This document shows, piece after piece, positions 1-64,000 of a stretch of DNA of 64,000 bases; position 1 is the stretch's first letter; every line of letters starts with the position of its first letter. The position numbers and the translations under genes were made by a program. Where the stretch lies: the NCBI GenBank assembly GCA_963691705.1, contig OY829540.1:3610001-3674000 (forward strand), in the 5' to 3' direction. This stretch comes from Viola odorata. Its lineage: Eukaryota; Streptophyta; Magnoliopsida; Malpighiales; Violaceae. The notes under the pieces are model-generated. The model did no database searches. It was not told the origin of the DNA and saw only the letters and a program-made list of their open reading frames with translations.

Positions 1-20
1 CCTACAAAACAAGTGACCTT

Positions 21-32
21 GCTCCGCTACCA
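21..32 (-). other. primer-binding site of the SIRE-like element
   Basis: The minus strand reads TGGTAGCGGAGC two bases after the LTR end. It resembles the initiator-tRNA-Met site TGGTATCAGAGC with changes in the middle. The same 12 bases follow the LTR of the unrelated palindromic element at 33442-33453, which supports its being a real primer site. Confidence 0.6.
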
Positions 33-34
33 AT

Positions 35-1237
35 TGATAAACGGCCTAGAGGGGGGGTGAATAGGCAAATAAAATTCTAACACAAATAGTAAGGAAATAT
101 GAGTGCGGAAATAGAATGTAAAAACACAAGGATATATAGTGGTTCCAATTCCTCAATGAATTGTACTCCACTACCTAAGAGTCCTCCTCTTAGGATTTTG
201 AACAACGACCACTTCGTTATTTACCTTGAGTTTTTACGGGTTCAACTCAAACCTTACACCTTGGTTTTTCCGGGCTCAACCAATAAACCTTTCACCTTGG
301 TTTTTGCGGGCTCAACCAATAAACCTTACACATGGTTTTCACGGGTTCACCAACAACCTTTACAATGTGATTTTTCCGGGCTCAATCACAACCTAATACA
401 ATTTAGATAACTTGACAAGAGAGTGGTTAAATGGCAACACAAATTGGTGTACAAATAAACTATGTATGATTCAATAATCAACACCAATAAATGAACAAGA
501 ATACCTCAGTAGAAAGCTTAAAACTTACTTGAAAAACTGACGCAAGAATGAGTAAAATCGGATGAGTGAAGCTTGCGTTATGAGAATTTGAATTTGTAAG
601 CTTTGCAAAAATTCAGATTTTGGCTTTGAAAATAGATGAGAGCTTTCTTGAGTTTATGATTGTGTTCTTGTGTTTCTTGTTATTCTTGTTATGTTTAAAC
701 TCATATGGGATGAGTATTTATAGGTATGAAAAAGTAGAAGTTCGGACATGGGAGTATGGGTTCAAAACTAGCCGTTTTTAGTGGAAAAACTAGCTGTTGG
801 AGTCTGTCTCCTGGACGGGGCGGTATGCCGCCAGACACCAACGAGCTGGGGCGGTATGCCGCTAGCTTCGCTTCGGAAAGAATTAAATCTTGCCGAGTCT
901 GGCGGTATGCCGCCAGACACAACCCATTCCTGGCGGTATGCCGCCAGGAACAAAATGTCCCTTAACTCGAGTTCTAAAAATCGTTTTCGCACAAAACCTT
1001 TTTGAAAACTTTCCTTGAGGTATCTTGAACATAAATCAAGTGTTAAATAGAATCATACTTACATGATTAAAGTCCTAATGTACACTTGATCTTCTAGCTT
1101 GCGATATCTTGATTTGTTGCCTCTTATTTGTTCCATCGCAAACTACACACACTTTAACTTCAAATTGCATTAGTAATACTAATTAGTTTGTGTGTCTAAA
1201 ATCATCAAAACAAGAGTAAGTTGCCCTTGGGCTAACA
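35..1237 (-). mobile_element. LTR of a Copia/SIRE-like retrotransposon (element continues off the left edge)
   Basis: Read on the minus strand, this 1,203-bp block starts TGTTAGCCCAAGGGCAACTT (at 1237) and ends GTTTATCA (at 35), the TG...CA ends of an LTR. It is followed after two bases by a primer-binding-site-like sequence, so it is a 5' LTR and the coding part lies left of base 1. The terminal sequence and the GGCCTAGAGGGGGGGTGAATAGG block just inside the U5 end are, from memory, typical of SIRE/Maximus-type plant Copia LTRs. Its target duplication cannot be checked because the other end is outside the window. It holds four hairpin motifs (819-945). The small ORFs inside it are not genes. 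Confidence 0.75.
819..945. repeat. four copies of a short hairpin motif GGCGGTATGCCGCC inside the LTR
   Basis: Copies lie at 819-832, 850-863 (last base changed), 901-914 and 932-945. Each has GC-rich arms and a 4-nt TATG loop. In the third copy the arms extend to 9 bp (GTCTGGCGG / CCGCCAGAC). The block is much more GC-rich than its surroundings and lies in the U3/R part of the LTR read on the minus strand. Confidence 0.8.
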
Positions 1238-3912
1238 TAAACACCTTTTCTTAGTAAGGGTCGATGAGCTTCGTTCTTATATACTCGTGAGATCAAACCG
1301 TCTTTAATAGTCTCGTTAATTCGTATTCACTTATTTCTTACGCTTAATAAAATCGCTAACTTGCTAGAGACAAGATTTGATCATTCTTGAACCCTAGTAG
1401 AGAAGAGTTGTAGTCAGCCTTGAAGGAGTGGGAGCACCCACCGGATAGGCGAAGTAGGCACCTAGTCTCGCGCCAGGCTAGAAGAAATTAGTGATCTAGG
1501 CCAAGACCAGATTGACAACCTAGGGTTTCCATAGGGAGACAACTTGGCCTAGGTGTTGTCTTCCCCTAAACTATTGAGGAAGCGAACAACCATTCAAGAT
1601 AGCAGCCAAACGGATAAATCCTTTAACCAGCAAGGTGTCCCTTGGTTAGGATTATCAGGAAAGGGAGCACCCGCCGGGTAATTTGCAGAGGAAGGAAGTC
1701 AGGAGTGAACAGGAGCACCTGCACTCTATAGCAGTACTATGGATACAGAGATGAACATCCTTGAATCGGTGATCGAGTCATAAGAACGGAAGCTCTCATA
1801 TCGCCCTTACCTGGAATCCCCTTTTATTAGATTTACCAATCTTGACCCCCAATCTTGGCCAACCCTTTGACCAAGATTACTTTGAATTGCTTTACTATCT
1901 TTTGTTCCTGTCTTAATTTTCAGATTCACCCAATCAAAACCAGTGACGAGGAAGTCAACCAAGAAACTACGTCCCCCTAGAGGTCTCTGTGGACGATCCT
2001 CTTACCACAATCTACAAGCCTTTGTGGACAGTGATAAGTTGTATTTCTACCACCATTTTCATATATATTTTACACTTATATTTGACGCGTTCGACGCGCG
2101 ATCAGGTGTAGTAAATCAAACACAGAGGTGCTACTGGGCTTTCAATAAGAGGCAGTGTTCATCCACCATGATCGAAAAATACCATTTTCCTTTCCTTGAG
2201 CTACGTTTGCCATCTAATTGCACAGTTAAGGGAAGAAGAATGGAAGAATGACAAGAAAGGGAATTGGGATTTCAAAAAGAAAAAAAAAGTAATAAGAAAG
2301 AAAAAGAGTGGGCAGCGACGCAATGGGCTAGAGGAAGAAGACAAAGAAGCTTTAGGGTTAGGAAAACAAATTCAATTTCATACGATTAATGTGATTTCCA
2401 TCTTAATAATATGCAGACCAATTTTATTTTTTCCACTTTTTAGTATTTTTAGTGTTGTTATGTATGAAAAAAAAATGAAAAAAGAAAGAAAGAAAAAAGA
2501 AAAAAACGAAAGAAAAAGAAAAAGGAAAAAAAAAGGAAAAAAGTAATTTAATTAATTTCATACCTAGAACCCCAAACAGATCCTCCCCATTTTTCCTTAA
2601 AGGCCAACGAAAATCAACGAAAAAAGAGAGCTCTCGGCCAAATCCAAATCCTCTCCCTCATTTCAATTCCTCTTCAATCACGACCTCAGCCATCAATAAT
2701 CCAATCTCTGCCCAAATCACAAATCCAAACAATCATCCCCTAAAAATCCAAATTCAATCCCTGCAAATTCAATTAAATCCAATTCCCATGCCATACAATT
2801 AAATTAAATTCAGCCAAATTAATTAGCCACCTGCAAAAAAAACCAAAATCAAATCAGCCCCGCAACCACTTCAAAACAGCCATAAAATCAGCTCCAAAAG
2901 CCAGCTCCCAAACAACCAAAAACAACCCCAAAATCACCCAAAAATCTGCACCAAAACCACACCCAAACAACCCAAAAACAACCCCGAAACAGCATCCCAA
3001 ACTGACCCGAAACAGCCACCCAAACAGCCCCAAAACTCCCAAAATCACCTACAAAAATAGCCTAAATCCACCTCCAAAAGCCAGCTCCCAAGCAACCAAA
3101 AACAGCCCCAACATCACCCAAAAAATCTGCCGAAACCCATTGTATACCTATTCCGGTTATATTTAGCCGAGTTCAAAATTAGTCCGATTACATGCAAAAT
3201 TGGTGAGATTATTACCGTTTTATTAATCTTTACCAAAGCGACGCCAGTATCGTCATTGGGCCATTGCACGTGATTAATCCTATTTACTAGGTGATTCTAA
3301 GCATGCATAGACTAGCAAAGTACCGTTTTATATGAATGCGAAAAAAAACACATTGAAAAGAGAAAAACCGGGAAGTGGGGTCGAAGCCGCGCACATAAAC
3401 ACATTCGTCAAGATAGCATAAATTAAAATACAATCGTGGGGTCGAAGCCGCACATGAAACACATTCATCAAAATAAAGCGTAAATTCGTGGGGACGAAGC
3501 CGCACATGAAACAAGCATAAAATAAAGCACATTCAATGGTATAAGCATCATGCAAACTGATTAATTCAAATTCTAACAATCATGCATTAAAATACGTTTA
3601 TCCAAAATAAAGAGGGGAAAAAGGAAAACATACCTGGAGAGCTTTACCTGCAGATCAAAGATTAGTGGCAACAATTAATAATAAAATAGATAAATACTGC
3701 AAATAAATATTACAAATTAATTACAAATTCCCAAATAAATAAATACAACAATTAAATTCTCCATTCGAGCTCCGCAATTGGGAATGAACATCGAACTCCT
3801 CGTCGAACTCCATCAAACTCGTCGAGCATCATCATGCAAACAAAACATACGAACAACATAGACAAATAAACGCGTAATCCACGGCTTAGTAATCCACGGC
3901 TTTACAATTTAG
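1238..3912. other. gene-free, repeat-derived region
   Basis: No convincing gene is present. The stretch 1380-2140 (blocks such as GGGAGCACCCACCGGATAGG, and a segment near 1970-2000 resembling the ...CTCTGTGGACGATCC... part of Athila-type Ty3 LTRs) looks like degraded LTR-retrotransposon DNA, but I could not find ends or a target duplication. Bases 2270-2550 are an A/G-rich low-complexity tract, which produces a lysine-rich pseudo-ORF. Bases 2820-3130 are C/A-rich low-complexity with repeated CCAAAAACA-type blocks. Near 3880-3900 a short AATCCACGGCTT block occurs twice. Confidence 0.4.
3373..3520. repeat. three imperfect tandem copies of a ~55-60 bp unit
   Basis: The block GTGGGGTCGAAGCCGCACAT (with variants GTGGGGTCGAAGCCGCGCAC and GTGGGGACGAAGCCGCACAT) recurs three times, each time followed by an A-rich spacer with ACACATTC and AAATAAAGC-like words. 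No gene is associated. It is probably part of an old transposable element. Confidence 0.6.
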
Positions 3913-4859
3913 CAAGCAATGCTAATGGTTCTATCCTTAATCATGGGTACTGGAATGGGCAGCAGTGGCTCTGGAATATTCAGTGGCGCCGTGAGCTTTA
4001 TGAGTGGGAAATGGAAGAATGAATTGGCTTGGCTTCTCTTATCACGGTGCCAAATAATAATATTGGTAATGCTAATAATAGGTGGCACTTAAATTCAGAT
4101 GGAGAATTTTCGGTTGGTTCCTGGTCCATGGGTTACGACAATCAACGCTTTCAGGCAAATCAGAGCTTAGAGTCATGCTGGTCTAGTTTAGTCCCTTACA
4201 GGGTAGAATTTTTCCTTTGGCTGGCATTACGTGGGCGTTTGGTTACTAGGGAATTTCTCTACATTCGTGGCATGCTCAACGAGGAGGACAACGTTTGTTC
4301 TATGTGTGCTAGGCAAGGAGAATCAGTCCAACATATTTTACTCCACTGTCAAACTTCCTACTCTTGCTGGAACGCTGTGATGTTATGGTTAGGAGTATCC
4401 TGGTGTCCTCCGCGGACAATTGGTGACTTATGGGCTTCTTGGGAGACCTTACTTCCAAGAGGAGGGAGGCAGTTTAAAGAGAAATGGAATGTACTGTTTT
4501 ATGCTATGATGTGGAGCTTGTGGTTGCAGAGAAACCAGGTAGTTTTCAATCAACACTCCTTTTGCTCGCGACGTGTCTTCAATTCAGCCTACTCGTTTTG
4601 GTACAGATGGTTAAAGAGTACAGATCATACATTCCCTTACAGTTTGGGAATGATGATGCTGTCTCCTTCTTGGTTACTATCGTTGGGTCGGACAGTTCAG
4701 TAGTCTAGTTTTCTTGGTTCCTCTTTGGTGGTTTCTAGCGTAGTCCTTTGGTAACTTCCTCTCTGGAGGAGCAACCTTATGTACATTCTATCCTTTCTTT
4801 CTATTGCCTACAGCTTCTAGGCACGAATAAAATCTTCAGCCTATTAAAAAAAAAAAAAA
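3913..4859 (+). mobile_element. 5'-truncated LINE (L1-type) 3' end with poly-A tail
   Basis: The reading frame runs from about 3915 to a stop at 4701-4703, with one in-frame TGA at 4020-4022. It encodes the reverse-transcriptase-associated zinc-binding region of plant L1 LINEs. W-rich blocks (QWRRELYEWE before the stop codon, SLVPYRVEFFLWLALRGRL) lead to the Cys/His cluster around C-x2-C...H-x4-C (VCSMC, HILLHC), then WSLWLQRNQVVF. It ends in a 3' UTR and a 14-A tail (4846-4859). The methionine start that the frame suggests at 4029 is really TTG. The piece is a dead 5'-truncated insertion. I found no clear target duplication. Confidence 0.85.
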
Positions 4860-5284
4860 CCCCCAAACACCACCGTGATTCTTATTTATTATATGTGCCA
4901 TTACACATTTCAACAATCTACACACAAACAAAAATTAATTTTAGAATAGGAAAACATATATAAAGATACTAAAAAAAATTAATTATTTATGATATTAGAT
5001 AAATATTAGGTGGTAGATGTTAGATTATAAATAAATTGATTAAAAATATATATAAAGATACTAAAAAAATTAATTATAACACTTGAAATAAATTGTGCCA
5101 TTTTACATTCAAACCATAATTTTGAAAAACTGTTTTACCAAACACCTCAACTATCTCACAACACTTTAAAAAAAATTTACCAAACAGCACACTCCGTTTC
5201 CCAGAAGTCGTTTTCCCACAAAACTTTTTTCCACATAATCGGAACGCCAAATAGACCCTATAAGGCATAAGGTTTCGTAATAAC
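4860..5284. other. AT-rich intergenic DNA
   Basis: No gene seen. A block reading ATAAAGATACTAAAAAAA followed by TTAATTA occurs twice, about 90 bp apart (near 4960 and 5052). Confidence 0.4.
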
Positions 5285-5414
5285 TACTCCCTCCGGGGGA
5301 AATAAACATCGTTTTAGGATTTGCTTTTACTGTTCATTTTACTTGTATTTTTAGTGTTAAACCTACTGAATATTGGGATGCGAGGAAGTCATTTAATTTG
5401 CACTACAGGGAGTG
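5285..5414. mobile_element. degraded Stowaway-like MITE
   Basis: The left end reads TACTCCCTCCGG and the right end AGGGAGT. The internal words (TACTGTTCATTTTACTTG, TTTTAGTGTTAAACCTACTGAATATT) are shared with the better-preserved copies at 7425 and 15981. Total length is about 130 bp. Confidence 0.55.
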
Positions 5415-5544
5415 ATAAACAATCCATATCGTTTTTTTGGGATATGAATTACAATTAGGTGAATTATGTGGAAATGAATAACCACACGTATACTACTCGA
5501 TCGATCGAGTTCCTTTGAATTAGAAAACTTCCACTGGTTGCGCC

Positions 5545-5552
5545 TATTTAAG
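5545..5552 (+). promoter_or_regulatory. probable TATA box of the BAHD gene
   Basis: TATTTAAG lies 77 bp upstream of the ATG at 5629. It is the only TATA-like sequence at a sensible distance. Confidence 0.45.
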
Positions 5553-5628
5553 TGCTGACCAGCACAGGCGATTGGATATCCACATAAAGAACAGCAAAAG
5601 AAGTAGTTAGCTTGGCAAATCCCTAATC

Positions 5629-7098
5629 ATGGCTCCATCTAACTCGGTTGTAGCGGTACTTGAAGTGACCCGAGTCACCCCACTGTTTGACGACTCACCG
5701 GATCATGAGTTGTCACCAGCCACCGAGTTCTCACTTCCCCTTACATTCCTTGACACATGTCGCCTGAAAATTGATCCACCGGAGAGCATCTTCTACTACA
5801 AGCTCTCCGAGTCAACATCGAGTTTCTTCAACTCGGTCATCGTTCCAAGACTCAAACACTCGCTTTCCATCACCCTGAGTCATTTTCTCCCGCTCGCCGG
5901 TAGACTCACTTGGCCTCCCCATTCCACCAAACCACACATCCTCTACACCCCACCAAACGATGGCGTGTCATTGACAGTTGCTGAGTCCAATGCAGACCTC
6001 GACCGCCTTACTGACAACCAAATCCTCGAAGCGGGTGAGTTATATTGTTACGTACCTGAGTTGCAAACACCATCGCCAAATTATAACTCATTAACGTTAA
6101 CGGAAAGCAAAGGACTTGCGTTGCAAGTAACAAACTTCCGGAACCAAGGGTTTTGCATTGGCATATCCATCCACCACTCCATGCTAGATGCAAGAACCCT
6201 AAGCATGTTCCTGAAAGCGTGGGCCCACGTGTCCAAATTACAAGTATTATCATTGCTACCGGAACTAACCCCATTTTACGATCGAACACCGATCCTACTC
6301 CGAGATTCGGAGGGGACCGACATGGAGTACATCAACAACTGGTTTTCCCTCACGAACCGGCCAGACGTAGACACCACCCCAAGAAGCCTGAAACTGCCGG
6401 CTCAGAACCCACCACTGAATGGCATCGTGCGGGGAATCTTCGAACTATCTGACCACGACATAAACAAGCTACGTCAAAAGGTGGTCAAGATATCTCAGAT
6501 ATCACAAAATGATGATAAAGATCGACAATACTACTTCTCAACATTTGTTCTGTCAGTTGCATATACTGTAGCTCAGCTGGTAAAGGCGAGACAAGTAGGG
6601 AGCAAGACAGAGGTTGTTATAGGGTTCAGTGCGGACTTCAGAGGGGACCAAACACGTGCTAAACCTTCGATTTCGAGCAACTATTTCGGGAACTGCGTCG
6701 GTCACTGTGCGGTAAGTTTGGAGGCAGGAGAGGTTGTGAAGGGATGGGATGGGGTCGCAGCGGTGGCGGAGAAGCTAAGAGAGGAGATTATAGGGTTAAA
6801 AGATGGTGGTGGGTTGGAGAGAGCGAAGCAAAACTTTAAGAATAGTTTTTTTAAGGATTGGAAAGATGCAGTTGTGCTTGGGGTGAGCGGGTCGCCCAGG
6901 GTTGGTTTTTATGGGTTGGATTTCGGGTGGGGAACACCGGACAGAGTGGAAACTACGTACATTCATCGGAACGGTTTTATATATGTAGGTGATAGTAAGA
7001 AATATAGGTGCGATGGAGTTGAAGTTGGCGTTGCTATGAACAAACATGGAATGGACAAGTTTGCTTCTTCTTTCCTAAATGGTCTTCAACAACTTTGA
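5629..7098 (+). CDS. BAHD acyltransferase (malonyltransferase-like), single exon
   Basis: Intact 489-aa protein of the BAHD acyl-CoA-dependent transferase family. It carries the catalytic HxxxD motif (H183-S-M-L-D187), the structural DFGWG motif (D431-G435) and the YFGNC block (Y352-C356) shared by the anthocyanin/phenolic glucoside malonyltransferase clade. Family knowledge suggests transfer of an acyl group, probably malonyl, from its CoA ester to a glycosylated flavonoid or phenolic in the cytosol. The precise substrate cannot be told from sequence. Length and lack of introns fit that clade. The start follows CCTAATCATGGCTCC and is the first ATG after the TATA box. No signal peptide or membrane segment is present. 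Its GC-richer codon use contrasts with the AT-rich flanks. No neighbour suggests a cluster. Confidence 0.93.
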   Translation: MAPSNSVVAVLEVTRVTPLFDDSPDHELSPATEFSLPLTFLDTCRLKIDPPESIFYYKLSESTSSFFNSVIVPRLKHSLSITLSHFLPLAGRLTWPPHSTKPHILYTPPNDGVSLTVAESNADLDRLTDNQILEAGELYCYVPELQTPSPNYNSLTLTESKGLALQVTNFRNQGFCIGISIHHSMLDARTLSMFLKAWAHVSKLQVLSLLPELTPFYDRTPILLRDSEGTDMEYINNWFSLTNRPDVDTTPRSLKLPAQNPPLNGIVRGIFELSDHDINKLRQKVVKISQISQNDDKDRQYYFSTFVLSVAYTVAQLVKARQVGSKTEVVIGFSADFRGDQTRAKPSISSNYFGNCVGHCAVSLEAGEVVKGWDGVAAVAEKLREEIIGLKDGGGLERAKQNFKNSFFKDWKDAVVLGVSGSPRVGFYGLDFGWGTPDRVETTYIHRNGFIYVGDSKKYRCDGVEVGVAMNKHGMDKFASSFLNGLQQL

Positions 7099-7424
7099 AT
7101 TCAAAGCTAGCTACTATATGTTAAGTGTTTCTTCTTTTTCTTTGTTGTTTCCATTGATCTTTTTCATTGTACTATTCAACTTTGAATTAATTTGTGATTT
7201 TTTTATGGGCAAGAGTGAGGTTAAATTGTATTACTAGCCTCTTTAATTTATTCATTTAAATACATTTTATTCTTATTAGATTTTTATAGCATGTGTCATT
7301 TCACGTGCAAAATTTACATAATAAATAGTTATTAATTTAAATTATACATTATATAATTCTTTTACAAAATTAACACCAATTATATTATTAATTATTATTA
7401 TAATACAAAAGATTCTTTCATTAT

Positions 7425-7554
7425 ATTTCCTCTGTCCGGTATTAACTGTCTTTTTAGAATAGTAACTTTCAGTAGGTTTTACACTAAAAAGTCAAGTAAA
7501 GTGTACAGTAATTTTCCGTAGATTTTCGCCACTTAATACCGGACGGAGAGAGTA
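7425..7554. mobile_element. Stowaway-like MITE (~130 bp)
   Basis: The termini are inverted: left TCCTCTGTCCGGTATTAA, right TTAATACCGGACGGAGAGA. Internal sequence includes the ACTTTCAGTAGGTTTTACAC words seen in the related copies. It lies about 330 bp 3' of the BAHD stop codon. Confidence 0.75.
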
Positions 7555-8379
7555 ACAAATTTCTACAAAAACCGTGAACACAATCTTAGAAAAAAACATA
7601 AGCTTAATTATTTATTTCTGGTTTTTCTCTTTTCTTTTCAATGGATCAATTAACCAACTAACGTATTTATCTAATTTTAATTTAAAGTAAATTTAAGAAT
7701 AAATTACATTTAAAAAAGAAAAAGAAAAGACCAAGAAGAAGTCTTGTAGTAGATGATTATGGTTTATGAAAAAGAAATGGAAAAAGAAAGGAAAGGAGGA
7801 ATGCTAAAACAGTATTTACATTTAAAACAATTGCAGATCTACCCAACTTACCCCACTAGCTATTGATAATAATAATGAGCATGGGCCCAATCTATTAAAT
7901 TGGTTGCATTATGCAGTGGAAACTGGAAACTGGAAACTGGAAACTGACTACTACCCAGCTGCCTCTTTTCATATACACATGCAAGATAATGTTACATCCA
8001 TTCAACCAATAGCATCCCTGCACCTGTCCCCCTTATCCCCTGACACTGACAGTGTTTTCCTTTTTAATCTGGTTTTGTAATCTTGATTGGCTGCGGTTGC
8101 AGCGGAACCTTTTGCTTTTGTCATGGTCCTCATGACTATAATATATATCCATCAGCTTATTTAAAAAAAAGAATGGCAATAAATTATTGCACTCAAAAGG
8201 CCCAAAACCATATAGCTGCAGTAACACTATATATCCAGCCCAGTAACACATCCGCTACAAGCTGCCACACACTCCCTATTTAATTCTCTCTTTCGATTGT
8301 TTTTTCCCCAACCACAATACCCATAAAAAACACCTATCCCTTTGAAGTATTTAACCTTCAGATTAATTGCTATCTATAT
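7555..8379. other. AT-rich intergenic DNA
   Basis: No gene is recognised. Only a short tandem repeat at 7918-7945 stands out. Confidence 0.4.
7918..7945. repeat. microsatellite-like (GGAAACT)x4
   Basis: Four perfect copies of a 7-bp unit. Confidence 0.95.
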
Positions 8380-8690
8380 ACTTTTTTTTATCAGGAATAA
8401 GCCAAAAACAAGTATTACATGAAATGGGCTAAAGCCAGAAAGAGATCACAAATAGAGATATAAGTCTAAAACAATTAGACAGATAGTAGCCAACATGGCC
8501 CAGAGAGTTAATGGCAGAAAAGAAGCCCAACCCGTAAAACTAAGCATCCCGGATTACACAGTAGCAACCCTAAACTTCACCCACGCCCTTGATCACCGCT
8601 GCCGCTGCGCCAGACCCGCCGTCGATTCCCGGACTCAAAACACCATCAATCTGCAGATCTTAAACTCGTCAACTCGCGAGGCATTATAAG
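8380..8690 (-). mobile_element. possible antisense retroposon (LINE/SINE) 3' end
   Basis: On the minus strand the segment ends ...TTCATGTAATACTTG...CCTGATAAAAAAAAG, a 3' end and A-tail like those of the window's LINEs (CTGATTA-An, CCTATTA-An). Its body is GC-richer than the surroundings. No target duplication or protein domain was found, so the assignment is weak. Confidence 0.3.
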
Positions 8691-9684
8691 GCTCCCACGA
8701 AGCTCAGAAGAAAGATCTCCATTACTACATTCATCTAGGCTTATTAATTTTTAGTTTAACGTAACTCATTTGCTATATCAACGTGATAAAATATTAATAG
8801 AAATTTAAATTTATGTATTTTTTTTTACAAGGATTTTTAGTCAAATGTTGTTTTGCAATAATTTTTGTGATATATTCCTGGTCCTGGACTCTTTTTGGTC
8901 AACGCATTTGTCCTCTCGTTTTCCATTCTTTGGCGGCCTTTATTAATCTTTTAGCCTTTGGATGAATTCACAAAGAGTCATTGCCTACGTCTTTTTTGGT
9001 TCAAAGTTCAAACCATCATTCAAGTCTGCCTCAATCCTCATCCCTATGATCATGGACTCATTGCTTTGTTTCCTATGTTTTCTTCCTCCTCTACTTTCCT
9101 TATAATTGTTTTAGTAATCTTTTATCGTTTTCAAGTACATGCAAAAAAAAATTGTAAATGAGTTGAGCAAAGTCGAGTCGAGTCAAGTTTATGGGTGATC
9201 AAATTTGGTTCGCTAGATTTTAAAAAAAATTAATCTCAACTCAAGTTCGTGACAAACTTAAACAATAAAATTCAAACTTGACTCGTTTTTTTTTTTATAG
9301 TTCGACGTTGGCTCAAACCGCTCAAGATTAAACAAGTTTTGGCTAGCTGTTTTAGAGTAATTAAGTTTGATATGTTTATTTTACCGAATAAGTTTAATTA
9401 TATCATTTGATCAATCCCTTAAGGTAAATAAGTTTTTTTCTAAAAAATCACATATACATATCTGCATTATACTCTATTTTAAAGTAAGCTTATGCCCAAG
9501 TCATTAAGGTTGGGGTTAGAAAGAGTTCAGAAGTTTAAATCCTTAAATAGAAAAATTTAAGAAGGCCCATTAAATACGACCATGATAAAACCTAAAATCA
9601 CAATTAAATTTATATAAAAATTTCAATTTGTCAAAAATCTTTAAGTAAATGATTTCCTCAAAATGCATTTACGAGTACACTAAT
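8691..9684. other. AT-rich intergenic DNA
   Basis: No gene or clear element seen. Confidence 0.4.
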
Positions 9685-10144
9685 TAGGGTTGTTCACGAT
9701 TTGGTTCGATTTAGTTTTTGGACAAAATCGTGGATCACCTGATTATTATGGTTCTTTAAATTGGAGAACAAGACTTGGACTAAAACAAATGGTCCAGTTC
9801 AGTTTGATTCCATTTATTTCGATCCGATTTTGGTTCGATTTCGGTTCTAACCTATTATTATAAATATTAATAATAAATATCTAATATTAATATTATAAAT
9901 ATTTTCTCTATCTATTTTCTATCCATTTTCTAATTTACATATTATAATAAATATTATTTTATATATAAAAAAATTATAAAGAAATATAGACACATGGTCC
10001 GGTTTCACTTACCGAATTTCAAAGTTTTAGAACTGGTTTGGACCGAAATATTTCTAATTTGTATATTTTAGAATCGGAATTCGACTGATTTTTTATCGAT
10101 TCCAATTTGGTTCGAATTTGACCGATTTTTATTTGACTGCCCTA
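9685..10144. mobile_element. possible non-autonomous hAT-like element
   Basis: The left end TAGGGTTGTTCACG and the right end (reverse complement TAGGGCAGTCAAA) resemble the TAGGG-type ends of hAT elements. Between them are many GGTTCGATTT-type words. The flanking 8-mers (ACACTAAT, CACATAAT) agree only partly, so a target duplication is not established. Confidence 0.3.
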
Positions 10145-10255
10145 CACATAATTATATATACAAAAATCCTAGAGGATTAAATAGCTCTTATTTATTAAAG
10201 TTTGATCCATGAGTTTTAATTGAGATAATTAATAAACTTCACTCCTAAGCCTACT

Positions 10256-10673
10256 AAAAAACTTTAACGATATGCGGTTATTTGGACCATATGGAAGACT
10301 CGCAACGAAGTGGTGTTCAGAGATACGGAGTACAATAAATCGAGATGTATTAATATGATTTATTCGTTGTGGCATTGGTGGTTGAAAAGTAAGGACAACG
10401 GGTTCGCCTACAGTATGCCCGATGTTCTTCATTCCCCGGCATGGTTACTCAATCGGTGAATCCAACCTAGTTGTTTCTCAGATGTACGTTGTTGAAGAGT
10501 CAGGTCCAATAGTGGGTTAGGGAGTCAGTCCTTTGCCCTTTCTTTGGGGCTTCGTTAGAGCGTATGTTGCACCGCTTCTGAAGCGGTGTTTTGTAAACTT
10601 CAGTCATGTTTTTCATGACAATTAAATTCAATATAACTTTCTGCTGATTAAAAAAAAAAAAAAACTTTAACGA
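10256..10673 (+). mobile_element. severely 5'-truncated LINE with 15-bp target-site duplication
   Basis: The body 10271-10658 encodes only the C-terminal tail of a LINE ORF2 (WTIWKTRNEVVF..., ending SPAWLLNR-stop near 10459), then a 3' UTR and an A-tail. It is bracketed by identical 15-mers AAAAAACTTTAACGA at 10256-10270 and 10659-10673. The insertion is therefore about 390 bp and complete at both ends. Confidence 0.9.
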
Positions 10674-12486
10674 GCTAGCTTGAGTTTAGGAGCTAAATTT
10701 ATTAGTTATTTCAATTAACTTTTAGATGGGCTAAATTCATTAGTTATCTCAATTTATATAGGCAAATTTTATTAGATGAGTTTGAGCTTAGCTCACGACC
10801 CGTGAGCTTTTTCCAAGTTAATCAATATTTTATGAGATGGTGGTTTGAATGTGGTCACGGGGAAATTAATGATTTCCTAGTAATAATAATAAATATTTAG
10901 CAATAAAAAAAAATATTAATTTATTTATTAGTAAAAAAAATACATTTTGATTACTTTCCTTCAAATTGGTCCTAGCTGTCAAATGCATCTTCGTGGAAAG
11001 TCTTGCACCAATTTTCATAATTCATGTCAACATGTTCATTTGGAAATCTTACCCTAAAAAATTATGAAAAGGCAAGTGGGCAACAAAATCTTCACTCGAA
11101 TTAAGAGATTAAATTAAGATTATGTCAATGAGAACTTTTCAACTTTGTGTTGCAGCGACTCAATCATCTGGAGAGAAGAAAGACAAATCCCTGATAGTTT
11201 CTTTTAGCCTTAATTAATTCTATCGGAGGTATTTTTTAAGATTTTAATGGTGTGTTTAAACTGTTATTTTTAATTTTTTTTATGTATGTTTAGAAATATT
11301 TTTTTTTTGTTCATGGTGGAGTATATGAGTTGGTTTACGAACCCATAAAAAATCTTTGCAACCTTAGGAAGAATTAAAAATCTTAGCGTGCAATGACTCT
11401 CTTTGTCCACTCATAGCTACTCCTTTTTAAATCCTTGGTCCACCACAGCGGCACTGTTGCGAGATGAAGAAAACCATGAAAATTATTTTCTTCGGTCAGT
11501 CAATAATACAAATTTAATAATTCTAATCTAAGAAACCGAGGTCACATAATTAATTAGGAGGAAAAAACGAAATTGATGTGGTGCGCTATGCATGTCTTTT
11601 CTATACTACCAAATTATTCTAAAACAACAACTACGGTAAAACTACAAAATAGTCCTTAAACTACACTAACTATAACTACTTGGTACTTGAATAAAATATT
11701 CTCTTAATCAAACCATCAACTTACCCTTTAACTATATACACAATTTTTAGAAATTAATTACACCCTAACTTTCAATTAGGGTTCTAAGTTGTAACACATT
11801 AAAATGAAATTATTAATAAATTCAAGTTTTTTATATTTTAGATCAAGTAAGTCTTTCATGTTTAAAAAAAGTATTAAATCTTTAAACTTAATTTACTGAA
11901 AGTTGACGATAAATAATGATTTCAAAAATTAGTATGATGAAAAAGTACCTAGTATGTTTCGCATTTTAAAAAATAAAGTAGTAAAGTAATTTCATGAAAA
12001 TTGAAGTTATTTATAAAAATAAATAGAAACTTATACTTTAATTATCACAAATATTACAAATAATTAACGCTGACAAATCAATATTTTTTTAATAGAGTTT
12101 TAATAAAAAAAATCATTAAATTTATTTCTAAAAGAGCTTGGAGCTTCAAATCATGAAATAAATATATACAATGGACTAACGTTTGAGTAAAAAATCTCCA
12201 AGGACAAAAGTGTATGATTCACTAAACTTTAGGAGTCTAAAATACTTTCCAATTTCTATCCTCCAGGGGCTCATTCGCTAATGGCCCCACCTCTGCCGCT
12301 AAAATAGGAAACCGGCTTCTCATGATGTTTCACCAATTGCCACGTGTGCAATAATGAGTCTGACTGTATCTCTTTGGTTCTTACTTCTTAAGTATTTATG
12401 TCCATCAAGTCAAACCTCACCTAAAAGTTTATCAACTCCATCCATCCAAAGGAAGAAAGAGGCGAAAACCGGCAAACTCCACAACC
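10674..12486. other. AT-rich intergenic DNA upstream of the zinc-finger gene
   Basis: No gene or recognisable element seen. The last ~200 bp presumably hold the promoter of the gene at 12487, where GTATTTATG near 12392 is a weak TATA candidate. Confidence 0.4.
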
Positions 12487-13629
12487 ATGTCAAACTACGC
12501 CGGCGATTCTCGGCAGCTTTCGGGGAAATATTCCGTTCCCGATGCAGTCGCCGACCCTCGCACTCCGTTGCTCAACCTTTCAGCAGTCCGTGACAGAATA
12601 GATTCGCTGCAGCAGTTCTTAGCGGAATCAGTCAACAGCCACACTTTAATCAGCACAGATCAGATGAATATGGTCTCATCCGAGATCTCTGCCGCCATCC
12701 ACCAGATCATCCTAAACGGCGCCGCTCTCCTCGCTTGCTCCCAACAGCCGCCGCCTCAATACTCTCCACTCACCCCATCAAAACCCTCAGATCCACCGGA
12801 CCTCAAACCCGCCGCTAAAATATCCCCACCCCAAAATCAGCCGAAGCAGCAGCCTCCGCCTCCTCCGCGCGCGGCGGAATTTAATTTGAAAGTAGAATCT
12901 AAAAAGGATGTGGATATGGACTGTGATGACATAGTGGAGATAGACGCGGTGGTGCTGCTGGCGGAGCACGTTCACTTCTGCGAGATATGCGGGAAAGGGT
13001 TTAAGCGCGACGCGAATTTGCGGATGCACATGCGTGCTCATGGAAACCAGTTTAAGACGCCTGAGGCGTTGGCGAAACCGGATAAGTTAGTTAACGGTAA
13101 GGAGTCTTTAGGTGTGGGGCGGAGCACGCGATTCTCTTGCCCGTTCGAGGGATGTAACAGAAACAAGAAGCACAGTAAGTTTAGGCCGCTGAAATCGGTG
13201 ACTTGTGTGAGGAATCATTTCAAGAGGAGCCATTGCCCGAAGATGTATTCCTGCAATCGTTGCAACAATAAGAGTTTCTCTGTTGTGGCGGATTTGAAGA
13301 GTCATTTGAAGCACTGTGGGGAGTCGAGGTGGAAATGTTCTTGCGGGACTAGCTTTTCGAGGAAAGATAAGTTGTTTGGACACATGGCGTTGTTTGAAGG
13401 GCATATGCCGGCGGTGGTTGGGGTTGTTGAGGAGGAGAATGGGAAGGGCGCGGTGGCGGCAATGGAGGAGGATGTAGAGGATGAAATGATGGGATTGAAG
13501 GGGGAGGAATTGGATAATGGGTTTTTCGATGGTTTACTTGATGGGTTTGGTTCGATGGAGGGGTATAGTTTGCAGGATATATTGAGTTCACCCATCAGAG
13601 GAGAAGACTTTTGTGGATTTCTGCAGTGA
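12487..13629 (+). CDS. C2H2 zinc-finger transcription factor, STOP1/STOP2-like
   Basis: Intact single-exon 380-aa protein. After a poorly conserved N-terminus (LNLSAVRDRIDSLQQFLAES is typical of the family) and a proline-rich linker, the first finger begins near residue 165: C-E-I-C-G-K-G-F-K-R-D-A-N-L-R-M-H-M-R-A-H. Three further Cys/His modules follow (CPFEGC...HFKRSHC, CNRCNNKSF...HLKHC, CSCGTSF...). This four-finger order is that of SENSITIVE TO PROTON RHIZOTOXICITY 1 and its paralogue STOP2, nuclear factors controlling acid and aluminium tolerance genes. At about 380 aa it is nearer STOP2 than the ~500-aa STOP1. The C-terminus is acidic and ends GEDFCGFLQ. ATG 12487 gives the family N-terminus; an overlapping ATG at 12354 is in another frame. 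Confidence 0.9.
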   Translation: MSNYAGDSRQLSGKYSVPDAVADPRTPLLNLSAVRDRIDSLQQFLAESVNSHTLISTDQMNMVSSEISAAIHQIILNGAALLACSQQPPPQYSPLTPSKPSDPPDLKPAAKISPPQNQPKQQPPPPPRAAEFNLKVESKKDVDMDCDDIVEIDAVVLLAEHVHFCEICGKGFKRDANLRMHMRAHGNQFKTPEALAKPDKLVNGKESLGVGRSTRFSCPFEGCNRNKKHSKFRPLKSVTCVRNHFKRSHCPKMYSCNRCNNKSFSVVADLKSHLKHCGESRWKCSCGTSFSRKDKLFGHMALFEGHMPAVVGVVEEENGKGAVAAMEEDVEDEMMGLKGEELDNGFFDGLLDGFGSMEGYSLQDILSSPIRGEDFCGFLQ

Positions 13630-15980
13630 CTTCTTCTCAGGTATTATTTTTTGTATCTGCTGTAGCTGTTGGTATATGTACTACTAGCTTGTATTCTTTG
13701 TAATAACGGGAGGATTACTGCTGGTGTAGTTGATGATATGTTGCTTTTGCAGTACCTCTGCTACTCGTAGGTAATAATTTCTGTGTAATTTCTTATTTAG
13801 ATTAGAATGTAGTTGCATCTTTTTTTTCCCAGTTGTACTGTTTGTGATCCGTCGTTGATTAATGTCGACGTGTCTCTAACTAGTGATATATTCTGATGCT
13901 GTTTTTGTGATCCATATGGATGATTGTGGAGGTCAATTGCTTGTAGTTGTGTTAGTAGGAAGTCGAATCCAGTGTGTTTCTGATGCGATTCGATGCAGAA
14001 ATTCTAAACTGAGAACCAAACCCAATGAAGTCAAAGGTGTACTCTGTTCTTAGTATTAGAATCAAATTCTAGTTTCTAGATGGAAAACAGAGTAACTTTG
14101 ATGGGTTAGGGAAGTGGAATCTCTGTCATGGAGAAAATGAGCTTAACATAGAATAGAAAGGACTATGGACTGGATTTCTTTTTCTCCTCTTTGCTTTTGA
14201 GTGTTTTTTCAAAGATTGGTGTCGTGCTTGCGGGGGTTGCTGTCCCTAAAGATTTGTAGCTTGAGCTTCAAAGTAAAGGAGCTCAAGATAAACAACAATA
14301 CCGCGCAACCGTATTGTTGTTCTCATCTTTTTATTCACTTTGCGACCAGTATGGCATTACTGTTGATGTTCAAATCTCAATGGTAAGTTGCTGCTAACAT
14401 CTGGTGTCTCTCAATGACATCATCTAGCTCATCCCAACTAGTCAAGCCTACAGCAGGATGTGTTTTTGACATTGTTTTTTTTTTTGGTTGCCACAAGGAT
14501 TATGATTCTCATCATCCTCTTGGCAACTGTCACTCGTCTTTCTTACACTGTCTTAGCCTATATATCTGCATTTCTGTACTCCCAAATTCAAATAAGCGCA
14601 CATCATCGGAACCCAAAACCCAAAACCCGAGACCAACCGGTTCATGCTCCATTTTCTTTTAATCTGAACCACAGCTCACTGAATACATGCAGGCTCGAGA
14701 TGTTCCATCTGGATGTGCCTAGTTGGGTCATTTAATTATTATAATTGTTCCATTTTCACAAGTGTGAAAGCGTGACTAAAATATCGGAGATCTGTTCCCC
14801 ATCTCAATGCCCATTCGTATCTTCTCCTTCAATAATTATAAATACACAAATGGACGTCCCTGAAGAATGGGATCCAGCATTTGGGAGAAAATGCACCCAA
14901 TGATGCTGCATGTGTGTTTAGTTGGATTGGATAGGTAGAAAACAATAATAATGATTCTCATAAGTTTCCTTATAAACATCTTGTGATTCTAAATCCAGAA
15001 CATCATGTCTTGAAGTTGAAGGAGGGTGACATTCACCTACGTTGGTCACCGCACTCACCGGTATCTGTAATCTAAAATTGGTTAAGCAAATTTATTGTTG
15101 TTGTAAGTTTGTAACAGTACATAATCGATAAACGAAATAACAAAAAGTAAAAGAATACAAGTTTTTTTTAAGGTAGTTCGGGAACAGTGTGAGTTTTTAT
15201 GATTGTTTTGTAATTGAATGAGGCCGTAGCCGAAAGAATTGTAAGCTCGAGGCCCATCATTGTCAACATTTTGGGTGGGCCTAGGCTTGATTGGAATTTT
15301 TGAGATGGGCCGTGGGAAAAAATTACTAATAAAATTTATTACCCTCATGAGTTGGGTTGTATGAGTTCAGAAAAGAAAATTCCTTGTAGATAAAGCAAAA
15401 TAACTCTGTAAATTTACATTTCTACAGATATATAGACACTTAATAACTTAATTATCAAACATTTTTTCGATTTTTAAGTACAGTTGATATCTTCTTTTAA
15501 TAGAGTCAATTATTGTGAAATTATTTCATTCAATGGATTTTTAATTTTTTTGTCTCCTTCTCTAAAGAAAATGGAATGAAAAAGAAAATTCAACTAGAAG
15601 CATGTTTTTTCCCATAACTAATACTAATAGTACATGTTTTACTTTGCCACTTACTTATTAATGAGTAGTGCTAGAGATACTAATTAATATTTTTACTAAT
15701 TTTTATACAAAAAGTACGTGTGTCATATTCATATTCGCTTGCTAGTTATTTATTTAAATAAAAATAAAAATATAATCTAATTAGAAAAAAAATAAATCTC
15801 AATCATATCTATTAGTAAAATAGTTAGTATTTACGCATTATCTGGTTCTAATTATCTCACCATGTTATTATATTGCATCATCCATGATGAGTTAAAAAGT
15901 ACTGTCATAATCAGTATAGACGCACGTGTTACATTATGGATGCCCATGTGTTAGAAAACAAGAACTGATTAATTGCATCA
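13630..15980. other. intergenic DNA
   Basis: The first ~200 bp look like the 3' UTR of the zinc-finger gene (T-rich, TGTAATTTC-type words). The rest holds only short ORFs with no recognisable protein. Confidence 0.4.
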
Positions 15981-16111
15981 TACTCCCTCCGGACCGCAAT
16001 AATCGTCATTTTTCTACAGAATGTTACTGTACACTTTACTTAACTTTTTAGTGTTTATTTTACTGAATATTACTGTTTCAGGAAGTCAATTAATATGGTC
16101 CAGAGGGAGTA
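15981..16111. mobile_element. Stowaway-like MITE (131 bp)
   Basis: The ends TACTCCCTCCGGACCGCAAT and ATATGGTCCAGAGGGAGTA form terminal inverted repeats of the CTCCCTCC type, bounded by TA, the usual Stowaway target. The internal words match the copies at 5285 and 7425. It sits about 190 bp upstream of the TATA box of the next gene. Confidence 0.8.
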
Positions 16112-16298
16112 TAATGTATCTTAAACTAATAAACTAGCATTAGAAGATCAACTACCATATATAGCAGCCATAGCAAGTCAACAAAAAAAAAGTTTTCTTC
16201 TCAAAAACTAAAAAGAAAAAGTCAACAGTACTCCATAGTCACGAGACACTATGACCAAGAAGATACACAAATGTATGAACAAAATACGCAAGGCTGGC

Positions 16299-16306
16299 TA
16301 TAAATA
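16299..16306 (+). promoter_or_regulatory. TATA box of the small-protein gene
   Basis: TATAAATA within GGCTATAAATAGAGAGC lies 82-89 bp upstream of the ATG at 16388. Confidence 0.7.
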
Positions 16307-16387
16307 GAGAGCATAAACGGGTTTTGTTTTTGCCAATTAAACAAGATATTTTGTTAATATATACATATCTCATTAATTAAAATATTC

Positions 16388-16840
16388 ATGTCTACTTCCA
16401 TGGAATCTTTAGCAATGGCCGGAGTGGATTATCTTGAATGGGGTTTAGATGTTCAAGAGTGGGAGCACCATGACTCGTCGGACCGACGGCCGCAACCTCA
16501 TTTACTTGCCGATGATGAAGATGAAGAAGATGATGAAGTTGTTGGGAGGAATGCAAAGAATCATTTTCTTGCCACGTACGTTAGCTTTCCGCCCCATCCT
16601 CTTGAAGGTCATGATCATGATCTAATTAGTAGTAGTGGTGATCATCATGACGACCATGATCATAATTACCAGATGATCACCACCACACCTAATCATAATA
16701 AGTTCATTCCTAGTGTGCTGCCTCCATCTCTTACGCCTCTTACTTTGATTTTAAAATCTATTCTAAAATTGTACTTAGGAGAAAGTTTAGTACCGCCGGA
16801 ATGCCAACTTATATATAAGTTAAGTGATGGGTGTCACTAA
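16388..16840 (+). CDS. small acidic/His-rich protein of unknown function, copy 1
   Basis: A 150-aa ORF whose N-terminus MSTSMESLAMAGVDYLEWGL matches the start of the second small gene at 18566 (MPSIEALAMAGADCAECGI). I recall similar short plant proteins with an M-x-S-x-E-x-LAMAG-x-D-x-x-EWG start and a PHLLADDE-type acidic segment, but know of no assigned function. Here PQPHLLADDEDEEDDE follows at about residues 36-51, then a histidine/aspartate-rich run (residues 77-93). No signal peptide or membrane segment is evident. A good TATA box precedes it. The last ~30 codons overlap a palindrome and inverted repeat, so the C-terminus may be foreign or replaced by a downstream exon. Confidence 0.65.
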   Translation: MSTSMESLAMAGVDYLEWGLDVQEWEHHDSSDRRPQPHLLADDEDEEDDEVVGRNAKNHFLATYVSFPPHPLEGHDHDLISSSGDHHDDHDHNYQMITTTPNHNKFIPSVLPPSLTPLTLILKSILKLYLGESLVPPECQLIYKLSDGCH

Positions 16841-16885
16841 TTAATAACTTCGTCTTTACATTTTAATAATAGAACCCATCACTTA
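16806..16885. repeat. palindrome plus inverted repeat spanning the stop codon of the small gene
   Basis: AACTTATATATAAGTT at 16806-16821 is a perfect 16-bp palindrome. It touches TAAGTGATGGGT (16821-16832), which is repeated in inverted form as ACCCATCACTTA at 16874-16885. The TAA stop codon (16838-16840) lies in the 41-nt loop. This could be a transcript-end hairpin or a small MITE remnant. Confidence 0.7.
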
Positions 16886-16989
16886 TACTCTAAAGTTGTA
16901 ATTAGCTAATTTTGTGTTGTATATTGTCAAATTCTTGTGTAATCCTCTCCTTGTAACTAGGAGAATGCGATTTTGTATTGTGTAAAATA

Positions 16990-18565
16990 TATATTCAATT
17001 TTAAGAGTTCATGGCTTTTTTTCTCTTCTTTCCTCGTCAATTCATAGAAAATGTTAGGCGTGGGATTTGTAATTAGTTTCTCTCTAGCCACATTAAACAA
17101 TTTTAAGCATTGTTATTAAAATCGGACCCAAACCTTTTTGATTTGGTATTCTAGATCAACTGACTGTTTAATCTTATTGAACCGATTGACTAGACCAATC
17201 AAAAATCAAATTGTTGAATGTATGTGACCAAATATTATACATATTTTAATTAAGAGTAATGCTATTTAGCTCACCCAAATAGCACAGTCTGAATTTCCTG
17301 CTACTGCCACGTCAGGCATACTAATTGGCAGCCAAATAGCATTACTCTTTAATTAATGGCTTAGGAGGTTAAATGCATGGCCCGTGATGTTTGAAAAGTA
17401 CTAGTCCGCCGCCTCTCTCCCAAGTTAATTATAAACATGGGAAAATTAAATTTGCCATGCAAAGTGCAAACCACCTTTCTTTTTCTACTTCGACTATAAA
17501 TAATAATCGGTGACGTAAATAATCACCATAATTTAATAGCATTATTTTATTTTTATAAATAATAATCACCATAATCACCATAATCCGCAGTTCCGCACCT
17601 ATTATTATTATTATACATGTCACGCGTGTTACATGTATGCATGTACCTTCCAAAACCAAAAGATAAAATTAAACTTGTATATTATTAATATCTGTTGCCT
17701 ATATAAAAATAAATAAATTAATATATGGTCTTAGATTTTCACTACTTTTTTTTCTATTATTATTGTAATCTCGTTCGAATCTAAACTTTAAGTTAAGAGT
17801 GGAGATTTTTTTATCACAATTAAGTTAGAGGACAAAGTGTTCTTATTAATAATAATTTATTTGAAGATTCCGTCATTTAAAATATACCGATTATATTTTG
17901 ACGCAATATGAAATTTTTGTAGAATTTATTTTGTAAAACAATTACCTAAATTTAATTCATTTTGGCCCGGCACCAAGATGTGATCAACCTCATCCTTGTT
18001 TACATTTGTAAGACTAATCATCGACTGATTAAGAGGCAAAGGTGTCTCAATAGTATCGAACTAACTTCTTTCTATTTAAGAAATGTTTGACACCAAATTA
18101 CCCGAAAAACTACTCGTAGTAACTATTTATCGGACCGTTTCACATTAACATAAATATAAATGTTCATCCACGTGCATAAAAATAAATGTCAAACAACTCA
18201 CAACAACTAATAATTTGACTTTTAAAAAACTAAACTATTCTTAATTTTCACAACATGAATGCTTGAGCTTTAATTGATTTAGACTAATTAGTTGAACCAG
18301 AAATCTCAAAACTGTGACAAACTTTGAAAAGAAAAGTACAAAAGTACAAAAGTTATTAATGAAAATATCACAAATGTAATTATGATGCAAACTCTATTCA
18401 TACATCGCCCGTGATGTATGATATTACTACAAAAGATGAACGCCGATGACCTTAGCAGTTAGCTCCAACAGATGATGTCACATATTGCATGTCATAGTTT
18501 CATGTAATTACAAGCTTAAACACTTATTCTACACTCAAGCAAGACACTAACATTTAGGTGAAGCC
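16990..18565. other. intergenic DNA between the two small-protein genes
   Basis: Contains the MITE at 17247-17356 and an AATAATCACCATAATCACCATAAT-like low-complexity patch near 17517-17585. No other gene is seen. Confidence 0.4.
17247..17356. mobile_element. MITE, possibly PIF/Harbinger-like (~105 bp)
   Basis: The ends are AATTAAGAGTAATGCTATTT at left and, as reverse complement, AATTAAAGAGTAATGCTATT at right. They form about 20-bp terminal inverted repeats bounded by TTAATTAA. The TAA-type flank suggests PIF/Harbinger. Confidence 0.7.
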
Positions 18566-18784
18566 ATGCCATCAATTGAAGCTCTAGCAATGGCAGGAGC
18601 GGACTGTGCGGAGTGCGGCATCAACCTCGAAGAACGGGAGCGCAGATATGTGGAGAAGATACCATTATATCTTCTCGAGGAGCAAAAGCCGGTTGGCGAT
18701 GATCGGAAGAAGGATGAGCAGGTGAAGACTAAGACGGGAGCATGGTCGAAAGCGGTAGCTTCTTCTCCCACCCATGTCTCTTGA
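18566..18784 (+). CDS. small protein of unknown function, copy 2
   Basis: A 72-aa ORF starting MPSIEALAMAGADCAECGIN. It shares the LAMAG-x-D core and the following L-E-E-x-E-R segment with the product of 16388 (GLDVQEWEHH). The conserved EWG tryptophan is replaced by Cys (AECG). It then diverges: a charged middle part and a Lys/Ser-rich tail with no membrane segment. Same strand and about 1.7 kb downstream of copy 1, so the pair looks like an old tandem duplication. I would not assign a function. Confidence 0.6.
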   Translation: MPSIEALAMAGADCAECGINLEERERRYVEKIPLYLLEEQKPVGDDRKKDEQVKTKTGAWSKAVASSPTHVS

Positions 18785-19176
18785 AGTGTTCATACACCAC
18801 AAGGGAAAAAGCTGTAATGTTTACCTTTCTGTAAATCATATGGGGTGATAAATAAATAAAAAAGGCAATTTAGTTGAATGTATGTAATAGTAATAACTAA
18901 ACCAAAACATATTATATAAACCAACCAATTTTTCATTCTGATTCGAAGATGTATTTCATTATATCGATACGCGTAGAGCAGAGTATAAACCCTATAGAAG
19001 TCGCAAACTTGTGACATTAACATCAACAGATGATTCACCATATAGAGAATACCGATATACAGGTGGAAATCAAACAAAGAGAAGAGAAGGGAATGCTCTT
19101 TTACATTTCCACCTATATTTGCTCGATTCAAGGGAATAATCGATCTATTCTAAGAAAAGGGAAGCAGCGAGGGAGA

Positions 19177-22100
19177 TTATCTTCCACCAGATAACTCAAT
19201 AGCATCCTGGTTATATATCGAATCTTCTCCCCAGTCGAATCTTCTCTGCAGTCTGTCATATTCTTGCCTCCGTGCAACTTCATCGTTTTGCCATTCTTCC
19301 CACCTCTCAGCCAATCCCTCCCCTTCGAGCATCCGAACAACATCTGACATTGCAGGACGCTCCTCTGGTGTTGCTTGGGTGCAAAGGAGTGCAACCTGAA
19401 TTATCATCTCCACCTCTTGCATGTTATAACTTCTATTTAGGTTGCGGTCTACAATAGCATCCAGTCGTTTCTCCCTCTCCAACTTTTTGACCTGCAGTGA
19501 AAATACAGAACAAAGGAGCAATTGGGAAGTAAGAACTGTAAAAAGAAAGTGCATGACAAAACAAGTGTAATGGCAACAAAGAAAACTACGAAAGATTTCT
19601 GGGCTAGACTGATATTCGAGGAGTTATTGCGCACGGAAAACAAAACAATCTATATCAGTAACATTTCATCTTACATGATCGAGCAATAAGACATCATCTT
19701 CTTCTTCCAAGCGTGAAAAGTCGATGGCCCGTTGACCAGTTACAAGCTCTAGAAGCATTATCCCGTACCCAAAAACATCTGTCCTTTCAGATGACTTCCC
19801 GGTGGACAAGTATTCAGGTGCTATGTGGCCCATTGTCCCACGAACTTGAGTGGTAACGTTAGTCCTCCTCACATCTACCAGCTTCGCCAGGCCAAAATCA
19901 CCAACGACTGCTTCGTAATCTCCATCTAATAGTACATTAGCAGCCTTCACATCCCTATGAATAATCTTTGGATTGCAATGTTCATGTAGGTACTCCAATC
20001 CACGTGCTGCACCTAAGGCGACTTTTTTTCTAGTTACCCAATCTAAAACAGATTCTTCAGGTTTACGCTCTGCATTCAAAAAAATCAATCAAACCATCAC
20101 TAAAGGGGCAACAAATTATTGATATCAATACTTTGTATACCTAAAGCTAAATGTTACATGCGAAGAGTTGCACATAAGTTGTCAAAAGATTTTAACAATT
20201 AAAAGATGCTTGATGCTTTGCAGACACAAACCGATACATATGTACTATGTTCATAAGCATGGACTAACCCAGTGGTGGACACAAAAGAAAAAACAGATCA
20301 ATGAAGATAACATTATGAAACTGGTATTCCGAACTGTTACTTCGATCGTGCCCCTACCAAGAAGCCGCAATGATTTAACAGGATGTTGTAATACAAAGGC
20401 CAGGTGATGTTGAGAGGCAAACAAGAACCTATTGATTTCAGATGAAATGCATACACCATGAACCATGAGTCATATGGATATTGGCCCTCAACATTAAAAT
20501 CATCGATTGTTTGTTTCAACTTAGTACTTCGGCAACTTGATGCCAGATTTTGATAAAGAATACCTAATGGAAACCTTGAAGCAACAATAGCCTTAGCAAA
20601 CTACCTAAGCAGGACTGGCTGACTAGGCATGATCAATACTATTTAGACATAACTTTTCTGTATGCATAACACAGACGGCGTAAATGGATAATGCCAAACC
20701 AAGTGAATGACAGTCCTCTACACAATTAGTTAATTCCCACCCCCCCCCCCCCCCTACTCATTTTGTTTAATTTACCCTCAAACTCATTTTTTCTTACACC
20801 TTGCAACATCGGTACATGGCTATAGATATGTAATCAAAGTACAGTAGAGTTGTGTGAAGTTAGCCAAATGAAAAGTGCATGAGGACATTATTAACTAGGA
20901 GAAGTACAAGGATGAGATTACCTAAATAAAAAAGGTACAAAAACAAGTGGTGCCATTAAACAAAAGAAAACAGTTTCCATTCAAATGTATAGCTATAATA
21001 CCTCTTAGACGATAGGCCACACTTAGATTCTGCATGAATGGATACACCAAAAGTCGTTCTGTTGTTGTTGTGCAAAATCCAATCAATCGCAACAGGTTCC
21101 TATGGACAGCTACACTAATCATCTCAACTTCACGTTGGAAAGCTGCATCTCCCGCTGGGCTTTCAAAATCAGTTAAACGCTTTACAGCAATCTTTGTGCC
21201 ATCAGGAAGCACTCCCTTGTAAACTTTTCCAAAACCTCCCTGCCCAAGGATATTTTTCTCACTGAAGCTGTCCGTGGCCAGCTGTAATTCTCTCCATGAA
21301 AATCTTTTCAATTGACCAAATGCAATTCTTCGGTCAACTTCACCTGAGCAAATAGAAAGGATCAATTAAATAAAGAAAATCTTTCCTAGAAAAACACATC
21401 TATATATTTCTCGAACTTAATTTTATGAAGGTGATAAATCTCATCAAACAAAAATTCCTATCTTCTCTATATGCCTTCAAGGCTAAAATTTTGTATAGCA
21501 CAAAACATCACCCAACCAAGGCACCTAAAATATGGTTGTTTAACCAAAGCATAATGCGGAATTTGTCCATACACAGTTTCAACTGGACAATGATCAAAGA
21601 AAATTTACTGCGTTCAGAAATCAGATATAATCTGAACCAGACCCACCAATGGGCAGTGTGCGATGGTACACAATCTAATCGCACAAGAATTTTTATAGCA
21701 CCAACAACCACGTAAATTATATCACATGAGTATATGTATCTTACAGCATGCACAGCCAGTGTAAAATGAGACATTTGTACAATATCAAGACTGGTTTTCC
21801 TTCCATTTTTTGTTAAAGAGACCCACATTCTGGAGTAAAATTCATCACAACTAATCATAATGGAAAGTTCCTAATCGACCCTAGCTAAGTTAATACAAGT
21901 TTGCTTGCATTTGAACCTGTTAATGTACTAAAAGGAAGTACTAAATCTAGCACACAACCATACACGATATGACATACTTATGATTTAGACTTCAATAGTA
22001 CCATACAAAAAGACTTGTCTTAAAGTAATAAGGAATATATGTTCTTTTCCTCCTATTGTCTTCTCAATGACCCTACTGTTCTTGTCCTAAAAAATAAAAT

Positions 22101-25100
22101 AAAATGACCATAGAGATCTGTCAAGTGGAAAAAGTATAGATTCTCGTATCTTTTTGAGAATTCAATATAGGACTTGCATCCTATGAGCAAAGCTATAGGG
22201 GCTTTCAGAAAAATTTCATTCTGAAGTTCTTGATTTTGACCTACTCTTTGGTATAATTATCTTTTAGCTTGAAAATTAATCTACAATATTTCTATGCTAG
22301 TTCATAAATTTTTTCTTTACCTTTACGTATACAGAAAAGAGAAAAAACTAACTCATTCACTAAATAGCTGAACTGCATACCAATCACATATACCACCAAC
22401 ATACCAGCACCTACATGTAAATACACACCTTTGCTGCAAAATATACTTCACCACACAAAAGTAAGTAATTCCATTCTCTTTCTCTGTATTTCACACATTA
22501 GCAAAAGAAAAGCACATAACATTTTGTTCCGAGTTCTAAATTAATACATTCAACTTGCATATCTAAGTTGAAAAGTTGAAAAATCTGCTCTCATAATTGG
22601 TTTAACAAAAAAATCAATTTTCTTCCCGAAAATCATGTACTCTACAGATTCTGTTTAGGTGTATTGCAGTTGGCCTAGTGATGAAAATCACAAGTTTTAG
22701 CCAGAAGAATATTGAACACAATAACAACAAAATGTTGTCAGATGAAGCAAGCTCCTCCGAAATTCATGTTAGTTGCTAAAGTTTGTAAAATGTCCTATTG
22801 CCTTGGGATACATGACAGCACATAAGCAAACACAAGGACAAACAGACATTTCCAAGTGACAGAAATTTTGCGCAACATGAAACAGACCAAAAACTATAAC
22901 TCAATCTACTTATATAAGGCCTCAGCTAGTGTCTACGATGCAATTATAGCTTCTTCTTCTTCTTTTCCCTTTTTTGAGAGAAAGCGAGGCAGTTATAGTT
23001 ACTAACAATCACAAAAGTAACTCTAACCTGCAACATCTACGAACTCTTCACGTTTGTAGCCTTTGTGTTTACCCTTGTAAAGACAGACAAGAAAGCCTCC
23101 AACTAGAAGCAGAAGTATAAGTCCTCCAAGGATTCCAAGTATAATTCCTTTAGTTGGCTTATGTGGATGACCAGCTGCAAGAACAAAAAAATGGAATTAC
23201 CTACTCTTGCAAGGAGGACTTTAACTAATGTAGTTAATTTTAAAAATAAAAATCCAATTACCTGAACCATTGCTATTAGATTCACAAACGTGTGAATTTC
23301 TCTCACCACAATTCAAGTGATTTCCTGTAAAACTAATTAAGTGAACATGTAAAAATATTAAGTTGCCTAATCACATTAGACACACAAATACACATGAAAG
23401 GAACGACACTTCAAAAATCAGAGGAAGTGTGCATGCAAAGTTTATTTGAAATAACTAATCAATTCTGCTCTTACTTATATTTTGAAATTCGGAACAAATG
23501 GTCTGGAACTTGACCACTGAGATTGTTTGAATCAAGCAGACTGCAAAAGGATTGAACAATGCATAAAAAACTGGAAAGCTGCCAGGGCGTAAAAAGCCAA
23601 AAACAACGGAAACTCACTGTTAAAAAAGATAGAACTCTAGTATTAATGATACATATTTCTATATGAAGTCAACTACAATATCCAGTGCTATATAGGAATC
23701 ACATAGGGCATCAGTACTTACATATTGATCAAGCTAGAAAGACCAGAAAGTGAGTCCGGGATGGCTCCACTGAGGTTGTTTCGACTCAATGTTCTGCTTG
23801 CAGTGTTAAAAGAGAAGCTTCTGGTTACAAATTCCATAAGACCGCAGATAAAAGATACATCCAAGAGGGAAAAAATGGCATCACTTACAAAAATTGAAGC
23901 TTTTTAAGCTGGCCAAGGGAAGATGGTATTTCACCACTTAAGCGATTATTTTCCAAATCTAAGCTGTTCAAATTTGACAAATTTCCAAAATCTTTTGGAA
24001 TCTCACCAGCTATGCCATTTCCTTTCAATGTTCTGCATGATAAATATATCTATTATACACTAGTAGTATGCTTACACACATCAGTCCTGTATCTTCCAAT
24101 TAACAAGAAACTGAATAAATCAAAAGGTACGTCACTGAAAACTAAATGAAGCTGGTCAACCAAAACAAACCCATCAAGATTGTCGTGCATGTACTTAGTT
24201 TTCCAATTAGGTGAATTACAATTAAAAGGGTTGAAAGTCACATTTATCATGCATATACTTATATATAAACTAACATGCAATATTTAGAGAGACAACTTTC
24301 ATTTCAGGCAACAAAAGTTCTAATAACTTAGAAGCATAGAACAGCTTGAACCCTCGTAAATTATTGCATGTCAAGAAGACCGAGAATTATTCTATTCTTT
24401 AGAATCACAGATAAGAAGAATGGACATAAAAAGATAAATAATAATTTAAAAAAACTATCAAAAAGACAACCGGATCCTACGATGGCGTAGTATCACATGC
24501 ACGGCAATAGTGATAAAATTTCTAAAAACTAATGTTTATGAAAAACATAGATGGCCTCACCAACGATCCCAAATGCATCGCAATAATAAATAGCACATGT
24601 AAAGCATAATGCTTACGTACAGTGTAGTGAGAAACTTCAAAACACCAATCCCGGGGGACAACCTTCCAGAACAGTTCATGCCAGACAAAGTTCTGCAGAA
24701 AACTGAAAAACATAAGCATTTACCTTACAAAAAAGTAGCAAGTTACAATAGGTAAAATACAGATTTATCACTAAATTTTCTTTGATGTTCAACTTTAGTC
24801 CTTATTTTGATCTTCTTGCGTGATATCTTTAATTTTAACAGATCATTGCAATTTTAGGGTGGTGCTTGCCTCCAATTGAACAAACAAACTGGTAGGTAGG
24901 TGAAGCCTATCTCATCTTAGAATCAACAAATTCAACCCCAGAAAGCTGACACTTTTTTATTTGTTTTGATCTACAAGTAGTCAACAATTTCCACGAGCAC
25001 AAACACCATTTTTAGAAACTTTTTTCATTCACCAAACTACACTACCTAATTTACAAGTTTAAATTGGAGGAAAGAATAACATTGTTATAAATTGTTAATT

Positions 25101-26078
25101 TAATGTCATGATAGGAATTTGGAAAAGATAGGAACAGAAGTGGCACATGGAGTAGATTACACGGTGCAACTTGGTCTTCACCGAAACATAATATTCTAAC
25201 ATCCTTCACTAAGCATTTCAAAACAAGATGTAAGACCACATGAAAGGAAACTTACACAGAAATGACATGGCTACCTTCATCGCAGATAATATTTGACCAA
25301 GTGCATGGATTAACTTGATCTGGATTCCAATCCGATAATTGACCAGTAGGAGGATTCATTGAAACCTTCAGTGCATGCAAGGCCTCTCCTGTGAACCAAT
25401 GCATAAATATTCACTATTAGATCAAGCAACTATGCCACCAATGTCAGTCAATACTGCACAACTACTCGCAAAAACCCATGCAAAAAATGAATTGAGAAAA
25501 CTTTCAAATGGGCCCATTTTGTAGAGGATTCAGGATTGACCCAATGACACTCTGATGGAGGCATGAAGCAAATTGCTACTTGCCTATCATTGTTAGGACC
25601 TAAGGTTTGAATCAGACAACTAAAATTCCCATTCCTCAAACTAAATTTGACATTATTGACAAATTACCCACCAACTCTCTTCCTATATAAACAAATTATA
25701 CTTATTTAGTGAATGGAGAATGTCTTCAACTTTTACATCAACCAAAGACGAAAGTAAAGAAACATTTATAATTGTTGTACACATGCATACAAGGCAAGCT
25801 CTAACCTAAAGTCAAACATGCTAATGGATACGTCACAGCTAGGCTACACCATTTCACTGGCAGACTGATTAGAAGACCGTGAGAAGGGTCTAATGGATTG
25901 ATGATTCGCAATTTCTATAATTATGTTAATGGTATCAAATGCCAAAACAAGAAAAAATAAAGCAGTTAGTAGCATGTCTTGAAGAAACCCCTGTACCTTG
26001 ATAATCAGAAGATGCAAAAGAAAGTAAGCAAGCAAATACCAAGGCTGCAAAAACTAGTTCCATCTTCAACAGCATCAT
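19177..26078 (-). CDS. LRR receptor-like serine/threonine kinase, LRR-II type (At5g10290/At5g65240-like)
   Basis: Eleven coding exons can be joined without a frame break: 26078-25997, 25388-25256, 24692-24621, 24032-23889, 23793-23722, 23540-23475, 23332-23262, 23174-23028, 21343-21002, 20069-19675 and 19491-19177 (1,839 nt, 612 aa). All introns are GT-AG. Order: signal peptide ([14 protein letters not shown]), LRR N-cap with [11 protein letters not shown], four to five LRRs largely on 72- or 144-nt exons, a short Ser/Asn-rich linker, a transmembrane helix ([20 protein letters not shown]), then a kinase with [36 protein letters not shown] and IAPEYL. The C-terminus ends in DAIELSGGR. All catalytic residues are present. 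The exon plan and sequence match the SERK/NIK-related LRR-II subfamily; I recall At5g10290 as nearly the same length. The ligand is unknown. The site is the plasma membrane. Confidence 0.93.
20740..20754. repeat. poly-C tract (15 C) in an intron of the receptor kinase
   Basis: An uninterrupted C run in the 932-bp intron between the exons ending 21002 and starting 20069. It is length-unstable in principle. Confidence 0.9.
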
Positions 26079-26085
26079 CCCTGGT

Positions 26086-26608
26086 GATAGATGCAGAGAA
26101 ACACATGAACAAAAACCAACATATCTGCACAAGAAGCATCTCATGTCAATTATAAATTTTATGCACTTTGATAAAATTATCCATTTGGGAAAGTTGCACA
26201 GAAGTCTAACTGAAAGCAAGACTAGACAGGTGAAGAAAAAAAAGATCTCTGTGCATATCTGCACACATGCTAGTGGAATTATGTGGTACCAACTAGCCAC
26301 TATTTCAATTTTAAAGAGAAGGAAATTCATTCTAACATTTTTCTAGTCCCTACATCCCATTTTGATGATTTTTAAACTACCCAAACATTCAATTCGGTAG
26401 CTAATACATAATATGAAGATTTTAGATCAAACTTTCCACTCTGTTCAACACATTTTCAAAGACACCAAAACGCACACCTCCCAAGCTCCAAACTGGAAAT
26501 CAAAGCCGAGAACAAAAATTTGCAAAACCCAAGAGAACCCATGAATAGCGGATGCACAGGAAACAGTAAATAAGCATTAAACCATAATTTAGAAGGAAAA
26601 GGAGGTAC
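26086..26608 (-). other. probable 5'-UTR intron of the receptor kinase
   Basis: On the minus strand CTCCTAAAG/GTACCTCC near 26608 is a good donor, and ATCACCAG/GGATG just upstream of the ATG is a good acceptor. The implied non-coding first exon ends near 26609 and leads into the region starting about 26650. This is inferred from consensus only. Confidence 0.45.
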
Positions 26609-26679
26609 CTTTAGGAGAAAGAATCAAGCTTTAAGTGGAGGACTTTCCATGGAGGAGGAATTTCCACGGATTCAAGTGA

Positions 26680-27580
26680 GTCAATCAGAGTTAGGGCTTG
26701 TTGTGTTTGTGGGTCGAAGAAGGCCTCACTCACAGTCTGATCTGGCTGTTAGAAGCAGAACTACCAATAACAAAGTGTTGAAGTCTGTGCTTGTGTACAT
26801 GTACCCATTGCCCACTCTCTCATTTCCTATTTTGTTGTGTCCTTTTTGGTTTTCACAGCCAAAATCTATGCGTTGAAAAGTTGTCATCTCTTCTCTTGAG
26901 TTCCAACTTCCATTCCGTCTACCTAACTTATCCACTCTTTTATTTTTTATTTTTTTCCCTATAAAGTCAAGTTTGCAGTAAAAAGAAAGAAATATTGTCG
27001 TCGCCGTCATGTAAAAATTGAAATCTTTATTTTTTTAGGAAGCACAGCAGCAGCCATGGATAACTTAAAAGAATGTTATTTATTTATTTTCTCAGGAAAA
27101 AAAAGAATGGAGAAAGATTTTGCACAACTATCACATTCGCTTTCCATGGACTTTGCTGAGTGTGTTCGGTCTTTCCTGCTGGTCGGTGGTCCTCCTATCT
27201 ACCTCTCCTACCCTATCCTATCATATCATGGTGTCAACACTTGAGAGCTGTTTGGCTAATTAAACAAACAAAAAATGCGACTTTTCTTCAATGGAGACCA
27301 ACATTGACCCTTTACTCTTATTTTTTTTGATCTAGAGTGGACCATGTCGTAAAAGAAATTTGACGTTGAACAATTTTTTATCGAATGAGATGCTATCGCT
27401 GGCCAAAGGGATTAAATCATTTTATTTTAATGATTTTATACCCACAAATTAAAATACAAATTAATATAATTTTATTGAAGTATTTTTTAGATGCTAGTGA
27501 TTAAGAACTTTAAATGCATCATTGGATGATTATCAAATTCAAGATCAAATGCAATTAGTTTAAATGAGTAGCCTCTTTTA
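26680..27580. other. intergenic DNA upstream of the receptor kinase
   Basis: The probable promoter of the minus-strand receptor kinase lies at its left end. No other gene is supported. Confidence 0.4.
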
Positions 27581-28356
27581 TACTCCCTCCGTCCATTATT
27601 ATTGGACGTTTTAGCCTAAAAACTTTGTCCATTTTTAACTGACGCGTTTGTCATTTCAGTCCACTTTGTTATTATTCTGACAAAAATGCCCTCAAACGAC
27701 CCGTCGTTTTCATGCTGAGCTACTCGTCATACAGGGCAAAAAAGGAAAACGAAAAAATTGAAGGATGAAATTTGACATTTGACAGCAGACCTGAACACGA
27801 CAGTGTCAGAAAAAGCTGCTGCCATTTCAGTCCTTCAACTTTCCTCCTCCAATTTTAAATGGACAATAAAACATGTTCGGACGACAATATCACGAAGGTG
27901 ACCATAGATTCGTGACGGAAATGACGAGACGAACAAAACGCAGGTGGCGGCGGACCGATCGGAGGCCGGACGCGCCGGCGCGTGGCGGCGCGTGGCCGGA
28001 GCGCGCGACGGCTTCGGCCGCTTTTGGCGGAGCGTCCGCCTCCAATTGGTACCGTTCCACCTGGGTTTTGCTCGTCTCGTCCTTGCGCTCCTTTATGTGG
28101 CGGAGGTGAGAACAGAAAACGCTTACAGAGGGAGGAGGTGAGAACAGAAAACGCTTACAGAGGGAGTATTTTTCGATCAGAAGGAGAAAGAAAGAAAAAA
28201 AAGAAAGAGAGAAAGAAGAGAGAGGGAAAAGGCAGAAGCAGCCAATGACGTGCTGACACGTGGCCGACCGTGCTGACGCCTCTGTCACTCCCCTAAAATA
28301 CTGTAAAATACCGTGATTCACTCCCTCGCGTCCATTAAAAATGGACGGAGGGAGTA
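27581..28356. mobile_element. large MITE-like element with CTCCCTCCGTCCATT ends (776 bp)
   Basis: The left end TACTCCCTCCGTCCATTATT and the right end ATGGACGGAGGGAGTA are inverted. The right 40 bp are themselves a foldback (CTCCCTCGCGTCCATT / AATGGACGGAGGGAG). The interior has a strongly GC-rich block (about 27930-28040) foreign to its surroundings and a 32-bp tandem duplication. ORFs inside it are low-complexity and not credible as genes. Confidence 0.65.
28102..28166. repeat. two tandem copies of a 32-bp unit
   Basis: The unit begins GGAGGTGAGAACAGAAAACG and is repeated with a 32-bp period. Copies start at 28102 and 28134. Confidence 0.9.
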
Positions 28357-28633
28357 CTCCTTTAAAAAGTATTTAAGAAATTCTATTTTTAAGCAAAATT
28401 GTTTTTAACATTTTATGAGCATTTTCTGCCTATTGACTAGTGATATATCATCAGAAATTGCTTTAACAATATACTGTTATATCACCTGTTTAATAGCTTA
28501 AAAGAAATTTGATGGGACATGATATGACTGATCAAGTATATTATAAAAGAAAGATAGCAAAGTTACTCGTAAATCAACTTGTAAGGAATATACTATTACT
28601 ATCACAAAAAGGATTCGTCGCCCTCCATCAACG

Positions 28634-29066
28634 TTAACCGCAACAACCTGGTCTGCAATCAGCGTCTGTCTCGGGGGAGAGAATCGCCCGGCAAACCGGG
28701 CAGGTCACGTGACGAGCGAACCACTTATCGATACACTGCTGATGGAACACGTCGTTGCATTTAGGCAGCAAACGCAGCGTTTCCGACTCTTCAAACTCAC
28801 CCAAGCAGATCGCACACTCCACACTCCACCATCGTAACTCCTCTTCCGATTTCTAAGTCATTCACCTTGGAGTACTGGAACAACGGAAAAGCCTTGATTT
28901 CCGTAGGATCAAGGCCAAACTGGTGGGGGTGGAAACAGAAGAAAAAGCAATTCACTCGGTCGAGCAAACCGGCGAAAAAATAAGGATAGAAAACGCAGCC
29001 GATGAGCGTGACTACTCCGAATAAGAAGCCGATGACAGCAGTGACAGGGTCGCGTGCGTCCAACAT
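28634..29066 (-). pseudogene. ATL-type RING finger gene broken by a 7-bp duplication
   Basis: From ATG 29066 the product has a membrane-spanning N-terminus (AVIGFLFGVVTLIGCVFYPY) and the ATL landmark GLDPTEIKAFPLFQYS. The frame then meets a stop right after MVECGVCDLLG. The following frame resumes exactly with VECAICLGEFEESETLRLLP and the rest of the RING to a stop at 28634. The break is a perfect tandem duplication of 7 bp (plus-strand ACTCCAC twice, 28816-28829); one copy would restore a single 142-codon frame. The RING reads C-x2-C...C-N-D-V-F-H-x2-C...C-x2-C, so the usual fourth ligand His is Asp. ATL proteins are ubiquitin ligases; this copy should not make one unless the duplication is an assembly error. 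Confidence 0.8.
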
Positions 29067-30721
29067 TACCTTATCAGAGTGCGCTGATGAGCCGCCGCCT
29101 GAGTGTGCGTGAGACTTGAAAAATAGAGTAACAGATATCGGAAGAATAATGAATTAATGGTTGTATTTTGTTTGCCTTCTGTAGTGCGTATTTATACGGT
29201 GTCGTGTACCAAACCTACTAGAAGTCGGTATTGGTGTTGGTATTGGAATTGGATTAGAATTAGGTTTACAACCCAAACCTACTACACGCGCTTTTTTCTA
29301 GGTAAATTATAGGTTTGATTTATAGTGGGGGAAAATAATATATGTTGTCAAAATAAAATTTGGATTTGTAATTTTTTTTTTAAATCAAAATTTAAATTTG
29401 TATTTTAAAAAAATAAATAAAATACAATTAGTTAAAAAAAGAGAGGGAAAAACACCATAGATTTAATGAAAAGTTTCAAGATAAAAGAACATTTCCAATT
29501 CCTTCCATCAATGTCTTCAGTTTTTTAGTTTCGCGTATTCATCTACTCATCCTTACGCTATTCAGTCTAAATGAACACTATCCCTTTGTTAAGGACAAGC
29601 TTTTAACGGGAGACAATGTGATATATTTGATGGTTTCAATCCTCTTCAAACCCTAATTAATTTCTCAGTGCTAAAATGTAAAATCCCCATTTCTCAGGTT
29701 CCATTGTTCCTGTAATGATCTTGGGCCAAAAACGTATTGGGCAGGTTATTCTATTATTTCTATTAGTAGAGTTAATGGGCTAAGCCTATGAGTGTAAAGA
29801 TGTAGTGACAAAACGTATCCGTTTTCCTTTTCTATCTTTTTCTTCCTTCCCCTGTTTCTTCTACGATCTCATATTCTTCTTCTTCAATCTATCCCGGTTC
29901 GTAACAATCGCCATATAGGGAGGGAGTTGTTAGTAACCATCCATTACATGAAAGATGTGCTTACATTGATTTTTCGCTCCATACGGATTTGTAGAGGAGA
30001 TACACACCTCCCAGAAGTTGTATGGTCTCCATGCTGTTGTTCCCTTTCAATCGCAAGAGGGCGCTACTTCCGCTTGAGTGTTTCTTGCGGACGAAACAAT
30101 TATTGCAATACAGTTACTGATCCTTACAAGTATTTGTAAGGAAGTGGGGAATGAAATTCTTTCCGATGAGCATGAGTCGGTAGATGAGATGCTTGCGAAG
30201 ATGAAGGAGGCCTTTCCACAGGCTGGTGATGAGCAAGAGTTGGTTCCACAGGCTGGAATGCAACTGAAGGATTTACAAGCTTGCGCATGTTACTTACGAG
30301 TCATAGATTTTGGAATTATAAGAAGAGAAAGAGAAACTATAAGGTTGTTGGGCAACTGTCGTGTAAGGAATTTGGGAGATGAGTGGTACAAGATGTTAGG
30401 ACTTCATTTTTATCACGGCAATATTTTAAACAATGCTAAAATTTTGGCTACGGATGGTCCTCTGTGAATTTGATTCCTATAGCTGATGCTACACGTCAAC
30501 AAATGCCAACGTTTCATGTCTGAGCTGGAAGAAAATAATAATATTTTATTAGAGTCTAACGGTCCAACATGTCATGTCGATATGAAGTGTTCATTTAGAT
30601 TGAGTAGAGGGTACCGAGTGTGTAATTGGTGAGTGGAGGGTGCTAGCTCTGCATTTCAGATGAGTAGAGGGGCAAGCGAAGCTATAAAACCCTCCATCTT
30701 GTAATCGTAGTACTTATTCTC
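29067..30721. other. intergenic DNA with an unassigned ORF
   Basis: Bases 29067-29200 hold the promoter side of the RING gene. At 29700-30720 the sequence looks exonic or LTR-like in composition (pyrimidine-rich 29830-29900). It holds a 129-aa frame (30078-30467) with an acidic and charged segment that I do not recognise and cannot link to the N-terminal half of CTP synthase. It may be part of a degraded transposable element. Confidence 0.3.
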
Positions 30722-31497
30722 GCCAATTTCTCTCTGTTCTAGGAGCTGGGAACTTTTGCTTGATTCATGTCAGCCTAGTATCGGTATGAATGTTGTAGGT
30801 GAACAGGTAAACTTTCTTCTGCACTTTAATTAAAAAATTGCAAAGTTTTATCACTTAAATGTTTTTGATTTACTCCGTGCAGAAAACGAAACCAACCCAA
30901 CATAGTGTTCGGGAGCTTAGAGGCTGCTTAGGTTTGACACCAAATATTTTAGCTTGCCGCAGCACATTGGTACTGCTCTCGTTTCTTTCATTTGGAAACA
31001 CACTTGTGCTTGCTTCAGATTTATATGTTAGAAACCGGCCATTTTGCAGGCACTTGATGAGAATGTGAAGCTTAAATAGTTTCGATTCTGCCATGTTCCG
31101 ATGATTATAAACTTTTTTTTGTGTGCTACGCGAAAATATACTCATCTAATTTAAACGATCATTGAAGAAAATGTGTTTTCCAGGAACAAAATATTGTTAG
31201 TCTTTATGATGTTCCCAACATCTGGCACATTCCCTTAGTTTTAAGAGTAAGTACTACTAGTTCAACTTCTGAATTTCTTTCTTGATATATGGTCTGAGTC
31301 TTATATCTAATTAGATGTTGTCATGTTGATGTGTTTCTTTTTTATCAGGAGCAAAAAACTCATGAGGCAATTCTAAGAGAGTTGAATCTTAGGTTCGTGT
31401 AATTAGCTCAATCCGCAATGCACCATACAGCATCTTTCTTTTTTTCCCTTCTTTAGAGGTTTAAAAGTTGTACACGTTTAAAGGTTGTACACGTTCC

Positions 31498-32101
31498 TGA
31501 TAATACAAAAGTATATCACAAGGGCACAACGGACATTGTACCTTCACAAAGTACCGTTGACCAGTCAAAACGGCACATGACCGGTTTGACCAAGTCAAAC
31601 ATATGAAACGGCATCGTGACCGATTGACCAAGTCAACGGGAATAAGTGACCAAAGGACAAGTCTATCCCGATCGCCTCAAAACGGCACGAAGCCGATCCA
31701 CTCGCTAAGCTGTGAAGAAACGGATCGACACCTCTTCAAACATTGACCAGGTCAATGTTCTCCAAACGGCAGCATGCTGATTCCACACAACGGCAGTGTG
31801 CCGATTCGCTATAAACGGCACCTTGCCGATTCGGTATAAACGACTTAAAGCCTACAATAAAGGTACACTGTATGCTATTTCTATTAAATCAGTGGTCAAA
31901 GCCACACATGGGAGACAGCATTTCCTGCTCCCACTCAACCATTATAAAACTATTACCCATAGGGAATGTTTATCCTCCAAAAGGTATGGTCTCTACTTTA
32001 TGTTTATTAACTCTTACTTTTGAACCACTTTGTGGAAAAAAGAGGAAAGGTGTCAGTAGATCTAACCACTCCAACCACTCTAGTCCTACATAAGGACTAG
32101 A
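31498..32101 (+). repeat. left LTR of the TR-GAG element, part 1
   Basis: The first 604 bp of the LTR. It is interrupted after CTAGA by the palindromic insertion and resumes at 36155-36372; 604 + 218 = 822 bp, exactly the length of the right LTR. It carries several AACGGCA-x-GCCGATT motifs, three of them at a 24-bp period (31765-31830). Confidence 0.95.
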
Positions 32102-35100
32102 TGATACGATCCTAACCCCGAGGCTAGCCCTAGCGCACGCACAACACGCACACGCCTTGCGGCCAAGACCAATCAATCCAAAGCATCGAGCCAAAGACGT
32201 CATGAAGCAATTGGTGAGGTTTATACAACCTCTACATATGGATACAAGTCAAGAGACGTTGCTGGATCAAGCAATTAGACGAAGGATGACATGGATGGTA
32301 GCTTGGAAGTGTCTATCCCACACATTCGTGTCCACACAAGTAAACGAATGGAATTACGGCTTCAATCAGAGATCCATCACATGTACAAGACCTATTGGTG
32401 TCTTAGGAAGGTCGTGGCCAGGTTTGAGGACATTCGGACGAGTAAATCGTAAGATGGCTCATGGTGACATTCTAGCTGTCAAGGAGATGACGCTAATGTG
32501 AAACCAGTGATTGTGTTGGGATGTTTTCGGACCAATACAAGTCCGAATCTTGCGAGTCATATCAAATATGAAACCTCTGGATGTTTTCTACATTGTGACA
32601 AAGTTTCAGCCAATTCTACCAAGTAAATTGGGAGAAACGGCCATTTCAGTTCACACACCTAAAGTAGGCGAAGTTAGGCGGAGTTAGGCACCGACCACGG
32701 AAACGACCACCGACCAAAATGACGACCAAACCGCGTTTAACAGTAAAAATATAAAAGTTTCTTCTGTGTCTTTTCTACATTGTGTAAAAATTTCAGATCA
32801 AAAGTCCGAGCCATTTGAGAGAAACGGATCAGTCAATATCACCGGCCAAAGTTAGACACATAGTGACACCAACTTGCAACTTTGCGCCTTGAGCCTTTCA
32901 GACTTGGAGACTTGATCCGAATGCTATCCTAGATGTATTATTGTGTGTCTTTTATTACCTAGAACATGTGTGTATTTTATTTGACACGTTTTGGTCAAAT
33001 GTAAGTATGAAGGCATTTAGCCTAGTGTGAAGGCGTTTAGCCTAGTGTGGGGCATGTTTGCCTATATAAGGAGCCTTTGGTGCTCATAATAATAGATAGC
33101 TTATGATTTGTGATTTTAGACTATGTCTTAAAGAGAGAGTATCTCTAAATGTTCATGCGTGAACCTTGTCTTGTCTTGAGTCCGAACACTCGATGCAAAT
33201 GCAAGTAAAACCCGAAAGTTCATCCTTGATTCGTTTCCCCTAGGTTGGTTCTCACAGGTTGAGTTCAGGTTTAGAATCCGAGTCAAGAACCTCACTTGAA
33301 ATCGATTAGGTTGGTTGACACAGGTTGTCCTCAGGTCTAAGCTCGTACTTGTTGAGTTTATCTTCCGCAATCGAAATCCAATCCTTCGAACTAGATCACA
33401 TTGAAAGAATACGCGTCCTATGCAACTAGGATCGTATCAGTTGGTAGCGGAGCTAAGGCGTTCAAGGTTTGGTAACTATCCAATCTATCCTTTACTATTT
33501 TTATTTGTTTTCAATTGTTGAGATTGATTTTCGTTCTACCCTATCTAATCAATCTCCTTGCAGCCAAGTGTGTTAATGTGTCAAGTCGATCTAGAGTTCT
33601 AGATCAAGTTTGCATCTTTGTGTGTGCAAATCATTGTGCGATTTGTAGTGTCTTTCAAATACAAAAATCTGTCCCCAAAGTGTCAAGAAAAAGAGTCTTA
33701 AAAAAAAAAAAATACAAAGTGTCTTTATTTTAATTGTTATTTGATTTCATTTAAAAGAGTCAAAAATATAAAATATAAAAAAAAATGATTTCTGATACGA
33801 AATAGAAGAGAAGTATTCAAAACAGAAAAGAAAAGAAAATACAGAGTACTTCAAGATGTTAGCTTTGTAGAGCAAAAAGAATCATTCAATTTGGTGGTCG
33901 GAGTTGAAAGTTATCAACTTTGCAAGACACAAACCCGAATTCGCACATACACACTTACACAATCTTTGTGAATTATTTGAGTCTTCTATTGAGTTTTGAG
34001 CTTTTCCTTGATTCTGAATTCATATTTGTTCTACTCCAGTCTAATAAATTGATTAGTTGTTTGTTCTTTGCGGCCAAGACCAATCAATCCAAAGCGTCAA
34101 GCCAAAGACGTCATGAATCAATTGGTGAGGTTTATACAACCTCTACATATGGATATGAGACAAGAGAGGTTGCTGGATCAAGCAATTAGACGAAGGATGA
34201 CATGGATGTTAGCTTGGAAGTGTCTATCCCACACATTCGTGTCCACACAAGTAAACGATATAGAAGACTCAAATAATTCACAAAGATTGTGTAAGTGTGT
34301 ATGTGCGAATTCGGGTTTGTGTCTTGCAAAGTTGATAACTTTCAACTCCGACCACCAAATTGAATGATTCTTTTTGCTCTACAAAGCTAACATCTTGAAG
34401 TACTCTGTATTTTCTTTTCTTTTCTGTTTTGAATACTTCTCTTCTATTTCGTATCAGAAATCATTTTTTTTTTATATTTTATATTTTTGACTCTTTTAAA
34501 TGAAATCAAATAACAATTAAAATAAAGACACTTTGTATTTTTTTTTTTTTTAAGACTCTTTTTCTTGACACTTTGGGGACAGATTTTTGTATTTGAAAGA
34601 CACTACAAATCGCACAATGATTTGCACACACAAAGATGCAAACTTGATCTAGAACTCTAGATCGACTTGACACATTAACACACTTGGCTGCAAGGAGATT
34701 GATTAGATAGGGTAGAACAAAAATCAATCTCAACAATTGAAAACAAATAAAAATAGTAAAGGATAGATTGGATAGTTACCAAACCTTGAACGCCTTAGCT
34801 CCGCTACCAACTGATACGATCCTAGTTGCATAGGACGCGTATTCTTTCAATGTGATCTAGTTCGAAGGATTGGATTTCGATTGCGGAAGATAAACTCAAC
34901 AAGTACGAGCTTAGACCTGAGGACAACCTGTGTCAACCAACCTAATCGATTTCAAGTGAGGTTCTTGACTCGGATTCTAAACCTGAACTCAACCTGTGAG
35001 AACCAACCTAGGGGAAACGAATCAAGGATGAACTTTCGGGTTTTACTTGCATTTGCATCGAGTGTTCGGACTCAAGACAAGACAAGGTTCACGCATGAAC

Positions 35101-36149
35101 ATTTAGAGATACTCTCTCTTTAAGACATAGTCTAAAATCACAAATCATAAGCTATCTATTATTATGAGCACCAAAGGCTCCTTATATAGGCAAACATGCC
35201 CCACACTAGGCTAAACGCCTTCACACTAGGCTAAATGCCTTCATACTTACATTTGACCAAAACGTGTCAAATAAAATACACACATGTTCTAGGTAATAAA
35301 AGACACACAATAATACATCTAGGATAGCATTCGGATCAAGTCTCCAAGTCTGAAAGGCTCAAGGCGCAAAGTTGCAAGTTGGTGTCACTATGTGTCTAAC
35401 TTTGGCCGGTGATATTGACTGATCCGTTTCTCTCAAATGGCTCGGACTTTTGATCTGAAATTTTTACACAATGTAGAAAAGACACAGACGAAACTTTTAT
35501 ATTTTTACTGTTAAACGCGGTTTGGTCGTCATTTTGGTCGGTGGTCGTTTCCGTGGTCGGTGCCTAACTCCGCCTAACTTCGCCTACTTTAGGTGTGTGA
35601 ACTGAAATGGCCGTTTCTCCCAATTTACTTGGTAGAATTGGTTGAAACTTTGTCACAATGTAGAAAACATCCAGAGGTTTCATATTTGATATGACTCGCA
35701 AGATTCGGACTTGTATTGGTCCGAAAACATCCCAACACAATCACTGGTTTCACATTAGCGTCATCTCCTTGACAGCTAGAATGTCACCATGAGCCATCTT
35801 ACGATTTACTCGTCCGAATGTCCTCAAACCTGGCCACGACCTTCCTAAGACACCAATAGGTCTTGTACATGTGATGGATCTCTGATTGAAGCCGTAATTC
35901 CATTCGTTTACTTGTGTGGACACGAATGTGTGGGATAGACACTTCCAAGCTACCATCCATGTCATCCTTCGTCTAATTGCTTGATCCAGCAACGTCTCTT
36001 GACTTGTATCCATATGTAGAGGTTGTATAAACCTCACCAATTGCTTCATGACGTCTTTGGCTCGATGCTTTGGATTGATTGGTCTTGGCCGCAAGGCGTG
36101 TGCGTGTTGTGCGTGCGCTAGGGCTAGCCTCGGGGTTAGGATCGTATCA
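32102..36149. mobile_element. palindromic LTR-retrotransposon insertion (two head-to-head LTR-PBS-leader arms, 4,048 bp)
   Basis: The insertion is flanked by the 5-bp duplication CTAGA (32097-32101 and 36150-36154) and begins TGATACGATCCTAA, ending in its reverse complement. The left arm 32102-33989 is the inverted copy of 36149-34260 with only a few differences seen (near 32609 and 32762, and an A/T run of 13 versus 14). Each arm is a complete 1,338-bp LTR (32102-33439; 36149-34812), a primer site TGGTAGCGGAGC (33442-33453; 34798-34809 on the minus strand) and about 550 bp of leader. The loop (33990-34259) is unpaired. Both outer ends are U3 ends, unlike a normal element. No pol or gag is present. 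A read-through transcript could form a stem of about 1.9 kb. Confidence 0.92.
34069..34256 (+). repeat. third, diverged copy of an LTR segment inside the palindrome loop
   Basis: This segment matches 32157-32346 of the left LTR in the same orientation with roughly ten scattered differences (for example AAAGCGTCAAGCC versus AAAGCATCGAGCC, ATGAATCAATT versus ATGAAGCAATT). It is therefore older than the arm duplication and was not formed with it. Confidence 0.85.
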
Positions 36150-36154
36150 CTAGA

Positions 36155-36372
36155 GGGAGAGAGAGGAAGGACAGATCTGGAGCTCCCAAAAAGAGACAGA
36201 CACTGTTCCGATATACATTCTCTGCATCTTAATCCAAACACTGACTTTGGCATTGGAGATTCTCCGCCGGAGCAAGCCTCCGGTGGTTTTGCAGGTCGCT
36301 CAAGGGGCTCCGACCACACTCCCCGGCATGCCATTAGACGGAAAAGCCCTCCCATCCTTCTTTGGATTATCA
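36155..36372 (+). repeat. left LTR of the TR-GAG element, part 2
   Basis: The remaining 218 bp, ending ATTATCA. It is followed by AA and the primer-site-like sequence. It matches 42280-42497 with one visible difference (CTCCGCCGG versus CTCCGTCGG). Confidence 0.95.
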
Positions 36373-36470
36373 AATGGTGCTTTCATTGAGAGCTTTTGAA
36401 GTTTCAAGTGAGCAAGCCTTGAGATTCAAAGCTCTTTCTTCTCAATAATTTGGGGTTTTCATTTCCAAAG

Positions 36471-37613
36471 ATGGCGTCCAATCAAAATTTTCAATTAAAT
36501 CAACCTGCTGGTGCTGCTGCTGATCAACGTGGATCACCACCGGTGCAAACTTCATCTCCTCATGTGGGACTGAACACCACGGTTCAACAACCTAATTTTC
36601 CAGAAATCCCATGTCCAGGCGCAACCTCAGAGGTCATTGAATCAGCCATCATGCTCGAGTTTGCTGCCCTGCACCAAAGGATGAACGTGATGATGCAAAC
36701 GTTCATAGGAGGAGTTCCTCCGCCAGTCAACCAGCCAGTTGTTCCTCAACGGATCTACCATCAACAGGCAGTAGAACCATCTTTGGAGCCACCACCAGGC
36801 CATCAAAGTGCAGATCTACCCAGAAGGGAAGACATAGAAGAATTCGTCAATCAAATAGCTCAGCGCAGCGCAAGAAGGAGTCCTGAACAATCATCTCGAA
36901 GTAGATCCGAGAAAAGGAGAAACAGAGAGAGATCGGTAACTCCACATCAAACCAGGAGAGATCGTGACAGAGGTAATCCAGATCTGTTTAGACGGTCTGT
37001 TCAGAAACCAGATCGCGAAGAACAGGACGATGATCCAAGAAATCCGTTAACCCTTCGGGTTCGGAAACATCAAGTGAGCAGGCATGTCAAGCTACCATCC
37101 GATCACTACCATGGGACAACAGATCCGACGGTTCATGTGAGTTTAGTAAAGAAACATGTTAAGTTTTTTACTAGAAAGGATGAGGCTTTGTGCCAAATAT
37201 TTGTAATAACCCTTAAAGGGATAGCCGACACTTGGTTTGAAAAGCTACCAGCCGGATCCGTTGACTGTTTCGAGCAACTAGAAAAAGCATTCAGAAGCCG
37301 ATTCAGCTCATTAATACCGACGGAGAAATCTTCAGCCGTTCTGTTTGACATGATGCGACGGTCAGGGGAATCGTTGGCTGCATACGTGGCTAGATTTAGC
37401 ACAGAGCTAGCAACTCTTCCTGATGTAGCACCCAATCTTGCAGCAGAGGCGCTGAAAAGAAATTGTAAATATCGAGAATTGGAGAATGCTCTGATTGCAG
37501 ACACTCCTAAAACCTTAGATCTTTTGCGGATTGAGGTGGAAAAATATTCCAGAATGGAAGAAGCAGACTACCAAAGGAGGAAACGGGAGGAACCCGATCT
37601 CCAGAGTGCATAA
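36471..37613 (+). CDS. gag polyprotein of the TR-GAG element
   Basis: Intact 380-aa ORF. The frame is open from a TTG at 36450, but the first ATG, in good context (AAAGATGGCG), is 36471. The N-terminal part is Gln/Pro-rich, then Arg/Ser-rich. From about residue 195 to 360 lies a retrotransposon Gag domain: KLPSDHYHGTTDPTVHV, FVITLKGIADTWFEKLP, FEQLEKAFRSRFSS, ESLAAYVARFSTELATLP. This is the pattern of Ty3/Tat-lineage Gag, which builds the particle that packages the RNA. No CCHC zinc knuckle follows; the frame ends ...REEPDLQSA, so the nucleocapsid part is missing along with pol. It could be mobilised only by another element's enzymes. Confidence 0.85.
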   Translation: MASNQNFQLNQPAGAAADQRGSPPVQTSSPHVGLNTTVQQPNFPEIPCPGATSEVIESAIMLEFAALHQRMNVMMQTFIGGVPPPVNQPVVPQRIYHQQAVEPSLEPPPGHQSADLPRREDIEEFVNQIAQRSARRSPEQSSRSRSEKRRNRERSVTPHQTRRDRDRGNPDLFRRSVQKPDREEQDDDPRNPLTLRVRKHQVSRHVKLPSDHYHGTTDPTVHVSLVKKHVKFFTRKDEALCQIFVITLKGIADTWFEKLPAGSVDCFEQLEKAFRSRFSSLIPTEKSSAVLFDMMRRSGESLAAYVARFSTELATLPDVAPNLAAEALKRNCKYRELENALIADTPKTLDLLRIEVEKYSRMEEADYQRRKREEPDLQSA

Positions 37614-38031
37614 AAGAAGCAAACGGCAGAAAGCCGATGTGCAGATTGGTCAGCCGATTTCCCTTCAATGCCGTTGTCTAGATCAGAGGAGGAAACGGCA
37701 ATATTCTCAAAGCGGCCTAAGTGCCGAATGACCTCAAACGGTTCAGTCAAAACGGCATCAAGCCGAATCGTCAAAACAGAGATAAGTCCAAATTGCTTTA
37801 TCTTTGTGAAAGTTTCTGGAATATTATGTATGACATGAATTATCAAATATTCCCAAGCAATGAAAAATGTATATTTGCTAGTATTGTTTCTCATATGATT
37901 GCAGATCTCGAGAAAACAAAAAACAAATCAGCCGCGGACGTAAGTCATCTTAGACCGAACCGCGTTATCAAAATCAAATCAATCGTGGACGTAAGTCATT
38001 TTAGGCTGAACCACGTCACCAAAATCCAAGA

Positions 38032-38247
38032 ATTGCCAACGATACATATATTGCAAACGATACATATATTGCAAACAATACATATATTGCAAACGATACA
38101 TATATTGCCAACGATACATATATCGCCACCAAGGCATATATCGTTATTGAGGCATATATCGCTATTGATGCATATATCGCTATTGATGCATATATCGCTA
38201 TTGATGCATATATCGTTATTGATGCATATATCGTCATCAAGGCATAT
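38032..38247. repeat. 18-bp minisatellite, 12 units
   Basis: Units of the form ATTGCAAACGATACATAT (first five) grade into ATCGCTATTGATGCATAT (last seven). Every unit is exactly 18 bp, so the array is open in several frames. It lies between gag and the antisense ORF of the TR-GAG element. Confidence 0.95.
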
Positions 38248-38688
38248 ATACATTGTCATCACATAAAGACCATGCTGGTCATGCTGATCAGACAGACTGC
38301 AAAATTACAAAGTCCGCTCCAAAACGGCAAAGATACAAGGTCCGTTGCAAGCGGCAAATTTTCAAAGACATCTTCTGCCTTATCAACCGGCAAAATTGTC
38401 AAAACGGCCCAGTGCCAAATCGACAAAGAGGCCAAGTCAAAACGGTTGCAAACCTCAAAACGGCCATAACAGAACGGCAAGCGCCCGATTCTGCTAAACA
38501 AAAAGAGATAAGTTCAATTTCAATTGTTCTATCTTTGTCTTTATTTTTCTGGAGTATGATATATATGTAACATAAATCATTAAACAGTAGCAATTACTAA
38601 AAATTGCAAAATTATATATATATTCCGAATGATAATTGTTCATTACAAAATGAGCCAAATCGGCATTAACCAAAACATTGCTAGATGT

Positions 38689-41052
38689 TCATACTAACGG
38701 CCCAGATCCAGAAGCGGCGTTAGGGCCAACAGGAGCATCATCATCATCTTCGTCTACATCTGAATCGGAGAAAGGTTCATACTCCTTAGCTTCGGCAATC
38801 CTTTCTCCAGCAGCAACATATCGCGAGAGATTGTCCGGGTGGAAATTCTTCTCGCCATAATAGGAGACATAGCTCTCCAACATGATGTTCTTCATCCTCT
38901 CTCTCCACCAACCGATCTTCTCAGGAACTTTCAGTAGCTCTGCTTCCTTAATGGCAATGTCATTTCTGGCAGCTTGCAAATCGGATCGGGTTGCGCTAAG
39001 TTCCTCAGTTAGCTTGGCAACGGAATCGGCAAGAGAAGCTTTCTCTCCCGAGAGCAAGGCGACGGAATCGGATAGAGCAGTTTTCTCCTCCAGCAGCTCA
39101 CCGTTTCTCCTCTGCTCATCCCTGACCATGGCAGAAAGACCATCTCTTTCTTTTAGGCTGTCAGCCAGCCTGCTTCGAGCATCCATAACGGCTTTTTTGT
39201 CCGTCTCATGAGAGGCCTTCAAAGTCTCATTCTCTTTCTGAAGGGAAGCGACTTCAGCGGTTGATTGCCGAAGTGCCTCTCTGCCCTTTTCAAGCTTTAA
39301 CTCAACGGCCTCAGCTGCGTAACGAGTAGCGCACAAGCCGCTGTAGAAAATACTTTGCATATGGGAGAAATGGCAACTCAGCTCCAAACGGTGATAATGT
39401 TTCCTGTCGGCATCGTTGGCAAGCATCTCACCAATCAGTTGACCGGTCCTATAATCTTTGCTGCCAGGACTCTTCAATCCGAGAGATCGGCGGCAGCTTT
39501 CTCCAAAATTGTTTAAGCTAACCGTGTGAGTAATCTCCCCGTCAGGACCATGACTTGAGAAATAACCTCTATGAACGGAAGGAGGAGCGACTGCATGATC
39601 ATCAGAAGTAAACGGCTCAGGCAAAGGTGGACCGGCAACCCAGTGCAGGTTAATCGGCATCGGCGATGAAGGACCTGGCTGAACTGGATCAGGAACGCTC
39701 CTGGAAGCGACCGATTTGCCCGCGAAAACGGGAGAGTGATGCTGTAACGACGTCTCCAAAGGGGGAGCCGAAGCCCCTGAGCCATCAGGGCAAGCAGGAA
39801 AAGGAATGTTTGGAGCAGGCCTTGAAACGGTTTCAGCCGTTTTGATATTCTCTGGTTCGGAAACGGCGGATGCCCGTTGTGCTTCGTCGGCAGCCCGTTT
39901 TGCTTCAGCTTTCCTTCTCTTTCTGAGAATTCTTTTGGCAGCTTTCAGGACTTGGGGATCAGGATCTGCCAGATCGGAGGTCTCAACCGTCTTGCTGACC
40001 CGTCGCCGTTTGATGATAAGAGGGGAATCTTCTTCTTCTTCTTCTTCTTCATCGAACGCAAAATTCACCGTTGTGTCTGGTATAGCCGATCGCTCACCTC
40101 TCTCCTCAACGGCCTCTTCGGCCACCATTCCCTCATCAATCGGCTCATTGACCAGGGGACCTTCATCCTCAGTTCGGTCTTCAGCCGATTCATCATCAGT
40201 CTGCATTCTGTCTTCGGCAGGAGCTTTGGCCTTAGCAGAAATCAGCCGAATTGAAGAAATGGAAGCAGAAACAACCTTCTTAGCTTTCTTAGCCTTCCCT
40301 GCAAAACGGAATTTGTGTAAGAATACAACAAGGACAAAGCGGAATATGGCTGGAGTTAGTAAAAGCTCACCAAGAACGCAATCAGACAACGGCACGCCGA
40401 TTGCCAGGTACCGTGTGTGGAACGGCGTGTTAACCGACAGCAACAGGTCAGCTTGGGATTGAAGAGTCTCACCAAGGTTATCTGGCTTGAGCCAGTGTCT
40501 CTCATTCATTTCCCGATTGAACCCAGAAGTCCATTCGGCCGAAGAAGATGATGACACCAAAAAGAAACGTTCTTTCCAATCCTTGACAGAAGAGTCATAC
40601 CTTTGGAAGATCTCGTTAAAATGAGAATCCCGACGGGGGCGAATCATCATCAAGCTCCCACGGTTTGTCAGATTGAAGAAAAACTTAAAAAGGGTCAGCG
40701 AAGGCGATTTGATCCCGTTCAACTCGCAGACCTTAAGGAAAGCATAAATGCCAGCCCAGGAATTCGGAGTAATCTGGGCTGGGTTCAGCAGATGCTGGGT
40801 CAACAAAGCTTTGACCATAGAATCAAGGGGAAGCTTAAAACCAAAATCAAACATCCTTGAGTATAAAACCCTAGTGTTATCTTCAAAGCTACTGTTTAAC
40901 CTAACATCGGGAGAAGCAACAATGGCAGAATACTCATCAGTCAGCTCAATCTCTAAAGCCTCCATCTCAGCATACAACTTGTCTTCACTATCTAACTTAG
41001 TGGGAGTTCTATCAATGATCTCATCAGTAACTAGAGGGCGTTTGGGTGCCAT
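38689..41052 (-). CDS. large antisense ORF of the TR-GAG element, putative plant 'gypsy-type transposon' protein with coiled coil
   Basis: Intact 787-aa ORF on the strand opposite to gag. Start context AGGAATGGCACCC is good. Residues ~60-240 resemble the plant domain known as Transposase_28 / putative gypsy-type transposon protein (SPDVRLNSSFEDNTRVLYSR; the ...WAGIYAFLKVCELNGIKSPSLTLFKFFF... region). The middle is acidic with KR-rich nuclear-signal-like blocks (IIKRRRVSK, RILRKRRKAEAKR). Residues ~565-720 form a long coiled coil. The tail is acidic. Minus-strand bases 40370-40299 form a 72-nt in-frame intron candidate (GTGAGC...TACTAAC...TTTTGCAG). Its function is unknown; antisense ORFs of this sort are described in Tat-lineage elements. 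Confidence 0.75.
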   Translation of the reverse strand: MAPKRPLVTDEIIDRTPTKLDSEDKLYAEMEALEIELTDEYSAIVASPDVRLNSSFEDNTRVLYSRMFDFGFKLPLDSMVKALLTQHLLNPAQITPNSWAGIYAFLKVCELNGIKSPSLTLFKFFFNLTNRGSLMMIRPRRDSHFNEIFQRYDSSVKDWKERFFLVSSSSSAEWTSGFNREMNERHWLKPDNLGETLQSQADLLLSVNTPFHTRYLAIGVPLSDCVLGELLLTPAIFRFVLVVFLHKFRFAGKAKKAKKVVSASISSIRLISAKAKAPAEDRMQTDDESAEDRTEDEGPLVNEPIDEGMVAEEAVEERGERSAIPDTTVNFAFDEEEEEEEDSPLIIKRRRVSKTVETSDLADPDPQVLKAAKRILRKRRKAEAKRAADEAQRASAVSEPENIKTAETVSRPAPNIPFPACPDGSGASAPPLETSLQHHSPVFAGKSVASRSVPDPVQPGPSSPMPINLHWVAGPPLPEPFTSDDHAVAPPSVHRGYFSSHGPDGEITHTVSLNNFGESCRRSLGLKSPGSKDYRTGQLIGEMLANDADRKHYHRLELSCHFSHMQSIFYSGLCATRYAAEAVELKLEKGREALRQSTAEVASLQKENETLKASHETDKKAVMDARSRLADSLKERDGLSAMVRDEQRRNGELLEEKTALSDSVALLSGEKASLADSVAKLTEELSATRSDLQAARNDIAIKEAELLKVPEKIGWWRERMKNIMLESYVSYYGEKNFHPDNLSRYVAAGERIAEAKEYEPFSDSDVDEDDDDAPVGPNAASGSGPLV

Positions 41053-41675
41053 TCCTAAGTCTCAAGCAACAAAACAGAGGAAAAAGGAGTGGGTAAATAC
41101 CTAAAAATGCAGAGGTCTTGAAGAGCGGAACCCAGAAGTGCGGGAGGAAGTTGCAGAAATGAGAGAGAAAATAAGAGAAAATCTGTGAGGAAGAAGAAAG
41201 TGAGAGCGGCGTTGAGAAAGAAAATGAGTTAGGGTTTCCAAGAGAAACCACTTTTGAAAAGAGAAGACTCTTCAACTCACATCCGTTCCAGCGAAATGAT
41301 GACAAGTGGCAGGACCAATCGTGATCAGACTGACACACGTCACTAAAGCTGCAGAACATTAAATGAGAAAACGGCGCATGCGCTTCTCACAAGTTTTGAA
41401 TTTCGAAATTCAAACTTGTCAGAGAGCGAAGAGACGTTTCTCCTAGAAAGTTCAACCAGCAATTATCATTTTATAGGAAAATGCCACGTCAATAGGTATG
41501 CATTTAAATGCATTAATCCTTCTTTATTGACATTTATTATTTATTTGCAGGATTGAGGGAAAAAACTCAATAACTGCATCAAAGTAAAACAAACGGTAGC
41601 ACGCCGATTATCAAATATCAAGCCAGAAACGGCAAGCCCTTGGTAAACACTCGGGCTCGTTTGTTGTTGGGCCTC

Positions 41676-42497
41676 TGATAATACAAAAGTATATCACAAG
41701 GGCACAACGGACATTGTACCTTCACAAAGTACCGTTGACCAGTCAAAACGGCACATGACCGGTTTGACCAAGTCAAACATATGAAACGGCATCGTGACCG
41801 ATTGACCAAGTCAACGGGAATAAGTGACCAAAGGACAAGTCTAGCCCGATCGCCTCAAAACGGCACGAAGCCGATCCACTCGCTAAGCTGTGAAGAAACG
41901 GATCGACACCTCTTCAAACATTGACCAGGTCAATGTTCTCCAAACGGCAGCATGCCGATTCCACACAACGGCAGTGTGCCGATTCGCTATAAACGGCACC
42001 TTGCCGATTCGGTATAAACGACTTAAAGCCTACAATAAAGGTACACTGTATGCTATTTCTATTAAATCAGTGGTCAAAGCCACACATGGGAGACAGCATT
42101 TCCTGCTCCCACTCAACCATTATAAAACTATTACCCATAGGGAATGTTTATCCTCCAAAAGGTATGGTCTCTACTTTATGTTTATTAACTCTTACTTTTG
42201 AACCACTTTGTGGAAAAAAGAGGAAAGGTGTCAGTAGATCTAACCACTCCAACCACTCTAGTCCTACATAAGGACTAGAGGGAGAGAGAGGAAGGACAGA
42301 TCTGGAGCTCCCAAAAAGAGACAGACACTGTTCCGATATACATTCTCTGCATCTTAATCCAAACACTGACTTTGGCATTGGAGATTCTCCGTCGGAGCAA
42401 GCCTCCGGTGGTTTTGCAGGTCGCTCAAGGGGCTCCGACCACACTCCCCGGCATGCCATTAGACGGAAAAGCCCTCCCATCCTTCTTTGGATTATCA
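41676..42497 (+). repeat. right LTR of the TR-GAG element
   Basis: Uninterrupted 822-bp copy. It shows the pre-insertion sequence AAGGACTAGAGGGAG at the point where the palindrome entered the left LTR. Confidence 0.97.
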
Positions 42498-44345
42498 GTT
42501 CCCTTTTTGTGACGTTTATCTTATAATTGTGCATCACAACTAGAGAGCCTACTTTACAGGATTGGACTTATAGAGCTAAAATCTGTGACAAGGATTCGGT
42601 TGGTTTAAGCAGATCGATTTAAGTTGAGTGATAAGAGATTCTCAATATTTTCTACTCAGAAGTTTGACTTTTAAACCTCAATTTACAGGTTCGCATTGCA
42701 ATGGTTGGAAAGTATAGAGGCCTTACGGATTCTTACCTCTCTCTAATAAATGCTCTTTTGGATGCATCTTTTTTTCTCGGCAAAAAACTGGTTGTGAATT
42801 GGGTTATAGCGAGTGACCTTGAGGATGAGACAGCGAGAGAGGTAACTGATTAAGCCTCGTCTTTTTACCTTCTTCATTTTTTGCATATTGACATAAATTC
42901 TATTAATCCTTCCAGAATCCTGATGCCTACAAGGCTGCATGGAAGTTGTTAAAGGTCTGTATTCATTTTGTTCTCCTATATTCTTTTTGAGGTAACTTTA
43001 TTTGGTGGTTAGTCATCTAACTTGCTCTAACTTCAGAGTGCGGATGGGGTTCTTGTCCCAGGAGGGTTTGGTGCCAGAGGTGTTCAGGGGAAAATTCGTT
43101 CAGCCAAGTATGCTCGACTGAACAGAATCCCATTTCTTGGCATCTGTCTAGGAATGCAAACTGCAGTTATCGAGTTTGCACGATCTGTTCTTGGTCTGCC
43201 AGATGCTAACAGCACAGAATTCGATCCTGACACCAAGAATCCTTGCGTTATATTCATGCCAGAGGTTTTCAACCATTCTCTTGAATTTGGACCCCATTGA
43301 ATCCTAGTTGGTTTTGAAAGTTTCTCTTTCTCTAATTAGTGTTGTATATATATTTACATTTTTCAATAGGGCTAAAAAACACATATGGGAGCCACCATGC
43401 GTCTTGGAGTAAGGAGGACATATTTCCAAGTCAGGGATTGCAAATCTGCAAAGTTGTAAGTAGTCGTAGTCCTTTGCTCTGATAAGTGACATTATTTACA
43501 GATGTCTATAATTGGCACATACTAACTCATCTTTGTTTTCATCAGATATGGTAATAGAGGCTTTGCTGATGAGAGACATCGGCACAGATACGAGGTCTGA
43601 AGAATAACTGCATCAGCATCTATTTATCTATCTATATATGTTGAAATTGCGAGCAACTATTTTCTCAGAACTATCAGGTCTTATCTTATGCAGGTGCATC
43701 CAGAAATTGTAGCGAACCTGGAAGAGGCCGGACTTTCATTCACTGGCACGGATGTAAGCACTAAACGCATGGAGGTATGGCTCTGCGATTGTCTTCTTGT
43801 TGATACCCAAATTTTGACGCCAGCAGTTTAAATCATTTTCAAAACTTAGTATATCAGCATTTTTATCACTCTGTCATGTTATTAACATTTTAATCGATCA
43901 AATGTGAGTAGGTTAGAAGAAAGAGAAAAAAGCTCTCAAATTTTCCTATCGAGTTTATGATCTCGATCTTCCAGCCTAGGTGGTAGAGGTCTTCCTCATC
44001 AAATCAGTGGCTTCAAGTAAGTCTTTTCGCTTTATTAAATTGAATTTTAATTTTTGGTTCTAAATCTTTCATCCTTTCATCCTTTGATTTAATTTAGATT
44101 CCTATACTAATTTTAAATCCCACCTCTTATCCTCATTTACTGCACTTTGATTTCTACCATCCTTCTTTATCCGTTAAATTGAATTTGAATGTTAATGAGT
44201 CCCACCTAAACTAATCTACCAAGAAGCCTAATCATATCTGATGACTATAGATTTTCTTAAACGTACAAAACTGTATATTCTACCTCCAAACCTCTCCTTT
44301 TTTCTATCTCTCTGTCAAATGTTCACTCGCTTCTTCCTTAAGAGA

Positions 44346-45536
44346 ATGGGAAATTATTTAGGATTACCTACGGTGCAGGGGGGTAGATCGAGTTCGTCGG
44401 ACTCTGAGTTAATTAATGGCTCTAAGTCACGGAGGGAATCAGTAGGACTCGAACAGGGGAAGGGTGGAGAGGCCCTAGTGGGTGAAATAGTGGGAAGGAT
44501 GACAAAAATTATCTTGGAAAGTGATCTAGTGGAGCAGATGCAGGGTAGTGGATCAGATGTAAATAAATTGGAAATAGCTTTCCTTTAATTTGTTACAGCA
44601 TTCTCGGGACAAATAAAAACAGAAGTGGGGGAGGACATGAACGTGGTGGCTGGGAAACGTGGGAAAGGGCTGCACAAGTGGACAGTAGGTGAGGCGCAGG
44701 CCGTTGACGGGAATTGTGGGAGTGGGCCGCACACGCGGACAGCGGGTGAGGAGCAGGCCGTTGACGGGATGAAGATCGGTGGGCCAAGGGAGCTGATCAG
44801 CGCTGGACTGCCTTGTGGGCTGAAGCCCAACTCGGCAAAACCAGCAGTTGTCCCGGATGGAAAAGGTGTCCGACTGGGCTTGGTTGACATGGGACATGGG
44901 CCGGGTTTGGAAATGAAGGGTAAAGTGCTGGGCTTGAGTGGGAATGGATTGGGGCTGGGTTGGGATGGGGCAGCAGATGGGCCTCTGGCCTAGGATGAGG
45001 AAAAAGGGGCTGGCCCGAATGGAATTAATAATGGGCTAAATCTAGGACTCCTTAGAGGGGCAGATTTGAGCGACGAGGCGGAAGAGGATCCGGAAGAAGA
45101 TCCGGAATTTCTTCGCCTTCTGTCTTCCGTCCCTTCAGACTCTTGGGGCTCCCTCAATGCTGATGAGATCTTCCAGGGGGCTCAGAGGCATGAGGAAATA
45201 ACTTCAGGTCGGGCCGACAAAAGGAAACGTCGTGGGGCAAAATTAATTTGCACAGCCCGGAAAAAGGTGCGACGACCCGCAGACCATGTTGAGCAAGGTG
45301 AGGAAGCTGGCATGGATATGCCTCTCTGTAGTTTCTCGTTGAAGAGAGTCTGGGAGGTCAGGAGGAGGAAAAAATTGGGGATCTACCATTCGCTTTGCCC
45401 AAGAAGGGAAGCAACATGCATTGGGATGGTGATGAACGTACTAGTCAGGCGGCGGTTGCGGAGCAACCCCGCCCAGAGCCATGAGTCTCCTATTCTGGAA
45501 CTGCCGTGGGCTTGGGAACCCTCAGGCGAGTGCTAA
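44346..45536 (+). pseudogene. LINE ORF1 remnant
   Basis: Three open stretches (44346-44588, 44625-44993, 45066-45536) are separated by stops or frame changes. They encode a Gly- and Lys/Arg-rich hydrophilic protein with an acidic DEAEEDPEEDPE patch and KRKRRG. The RNA-binding part and CCHC knuckle usual for plant L1 ORF1 are not seen, so either this element lost them or only the C-terminal tail is preserved. A ~30-bp block is duplicated near 44682 and 44738 (GAGCAGGCCGTTGACGGGA-type). Confidence 0.5.
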
Positions 45537-48500
45537 CTTTTCGAAGTTAATAGGATTAGAGCTCCCAAACTTAATTTTCTTGTCTGAAATAAAATTGTAC
45601 GCGCACGAATTTCAAAAATTCAATAATAAATGGTCTTTTCCTTATGTTCATGTCGTTGATTGTGAGGGTGACACTAGAAGAGGAGGTCTAGCCTTATTGT
45701 GTAGAAATGATATTTCCGTTAATATCTTGCGTAGTGATGCTCACTGTATTGATATTGAACTCCTGAATGGTTTGTCTAACGGCCCCCCCTAGGAGATTTA
45801 CTGGCATCTATGGTTGGCCAACTAGGGCAGATAAATACAAGACTTGGGATATGATTAGGGATATAAGAGATATGAGCCCATTCTCATGGCTTTGTGTTGG
45901 GGATTTTAATGAAGTCATGTGGGGTCATGAGAAACTTAGGGGCTCAGCAAGACAGTTCAATGATATGGATGAATTTCGGTGCGCCCTTGACCACTGTGAT
46001 CTTATAGACCTTGGTTTTTCAGGGCCAAAATTTACCTGGTGTAACAACCAAAGAGGCAACGACACTATCATGGAGAGACTAGATAGAGGGACGGCAAACG
46101 AGAAGTGGATGAGTTGCTTCCCCGATGCCACTGTTAAACACCTCCCCCGCTTCAGATCTGACCACTGCCCTATCCTGATTCAGCTGACCCCTAGGGTCGA
46201 TAGATCTCCGAGAGGGAAAGTCTTTCGTTTCGAGGCTGCCTGGCTCAGGGATGAGTCATGTTTCGACCTTTTTAAAAGGTTGTGGGTTGGGGGAGTGATT
46301 CAGACAAATGGGGACTCACTAGATAACCGATTAGTACGTTGCGGGGTAGAGTTGTCATGCTAGAGTAAGGAGGTATTTGGTAATGTGCACAGGTCCATTG
46401 TGCAGAAGAGAGAGCATCTGGGATGGCTCCAGAGGCAACCAAGTTCAGACTCCACCCTTGATGAGATTGAGAAAGTTGGAAAAGAAGTTGAGGAGCTCAT
46501 CCATCGAGATGAGGTGATGTGGAAACAACGGTCACGAGTCCTATGGCTCGAAGAAGGAGATAGGAACACAAAATTCTTCCATGCCAGGCCTTCACAACGT
46601 AAGAAAAAGAATACAATTGAGAGAATCCAAGACGAGTCGGGTCGGTGGAGGGAGTCTCGTGAGGAAGTAGTGGGGATAGTCCTAGATTATTATAAGACTC
46701 TATTCTCTTCTGGTGGAAGCGACCGATCCTCAAATGTCCTACATTCCATAAACCCCCGTGTGTCCCACTCCATGAATTTTAATCTTGATCGAATTTTCAC
46801 TAAAGATGAAGTTTTTAAAGCTCTTAAACAGATGCATCCCACGAAGGCCCTCGGGCCGGACGGAATGCCTCCTTTGTTTTTTCAAAATTTTTGGTCTTTT
46901 TTAGAAAATCCTGTTTGCAAAGCTGTCCTTGGAATCCTGAATGATGGGGAAGACCCTGCCTACCTCAACCATACCTTTATCACCCTCATTCCTAAAATAG
47001 AAAACCCCTCAAATTGCTCCCAGTTTCGCCCGATTAGCTTGTGTAATGTAGTCTTCAAGCTAATAACCAAAGTTCTTGCAAATCGCCTGAAACAAATCCT
47101 GCCTAGCATAGTATCAGAGAATCAAAGCGCCTTTGTTCCAGGCAGACTCATAACCGACAATGCTCTAATTGCCCAAGAGATCTTCCATGGGATGAACTCA
47201 AAACGCACGGGTCCAGGATGGATGAGCGTCAAGCTAGATATGAGTAAGGCCTATGACAGAGTGGAGTGGAACTTCTTGGAGGCAATCATGACCCGCATGG
47301 GCTTCTCACCTAGATGGACATCTTTGGTGATGCGATGTGTCTCAACGGTCTCCTACGCCATCCTCCTTAATGGGGCCCCGGGACCTACGTTCTATCCAAA
47401 AAGGGGCCTCCGGCAGGGGGATCCGTTGTCCCCTTATCTCTTCGTGTTATGTGCAGAGGGCCTTTCAGCGACGCTTCAGAATGCAACCGCGACCAACAGG
47501 ATACATGGATACAAGGTATGCCCGGGCAGCCCACAGGTCAGCCATCTGTTCTATGCAGATGATAGCCTCATTTTTGCGAAAGCAGAGGATGAGGAGGCCA
47601 CAGTCATTAGCTCCATTCTGAAGGACTATGAGAAAGCATCTGGCCAGAAAGTAAATTTAGCGAAGTCAGAAGTTTACTTCAGCAAGAACGTGGGCCACGG
47701 TGCTAAAATTCTGGTAAAAGAAAGACTAGCAATGGTGGAGACAGAATCCCATGCCAGGTACTTGGGACTTCCAGTGTCTTTTGGCCGATCGAAGAAAGAG
47801 ATGTTCGCTCCGATCTGAGACAGGATCTACAAGAGGCTAGGAGGGTGGAAAGAGAAAAAGCTATCCCAGGCAGGGGGAGATGTTTTAATTAAATCAGTCA
47901 TCCAGTCCATCCCAACGTATATGATGAGTTGTTTTGAGATCCCAATCTCCATTTGCGAGGACATAGAAAAGGCGACAAGGAGATTCTGGTGGGGGGAAAA
48001 TTCTGAGGAGCGAAAGATGCACTGGGTGTCTTGGGAAAAGCTTTACCGGTCGAAGGATGTGGGAGGACTGGGTTTCCGGAAGGTTAGAGAATTTAATCTT
48101 GCTCTTTTAGCCAAGCAAGGACGGCGGCTCCACAAAAATCCAAACTCTTTGCTCTCCCAGATTTGGAAAGCGCGATACTTTCCCTATTCGGACTTTCTAG
48201 AGGCAGGGATGGGCTCCCGCCCTAGTTACGTGTGGCATAGCACTCTGGCAGGAAGATCAGCTCTCCATAAAGGATGCATCTAGAGGGTAGAGAATGGTGA
48301 ACGGATCCGAATTTGGAAAGTCTCGTGGCTTCCGACAATAGTGACTGGGATGATCACAACACCAGTCACAGGCCTCGATGAGGAGGCTACAGTGGCTGAG
48401 CTTATTGACAGGGACCGGAGGTGCTGGAAGACAGACCTTGTGGAACAACTTTTTCTACCACAGGAAATATCAACAATATTAAGCCTACCGCTTAGTCGGA

Positions 48501-49579
48501 GTGAGGCGAATGATACTCTTGTGTGGAAAGGTACTACAAATGGGAAGTATTCAGTTCGTAGTGGATACCACTGTCTTACATCGGTTACTGCGCAGGAGTG
48601 CCCAGATTCCAGTAGAGGTTGGTGAAAATTCTTGTGGGGACTTTCTATCCCTCCAAAGTTCAAAAACTTCATATAGAGGCTGGGAAGTAACTCTCTCCCA
48701 ACTAGGGTGAACCTAGCTAGGAGGGGTGTATCGGTGGACCCCGTGTGCCCCTGTTGCAACGAGGAGATAGAATTGACTCCGCATCTGCTGCTGTCTTGCC
48801 CGTTTGCCAGGGAAGTGTGGGGAAAGTTTGCGTTCTGGGATAGGGTTTCGGGGCTGCAAGGAGATGACTGGGTGGATTGGCTAGCAGGGCTACGGACATC
48901 CCTGGATGACTAAGATATAGAGCAGCTCATCTCCATCCTTTGGTCCCTATGGACATCGAGGAATAACAGGATCTTCCGCCAGTGCGATGAATCTATCCAA
49001 GAGGTGGTTATGAGGGGTGGAAAATTACTGTCTGATTTCCAGGAGGCATGGAGTCAGCACCACAGGCCCGCTGCCCCGCCTCCCCGACCAGTCAACCCAA
49101 GATGGGTGCCTCCTCCTACAGGGGTGGTAAAGGTGAACACGGATGCAGCGGTGGGGACTATGGGCATTGGTTTGGGATTTATAGCCCGGGATGCAAAGGG
49201 TGAAACAGTGTTCTCAGGAGCAATCTACCTTCCGCATGGAGCTGAGGTGCGAACAGCAGAGGCTCTAGCGCTGAGAGACGCAGTAACACAGGCTCGCCAG
49301 TGGGGATACGACAAGATTATAGTTGAGTCTGACTGCTTGCAGAACGTCCTCGCCCTGACCAATGGGGACTTCCCATTAAGCTACGCGGGATTGGTGTTGG
49401 AAGAGGTGGCACGCCTAGCTTCTACTTTTCATAGCTGCTCCTTTTCGCATACAGGACGGTCCACGAATATCCCAGCACATGAGTTAGGCCAATTGGCTTT
49501 GATTTCCGGTTTAGGAAATGTATGGATAGGGGAATGCCCCGAGGTGATCGCACCTTTTGTACTTGCAGATCTAAATTAA
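45481..49579 (+). pseudogene. LINE ORF2 (endonuclease, reverse transcriptase, RNase H), decayed
   Basis: Starts MSLLFWNCRGLGNPQ, the usual L1 endonuclease opening; VGDFNEVMWGHEK and RSDHCPILIQL follow. Reverse transcriptase blocks: RPISLCNVVFKLITKVLANR, SVKLDMSKAYDRVEW, RGLRQGDPLSPYLF and the catalytic FYADDSLIF. Then GGDVLIKSVIQSIPTYMM, the zinc-binding region (CPCCNEEIE...HLLLSC) and a plant RNase H-like domain (VKVNTDAAVG, AEALALRDA, VESDCLQNV, NIPAHELGQLA). Damage: one extra C in the run at 45783-45789 shifts the frame; stops at 46361 TAG, 47816 TGA, 48281 TAG, 48623 TGA, 48674 TAG and 48911 TAA. Several lie where family members have Trp. Confidence 0.88.
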
Positions 49580-49624
49580 TCTAATTATTTCTTCCCTTCA
49601 AAAAAAAAACATTTTAATCGATCA

Positions 49625-51353
49625 TATTTATGTTTATTATCATCTTCTATTCACCGTTTATTATTTTCATTCCCACTCGTATCATTTCGTATTATTCCTT
49701 TTTTCCGTATTTTTAATATTTTTTCGTTCGAACTTCTATTGGGTCCAAACGAGTTTTCTCAAACTATAGATCAAACTTTTCTATCTATTTTTATGTTCTC
49801 ATACTTTTGTTCGTATCATTTCGTTCATTACTTTTTACTTCATATTTTAGTATTTTTCGTTCTGATTTTTTATCGGTTTCTAGTGAGACTTCTCGTACTG
49901 ATATCTCAAACCAATTAAATAAGCACTAAACATTTTATCCTTCCCATCTCATCTCAACCGTTGATCAAACTTTTGACTCTCCTTTATGCCCATCCAACGA
50001 CCCTCCATTTTCTTCACCATCACCATCCTCATTTTCTTCAAGCCATCAATGCAGCATTAATAATTACTTCAACTTCACGTTTGCCGCCGGTCAGTCCCTC
50101 TCCCATCACAGAAGCTTCCATCTCCCTCAGCCACACAGCCAAGACGTGCTCACCACTCCGGCCACAGTTCATTGCCACTCGTCGTTGGGCCTCACGCCCG
50201 TGATGCCCACGCGCACCTTGCTCTCCAAGTTCACTCACGCCCCTCGCCTATAAATACTCCTCAACCATCAACAGAAAAGAGGGGGGATGGGCGCACTCTT
50301 GCTATCTAATTCCTCACTTTGAATTGCTCATCATCAATCAATCCTTTTATTGCTTTCAATTTATTTAATTATTACATTTCAATTAATTAATTGCCTCTGT
50401 CTTCAATTAATCAATTGCTTCTGTTTTATTTTCAATCAACTGCTGCTTTCAATTCAATTAAATTGCTGCCTCTCTTTCTAGTTAATTTTGCTATTTTATT
50501 TCGTCCAATTGCTTGCTGTTTCGAGTTAATTTTGAGCTTTTATTTCGTTAATTGCATGTTGTTTTTAGTATTAATTGAACTGCTTTTGGTTGCTTGAAAT
50601 TGCTGTTGTTGTTGGATTTATTTTAAGGTGTTTCTTTTGCCGTTTTTATCTTATTTTGTGTGGCTGGTTCTGTCCCTGACCATCGCCGGGGAACCAAGGA
50701 AGAAGATGAAGTTGGGAGGGAAAGAAGGCTGGGCTGGGTTGGGCTAGCTGACTGGTTTAATTTGTTCGGTCATGGGCTTGGCTTGTGCCATTTGTTTATA
50801 TTTTTCCAGTTGTGTATAAATAGATAGAGCATGTATCTGTAAGAATCAATCAAACACAATCAATATCAAACACACTTCTCGATTCTATATGATTCAAGAC
50901 TATCTAACCCATTGTGTATTGATAATTAAATATTGATTGAGAAAATAAAATTAATAAGGGATTATGAAACAAATAATATATCATTCTTCGGTTTAATGCC
51001 TTTTCGAACAGAAAAAATTCTACGAAACAAAGATACAAAACACGCAAACAAGGCACATTGCAGAACTTCCGATCAAACCAATTCACAAGGAATTCCACAC
51101 AACAAACTAAATGGTAACAGTGCAAATCATTTGAAGAAAGTTGGATTTCAATAATTCAGAGAGTTGGAATACTTGTTCAACTGGGAAAAAGGGTTGGCCA
51201 CAGCTCTCAATTTAAAGTTTCTAATGCTAAAAAACAGACCCTTAGCCCTTAACATCAAGCAGTCTTCAGAAAACCCAAATCCATCAACGGAGCCACATCC
51301 TCTATAGGGCTGCAACACGTCCCTCCTACAAGCAACACCTGCAGGCCTAATCC
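49625..51353. other. gene-free region, probably LTR-derived in part
   Basis: No gene recognised. CCTATAAATACTCC near 50247 and TGTATAAATAGATAG near 50813 are TATA-like, and each is followed by pyrimidine- or CAATCAA-rich sequence as in LTR R/U5 regions. Neither has a clear LTR boundary. The final CTP synthase exon is not visible here. Confidence 0.35.
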
Positions 51354-53940
51354 CTACTGCTTGGCGTTCTTGTTCCGCTCCGCAAGTTTTGCTGCATCTT
51401 GTTCCTCTGACAATGGTAGATAGTAGATCTGTGGATCATGTCTCTCCACAATAGGTGGTGGAGGAGGATGACCAAGTTGCTCCCTCACCACTGGTGTGTT
51501 AGCCAGTGGTGGTGGAGGGGGAAGTGGAGGTGAAGGTGGAAGTTGTTCCCTAGAAACCTGCCGACGGGCAGAGGGCTGGGGCTGCAAGATAGGTTGTGCA
51601 GTTGCAGGTACAGGTGCAGCGGGAGTGACAGGTGTAGTTGGAGACTGAGGAGGAGCCTCCAACTTCATTTTCACTTCCTGCGGGTCAACAAACTCAGCAA
51701 CTAAAAGCCGTCCACCATTGGGAGGCCATTGAAGATTATACACAGCATTCCGCGTCTCTATGGCTTCTTCCATTGATGAGTACTGCAAAAAAAGAAGTCC
51801 CAGTAAGCAGCAAGTCCCAAATAGTACAAAGATCCACAAAAATACATTACGTGCATGTCAAAAACAATCCATAAACATCCACTAATTCAGAGTAAGCACC
51901 ACTGTGACCAGAGAATCACAGAATGGGGACTTACACTGACAAAGCAATGAGTTTTGATTTGGTCCATCCAAAAACTGGTAACGGTCCCAGTTTTGCCAAG
52001 AAGTTCCTGGACAGCCTCCAAGGTAAAAGGGCGCAGGAAGCGATCAATTCTGAGGGCATTAGTTGGAGGCTTTTGCGATGGTGGAACTGCCAGTAATGAA
52101 CACAAAAGTAACATTTTTAACTCATACATGTATATAAAAAGAAGATAATAAAAGTAAATCCATGGTTACAGTAATCAGGTATCGCATAAAATAGCAGTAA
52201 CTCACCAACACGCTCCTTTGGTGGTTCATCACTAACTAATGAGTCAGATCGGGAGAAGTTGCGTCTGAGAGGATTAGGCTGGAAAGCATCCTTAGGTGTT
52301 GTTGCAGGTGTAAGACTAGAACTTTGTCGTCCCAGAACCTTGACGCTTTCAGAATTCCATCTGCGCCTCTTTAAAGGCTCCATGTTTCCAACAGCTTCTT
52401 GATCTGTGATGAAACTTGTCAGATGGGTACATGGGAAACATTATTTTCTTTCCTAGAAAATGAAAACTCCGATTCAATTACAATCCAGATACAAAAGAAT
52501 CAAACATGAATGCTCCTATACATGATACAATTTTCACCTGCTGAGATAACTGATAAGAGGAAACTCATTCATCAAATACAAAACCAAAAAGTTGTCGACG
52601 CAATAGATCAACGGGTGACAACTTGCAGAAGCAACCATTCAATAAGAGGCCATATTATTTAATGAAAAACCATATGAGCTTGCACTACTTAAGCCGCCCA
52701 GGCAGTACAAACGCAATCATCTTATAACTAATGTTACTTTTGTGTTCATTACTTGGCGTGCACAAAAATTCATTCAAATTTCCTCCTGCTCAAAAAGCAA
52801 GAAACAGCAAGGCATGCCCAAACCAATAATAGACGCTCGAGTCAGCACTGATAAAAGGACTAAGCACACTACATCACAAAGAGTGCATGGAGGCCTTGTA
52901 CAAGAGAGTGCAGGTATCCATCCAAGAAAGCAAAGTCCTAGTATGACTGAAGTGTGGTATACATAATGGAATGAAGCATATTTAATACTTTATATGAGAA
53001 TGCTTTATAGCAAAGAGTGGGCAAAATGTACAAAATCAACAACAAATACCTCTGGAGATCAGAAAGTATAAAATACTTAGATACATGCCCAAAGACTCAA
53101 ATGTTTAATAGCAATAAAAGAAGCAGAAACACACCATACCTACATTGCAGTAGCAAATTCTAGGGGATAATAAAGACCATATAAAAGAAGTAAAATGGAG
53201 CAGACATGTTAAAGGACTGCAATAAAGGGACTCTTGGTATATATAATGTCCACTCACCACTAAGTTTTCTTTTCTGAGCAGGGAGAGTCGTGCTAATACC
53301 ACTAATATCATTCTCAACACCCTTTCCAGTGTTAGAGGAATCATTCCCCACTATATCAACAACATTTTCCTCCTTCATAACAGGTATTTCAACCTTCTCA
53401 CTCCCATCTCCAAGTTCATCAGCATTATATTTTGAATCAATCTGCTTACTCTCCAGAATATCTTCCTCCATGGAGTCATCACCAGAACTTCTGTCTAAAT
53501 TTAACTTTTCTGAGTACCCCACATCTACACCATCATTTTTCTGGCTCATATCTGTGTTTGTAGCATTATTATCGTCTTTCTCTTCAACATATGCCTTCCC
53601 TGGTGGCTCTTCAACATCCATTAAATGTGACTCACCCCCAACCGGGAGAACATTATTGGATGATGGTTCCACAACCTCTGGCTTAACACCATCTTGTTCT
53701 AATTTGACATTATCAGCAATCATATTATCCTTTAGTTCAACAACCACTGGCCTCTGTATCGCTGACAGACCAATCTCGCCAGCTTCTTGTTCTTCCCGAT
53801 TAGCTCTCCCAATTACAATCTCTGAGAGACCAATCTCACCACCACCAATCTCACCACCGGCTTCTTGTTCTTCTGCTGGCTGTTCTTCCCGATTAGCTCT
53901 CCCAATTACAATCTCTGAGAGACCAATCTCACCACCACCT
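51354..53940 (-). CDS. ACINUS-like nuclear protein, 5'-incomplete and missing the RSB core
   Basis: Exons joined in frame: (53940)-53258, 52403-52206, 52086-51935 and 51782-51354; all three introns are GT-AG. The product has an acidic repetitive N-terminus, KRKLSDQEAVGNMEPLKRRRW, an RRM-like region (NALRIDRFLRPFTLEAVQEL, TGTVTSFWMDQIKTHCFV, YSSMEEAIETRNAVYNLQWP), a proline-rich tract and ends IYYLPLSEEQDAAKLAERNK. This is the C-terminal half of plant ACINUS, an exon-junction/ASAP-complex splicing factor that binds SR45/RNPS1 and SAP18. Two oddities: no SAP domain or clear ATG is found upstream (a stop lies at about 53948), and the family's LDDLFRKTKATPR block before IYYLPL is absent, giving VERHDPQIYYLPL. 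It is either a partial duplicate or a diverged paralogue. Confidence 0.75.
53788..53940 (-). repeat. 60-bp segment repeated at 93-bp spacing in the ACINUS-like N-terminus
   Basis: Plus-strand copies at 53788-53847 and 53881-53940 appear identical. On the minus strand each encodes GGGEIGLSEIVIGRANREEQ in the ACINUS frame. The 93-bp period is a multiple of three, so the frame is kept. Confidence 0.9.
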
Positions 53941-54910
53941 TGGATTTAGTTGGGTCTTATTCGTAAGCCTAAACCCAGCCCAAGAGAAGGCAGCAGCACA
54001 CCTACGCCTGTAAACATATGAAGTTGGTTAGAGTTAGGGGGTAGAACCGTAGGAGAGACGTTAAGATATTTGAATTTAAATAATTTCACCCCATATTTAA
54101 TGGAGAAAAAAATTAGAGGTATAATTTAATACTCCTTTTGGACTCTAATAATTGTCACTTTCCTACGGATTCTTACTGTTCATAATACTTGTCATTTTAT
54201 GCATTGCGAAATATATATTTTGTGTAAATGAAAAAAAAAAATTATGCAGCAACCCAATTTAATGATGGTATAGTAATTTGAGTGGAAATTAAAAAAAGAA
54301 TTAAACAATGTGAAATAAAATAAGATCAAAAATCATTGTTCTATAAATTTTTATTATTTCAGAAAGTCAATCATTTATGTTCTGAGGGAGTAAAATTCAT
54401 CGAACTGAACCGAAACGAATAGAATAAAGTTTAAAAAAGGAGGGTCTAATCAAAGTTAAAATCGAACAGAAAAGCTGAACCAAAATATCATACTCCCTTC
54501 GTAATTTTTTAGTAGTCGAATTTAACTTTGTTTCCCTAATTAATTGTCTTACTTATTTTTTTAGGAGGGTAGTTAATAATTTATCTTTATTCCTTGATTA
54601 TGCTTAATTATAACACTCAAGTGCATAATAGTATAAAGATAATAATTAATAAATTTAGGGGTATTATTTCAATCAAAATTTTAATATATAAAATTACAGT
54701 TAAAAAGACTAATAAATGTAAACAGAATGAGAACAGAAACTAACCTTACCGAAATATTTGGGTTGTAATTCGGTAAAATATAAAGGATAGCCGAATCGAA
54801 ATTCCAAAACCGACTAAACGGATCGAATGCTCACCCTATTAGTTGGTTTGGGATTCCAAACAAGTGTAGCATAGAAAACGCACCCTGTTGCTGCAGACAA
54901 ACGAATTCCC
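53941..54910. other. intergenic DNA with MITE pieces
   Basis: Contains the MITE below and a possible second left end at about 54490 (TACTCCCTTCGTAATT) whose right end is unclear. No gene was seen. Confidence 0.4.
54130..54392. mobile_element. Stowaway-like MITE (~263 bp), degraded
   Basis: The left end TACTCCTTTTGGACTCTAAT is matched by the right end TTTATGTTCTGAGGGAGTA. Subterminal AATTGTCACTTTCCT and AGAAAGTCAATCA agree in inverted orientation. Confidence 0.55.
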
Positions 54911-57257
54911 ATGAACCTTAAACCCAACCATCATCTCTTCCAGCGTTATTTTCCCGCTCTTTCTCACAACAACTGTTCTTACCATTCTGTCTCTAACTAC
55001 CTTAACTGTCACATATCCTCATTTCTCTCCAACCAAACCCCAACATCACTCCATTCTCTTCTAAAATCCCATGCCCTCATCATCACTTCCGGCAATTCAA
55101 ACAACATTTTCATTTCCTCTAAACTCATCTCTCTCTATGCATCTTTCAGCAAACCCCATCTCTCAACCAAACTGTTTGAGTCATTCAGCGACAAAAAAGA
55201 CACCTTCCTCTGGAATTCCATAATCAAGTCTCACTTCTCCAATGCCAAGTACCATGAAGCTTTTAAATTTTACATCCGGATGCGGTTTTATAACAACCCA
55301 CCAAGCCAATTCACCATTCCCATGGTTGTGGCCACTTGTGCTGAGCTTTTGTGGCTAGATAAGGGGAGATACATTCATGGGTTGGTGTCAAAGTATGGTC
55401 TTTTCTCTGGAAATTCTGCAGTCGGGTCCTCTTTTGTTTACATGTATGCCAAATGGAGTGATGGAGGATGCTTCACTTGTGTTTGATGAAATTACTGAGA
55501 GAGATGTGGTTTCGTGGACCTCGCTTGTGATTGGGTATGTGCAGAATGGGGAGAGTGAGAAAGGTGTGGAGTGTCTTTGTGAGATGCATAGGATTGGTGG
55601 GGAGGGTGAGAGGGTGAACTATAGAACAATGGAAGGAGGACTCCAAGGTTGTGGGAATTTGGGTGCTTTGATTGAAGGCAGGTGTTTGCATGGTTTAGTG
55701 GTAAAAGCTGGACTTGGATGCTCCCAAGTGTTACAATCTTCACTGTTGTCTATGTATTCGAAGTGTGGCAGTGTTAATGAGGCATCTCATTCCTTTTATG
55801 AAGTGGTTGATACAGATCTTTTCTCATGGACATCAATCATTGGTGTTCATGCAAGATTTGGGTTTATGAGTGAGTGCTTAGATTTTTTTTGGGATTTGCA
55901 GGTTAGTCGAGTATCTCCGGACGGGGTTGTAATAAGTTGCTTGCTGTTGGGTTTTGGTAACTCCATGAGCATGAGTGAAGGAAGGGCCTTTCATGGACTA
56001 ATTATAAGGAGAAACTACGAATTAGACCAGATGGTTAATGATGCGTTATTATCCATGTATGGAAAATTTGGACTCTTAGAACCTGCTGAGAGGCTCTTTT
56101 ACAGAATACCTGAACAGAGCAAGGAGGCTTGGAATGCCATGGTTTTGATCTATGCGAAGATGGAAATGGAAGGCAAGTGCATAGAAATGTTCAGGGAGAT
56201 GCAAATTCTAGGGATTGAAGCTGATTCAAGCAGTTTGGCCTCTGTAATTTCTTCATGTACCCAGCTGAGAGAAACCCAGCTGTGCCAGTCAATCCATTGT
56301 TATGTTATTAAACATGCAATGGATGAAGATGTCTCGGTTGCCAATTCACTTATTGACATGTATGGGACAAGTTGTAATTTATCCATTGCTTGGAGGATAT
56401 TTTGTCAGATGAATAAAGATATTGGCTCGTGGAATGCAATGATTTCATTGTATACTCGCAGTGGGCATTCTTCTAACGCGGTCGCTTTATTTGATGAAAT
56501 GATATCAGAAAATGTGAGGCCTAATTCAGCAACTTTGGTTACAGTGCTTTCAGCTTGCTCAAACCTTCCATCTTTAGAAAAAGGAAAAGTGGTTCACAAA
56601 TACATTAAGGAAGCTGGGTTTGAAATCAATGTATCTCTTGCAACTGCATTGGTTGATATGTATGCAAAATGTGGAGAGCTTGAAAAATCAAGAGAATTAT
56701 TTGACTTAATGAAAGACAAAGATGCTGTTTCCTGGAATGTAATGATCTCGGGGTATGGTATGCATGGGGATGCGAATTCTGCTGTAGAGGTTTTCCAACT
56801 AATGGAGCAATCATGTATCAAACCAAATGCACTTACCTTTCTTGCTCTTCTTTCAGCTTGTGCTCACGCTGGCCTTGTTGAAGAAGGGAGGCGTCTGTTT
56901 GGTAGAATGCAATATTATTCTGTGCAACCCAACCTGAAGCATTATGCTTGTATGGTGGATCTTCTTGGAAGATCAGGTAAACTGCAGGAAGCTGAAGAAA
57001 TGGTTCTGTCAATGCCCATTTGTCCTGATGGAGGGATTTGGGGAGCTCTCCTAAGCGCTTGTAAAATTTATAATGAAATCGAGAAAGGAATAAGGATCGC
57101 GAAGTGTGCCATAGAATTTGACCCAGAAAATGATGGCTACTATATAATGCTTTCCAACATGTATAGCTCTACTGGGATGTGGGAGGAGGCAGAGACAGCA
57201 AGAGACATGATGAGAGAGAGAGGGGTCGGGAAGGGAGCAGGCTGGAGTGCTGTTTAG
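54911..57257 (+). pseudogene. pentatricopeptide-repeat (PPR) gene with a 2-nt frameshift
   Basis: The first frame (54911-55486) and the second (open to 57257) together make a PLS-class PPR protein of about 780 aa. Repeats such as DTFLWNSIIKSHF, DVVSWTSLVIGYVQNGE, IGSWNAMISLYTRSGHSSN and DAVSWNVMISGYGMHGDANS are followed by HYACMVDLLGRSGKLQEAEE and a short E-type end (WEEAETARDMM, GAGWSAV). The reading passes from frame one to frame two at VYMYAK-WS (about 55454): relatives have AKCG, so AAATGTGGAGTG appears to have lost TG. Such proteins bind and process or edit organelle RNAs. No intron is needed. I called it a pseudogene because of the shift; if the reference base is wrong it would be an intact gene. 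Confidence 0.75.
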
Positions 57258-58570
57258 TTAGTTCTAAAGGAATAATATTCATTCATCTTGTTGGCATAAC
57301 CCATTGTCATCTCTGTACTTATGTAAAATAGGGTTGCAAATAGCTCAAACCATGGAGGCAGTTTCACGTGCAAACTGAAGGCTAAAACTTCAATACCATC
57401 AGGGCAGCTTGAAGTTAATCTTATTCATCAAGCCGGTCCATCTCTTTTTAGTATGCAGTAGTTGAGTTTGGGAAAGACTTCTTGGAGGCTGTTAAGTGAG
57501 CAAAATTTGTTGAAATTGACCACAGAGATGTTTTTAGTTCTTCCTCCTGTATGAGGATGACCAGACCAAGAAGGAGATTTTGTGGTACAATGCCGGTGAG
57601 TTTGCATTCTGGATATTTCAGTACCGGAGGCTGATGATGGATGCTGTACTTCCGGGGTGAAAAGATTGAAGCTTTTTGCAGAGGAGACTCTGTTTCTCAT
57701 CTTCCTAGTCAGTAATTAGGAATGTTAACTGTTAGCTCGGCTTTCACTCTCAGTGTTGCAGTGTAATCTTGCAATTTCCCAGGATAAAAACATGGAGCTT
57801 TGGCATCTTATTGTAGAAATTTAAATCTTACATGGTCTCAGTGTTGATATTTTTTCCCTTCAGAGTTGCACTCAGTTATTTGTGAATTGCTGTCGGGATT
57901 CATTTTTGTAACCATTCTATCTGTCAGCAATAAAAATTCGAAATCAAATTTTGTCTTCACCGATTTGTTTCTCTGGATATTTGTTTCTCTTTCCTTGAAA
58001 TTCCTTTTACTGGAGATAGATGCTGCTATATTTACAGCTTGACAGTTTTTTTCTTATGTTTCCTTGTTCTTTAAGTCAACTGAAGAACCAATTTTTTTCT
58101 GGTCATTTTGTTGAAAAAAAAGCCTTTTATATATATTTGAAGCTGTAGTGTTCTGCTTTTCTTTATTTTGGTGGCATTAAACAACATTCCATTTTTGCCT
58201 ACCATTTACTTTTCCAACCTAGTACTCAAGACTTTCAACATTTGCCAACTTTACAAGCTGATTAGTCAGAGACATCCAAATATATAAACCAAAAATCAAC
58301 TTTTGAAATCTCTTGCTGCAACTTTTGGATTGCAAGACAAGCACAAGAAATCATAACAGTAATAGTAATAATCATAACAACCAAAGAAAAAAAACTACAT
58401 ATTGCTTACTTTAACTCAGATTACAAGGCCTATTCTCAACAGAATTTGCAGAAGCAAATCATCTAATTCTCTGCAATCCAGCAGAAAGAATGAACGAATT
58501 CGCAACAAAAGATATCAAGTACTAATTCTACTGACAAAATTGTGCATTTACATCACAACTACTAGTTCAA
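57258..58570. other. intergenic DNA between the PPR and kinase genes
   Basis: Probably the 3' UTR of the PPR gene followed by AT-rich DNA. From about 58150 it belongs to the segment duplicated at about 61000. No other gene is seen. Confidence 0.4.
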
Positions 58571-60100
58571 CTATGCACCGGCAGGGATGCTGCAAAGTGG
58601 TGGAAACTTTGGCACCGTCTTTGATGAAACCTCTGCTAATGGCTTAAACGCATCTACATCCCCAGCAATTAATGCAGCGCTTGTCGTACTACTACCCTCT
58701 TCGGCATCAACTGACCAAGAAGAGACAGAGAAACCCTCCTCTGATGTGAAACTCCATTCGTCGGAAGAGCATGAAGCACTGCATTCATCCTCATCCACAT
58801 CATCATCAGCCTCAGACCATGCACCATACGCATCTGAAATTTCCAGTATTTCACCACAATCTTCTCCCTGCTTTACTCCGGATACGAAGGGATGGTCTAA
58901 CAGCATCTCAGCAGTCAACCTGAACATAGGTTTCCTCACTAAACACCCCTTCAAGAAATCCTTCCCTTCCTTCGATATCCCAGCAGGAATTTTAGGTAAT
59001 TCAAACCGATCACCGATCTTCCTCAAAAGCTCATCAGTGGTGAAATCATCCTTCAAGTCCCAAGCAGGCTTTCCGGTAAGCATCTCGAAAACAATACACC
59101 CTAGAGCCCATATGTCAGAAGGAGGCTCCTGCACATGATCGACTACTGTCTCCGGTGCCAAATACAAAGCAGTCCCTCTTAGGTAAGGATCAAACTTCCT
59201 CTTCTTATGGCTCTTCTCAGACTTCTTAGCCAACCCAAAATCCCCAATTTTCGGCACGAACTCACCAACACTCCCATCACCTCTCTTATTACTCCCCACA
59301 AGCAAGATATTCTCGGGCTTCAAATCGCAATGCACGTAACCTTCCCTATGAATATAATCAATCCCTTCAAGAATACACCTTGTGTATCTCCTAACATCCA
59401 ATTCAGGCAACCCAACACCATTAGATTTCTTGATAAGACCAGATAGGGTTCCACCACAAGCATACTCCAATAAAACATTATAAACCATCTCACCATCTTT
59501 GCTAATAGTTGTTTCCTCACCAAAACACTTTAAAATATAAGGACAGCCATTAAGAGAATTAAAAACCTCCTTCTCCTTCTGGAGAGAACCAGAAACAGAA
59601 ACCTCAGCGGATTTTACAGCCATAATAGAAGGGAAGCACCTGTTTCGTGACTTGGGATTCTTCAACTGTGCAAAATAAACAGACCCAAATCCTCCTTTTC
59701 CAATCAATGGACCTCTAAGCCATGCCACGCCATGATTGAATCCGGCTGCTGCTGCTTCTTCTTCTACTTCTTCTTCAAGTTGCTCTCCCTTTCTCTTCAT
59801 TGCTCCTTTTTTCCCTCTCTTCTCTAATGAAAACGGAACAATTTGTAAGCTACAGGTAATGCTTGAGGAAATTTTTGCTAGGGTTTTAGGAAACAGAAGA
59901 AGTTATTGAAGTTATAAAAAGGGAAAGAAAACGCGTGTATGAGAAAACCTGAGAGCACCGCACCTGGATTTGCTAATTTACTTGCGTGTTACAGGATAGC
60001 ACCAGGGAGAATAAATAATATACTATTACTATCACTGGGTCAATCGGTAAATGTTTGAACTTTTAAAACGATGCAGTTTTGACATTTCTGTACAAAATAA
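58150..60100. repeat. tandem segmental duplication, copy A
   Basis: Similar to about 61000-62885 over the kinase gene, its 3' flank (CTTTCAACATTTGC then ACTTTACAAGCTGATTAGTC) and its 5' flank (AATGTTTGAACTTTTAAAAC). The outer limits were judged by eye. Confidence 0.8.
58571..59800 (-). CDS. MAPKKK17/20-like protein kinase, tandem copy A
   Basis: Intact intronless 409-aa kinase. Glycine loop GKGGFGSVY (from residue 34), AVK lysine K63, catalytic loop HCDLKPEN with H157-C158-D159, DFG at 187-189, APE at 215-217, then TSDIWALGCIVFEMLTG-like subdomain IX (here PSDIWALGCIVFEMLTG) and a variable acidic/Ser-rich tail ending FPPLCSIPAGA. The GXGXXGXV, HCD and short C-terminal tail pattern is that of the small MEKK-like plant MAPKKKs (MAPKKK15-20), which feed ABA and stress MAP-kinase cascades. 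HCD in place of HRD is normal for that clade. Start ATG 59800 precedes a KRK-rich N-terminus shared by copy B. Confidence 0.9.
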   Translation of the reverse strand: MKRKGEQLEEEVEEEAAAAGFNHGVAWLRGPLIGKGGFGSVYFAQLKNPKSRNRCFPSIMAVKSAEVSVSGSLQKEKEVFNSLNGCPYILKCFGEETTISKDGEMVYNVLLEYACGGTLSGLIKKSNGVGLPELDVRRYTRCILEGIDYIHREGYVHCDLKPENILLVGSNKRGDGSVGEFVPKIGDFGLAKKSEKSHKKRKFDPYLRGTALYLAPETVVDHVQEPPSDIWALGCIVFEMLTGKPAWDLKDDFTTDELLRKIGDRFELPKIPAGISKEGKDFLKGCLVRKPMFRLTAEMLLDHPFVSGVKQGEDCGEILEISDAYGAWSEADDDVDEDECSASCSSDEWSFTSEEGFSVSSWSVDAEEGSSTTSAALIAGDVDAFKPLAEVSSKTVPKFPPLCSIPAGA

Positions 60101-61396
60101 TTAATTTAATACTGTAGGGTTACACTTGATGTGTGATATAATTCATAATTCTAATTTATTAGCTCCTGTCACTCTTAAATTGGGAAATAATTTCTTTATT
60201 AAACAGCCACTTAATTCCACAATAAAGTTAGCAAAAGTGAATTTTTTTTGCGAAAACATTAAATTATTGCTTGTTTGAGATTTTTACTCTTTATATATTT
60301 TTTATAAAGAAGTTCCTGATAAGCTCAAGTACTAAGATATGCGCATGAAAAAATTGGGCCCAAAAAAAATGGACCAAACCAAATAATTGGGATCCAAAAA
60401 AGAGATTAAAGCCCAAAATTACATAGATACCAACCGAACCCAACCTCCAAAATCTCAAGAGATGAAGATTGAATGAAGTGCAATCAAAATCATTGTTGTA
60501 ATCAAATTCAGCGTGAAAGACTTCTACAGGATATCAGATAGCCAGGTCATTTATTCACAATCATATGTGGGTATTTTTCTATTGATACTTTTGCTCCAAA
60601 CAGTATTTGAAGCAGACTTTGAGCTCTTCTGCAGTGGTTGAATAATTGAGGTGCGCACTTAAGTATTGGACCGGGAAAATGAGGCAACGACGAGAGATTT
60701 CCATGAAAGACAGTGTTCATTGTTATTAATGACACTTGAAGTAGGAAATGCAGCAAAACTTGTAGGAACTGCCAACTATGTTCAGATTAGAGAACACTTA
60801 TACTATCATTGTTTCTTGTCGGTGTGTTCGTGTTCGTATTCTTGTATGACTAGAATAAGATTCAGTTAGCAAATTACTGCCAACTATCAAGTCTCATTTT
60901 CTTCTTTACTGTTCTTTTCTTGGATGACTTATCTTTTTCTGCTAAAAGTTGAATACATATTGAATATTCTTCTCAACATTTTTTTGACAGTAACCATTTT
61001 CTGTTCGGCTTTTCTCTATTTTGCTGGCAATAAACAAATCCATTTGCCTACCACTTGCTTTTCCAACCCTAAGACTTTCAACATTTGCAAACTTTACAAG
61101 CTGATTAGTCAAAACATCCAGCCCTAACTAACCTTCCAAATACATCACCAAAGATTAGCACCTTTGGGTCGCAAGACAAGCAGAAGAATCATAATAGTAG
61201 TTGTAATAATAATAATAATCGTAGAAGTAACAAAAATGTATATATTGCTTACTTTAACTGGGATTACAAGGCCTAGATTTGCACAAGCAAATCCTCTAAT
61301 TCTCTGCAATTTAGCAGAAAAAAATGAACGAATTCGAATGATACCAAGCACTAATTCTACTGACAAAATTGTGCATTTACATCACAACTAGTTCAA
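59801..61396. other. intergenic DNA between the two kinases
   Basis: Promoter side of copy A at the left. From about 61000 it belongs to copy B of the duplication. Nothing else is recognised between 60100 and 61000. Confidence 0.4.
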
Positions 61397-62885
61397 CTAT
61401 GCACCAGCTGGGATGCTGCAAAGTGGTGGAAACTTTGGCACCGTCTTTGATGAAACCTGCGCTAAAGGCTTAAATGCATCGACATGTCCAGCAATCACTG
61501 CAGCGCTTGCCGTACTATCACCCTCTTCGGCAACAACTGACAAAGAAGAGACAGAGAAATCCTCTACCGATGTGAAGCTCCATTCGTTTGAAGAGTATGA
61601 AGTACTGCATTCCTCCTCCTCCTCCTCCTCCACGTCATCATCATCCTCAGCGCCAGGCCATTCTCCATGCACATCTGAAATCTCCAGCATTTCTTCACAA
61701 TCTATTTCCTGTTTTACTCCGGATACGAAGGGATGATCTAACAACATCTCAGCAGTCAACCTGAACATAGGTTTCCTCACTAAACACCCCTTCAAGAAAT
61801 CCTTCCCTTCCTTTGATATCCCAGCGGGAATTTTAGGCAATTCCAACCTATCACCGATCTTCCTCAAAAGTTCATCAGTGGTGATATCATCCTTCAAGTC
61901 CCAAGCAGGCTTCCCTGTAAGCATCTCGAAAACGATGCACCCTAGAGCCCATATGTCAGAAGGAGGCTCCTGAACATGATCGACTACGGTCTCCGGTGCC
62001 AAATACAAAGCAGTCCCTCTTAGGTAAGGATCAATCTTCCTCCTCTTATTGCTCTTTTCAGACTTCTTAGTCAACCCAAAATCCCCAATTTTCGGCACAA
62101 ACTCACCCCTCTTACTACTTCCCACAAGCAAGATATTCTCGGGCTTCAAATCACAATGCACGTAACCTTCCCTATGAATATAATCAATCCCTTCAAGAAT
62201 ACACCTTGTGTATCTCCTAACATCCAATTCAGGCAACCCAACACCATTAGATTTCTTGATAAGACCAGAGAGGGTTCCACCACAAGCATACTCTAACAAG
62301 ACATTATAAACCATCTCACCATCTTTGCTAATAGTTGTTTCCTCACCAAAACACTTTAAAATATAAGGACAGCAATTAATAGAATTGAAAACCTCCTTCT
62401 CCTTCTGGAGAGAACCAGAAACAGAAACCTCAGCAGATTTTACAGCCATAACAGAAGGGAAGCACCTGTTTCTTGACTTGGGGTTCTTCAACTCTGCCAA
62501 ATAAACAGACCCAAATCCTCCTTTTCCAATCAATGGACCTCTATGCCATGCCACGCCATGATTGAACATGCCGTCTTCTCCTCCTCCGCTTGCTACTTCT
62601 TCTTCTTCAAGTTGCTCTCTCTTTCTCTTCATTGTTCCTTTTTCCCTCTCTTTTCAATGGGAAAACGGAACAATTTGTAAGCTACAGACAATGGTTGAGG
62701 AATTTTTTTGTTAGGGTTTTAGAAGAACAGAAGATGTTATTGAAGATATGGAAATGGGAAGAAGACGCGTTTATGGGAAAACCTGAGGGGACTTGGATAG
62801 CACCAGGGGAATACTACTATTACCGGGTCAACAGATAAATGTTTGAACTTTTAAAACGATGCGTTTTTAACATTTCTGTAGTAGG
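61000..62885. repeat. tandem segmental duplication, copy B
   Basis: Partner of the block at 58150-60100. Coding parts are far more similar than the flanks. Confidence 0.8.
61397..62632 (-). CDS. MAPKKK17/20-like protein kinase, tandem copy B
   Basis: Intact 411-aa paralogue of the gene at 58571-59800. Nearly all kinase-domain residues are the same (GKGGFGSVY, AVK, HCDLKPEN, PSDIWALGC). Differences: DFG is followed by LTKK rather than LAKK; a GDGSV stretch is missing after the catalytic loop (GSSKRGEF versus GSNKRGDGSVGEF); the variable N-terminus has SGGGEDG; and the tail contains a longer acidic run (DDDDVEEEEEEE). Both copies end FPPLCSIPAGA. Each has its own upstream sequence, including AATGTTTGAACTTTTAAAACGATG, so both are probably expressed; this is inference. 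Confidence 0.9.
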   Translation of the reverse strand: MKRKREQLEEEEVASGGGEDGMFNHGVAWHRGPLIGKGGFGSVYLAELKNPKSRNRCFPSVMAVKSAEVSVSGSLQKEKEVFNSINCCPYILKCFGEETTISKDGEMVYNVLLEYACGGTLSGLIKKSNGVGLPELDVRRYTRCILEGIDYIHREGYVHCDLKPENILLVGSSKRGEFVPKIGDFGLTKKSEKSNKRRKIDPYLRGTALYLAPETVVDHVQEPPSDIWALGCIVFEMLTGKPAWDLKDDITTDELLRKIGDRLELPKIPAGISKEGKDFLKGCLVRKPMFRLTAEMLLDHPFVSGVKQEIDCEEMLEISDVHGEWPGAEDDDDVEEEEEEECSTSYSSNEWSFTSVEDFSVSSLSVVAEEGDSTASAAVIAGHVDAFKPLAQVSSKTVPKFPPLCSIPAGA

Positions 62886-64000
62886 GTTATAATGTGTGGT
62901 AATTCTAATTAATTATTAGTTAGGTTCCGTGGGATGCCGGAGGCAGCTACTCAAAATAAGCATATACTTGTTCAATTATATATCACTTGGAGACGGTGGC
63001 GGATCCATGAATTTATTGTAGACAGTGGCGGATCTAAGAATTGAATTCAGGGGGGCGGGGGCAGCACGGTTAGCGTCCTCGAAATATTTTTTTTGAGTAT
63101 TTTAAAAGAAAGGCAAGTGAGTTGAACAAAAAATTGGAAAAATGTTTAAAAGTATTTATATCCGTCACTAAATAACAAATTGATCGTTGGAAGATAATAC
63201 ACAAAAACGGCACAGAGTATTTTAGGGTTTTTCAAAAATTCGGACGGGGGAGTATAAATAATTGCATTCTCTTCCATTGTCTCTTATTTCTCTGTTTCCT
63301 CTCTCTCCTCAAAACTCGAACCCGTGCTCTCTCTCTCTCTAAAACAATATTTGTTTGTCGAAATTCACTCAAATCTTCAACAAATCCTTCCAAAACTCAA
63401 ATAATCACTCCTCATACATACCGAAATTGGTTGGAAGCAAATCTTTTTGACAATTGGAATTTTTATTCGAGTATTATTTTTTCATCTATTTTTTTCACGA
63501 ATACATTTATTAAAATATAAATTATTCATTACCTTATATTTAAGTTTTTTTATTAATAATATCTAAAATGTTATTTGATATATAACTTATCTATCAGTAT
63601 TTTGATACTTTTTTAGTAGAAGTATTTTGATATTTTCTATTTGTATGAATTATTTATATGTATACTATATTGTATAAACTTACACAAATACACTTTATCA
63701 CAATCCTAATTTTTTCGGTTCGTAATTTTTTAAAATCTCAATTTAACGGTTTGATCCGGTTGAATTTTAAAATCGTAAAGTTTTTGCCTTACTGGTTTTA
63801 AGTCTGATCCGGTTATTACAACCTTAGTAGTCGTAGGGGAGGGGAATTCTTTTTTTTCTCTCTCGATTTTTTTGTCATTTATAAAAAAATTATTGTAGAA
63901 CCCAAGTTCTTTAAGAATCCAAAATGTTTCAAATCAACTCCTTCACTAACATAAAAAACAAAAACTGTTAGTTTTCTTTCTTTGATAATTTGAAATGTAT
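62640..64000. other. intergenic DNA, no gene recognised
   Basis: Contains two copies of a GTGGCGGATC word (near 62997 and 63027), an AAAGGCAAGTGAGTTGAAC-like retroelement-looking stretch, and a CT-rich tract around 63275-63346 ending (CT)n. Bases 63460-64000 are AT-rich. Confidence 0.4.

Follow-up and report, generated by a model that had tools for sequence, protein, structure and literature searches.

A palindromic LTR-retrotransposon insertion in Viola odorata best read as carrying two U3 ends

Background

Insertions in which several retroelement copies are fused between a single pair of target-site duplications (TSDs) have been described in Triticeae, rice and maize (PMC1950507). In these template-switching complexes, exemplified by Angela in Triticeae, co-packaged RNAs are proposed to be fused and the product to be integrated once, leaving a 5-bp TSD; as described there, the complexes consist of direct repeats, with three LTRs, two internal regions and normal U3 and U5 ends. 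A related mixing of sequences is known from Onsen, in which co-packaged relatives recombine at a high rate and sequence of a diverged sibling enters the new copy, no inversion being reported in the main text, where the words "inverted" and "inversion" are absent (PMC5668417). Among the sources on tandem arrangements, PMC7215508 deals with tandem Cassandra arrays, and the parts of PMC11899658 devoted to tandem LTR elements contain nothing on inverted ones.

Inverted arrangements are represented by two maize systems. An inverted TRIM dimer of Zma-SMART, enclosed by one TSD pair, appears in the legend to Fig. 2 of PMC4717578, where it is named without a mechanism; it is made of small TRIM units, amounts to 559 bp by its coordinates, and belongs to structures that its authors checked by PCR and sequencing. 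Mu killer (Muk) is a duplicated and inverted part of the DNA transposon MuDR, its transcript is a 2.4 kb hairpin, and silencing by it has been shown (PMC2563033). Our search of the open-licence literature for inverted, palindromic or head-to-head LTRs with a target site duplication returned 0 papers.

Here we analyse a palindromic insertion in a window of 64,000 nucleotides of the Viola odorata genome (contig OY829540.1, positions 3,610,001 to 3,674,000). Like the maize inverted TRIM dimer, it holds inverted retroelement copies within one TSD pair; unlike the dimer, it has two 1.9-kb arms of LTR and leader, no second LTR in either arm, and a diverged piece of U3 at its centre. It shares with the template-switching complexes a single integration with a 5-bp TSD, whereas the strand is switched and both ends are U3 ends; with the Onsen recombinants it shares the sequence of a diverged sibling. 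The resemblance to Muk lies in the inverted duplication itself, the hairpin of the present insert being a predicted one. The first-pass annotation of this DNA knew of no named class for such a structure, which was nearly right, the exception being the figured and PCR-checked maize dimer (PMC4717578, Fig. 2 legend). The palindrome is thus a new form of known kinds of fused and inverted insertion, with LTR arms and two U3 ends. Checked against an empty site within the window, it documents an insertion of LTR-element DNA best read as carrying two U3 ends, as well as an inverted fusion with sequence from two family members.

Results

Structure of the insertion

Positions 32102-36149 form a near-perfect inverted repeat of 4,048 bp with CTAGA on either side (Table 1). 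Each arm comprises an LTR of 1,338 bp, a primer-site-like 12-mer next to it and then a leader, and the alignment of one arm to the other, over 1,888 columns, contained 3 mismatches plus two 1-nt differences in homopolymer length. The two outer ends of the insert are U3 ends of the same LTR. Its LTRs are mutually inverted, and neither an arrangement with U3 to the left and U5 to the right in direct orientation nor a junction of internal sequence to the start of a direct 3' LTR was found in it. The LTRs run from TG to CA and end in short inverted repeats, the 13-bp terminus being perfect at all four ends and common to the U3 and U5 ends of the palindrome LTR. This terminal 13-mer, TGATACGATCCTA, has 4 mismatch-free matches in the window, which are the four LTR ends, and 5 matches at up to 2 mismatches, against 1.20 expected in the window.

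The size of the insertion, its CTAGA duplication, the length of the LTR and of the 270-bp loop, the near identity of the inverted halves and the inverted repeats at the LTR ends had all been given by the first-pass annotation, and each agreed with our coordinates and alignments. Gene conversion between the arms is possible. As a separate observation, the U3 of the palindrome LTR contains a 34-nt motif twice (32576-32609 and 32763-32796, 187 nt apart, 82% alike).

Table 1. Positions, within the window, of the parts of the palindrome and of the host LTRs
Feature	Position	Strand	Remark
Host 5' LTR, portion left of the insert	31498..32101	+	2 mismatches/604 against the 3' LTR
TSD CTAGA, left copy	32097..32101	.	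unduplicated CTAGA in the host 3' LTR, 42275-42279
Left arm: LTR, primer site and leader	32102..33989	+	3 mismatches/1,888 columns against the right arm
Left LTR, TG...CA	32102..33439	+	ends in a perfect inverted repeat of 13 bp
TATATAA, putative promoter motif of the left LTR	33063..33069	+	motif only
Left leader/internal copy	33440..34067	+	78 nt longer than the right copy
Left primer-binding site, TGGTAGCGGAGC	33442..33453	+	2 mismatches against TGGTATCAGAGC
Palindrome centre, 270 nt	33990..34259	.	
Diverged partial U3, direct orientation, copy of 32157-32347	34068..34258	+	8/191 differences
Single extra T at the junction of the U3 piece and the inverted leader	34259..34259	+	
Right arm: inverted leader, primer site and LTR	34260..36149	-	arm-to-arm alignment
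Right-arm primer-binding site	34798..34809	-	
Right LTR, U3 end facing out	34812..36149	-	
TATATAA, mirror copy in the right LTR	35182-35188	-	motif only
TSD CTAGA, right copy	36150..36154	.	matches the left copy
Host 5' LTR, portion right of the insert	36150..36372	+	1 mismatch/223 against the 3' LTR
Host 3' LTR with empty insertion site	41676..42497	+	CTAGA once, 42275-42279

The empty site in the sister LTR

The insert sits within the 5' LTR of another LTR element, the host, which is young and has a TSD of its own, GTTCC, at 31493-31497 and 42498-42502. In the 3' LTR of the host the site is undisturbed and reads AAGGACTAGAGGGAG, with CTAGA once, so that the 5-bp duplication can be followed from one copy at the empty site to two around the insert. 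The difference in length between the disrupted and the intact LTR consists of the 4,048-bp insert and the second CTAGA, and the simplest reading of these sequences is that insert and duplication came in one event. The empty site in the sister LTR thus speaks strongly for a single insertion, and as strongly against a foldback misassembly of the simple kind. Together with the TSD and the common 13-bp termini, it gives good support to the earlier claim of one insertion of a U3-to-U3 palindrome.

Divergence per site is lower between the arms (3/1,888) than between the host LTRs (3/822 distinct positions, the 5-bp CTAGA being counted in both 5' pieces, of 604 and 223), small numbers in either case; this order is expected because the nesting of the one element in the other requires it. 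The target itself is an arm of a short perfect hairpin, a 10-bp CTCTAGTCCT / AGGACTAGAG with a 5-nt spacer in the intact LTR; it is found at 32079-32101 and 42256-42280, with the TSD inside the right hairpin arm.

The centre of the palindrome

The centre is leader only at 33990-34067, the continuation of the left leader, by which the inner ends of the arms come to lie 78 nt apart in leader coordinates (33989 versus 34067). The following 191 nt are instead a piece of U3 that differs from the left arm at 8/191 sites, at all 8 of which the right arm agrees with the left. Compared with the arm-to-arm rate of 3/1,888, this divergence is significant (Fisher p about 6e-7; Poisson 1.4e-9), which indicates that a second, diverged family member contributed; judging by these differences, the piece most likely derives from another family member and not from the element's own 3' LTR. 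At the right junction of the U3 piece the homology amounts to 0-3 nt, and a single T has been added. Near the presumed first switch point, a leader repeat (TTGCAGCCAAG, 33558-33568, against the junction TTGCGGCCAAG) was not significant, its score of 40 comparing with a mean of 27.6 and a maximum of 49 over 300 shuffles.

Identity of the element and search for relatives

The primer site TGGTATCAGAGC matches the initiator tRNA-Met. In the insert, the 12-mer TGGTAGCGGAGC begins 2 nt past the LTR and differs at 2/12 positions from TGGTATCAGAGC, the usual plant primer site (PMC2576258 gives an example). At the same tolerance the window contains 6 matches against 3.56 expected, and 17/100 shuffles reach 6; such matches are not rare, and the weight of the primer-site call lies in its position. 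The identical 12-mer is also found at the left edge of the window (32-21, - strand), where it follows what resembles the end of an LTR from an unrelated element, and this recurrence supports the reading of the 12-mer as a genuine primer site in this genome. The unrelated element is present in part at 1-1237 (- strand), where by reading its LTR may start near 1237.

No stop-to-stop ORF of at least 150 aa lies wholly within the insert, the ORF overlapping its right end (35750-36382, - strand) had no Pfam match at E 0.001, and a gag or pol coding region was not found in the insert. It thus looks non-autonomous.

When the left arm and centre (32102-34260) were compared by BLAST, at E up to 1, with positions 1-31497 and 36150-64000 of the window, a subject that includes the 3' host LTR and excludes 31498-32101, no other copy was found. 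Of the 7 short matches, one was to the shared primer-site region, at 17-39 (E 0.031); the other six, 15-35 nt long, had E 0.37. Exact patterns were also sought in two collections of viral and prokaryote DNA: the border of LTR and primer site had 0 matches in viral_contigs and 0 in genome_contigs, and the U3 pattern had 0 in viral_contigs, results that say little about plants.

Discussion

Origin of the palindrome

We favour, with a probability slightly below one half (about 0.47), an origin from an aberrant cDNA of a non-coding LTR retrotransposon that was integrated once through two U3 ends. The starting point would be a particle holding two related RNAs, in which plus-strand DNA was synthesised through U3, R, U5, primer site and leader. 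This strand would then have switched to the U3 template of a second family member, copied 191 nt of it, and jumped to a leader strand of plus sense, belonging either to itself or to its sister, on which it could run back to the exact U3 terminus. A further copying step would turn the product fully double-stranded, and integrase, to which U3 and U5 ends present an identical 13 bp, would join both U3 ends to the target 5 bp apart. A single master copy for both arms, the order of the template switches and the use made of integrase are what we infer from the final structure.

A plus-sense template switch has two consequences that agree with the insert: the far end would stop, by run-off, exactly at the U3 terminus, and the inner ends would be only 78 nt apart, as a local strand switch predicts. 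Precedents that favour this origin are the frequent recombination of co-packaged Onsen relatives (PMC5668417) and the fused insertions with a single TSD pair in Triticeae, rice and maize (PMC1950507). The weak point of this origin is that a fold-back is a hairpin with one free end, so that a two-ended duplex needs the extra copying step; in addition, the right junction, with its 0-3 nt of homology and extra T, is equally expected from end joining. The fold-back or template switch of a cDNA put forward in the first-pass annotation therefore stands as one of two good routes, with the amendments that a second template took part, as the diverged U3 piece indicates, and that a simple fold-back would yield a one-ended hairpin still to be converted into a two-ended duplex. 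Of the marks by which Sabot and Schulman recognise a template-switching complex, the insert has one TSD pair and near-identical outer LTRs; a third internal LTR and two collinear internal regions are absent from it, the centre holding the 191-bp U3 piece only and the internal regions being inverted.

The other good route starts from two cDNAs of one particle, which would have been brought into synapsis through their U3 ends and integrated as a pair, breaking the chromosome; the free inner ends would then have been trimmed and joined by the host, with the 191-bp U3 piece as filler from another member. Two separate donor molecules can serve in concerted integration. In vitro, retroviral integrase alone integrates the two viral ends of one long DNA in concert (PMC2615046). 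Such a course would produce a two-ended duplex without any extra copying, and the little homology and extra T at the right junction, together with the diverged templated filler, do resemble end joining; we nevertheless regard it as somewhat unlikely, given that the two inner ends would have to stop no more than 78 nt apart, through coincidence or because both stalled at one place, and that the arms must derive from the same or nearly identical masters (3/1,888 differences). Two diverged family members as the respective sources of the two arms are ruled out by this same figure. The palindrome might also have arisen after integration, if a normal element came first and the repair of a later break copied its 5' half backwards, the right end being rejoined through the 13-bp repeat, in which case integrase never used two U3 ends. 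The terminal repeat that this requires is present, and would keep both terminus and TSD. Against it, the central U3 is unlikely to be a remnant of the element's own 3' LTR (8/191 against 3/1,888 between the arms), and besides a foreign source of U3 two switches have to be made with precision, the later one right at the terminus, which makes a later rearrangement quite unlikely.

That the insert is no one-off but belongs to a replicating fold-back family, either a long-terminal-inverted-repeat transposon or a palindromic non-autonomous element, would suit its perfect ends, its TSD and the lack of any ORF of at least 150 aa wholly inside it. Each arm has, however, the anatomy of an LTR element (TG...CA, terminal repeat, TATA motif and primer site), and by our reasoning an RNA of the palindrome would be without a sense 3' R repeat and could not be copied by ordinary reverse transcription; we consider such a family highly improbable. 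Palindromic reads are a familiar sequencing artefact, and a fold-back read in the assembly or library could imitate a palindrome. In such a read the left flank would come back reversed on the right, whereas here the host LTR simply goes on past the insert, TSD included; the arms moreover differ at 3 sites, and an artefact is extremely unlikely. We reject chance and simple misassembly because of the TSD, the empty site and the difference between the flanks. A pair of nested or adjacent elements is rejected as well, since the insert contains no LTR pair in direct orientation and has a single TSD pair on its outside.

Promoters and predicted hairpin RNA

The putative promoters of the arms face each other, and a transcript from either would fold into a hairpin whose stem is about 0.9 kb. 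For the left one we took an RNA start at 33095, about 30 nt past TATATAA; folding of 33095-35156 gave -1671.6 kcal/mol, with 894/977 pairs on the palindrome axis. Alternative TATAAA motifs occur in the left arm at 32750, 33767 and 33774; for a start outside the insert, the host LTR has TATAAA motifs upstream of it at 31810, 31835 and 31943. According to this model, the locus, if transcribed, would form a hairpin RNA with a stem of about 0.9 kb from its own promoters and of about 1.9 kb from an outside one. The stem of about 1.9 kb announced by the first-pass annotation thus applies to a transcript started outside, and is to be shortened to about 0.9 kb for one started from the TATA motif of an arm, at the presumed start. 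Such an RNA could, as that annotation proposed, be a source of siRNAs against its own family.

Software that relies on direct LTR pairs probably misses insertions of this kind. A wider proposal, which we consider improbable, is that LTR-element reverse transcription in plants repeatedly yields U3-to-U3 palindromes as a by-product, that annotation based on direct LTR pairs has overlooked them, and that they silence their own families as hairpin "killers". If that were true, they would be a retrotransposon counterpart of Mu killer; if such insertions do recur, they would supply hairpin loci ready-made and, with them, a simple route to the trans-silencing of retrotransposon families.

Other features of the window

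The host LTR element (31498-42497) contains a gag ORF (PF03732) and a 790-aa antisense ORF matching PF04195, "putative gypsy type transposon". Between its LTRs lie five stop-to-stop ORFs of at least 150 aa, two of which were scanned, neither being pol, and on the evidence of these two of five the host may be non-autonomous. An 18-bp tandem repeat array is found inside it at 37996-38249. Further on, a LINE-like stretch (45767-49579) contains several ORFs of one direction, among them one that matches reverse transcriptase (PF00078, 46364-47815), the sole one scanned there. Finally, 58558-62880 holds a tandem duplicate of a protein-kinase-like gene, so called by reading, with copies about 2.8 kb apart that are 83-96% alike in six listed blocks.
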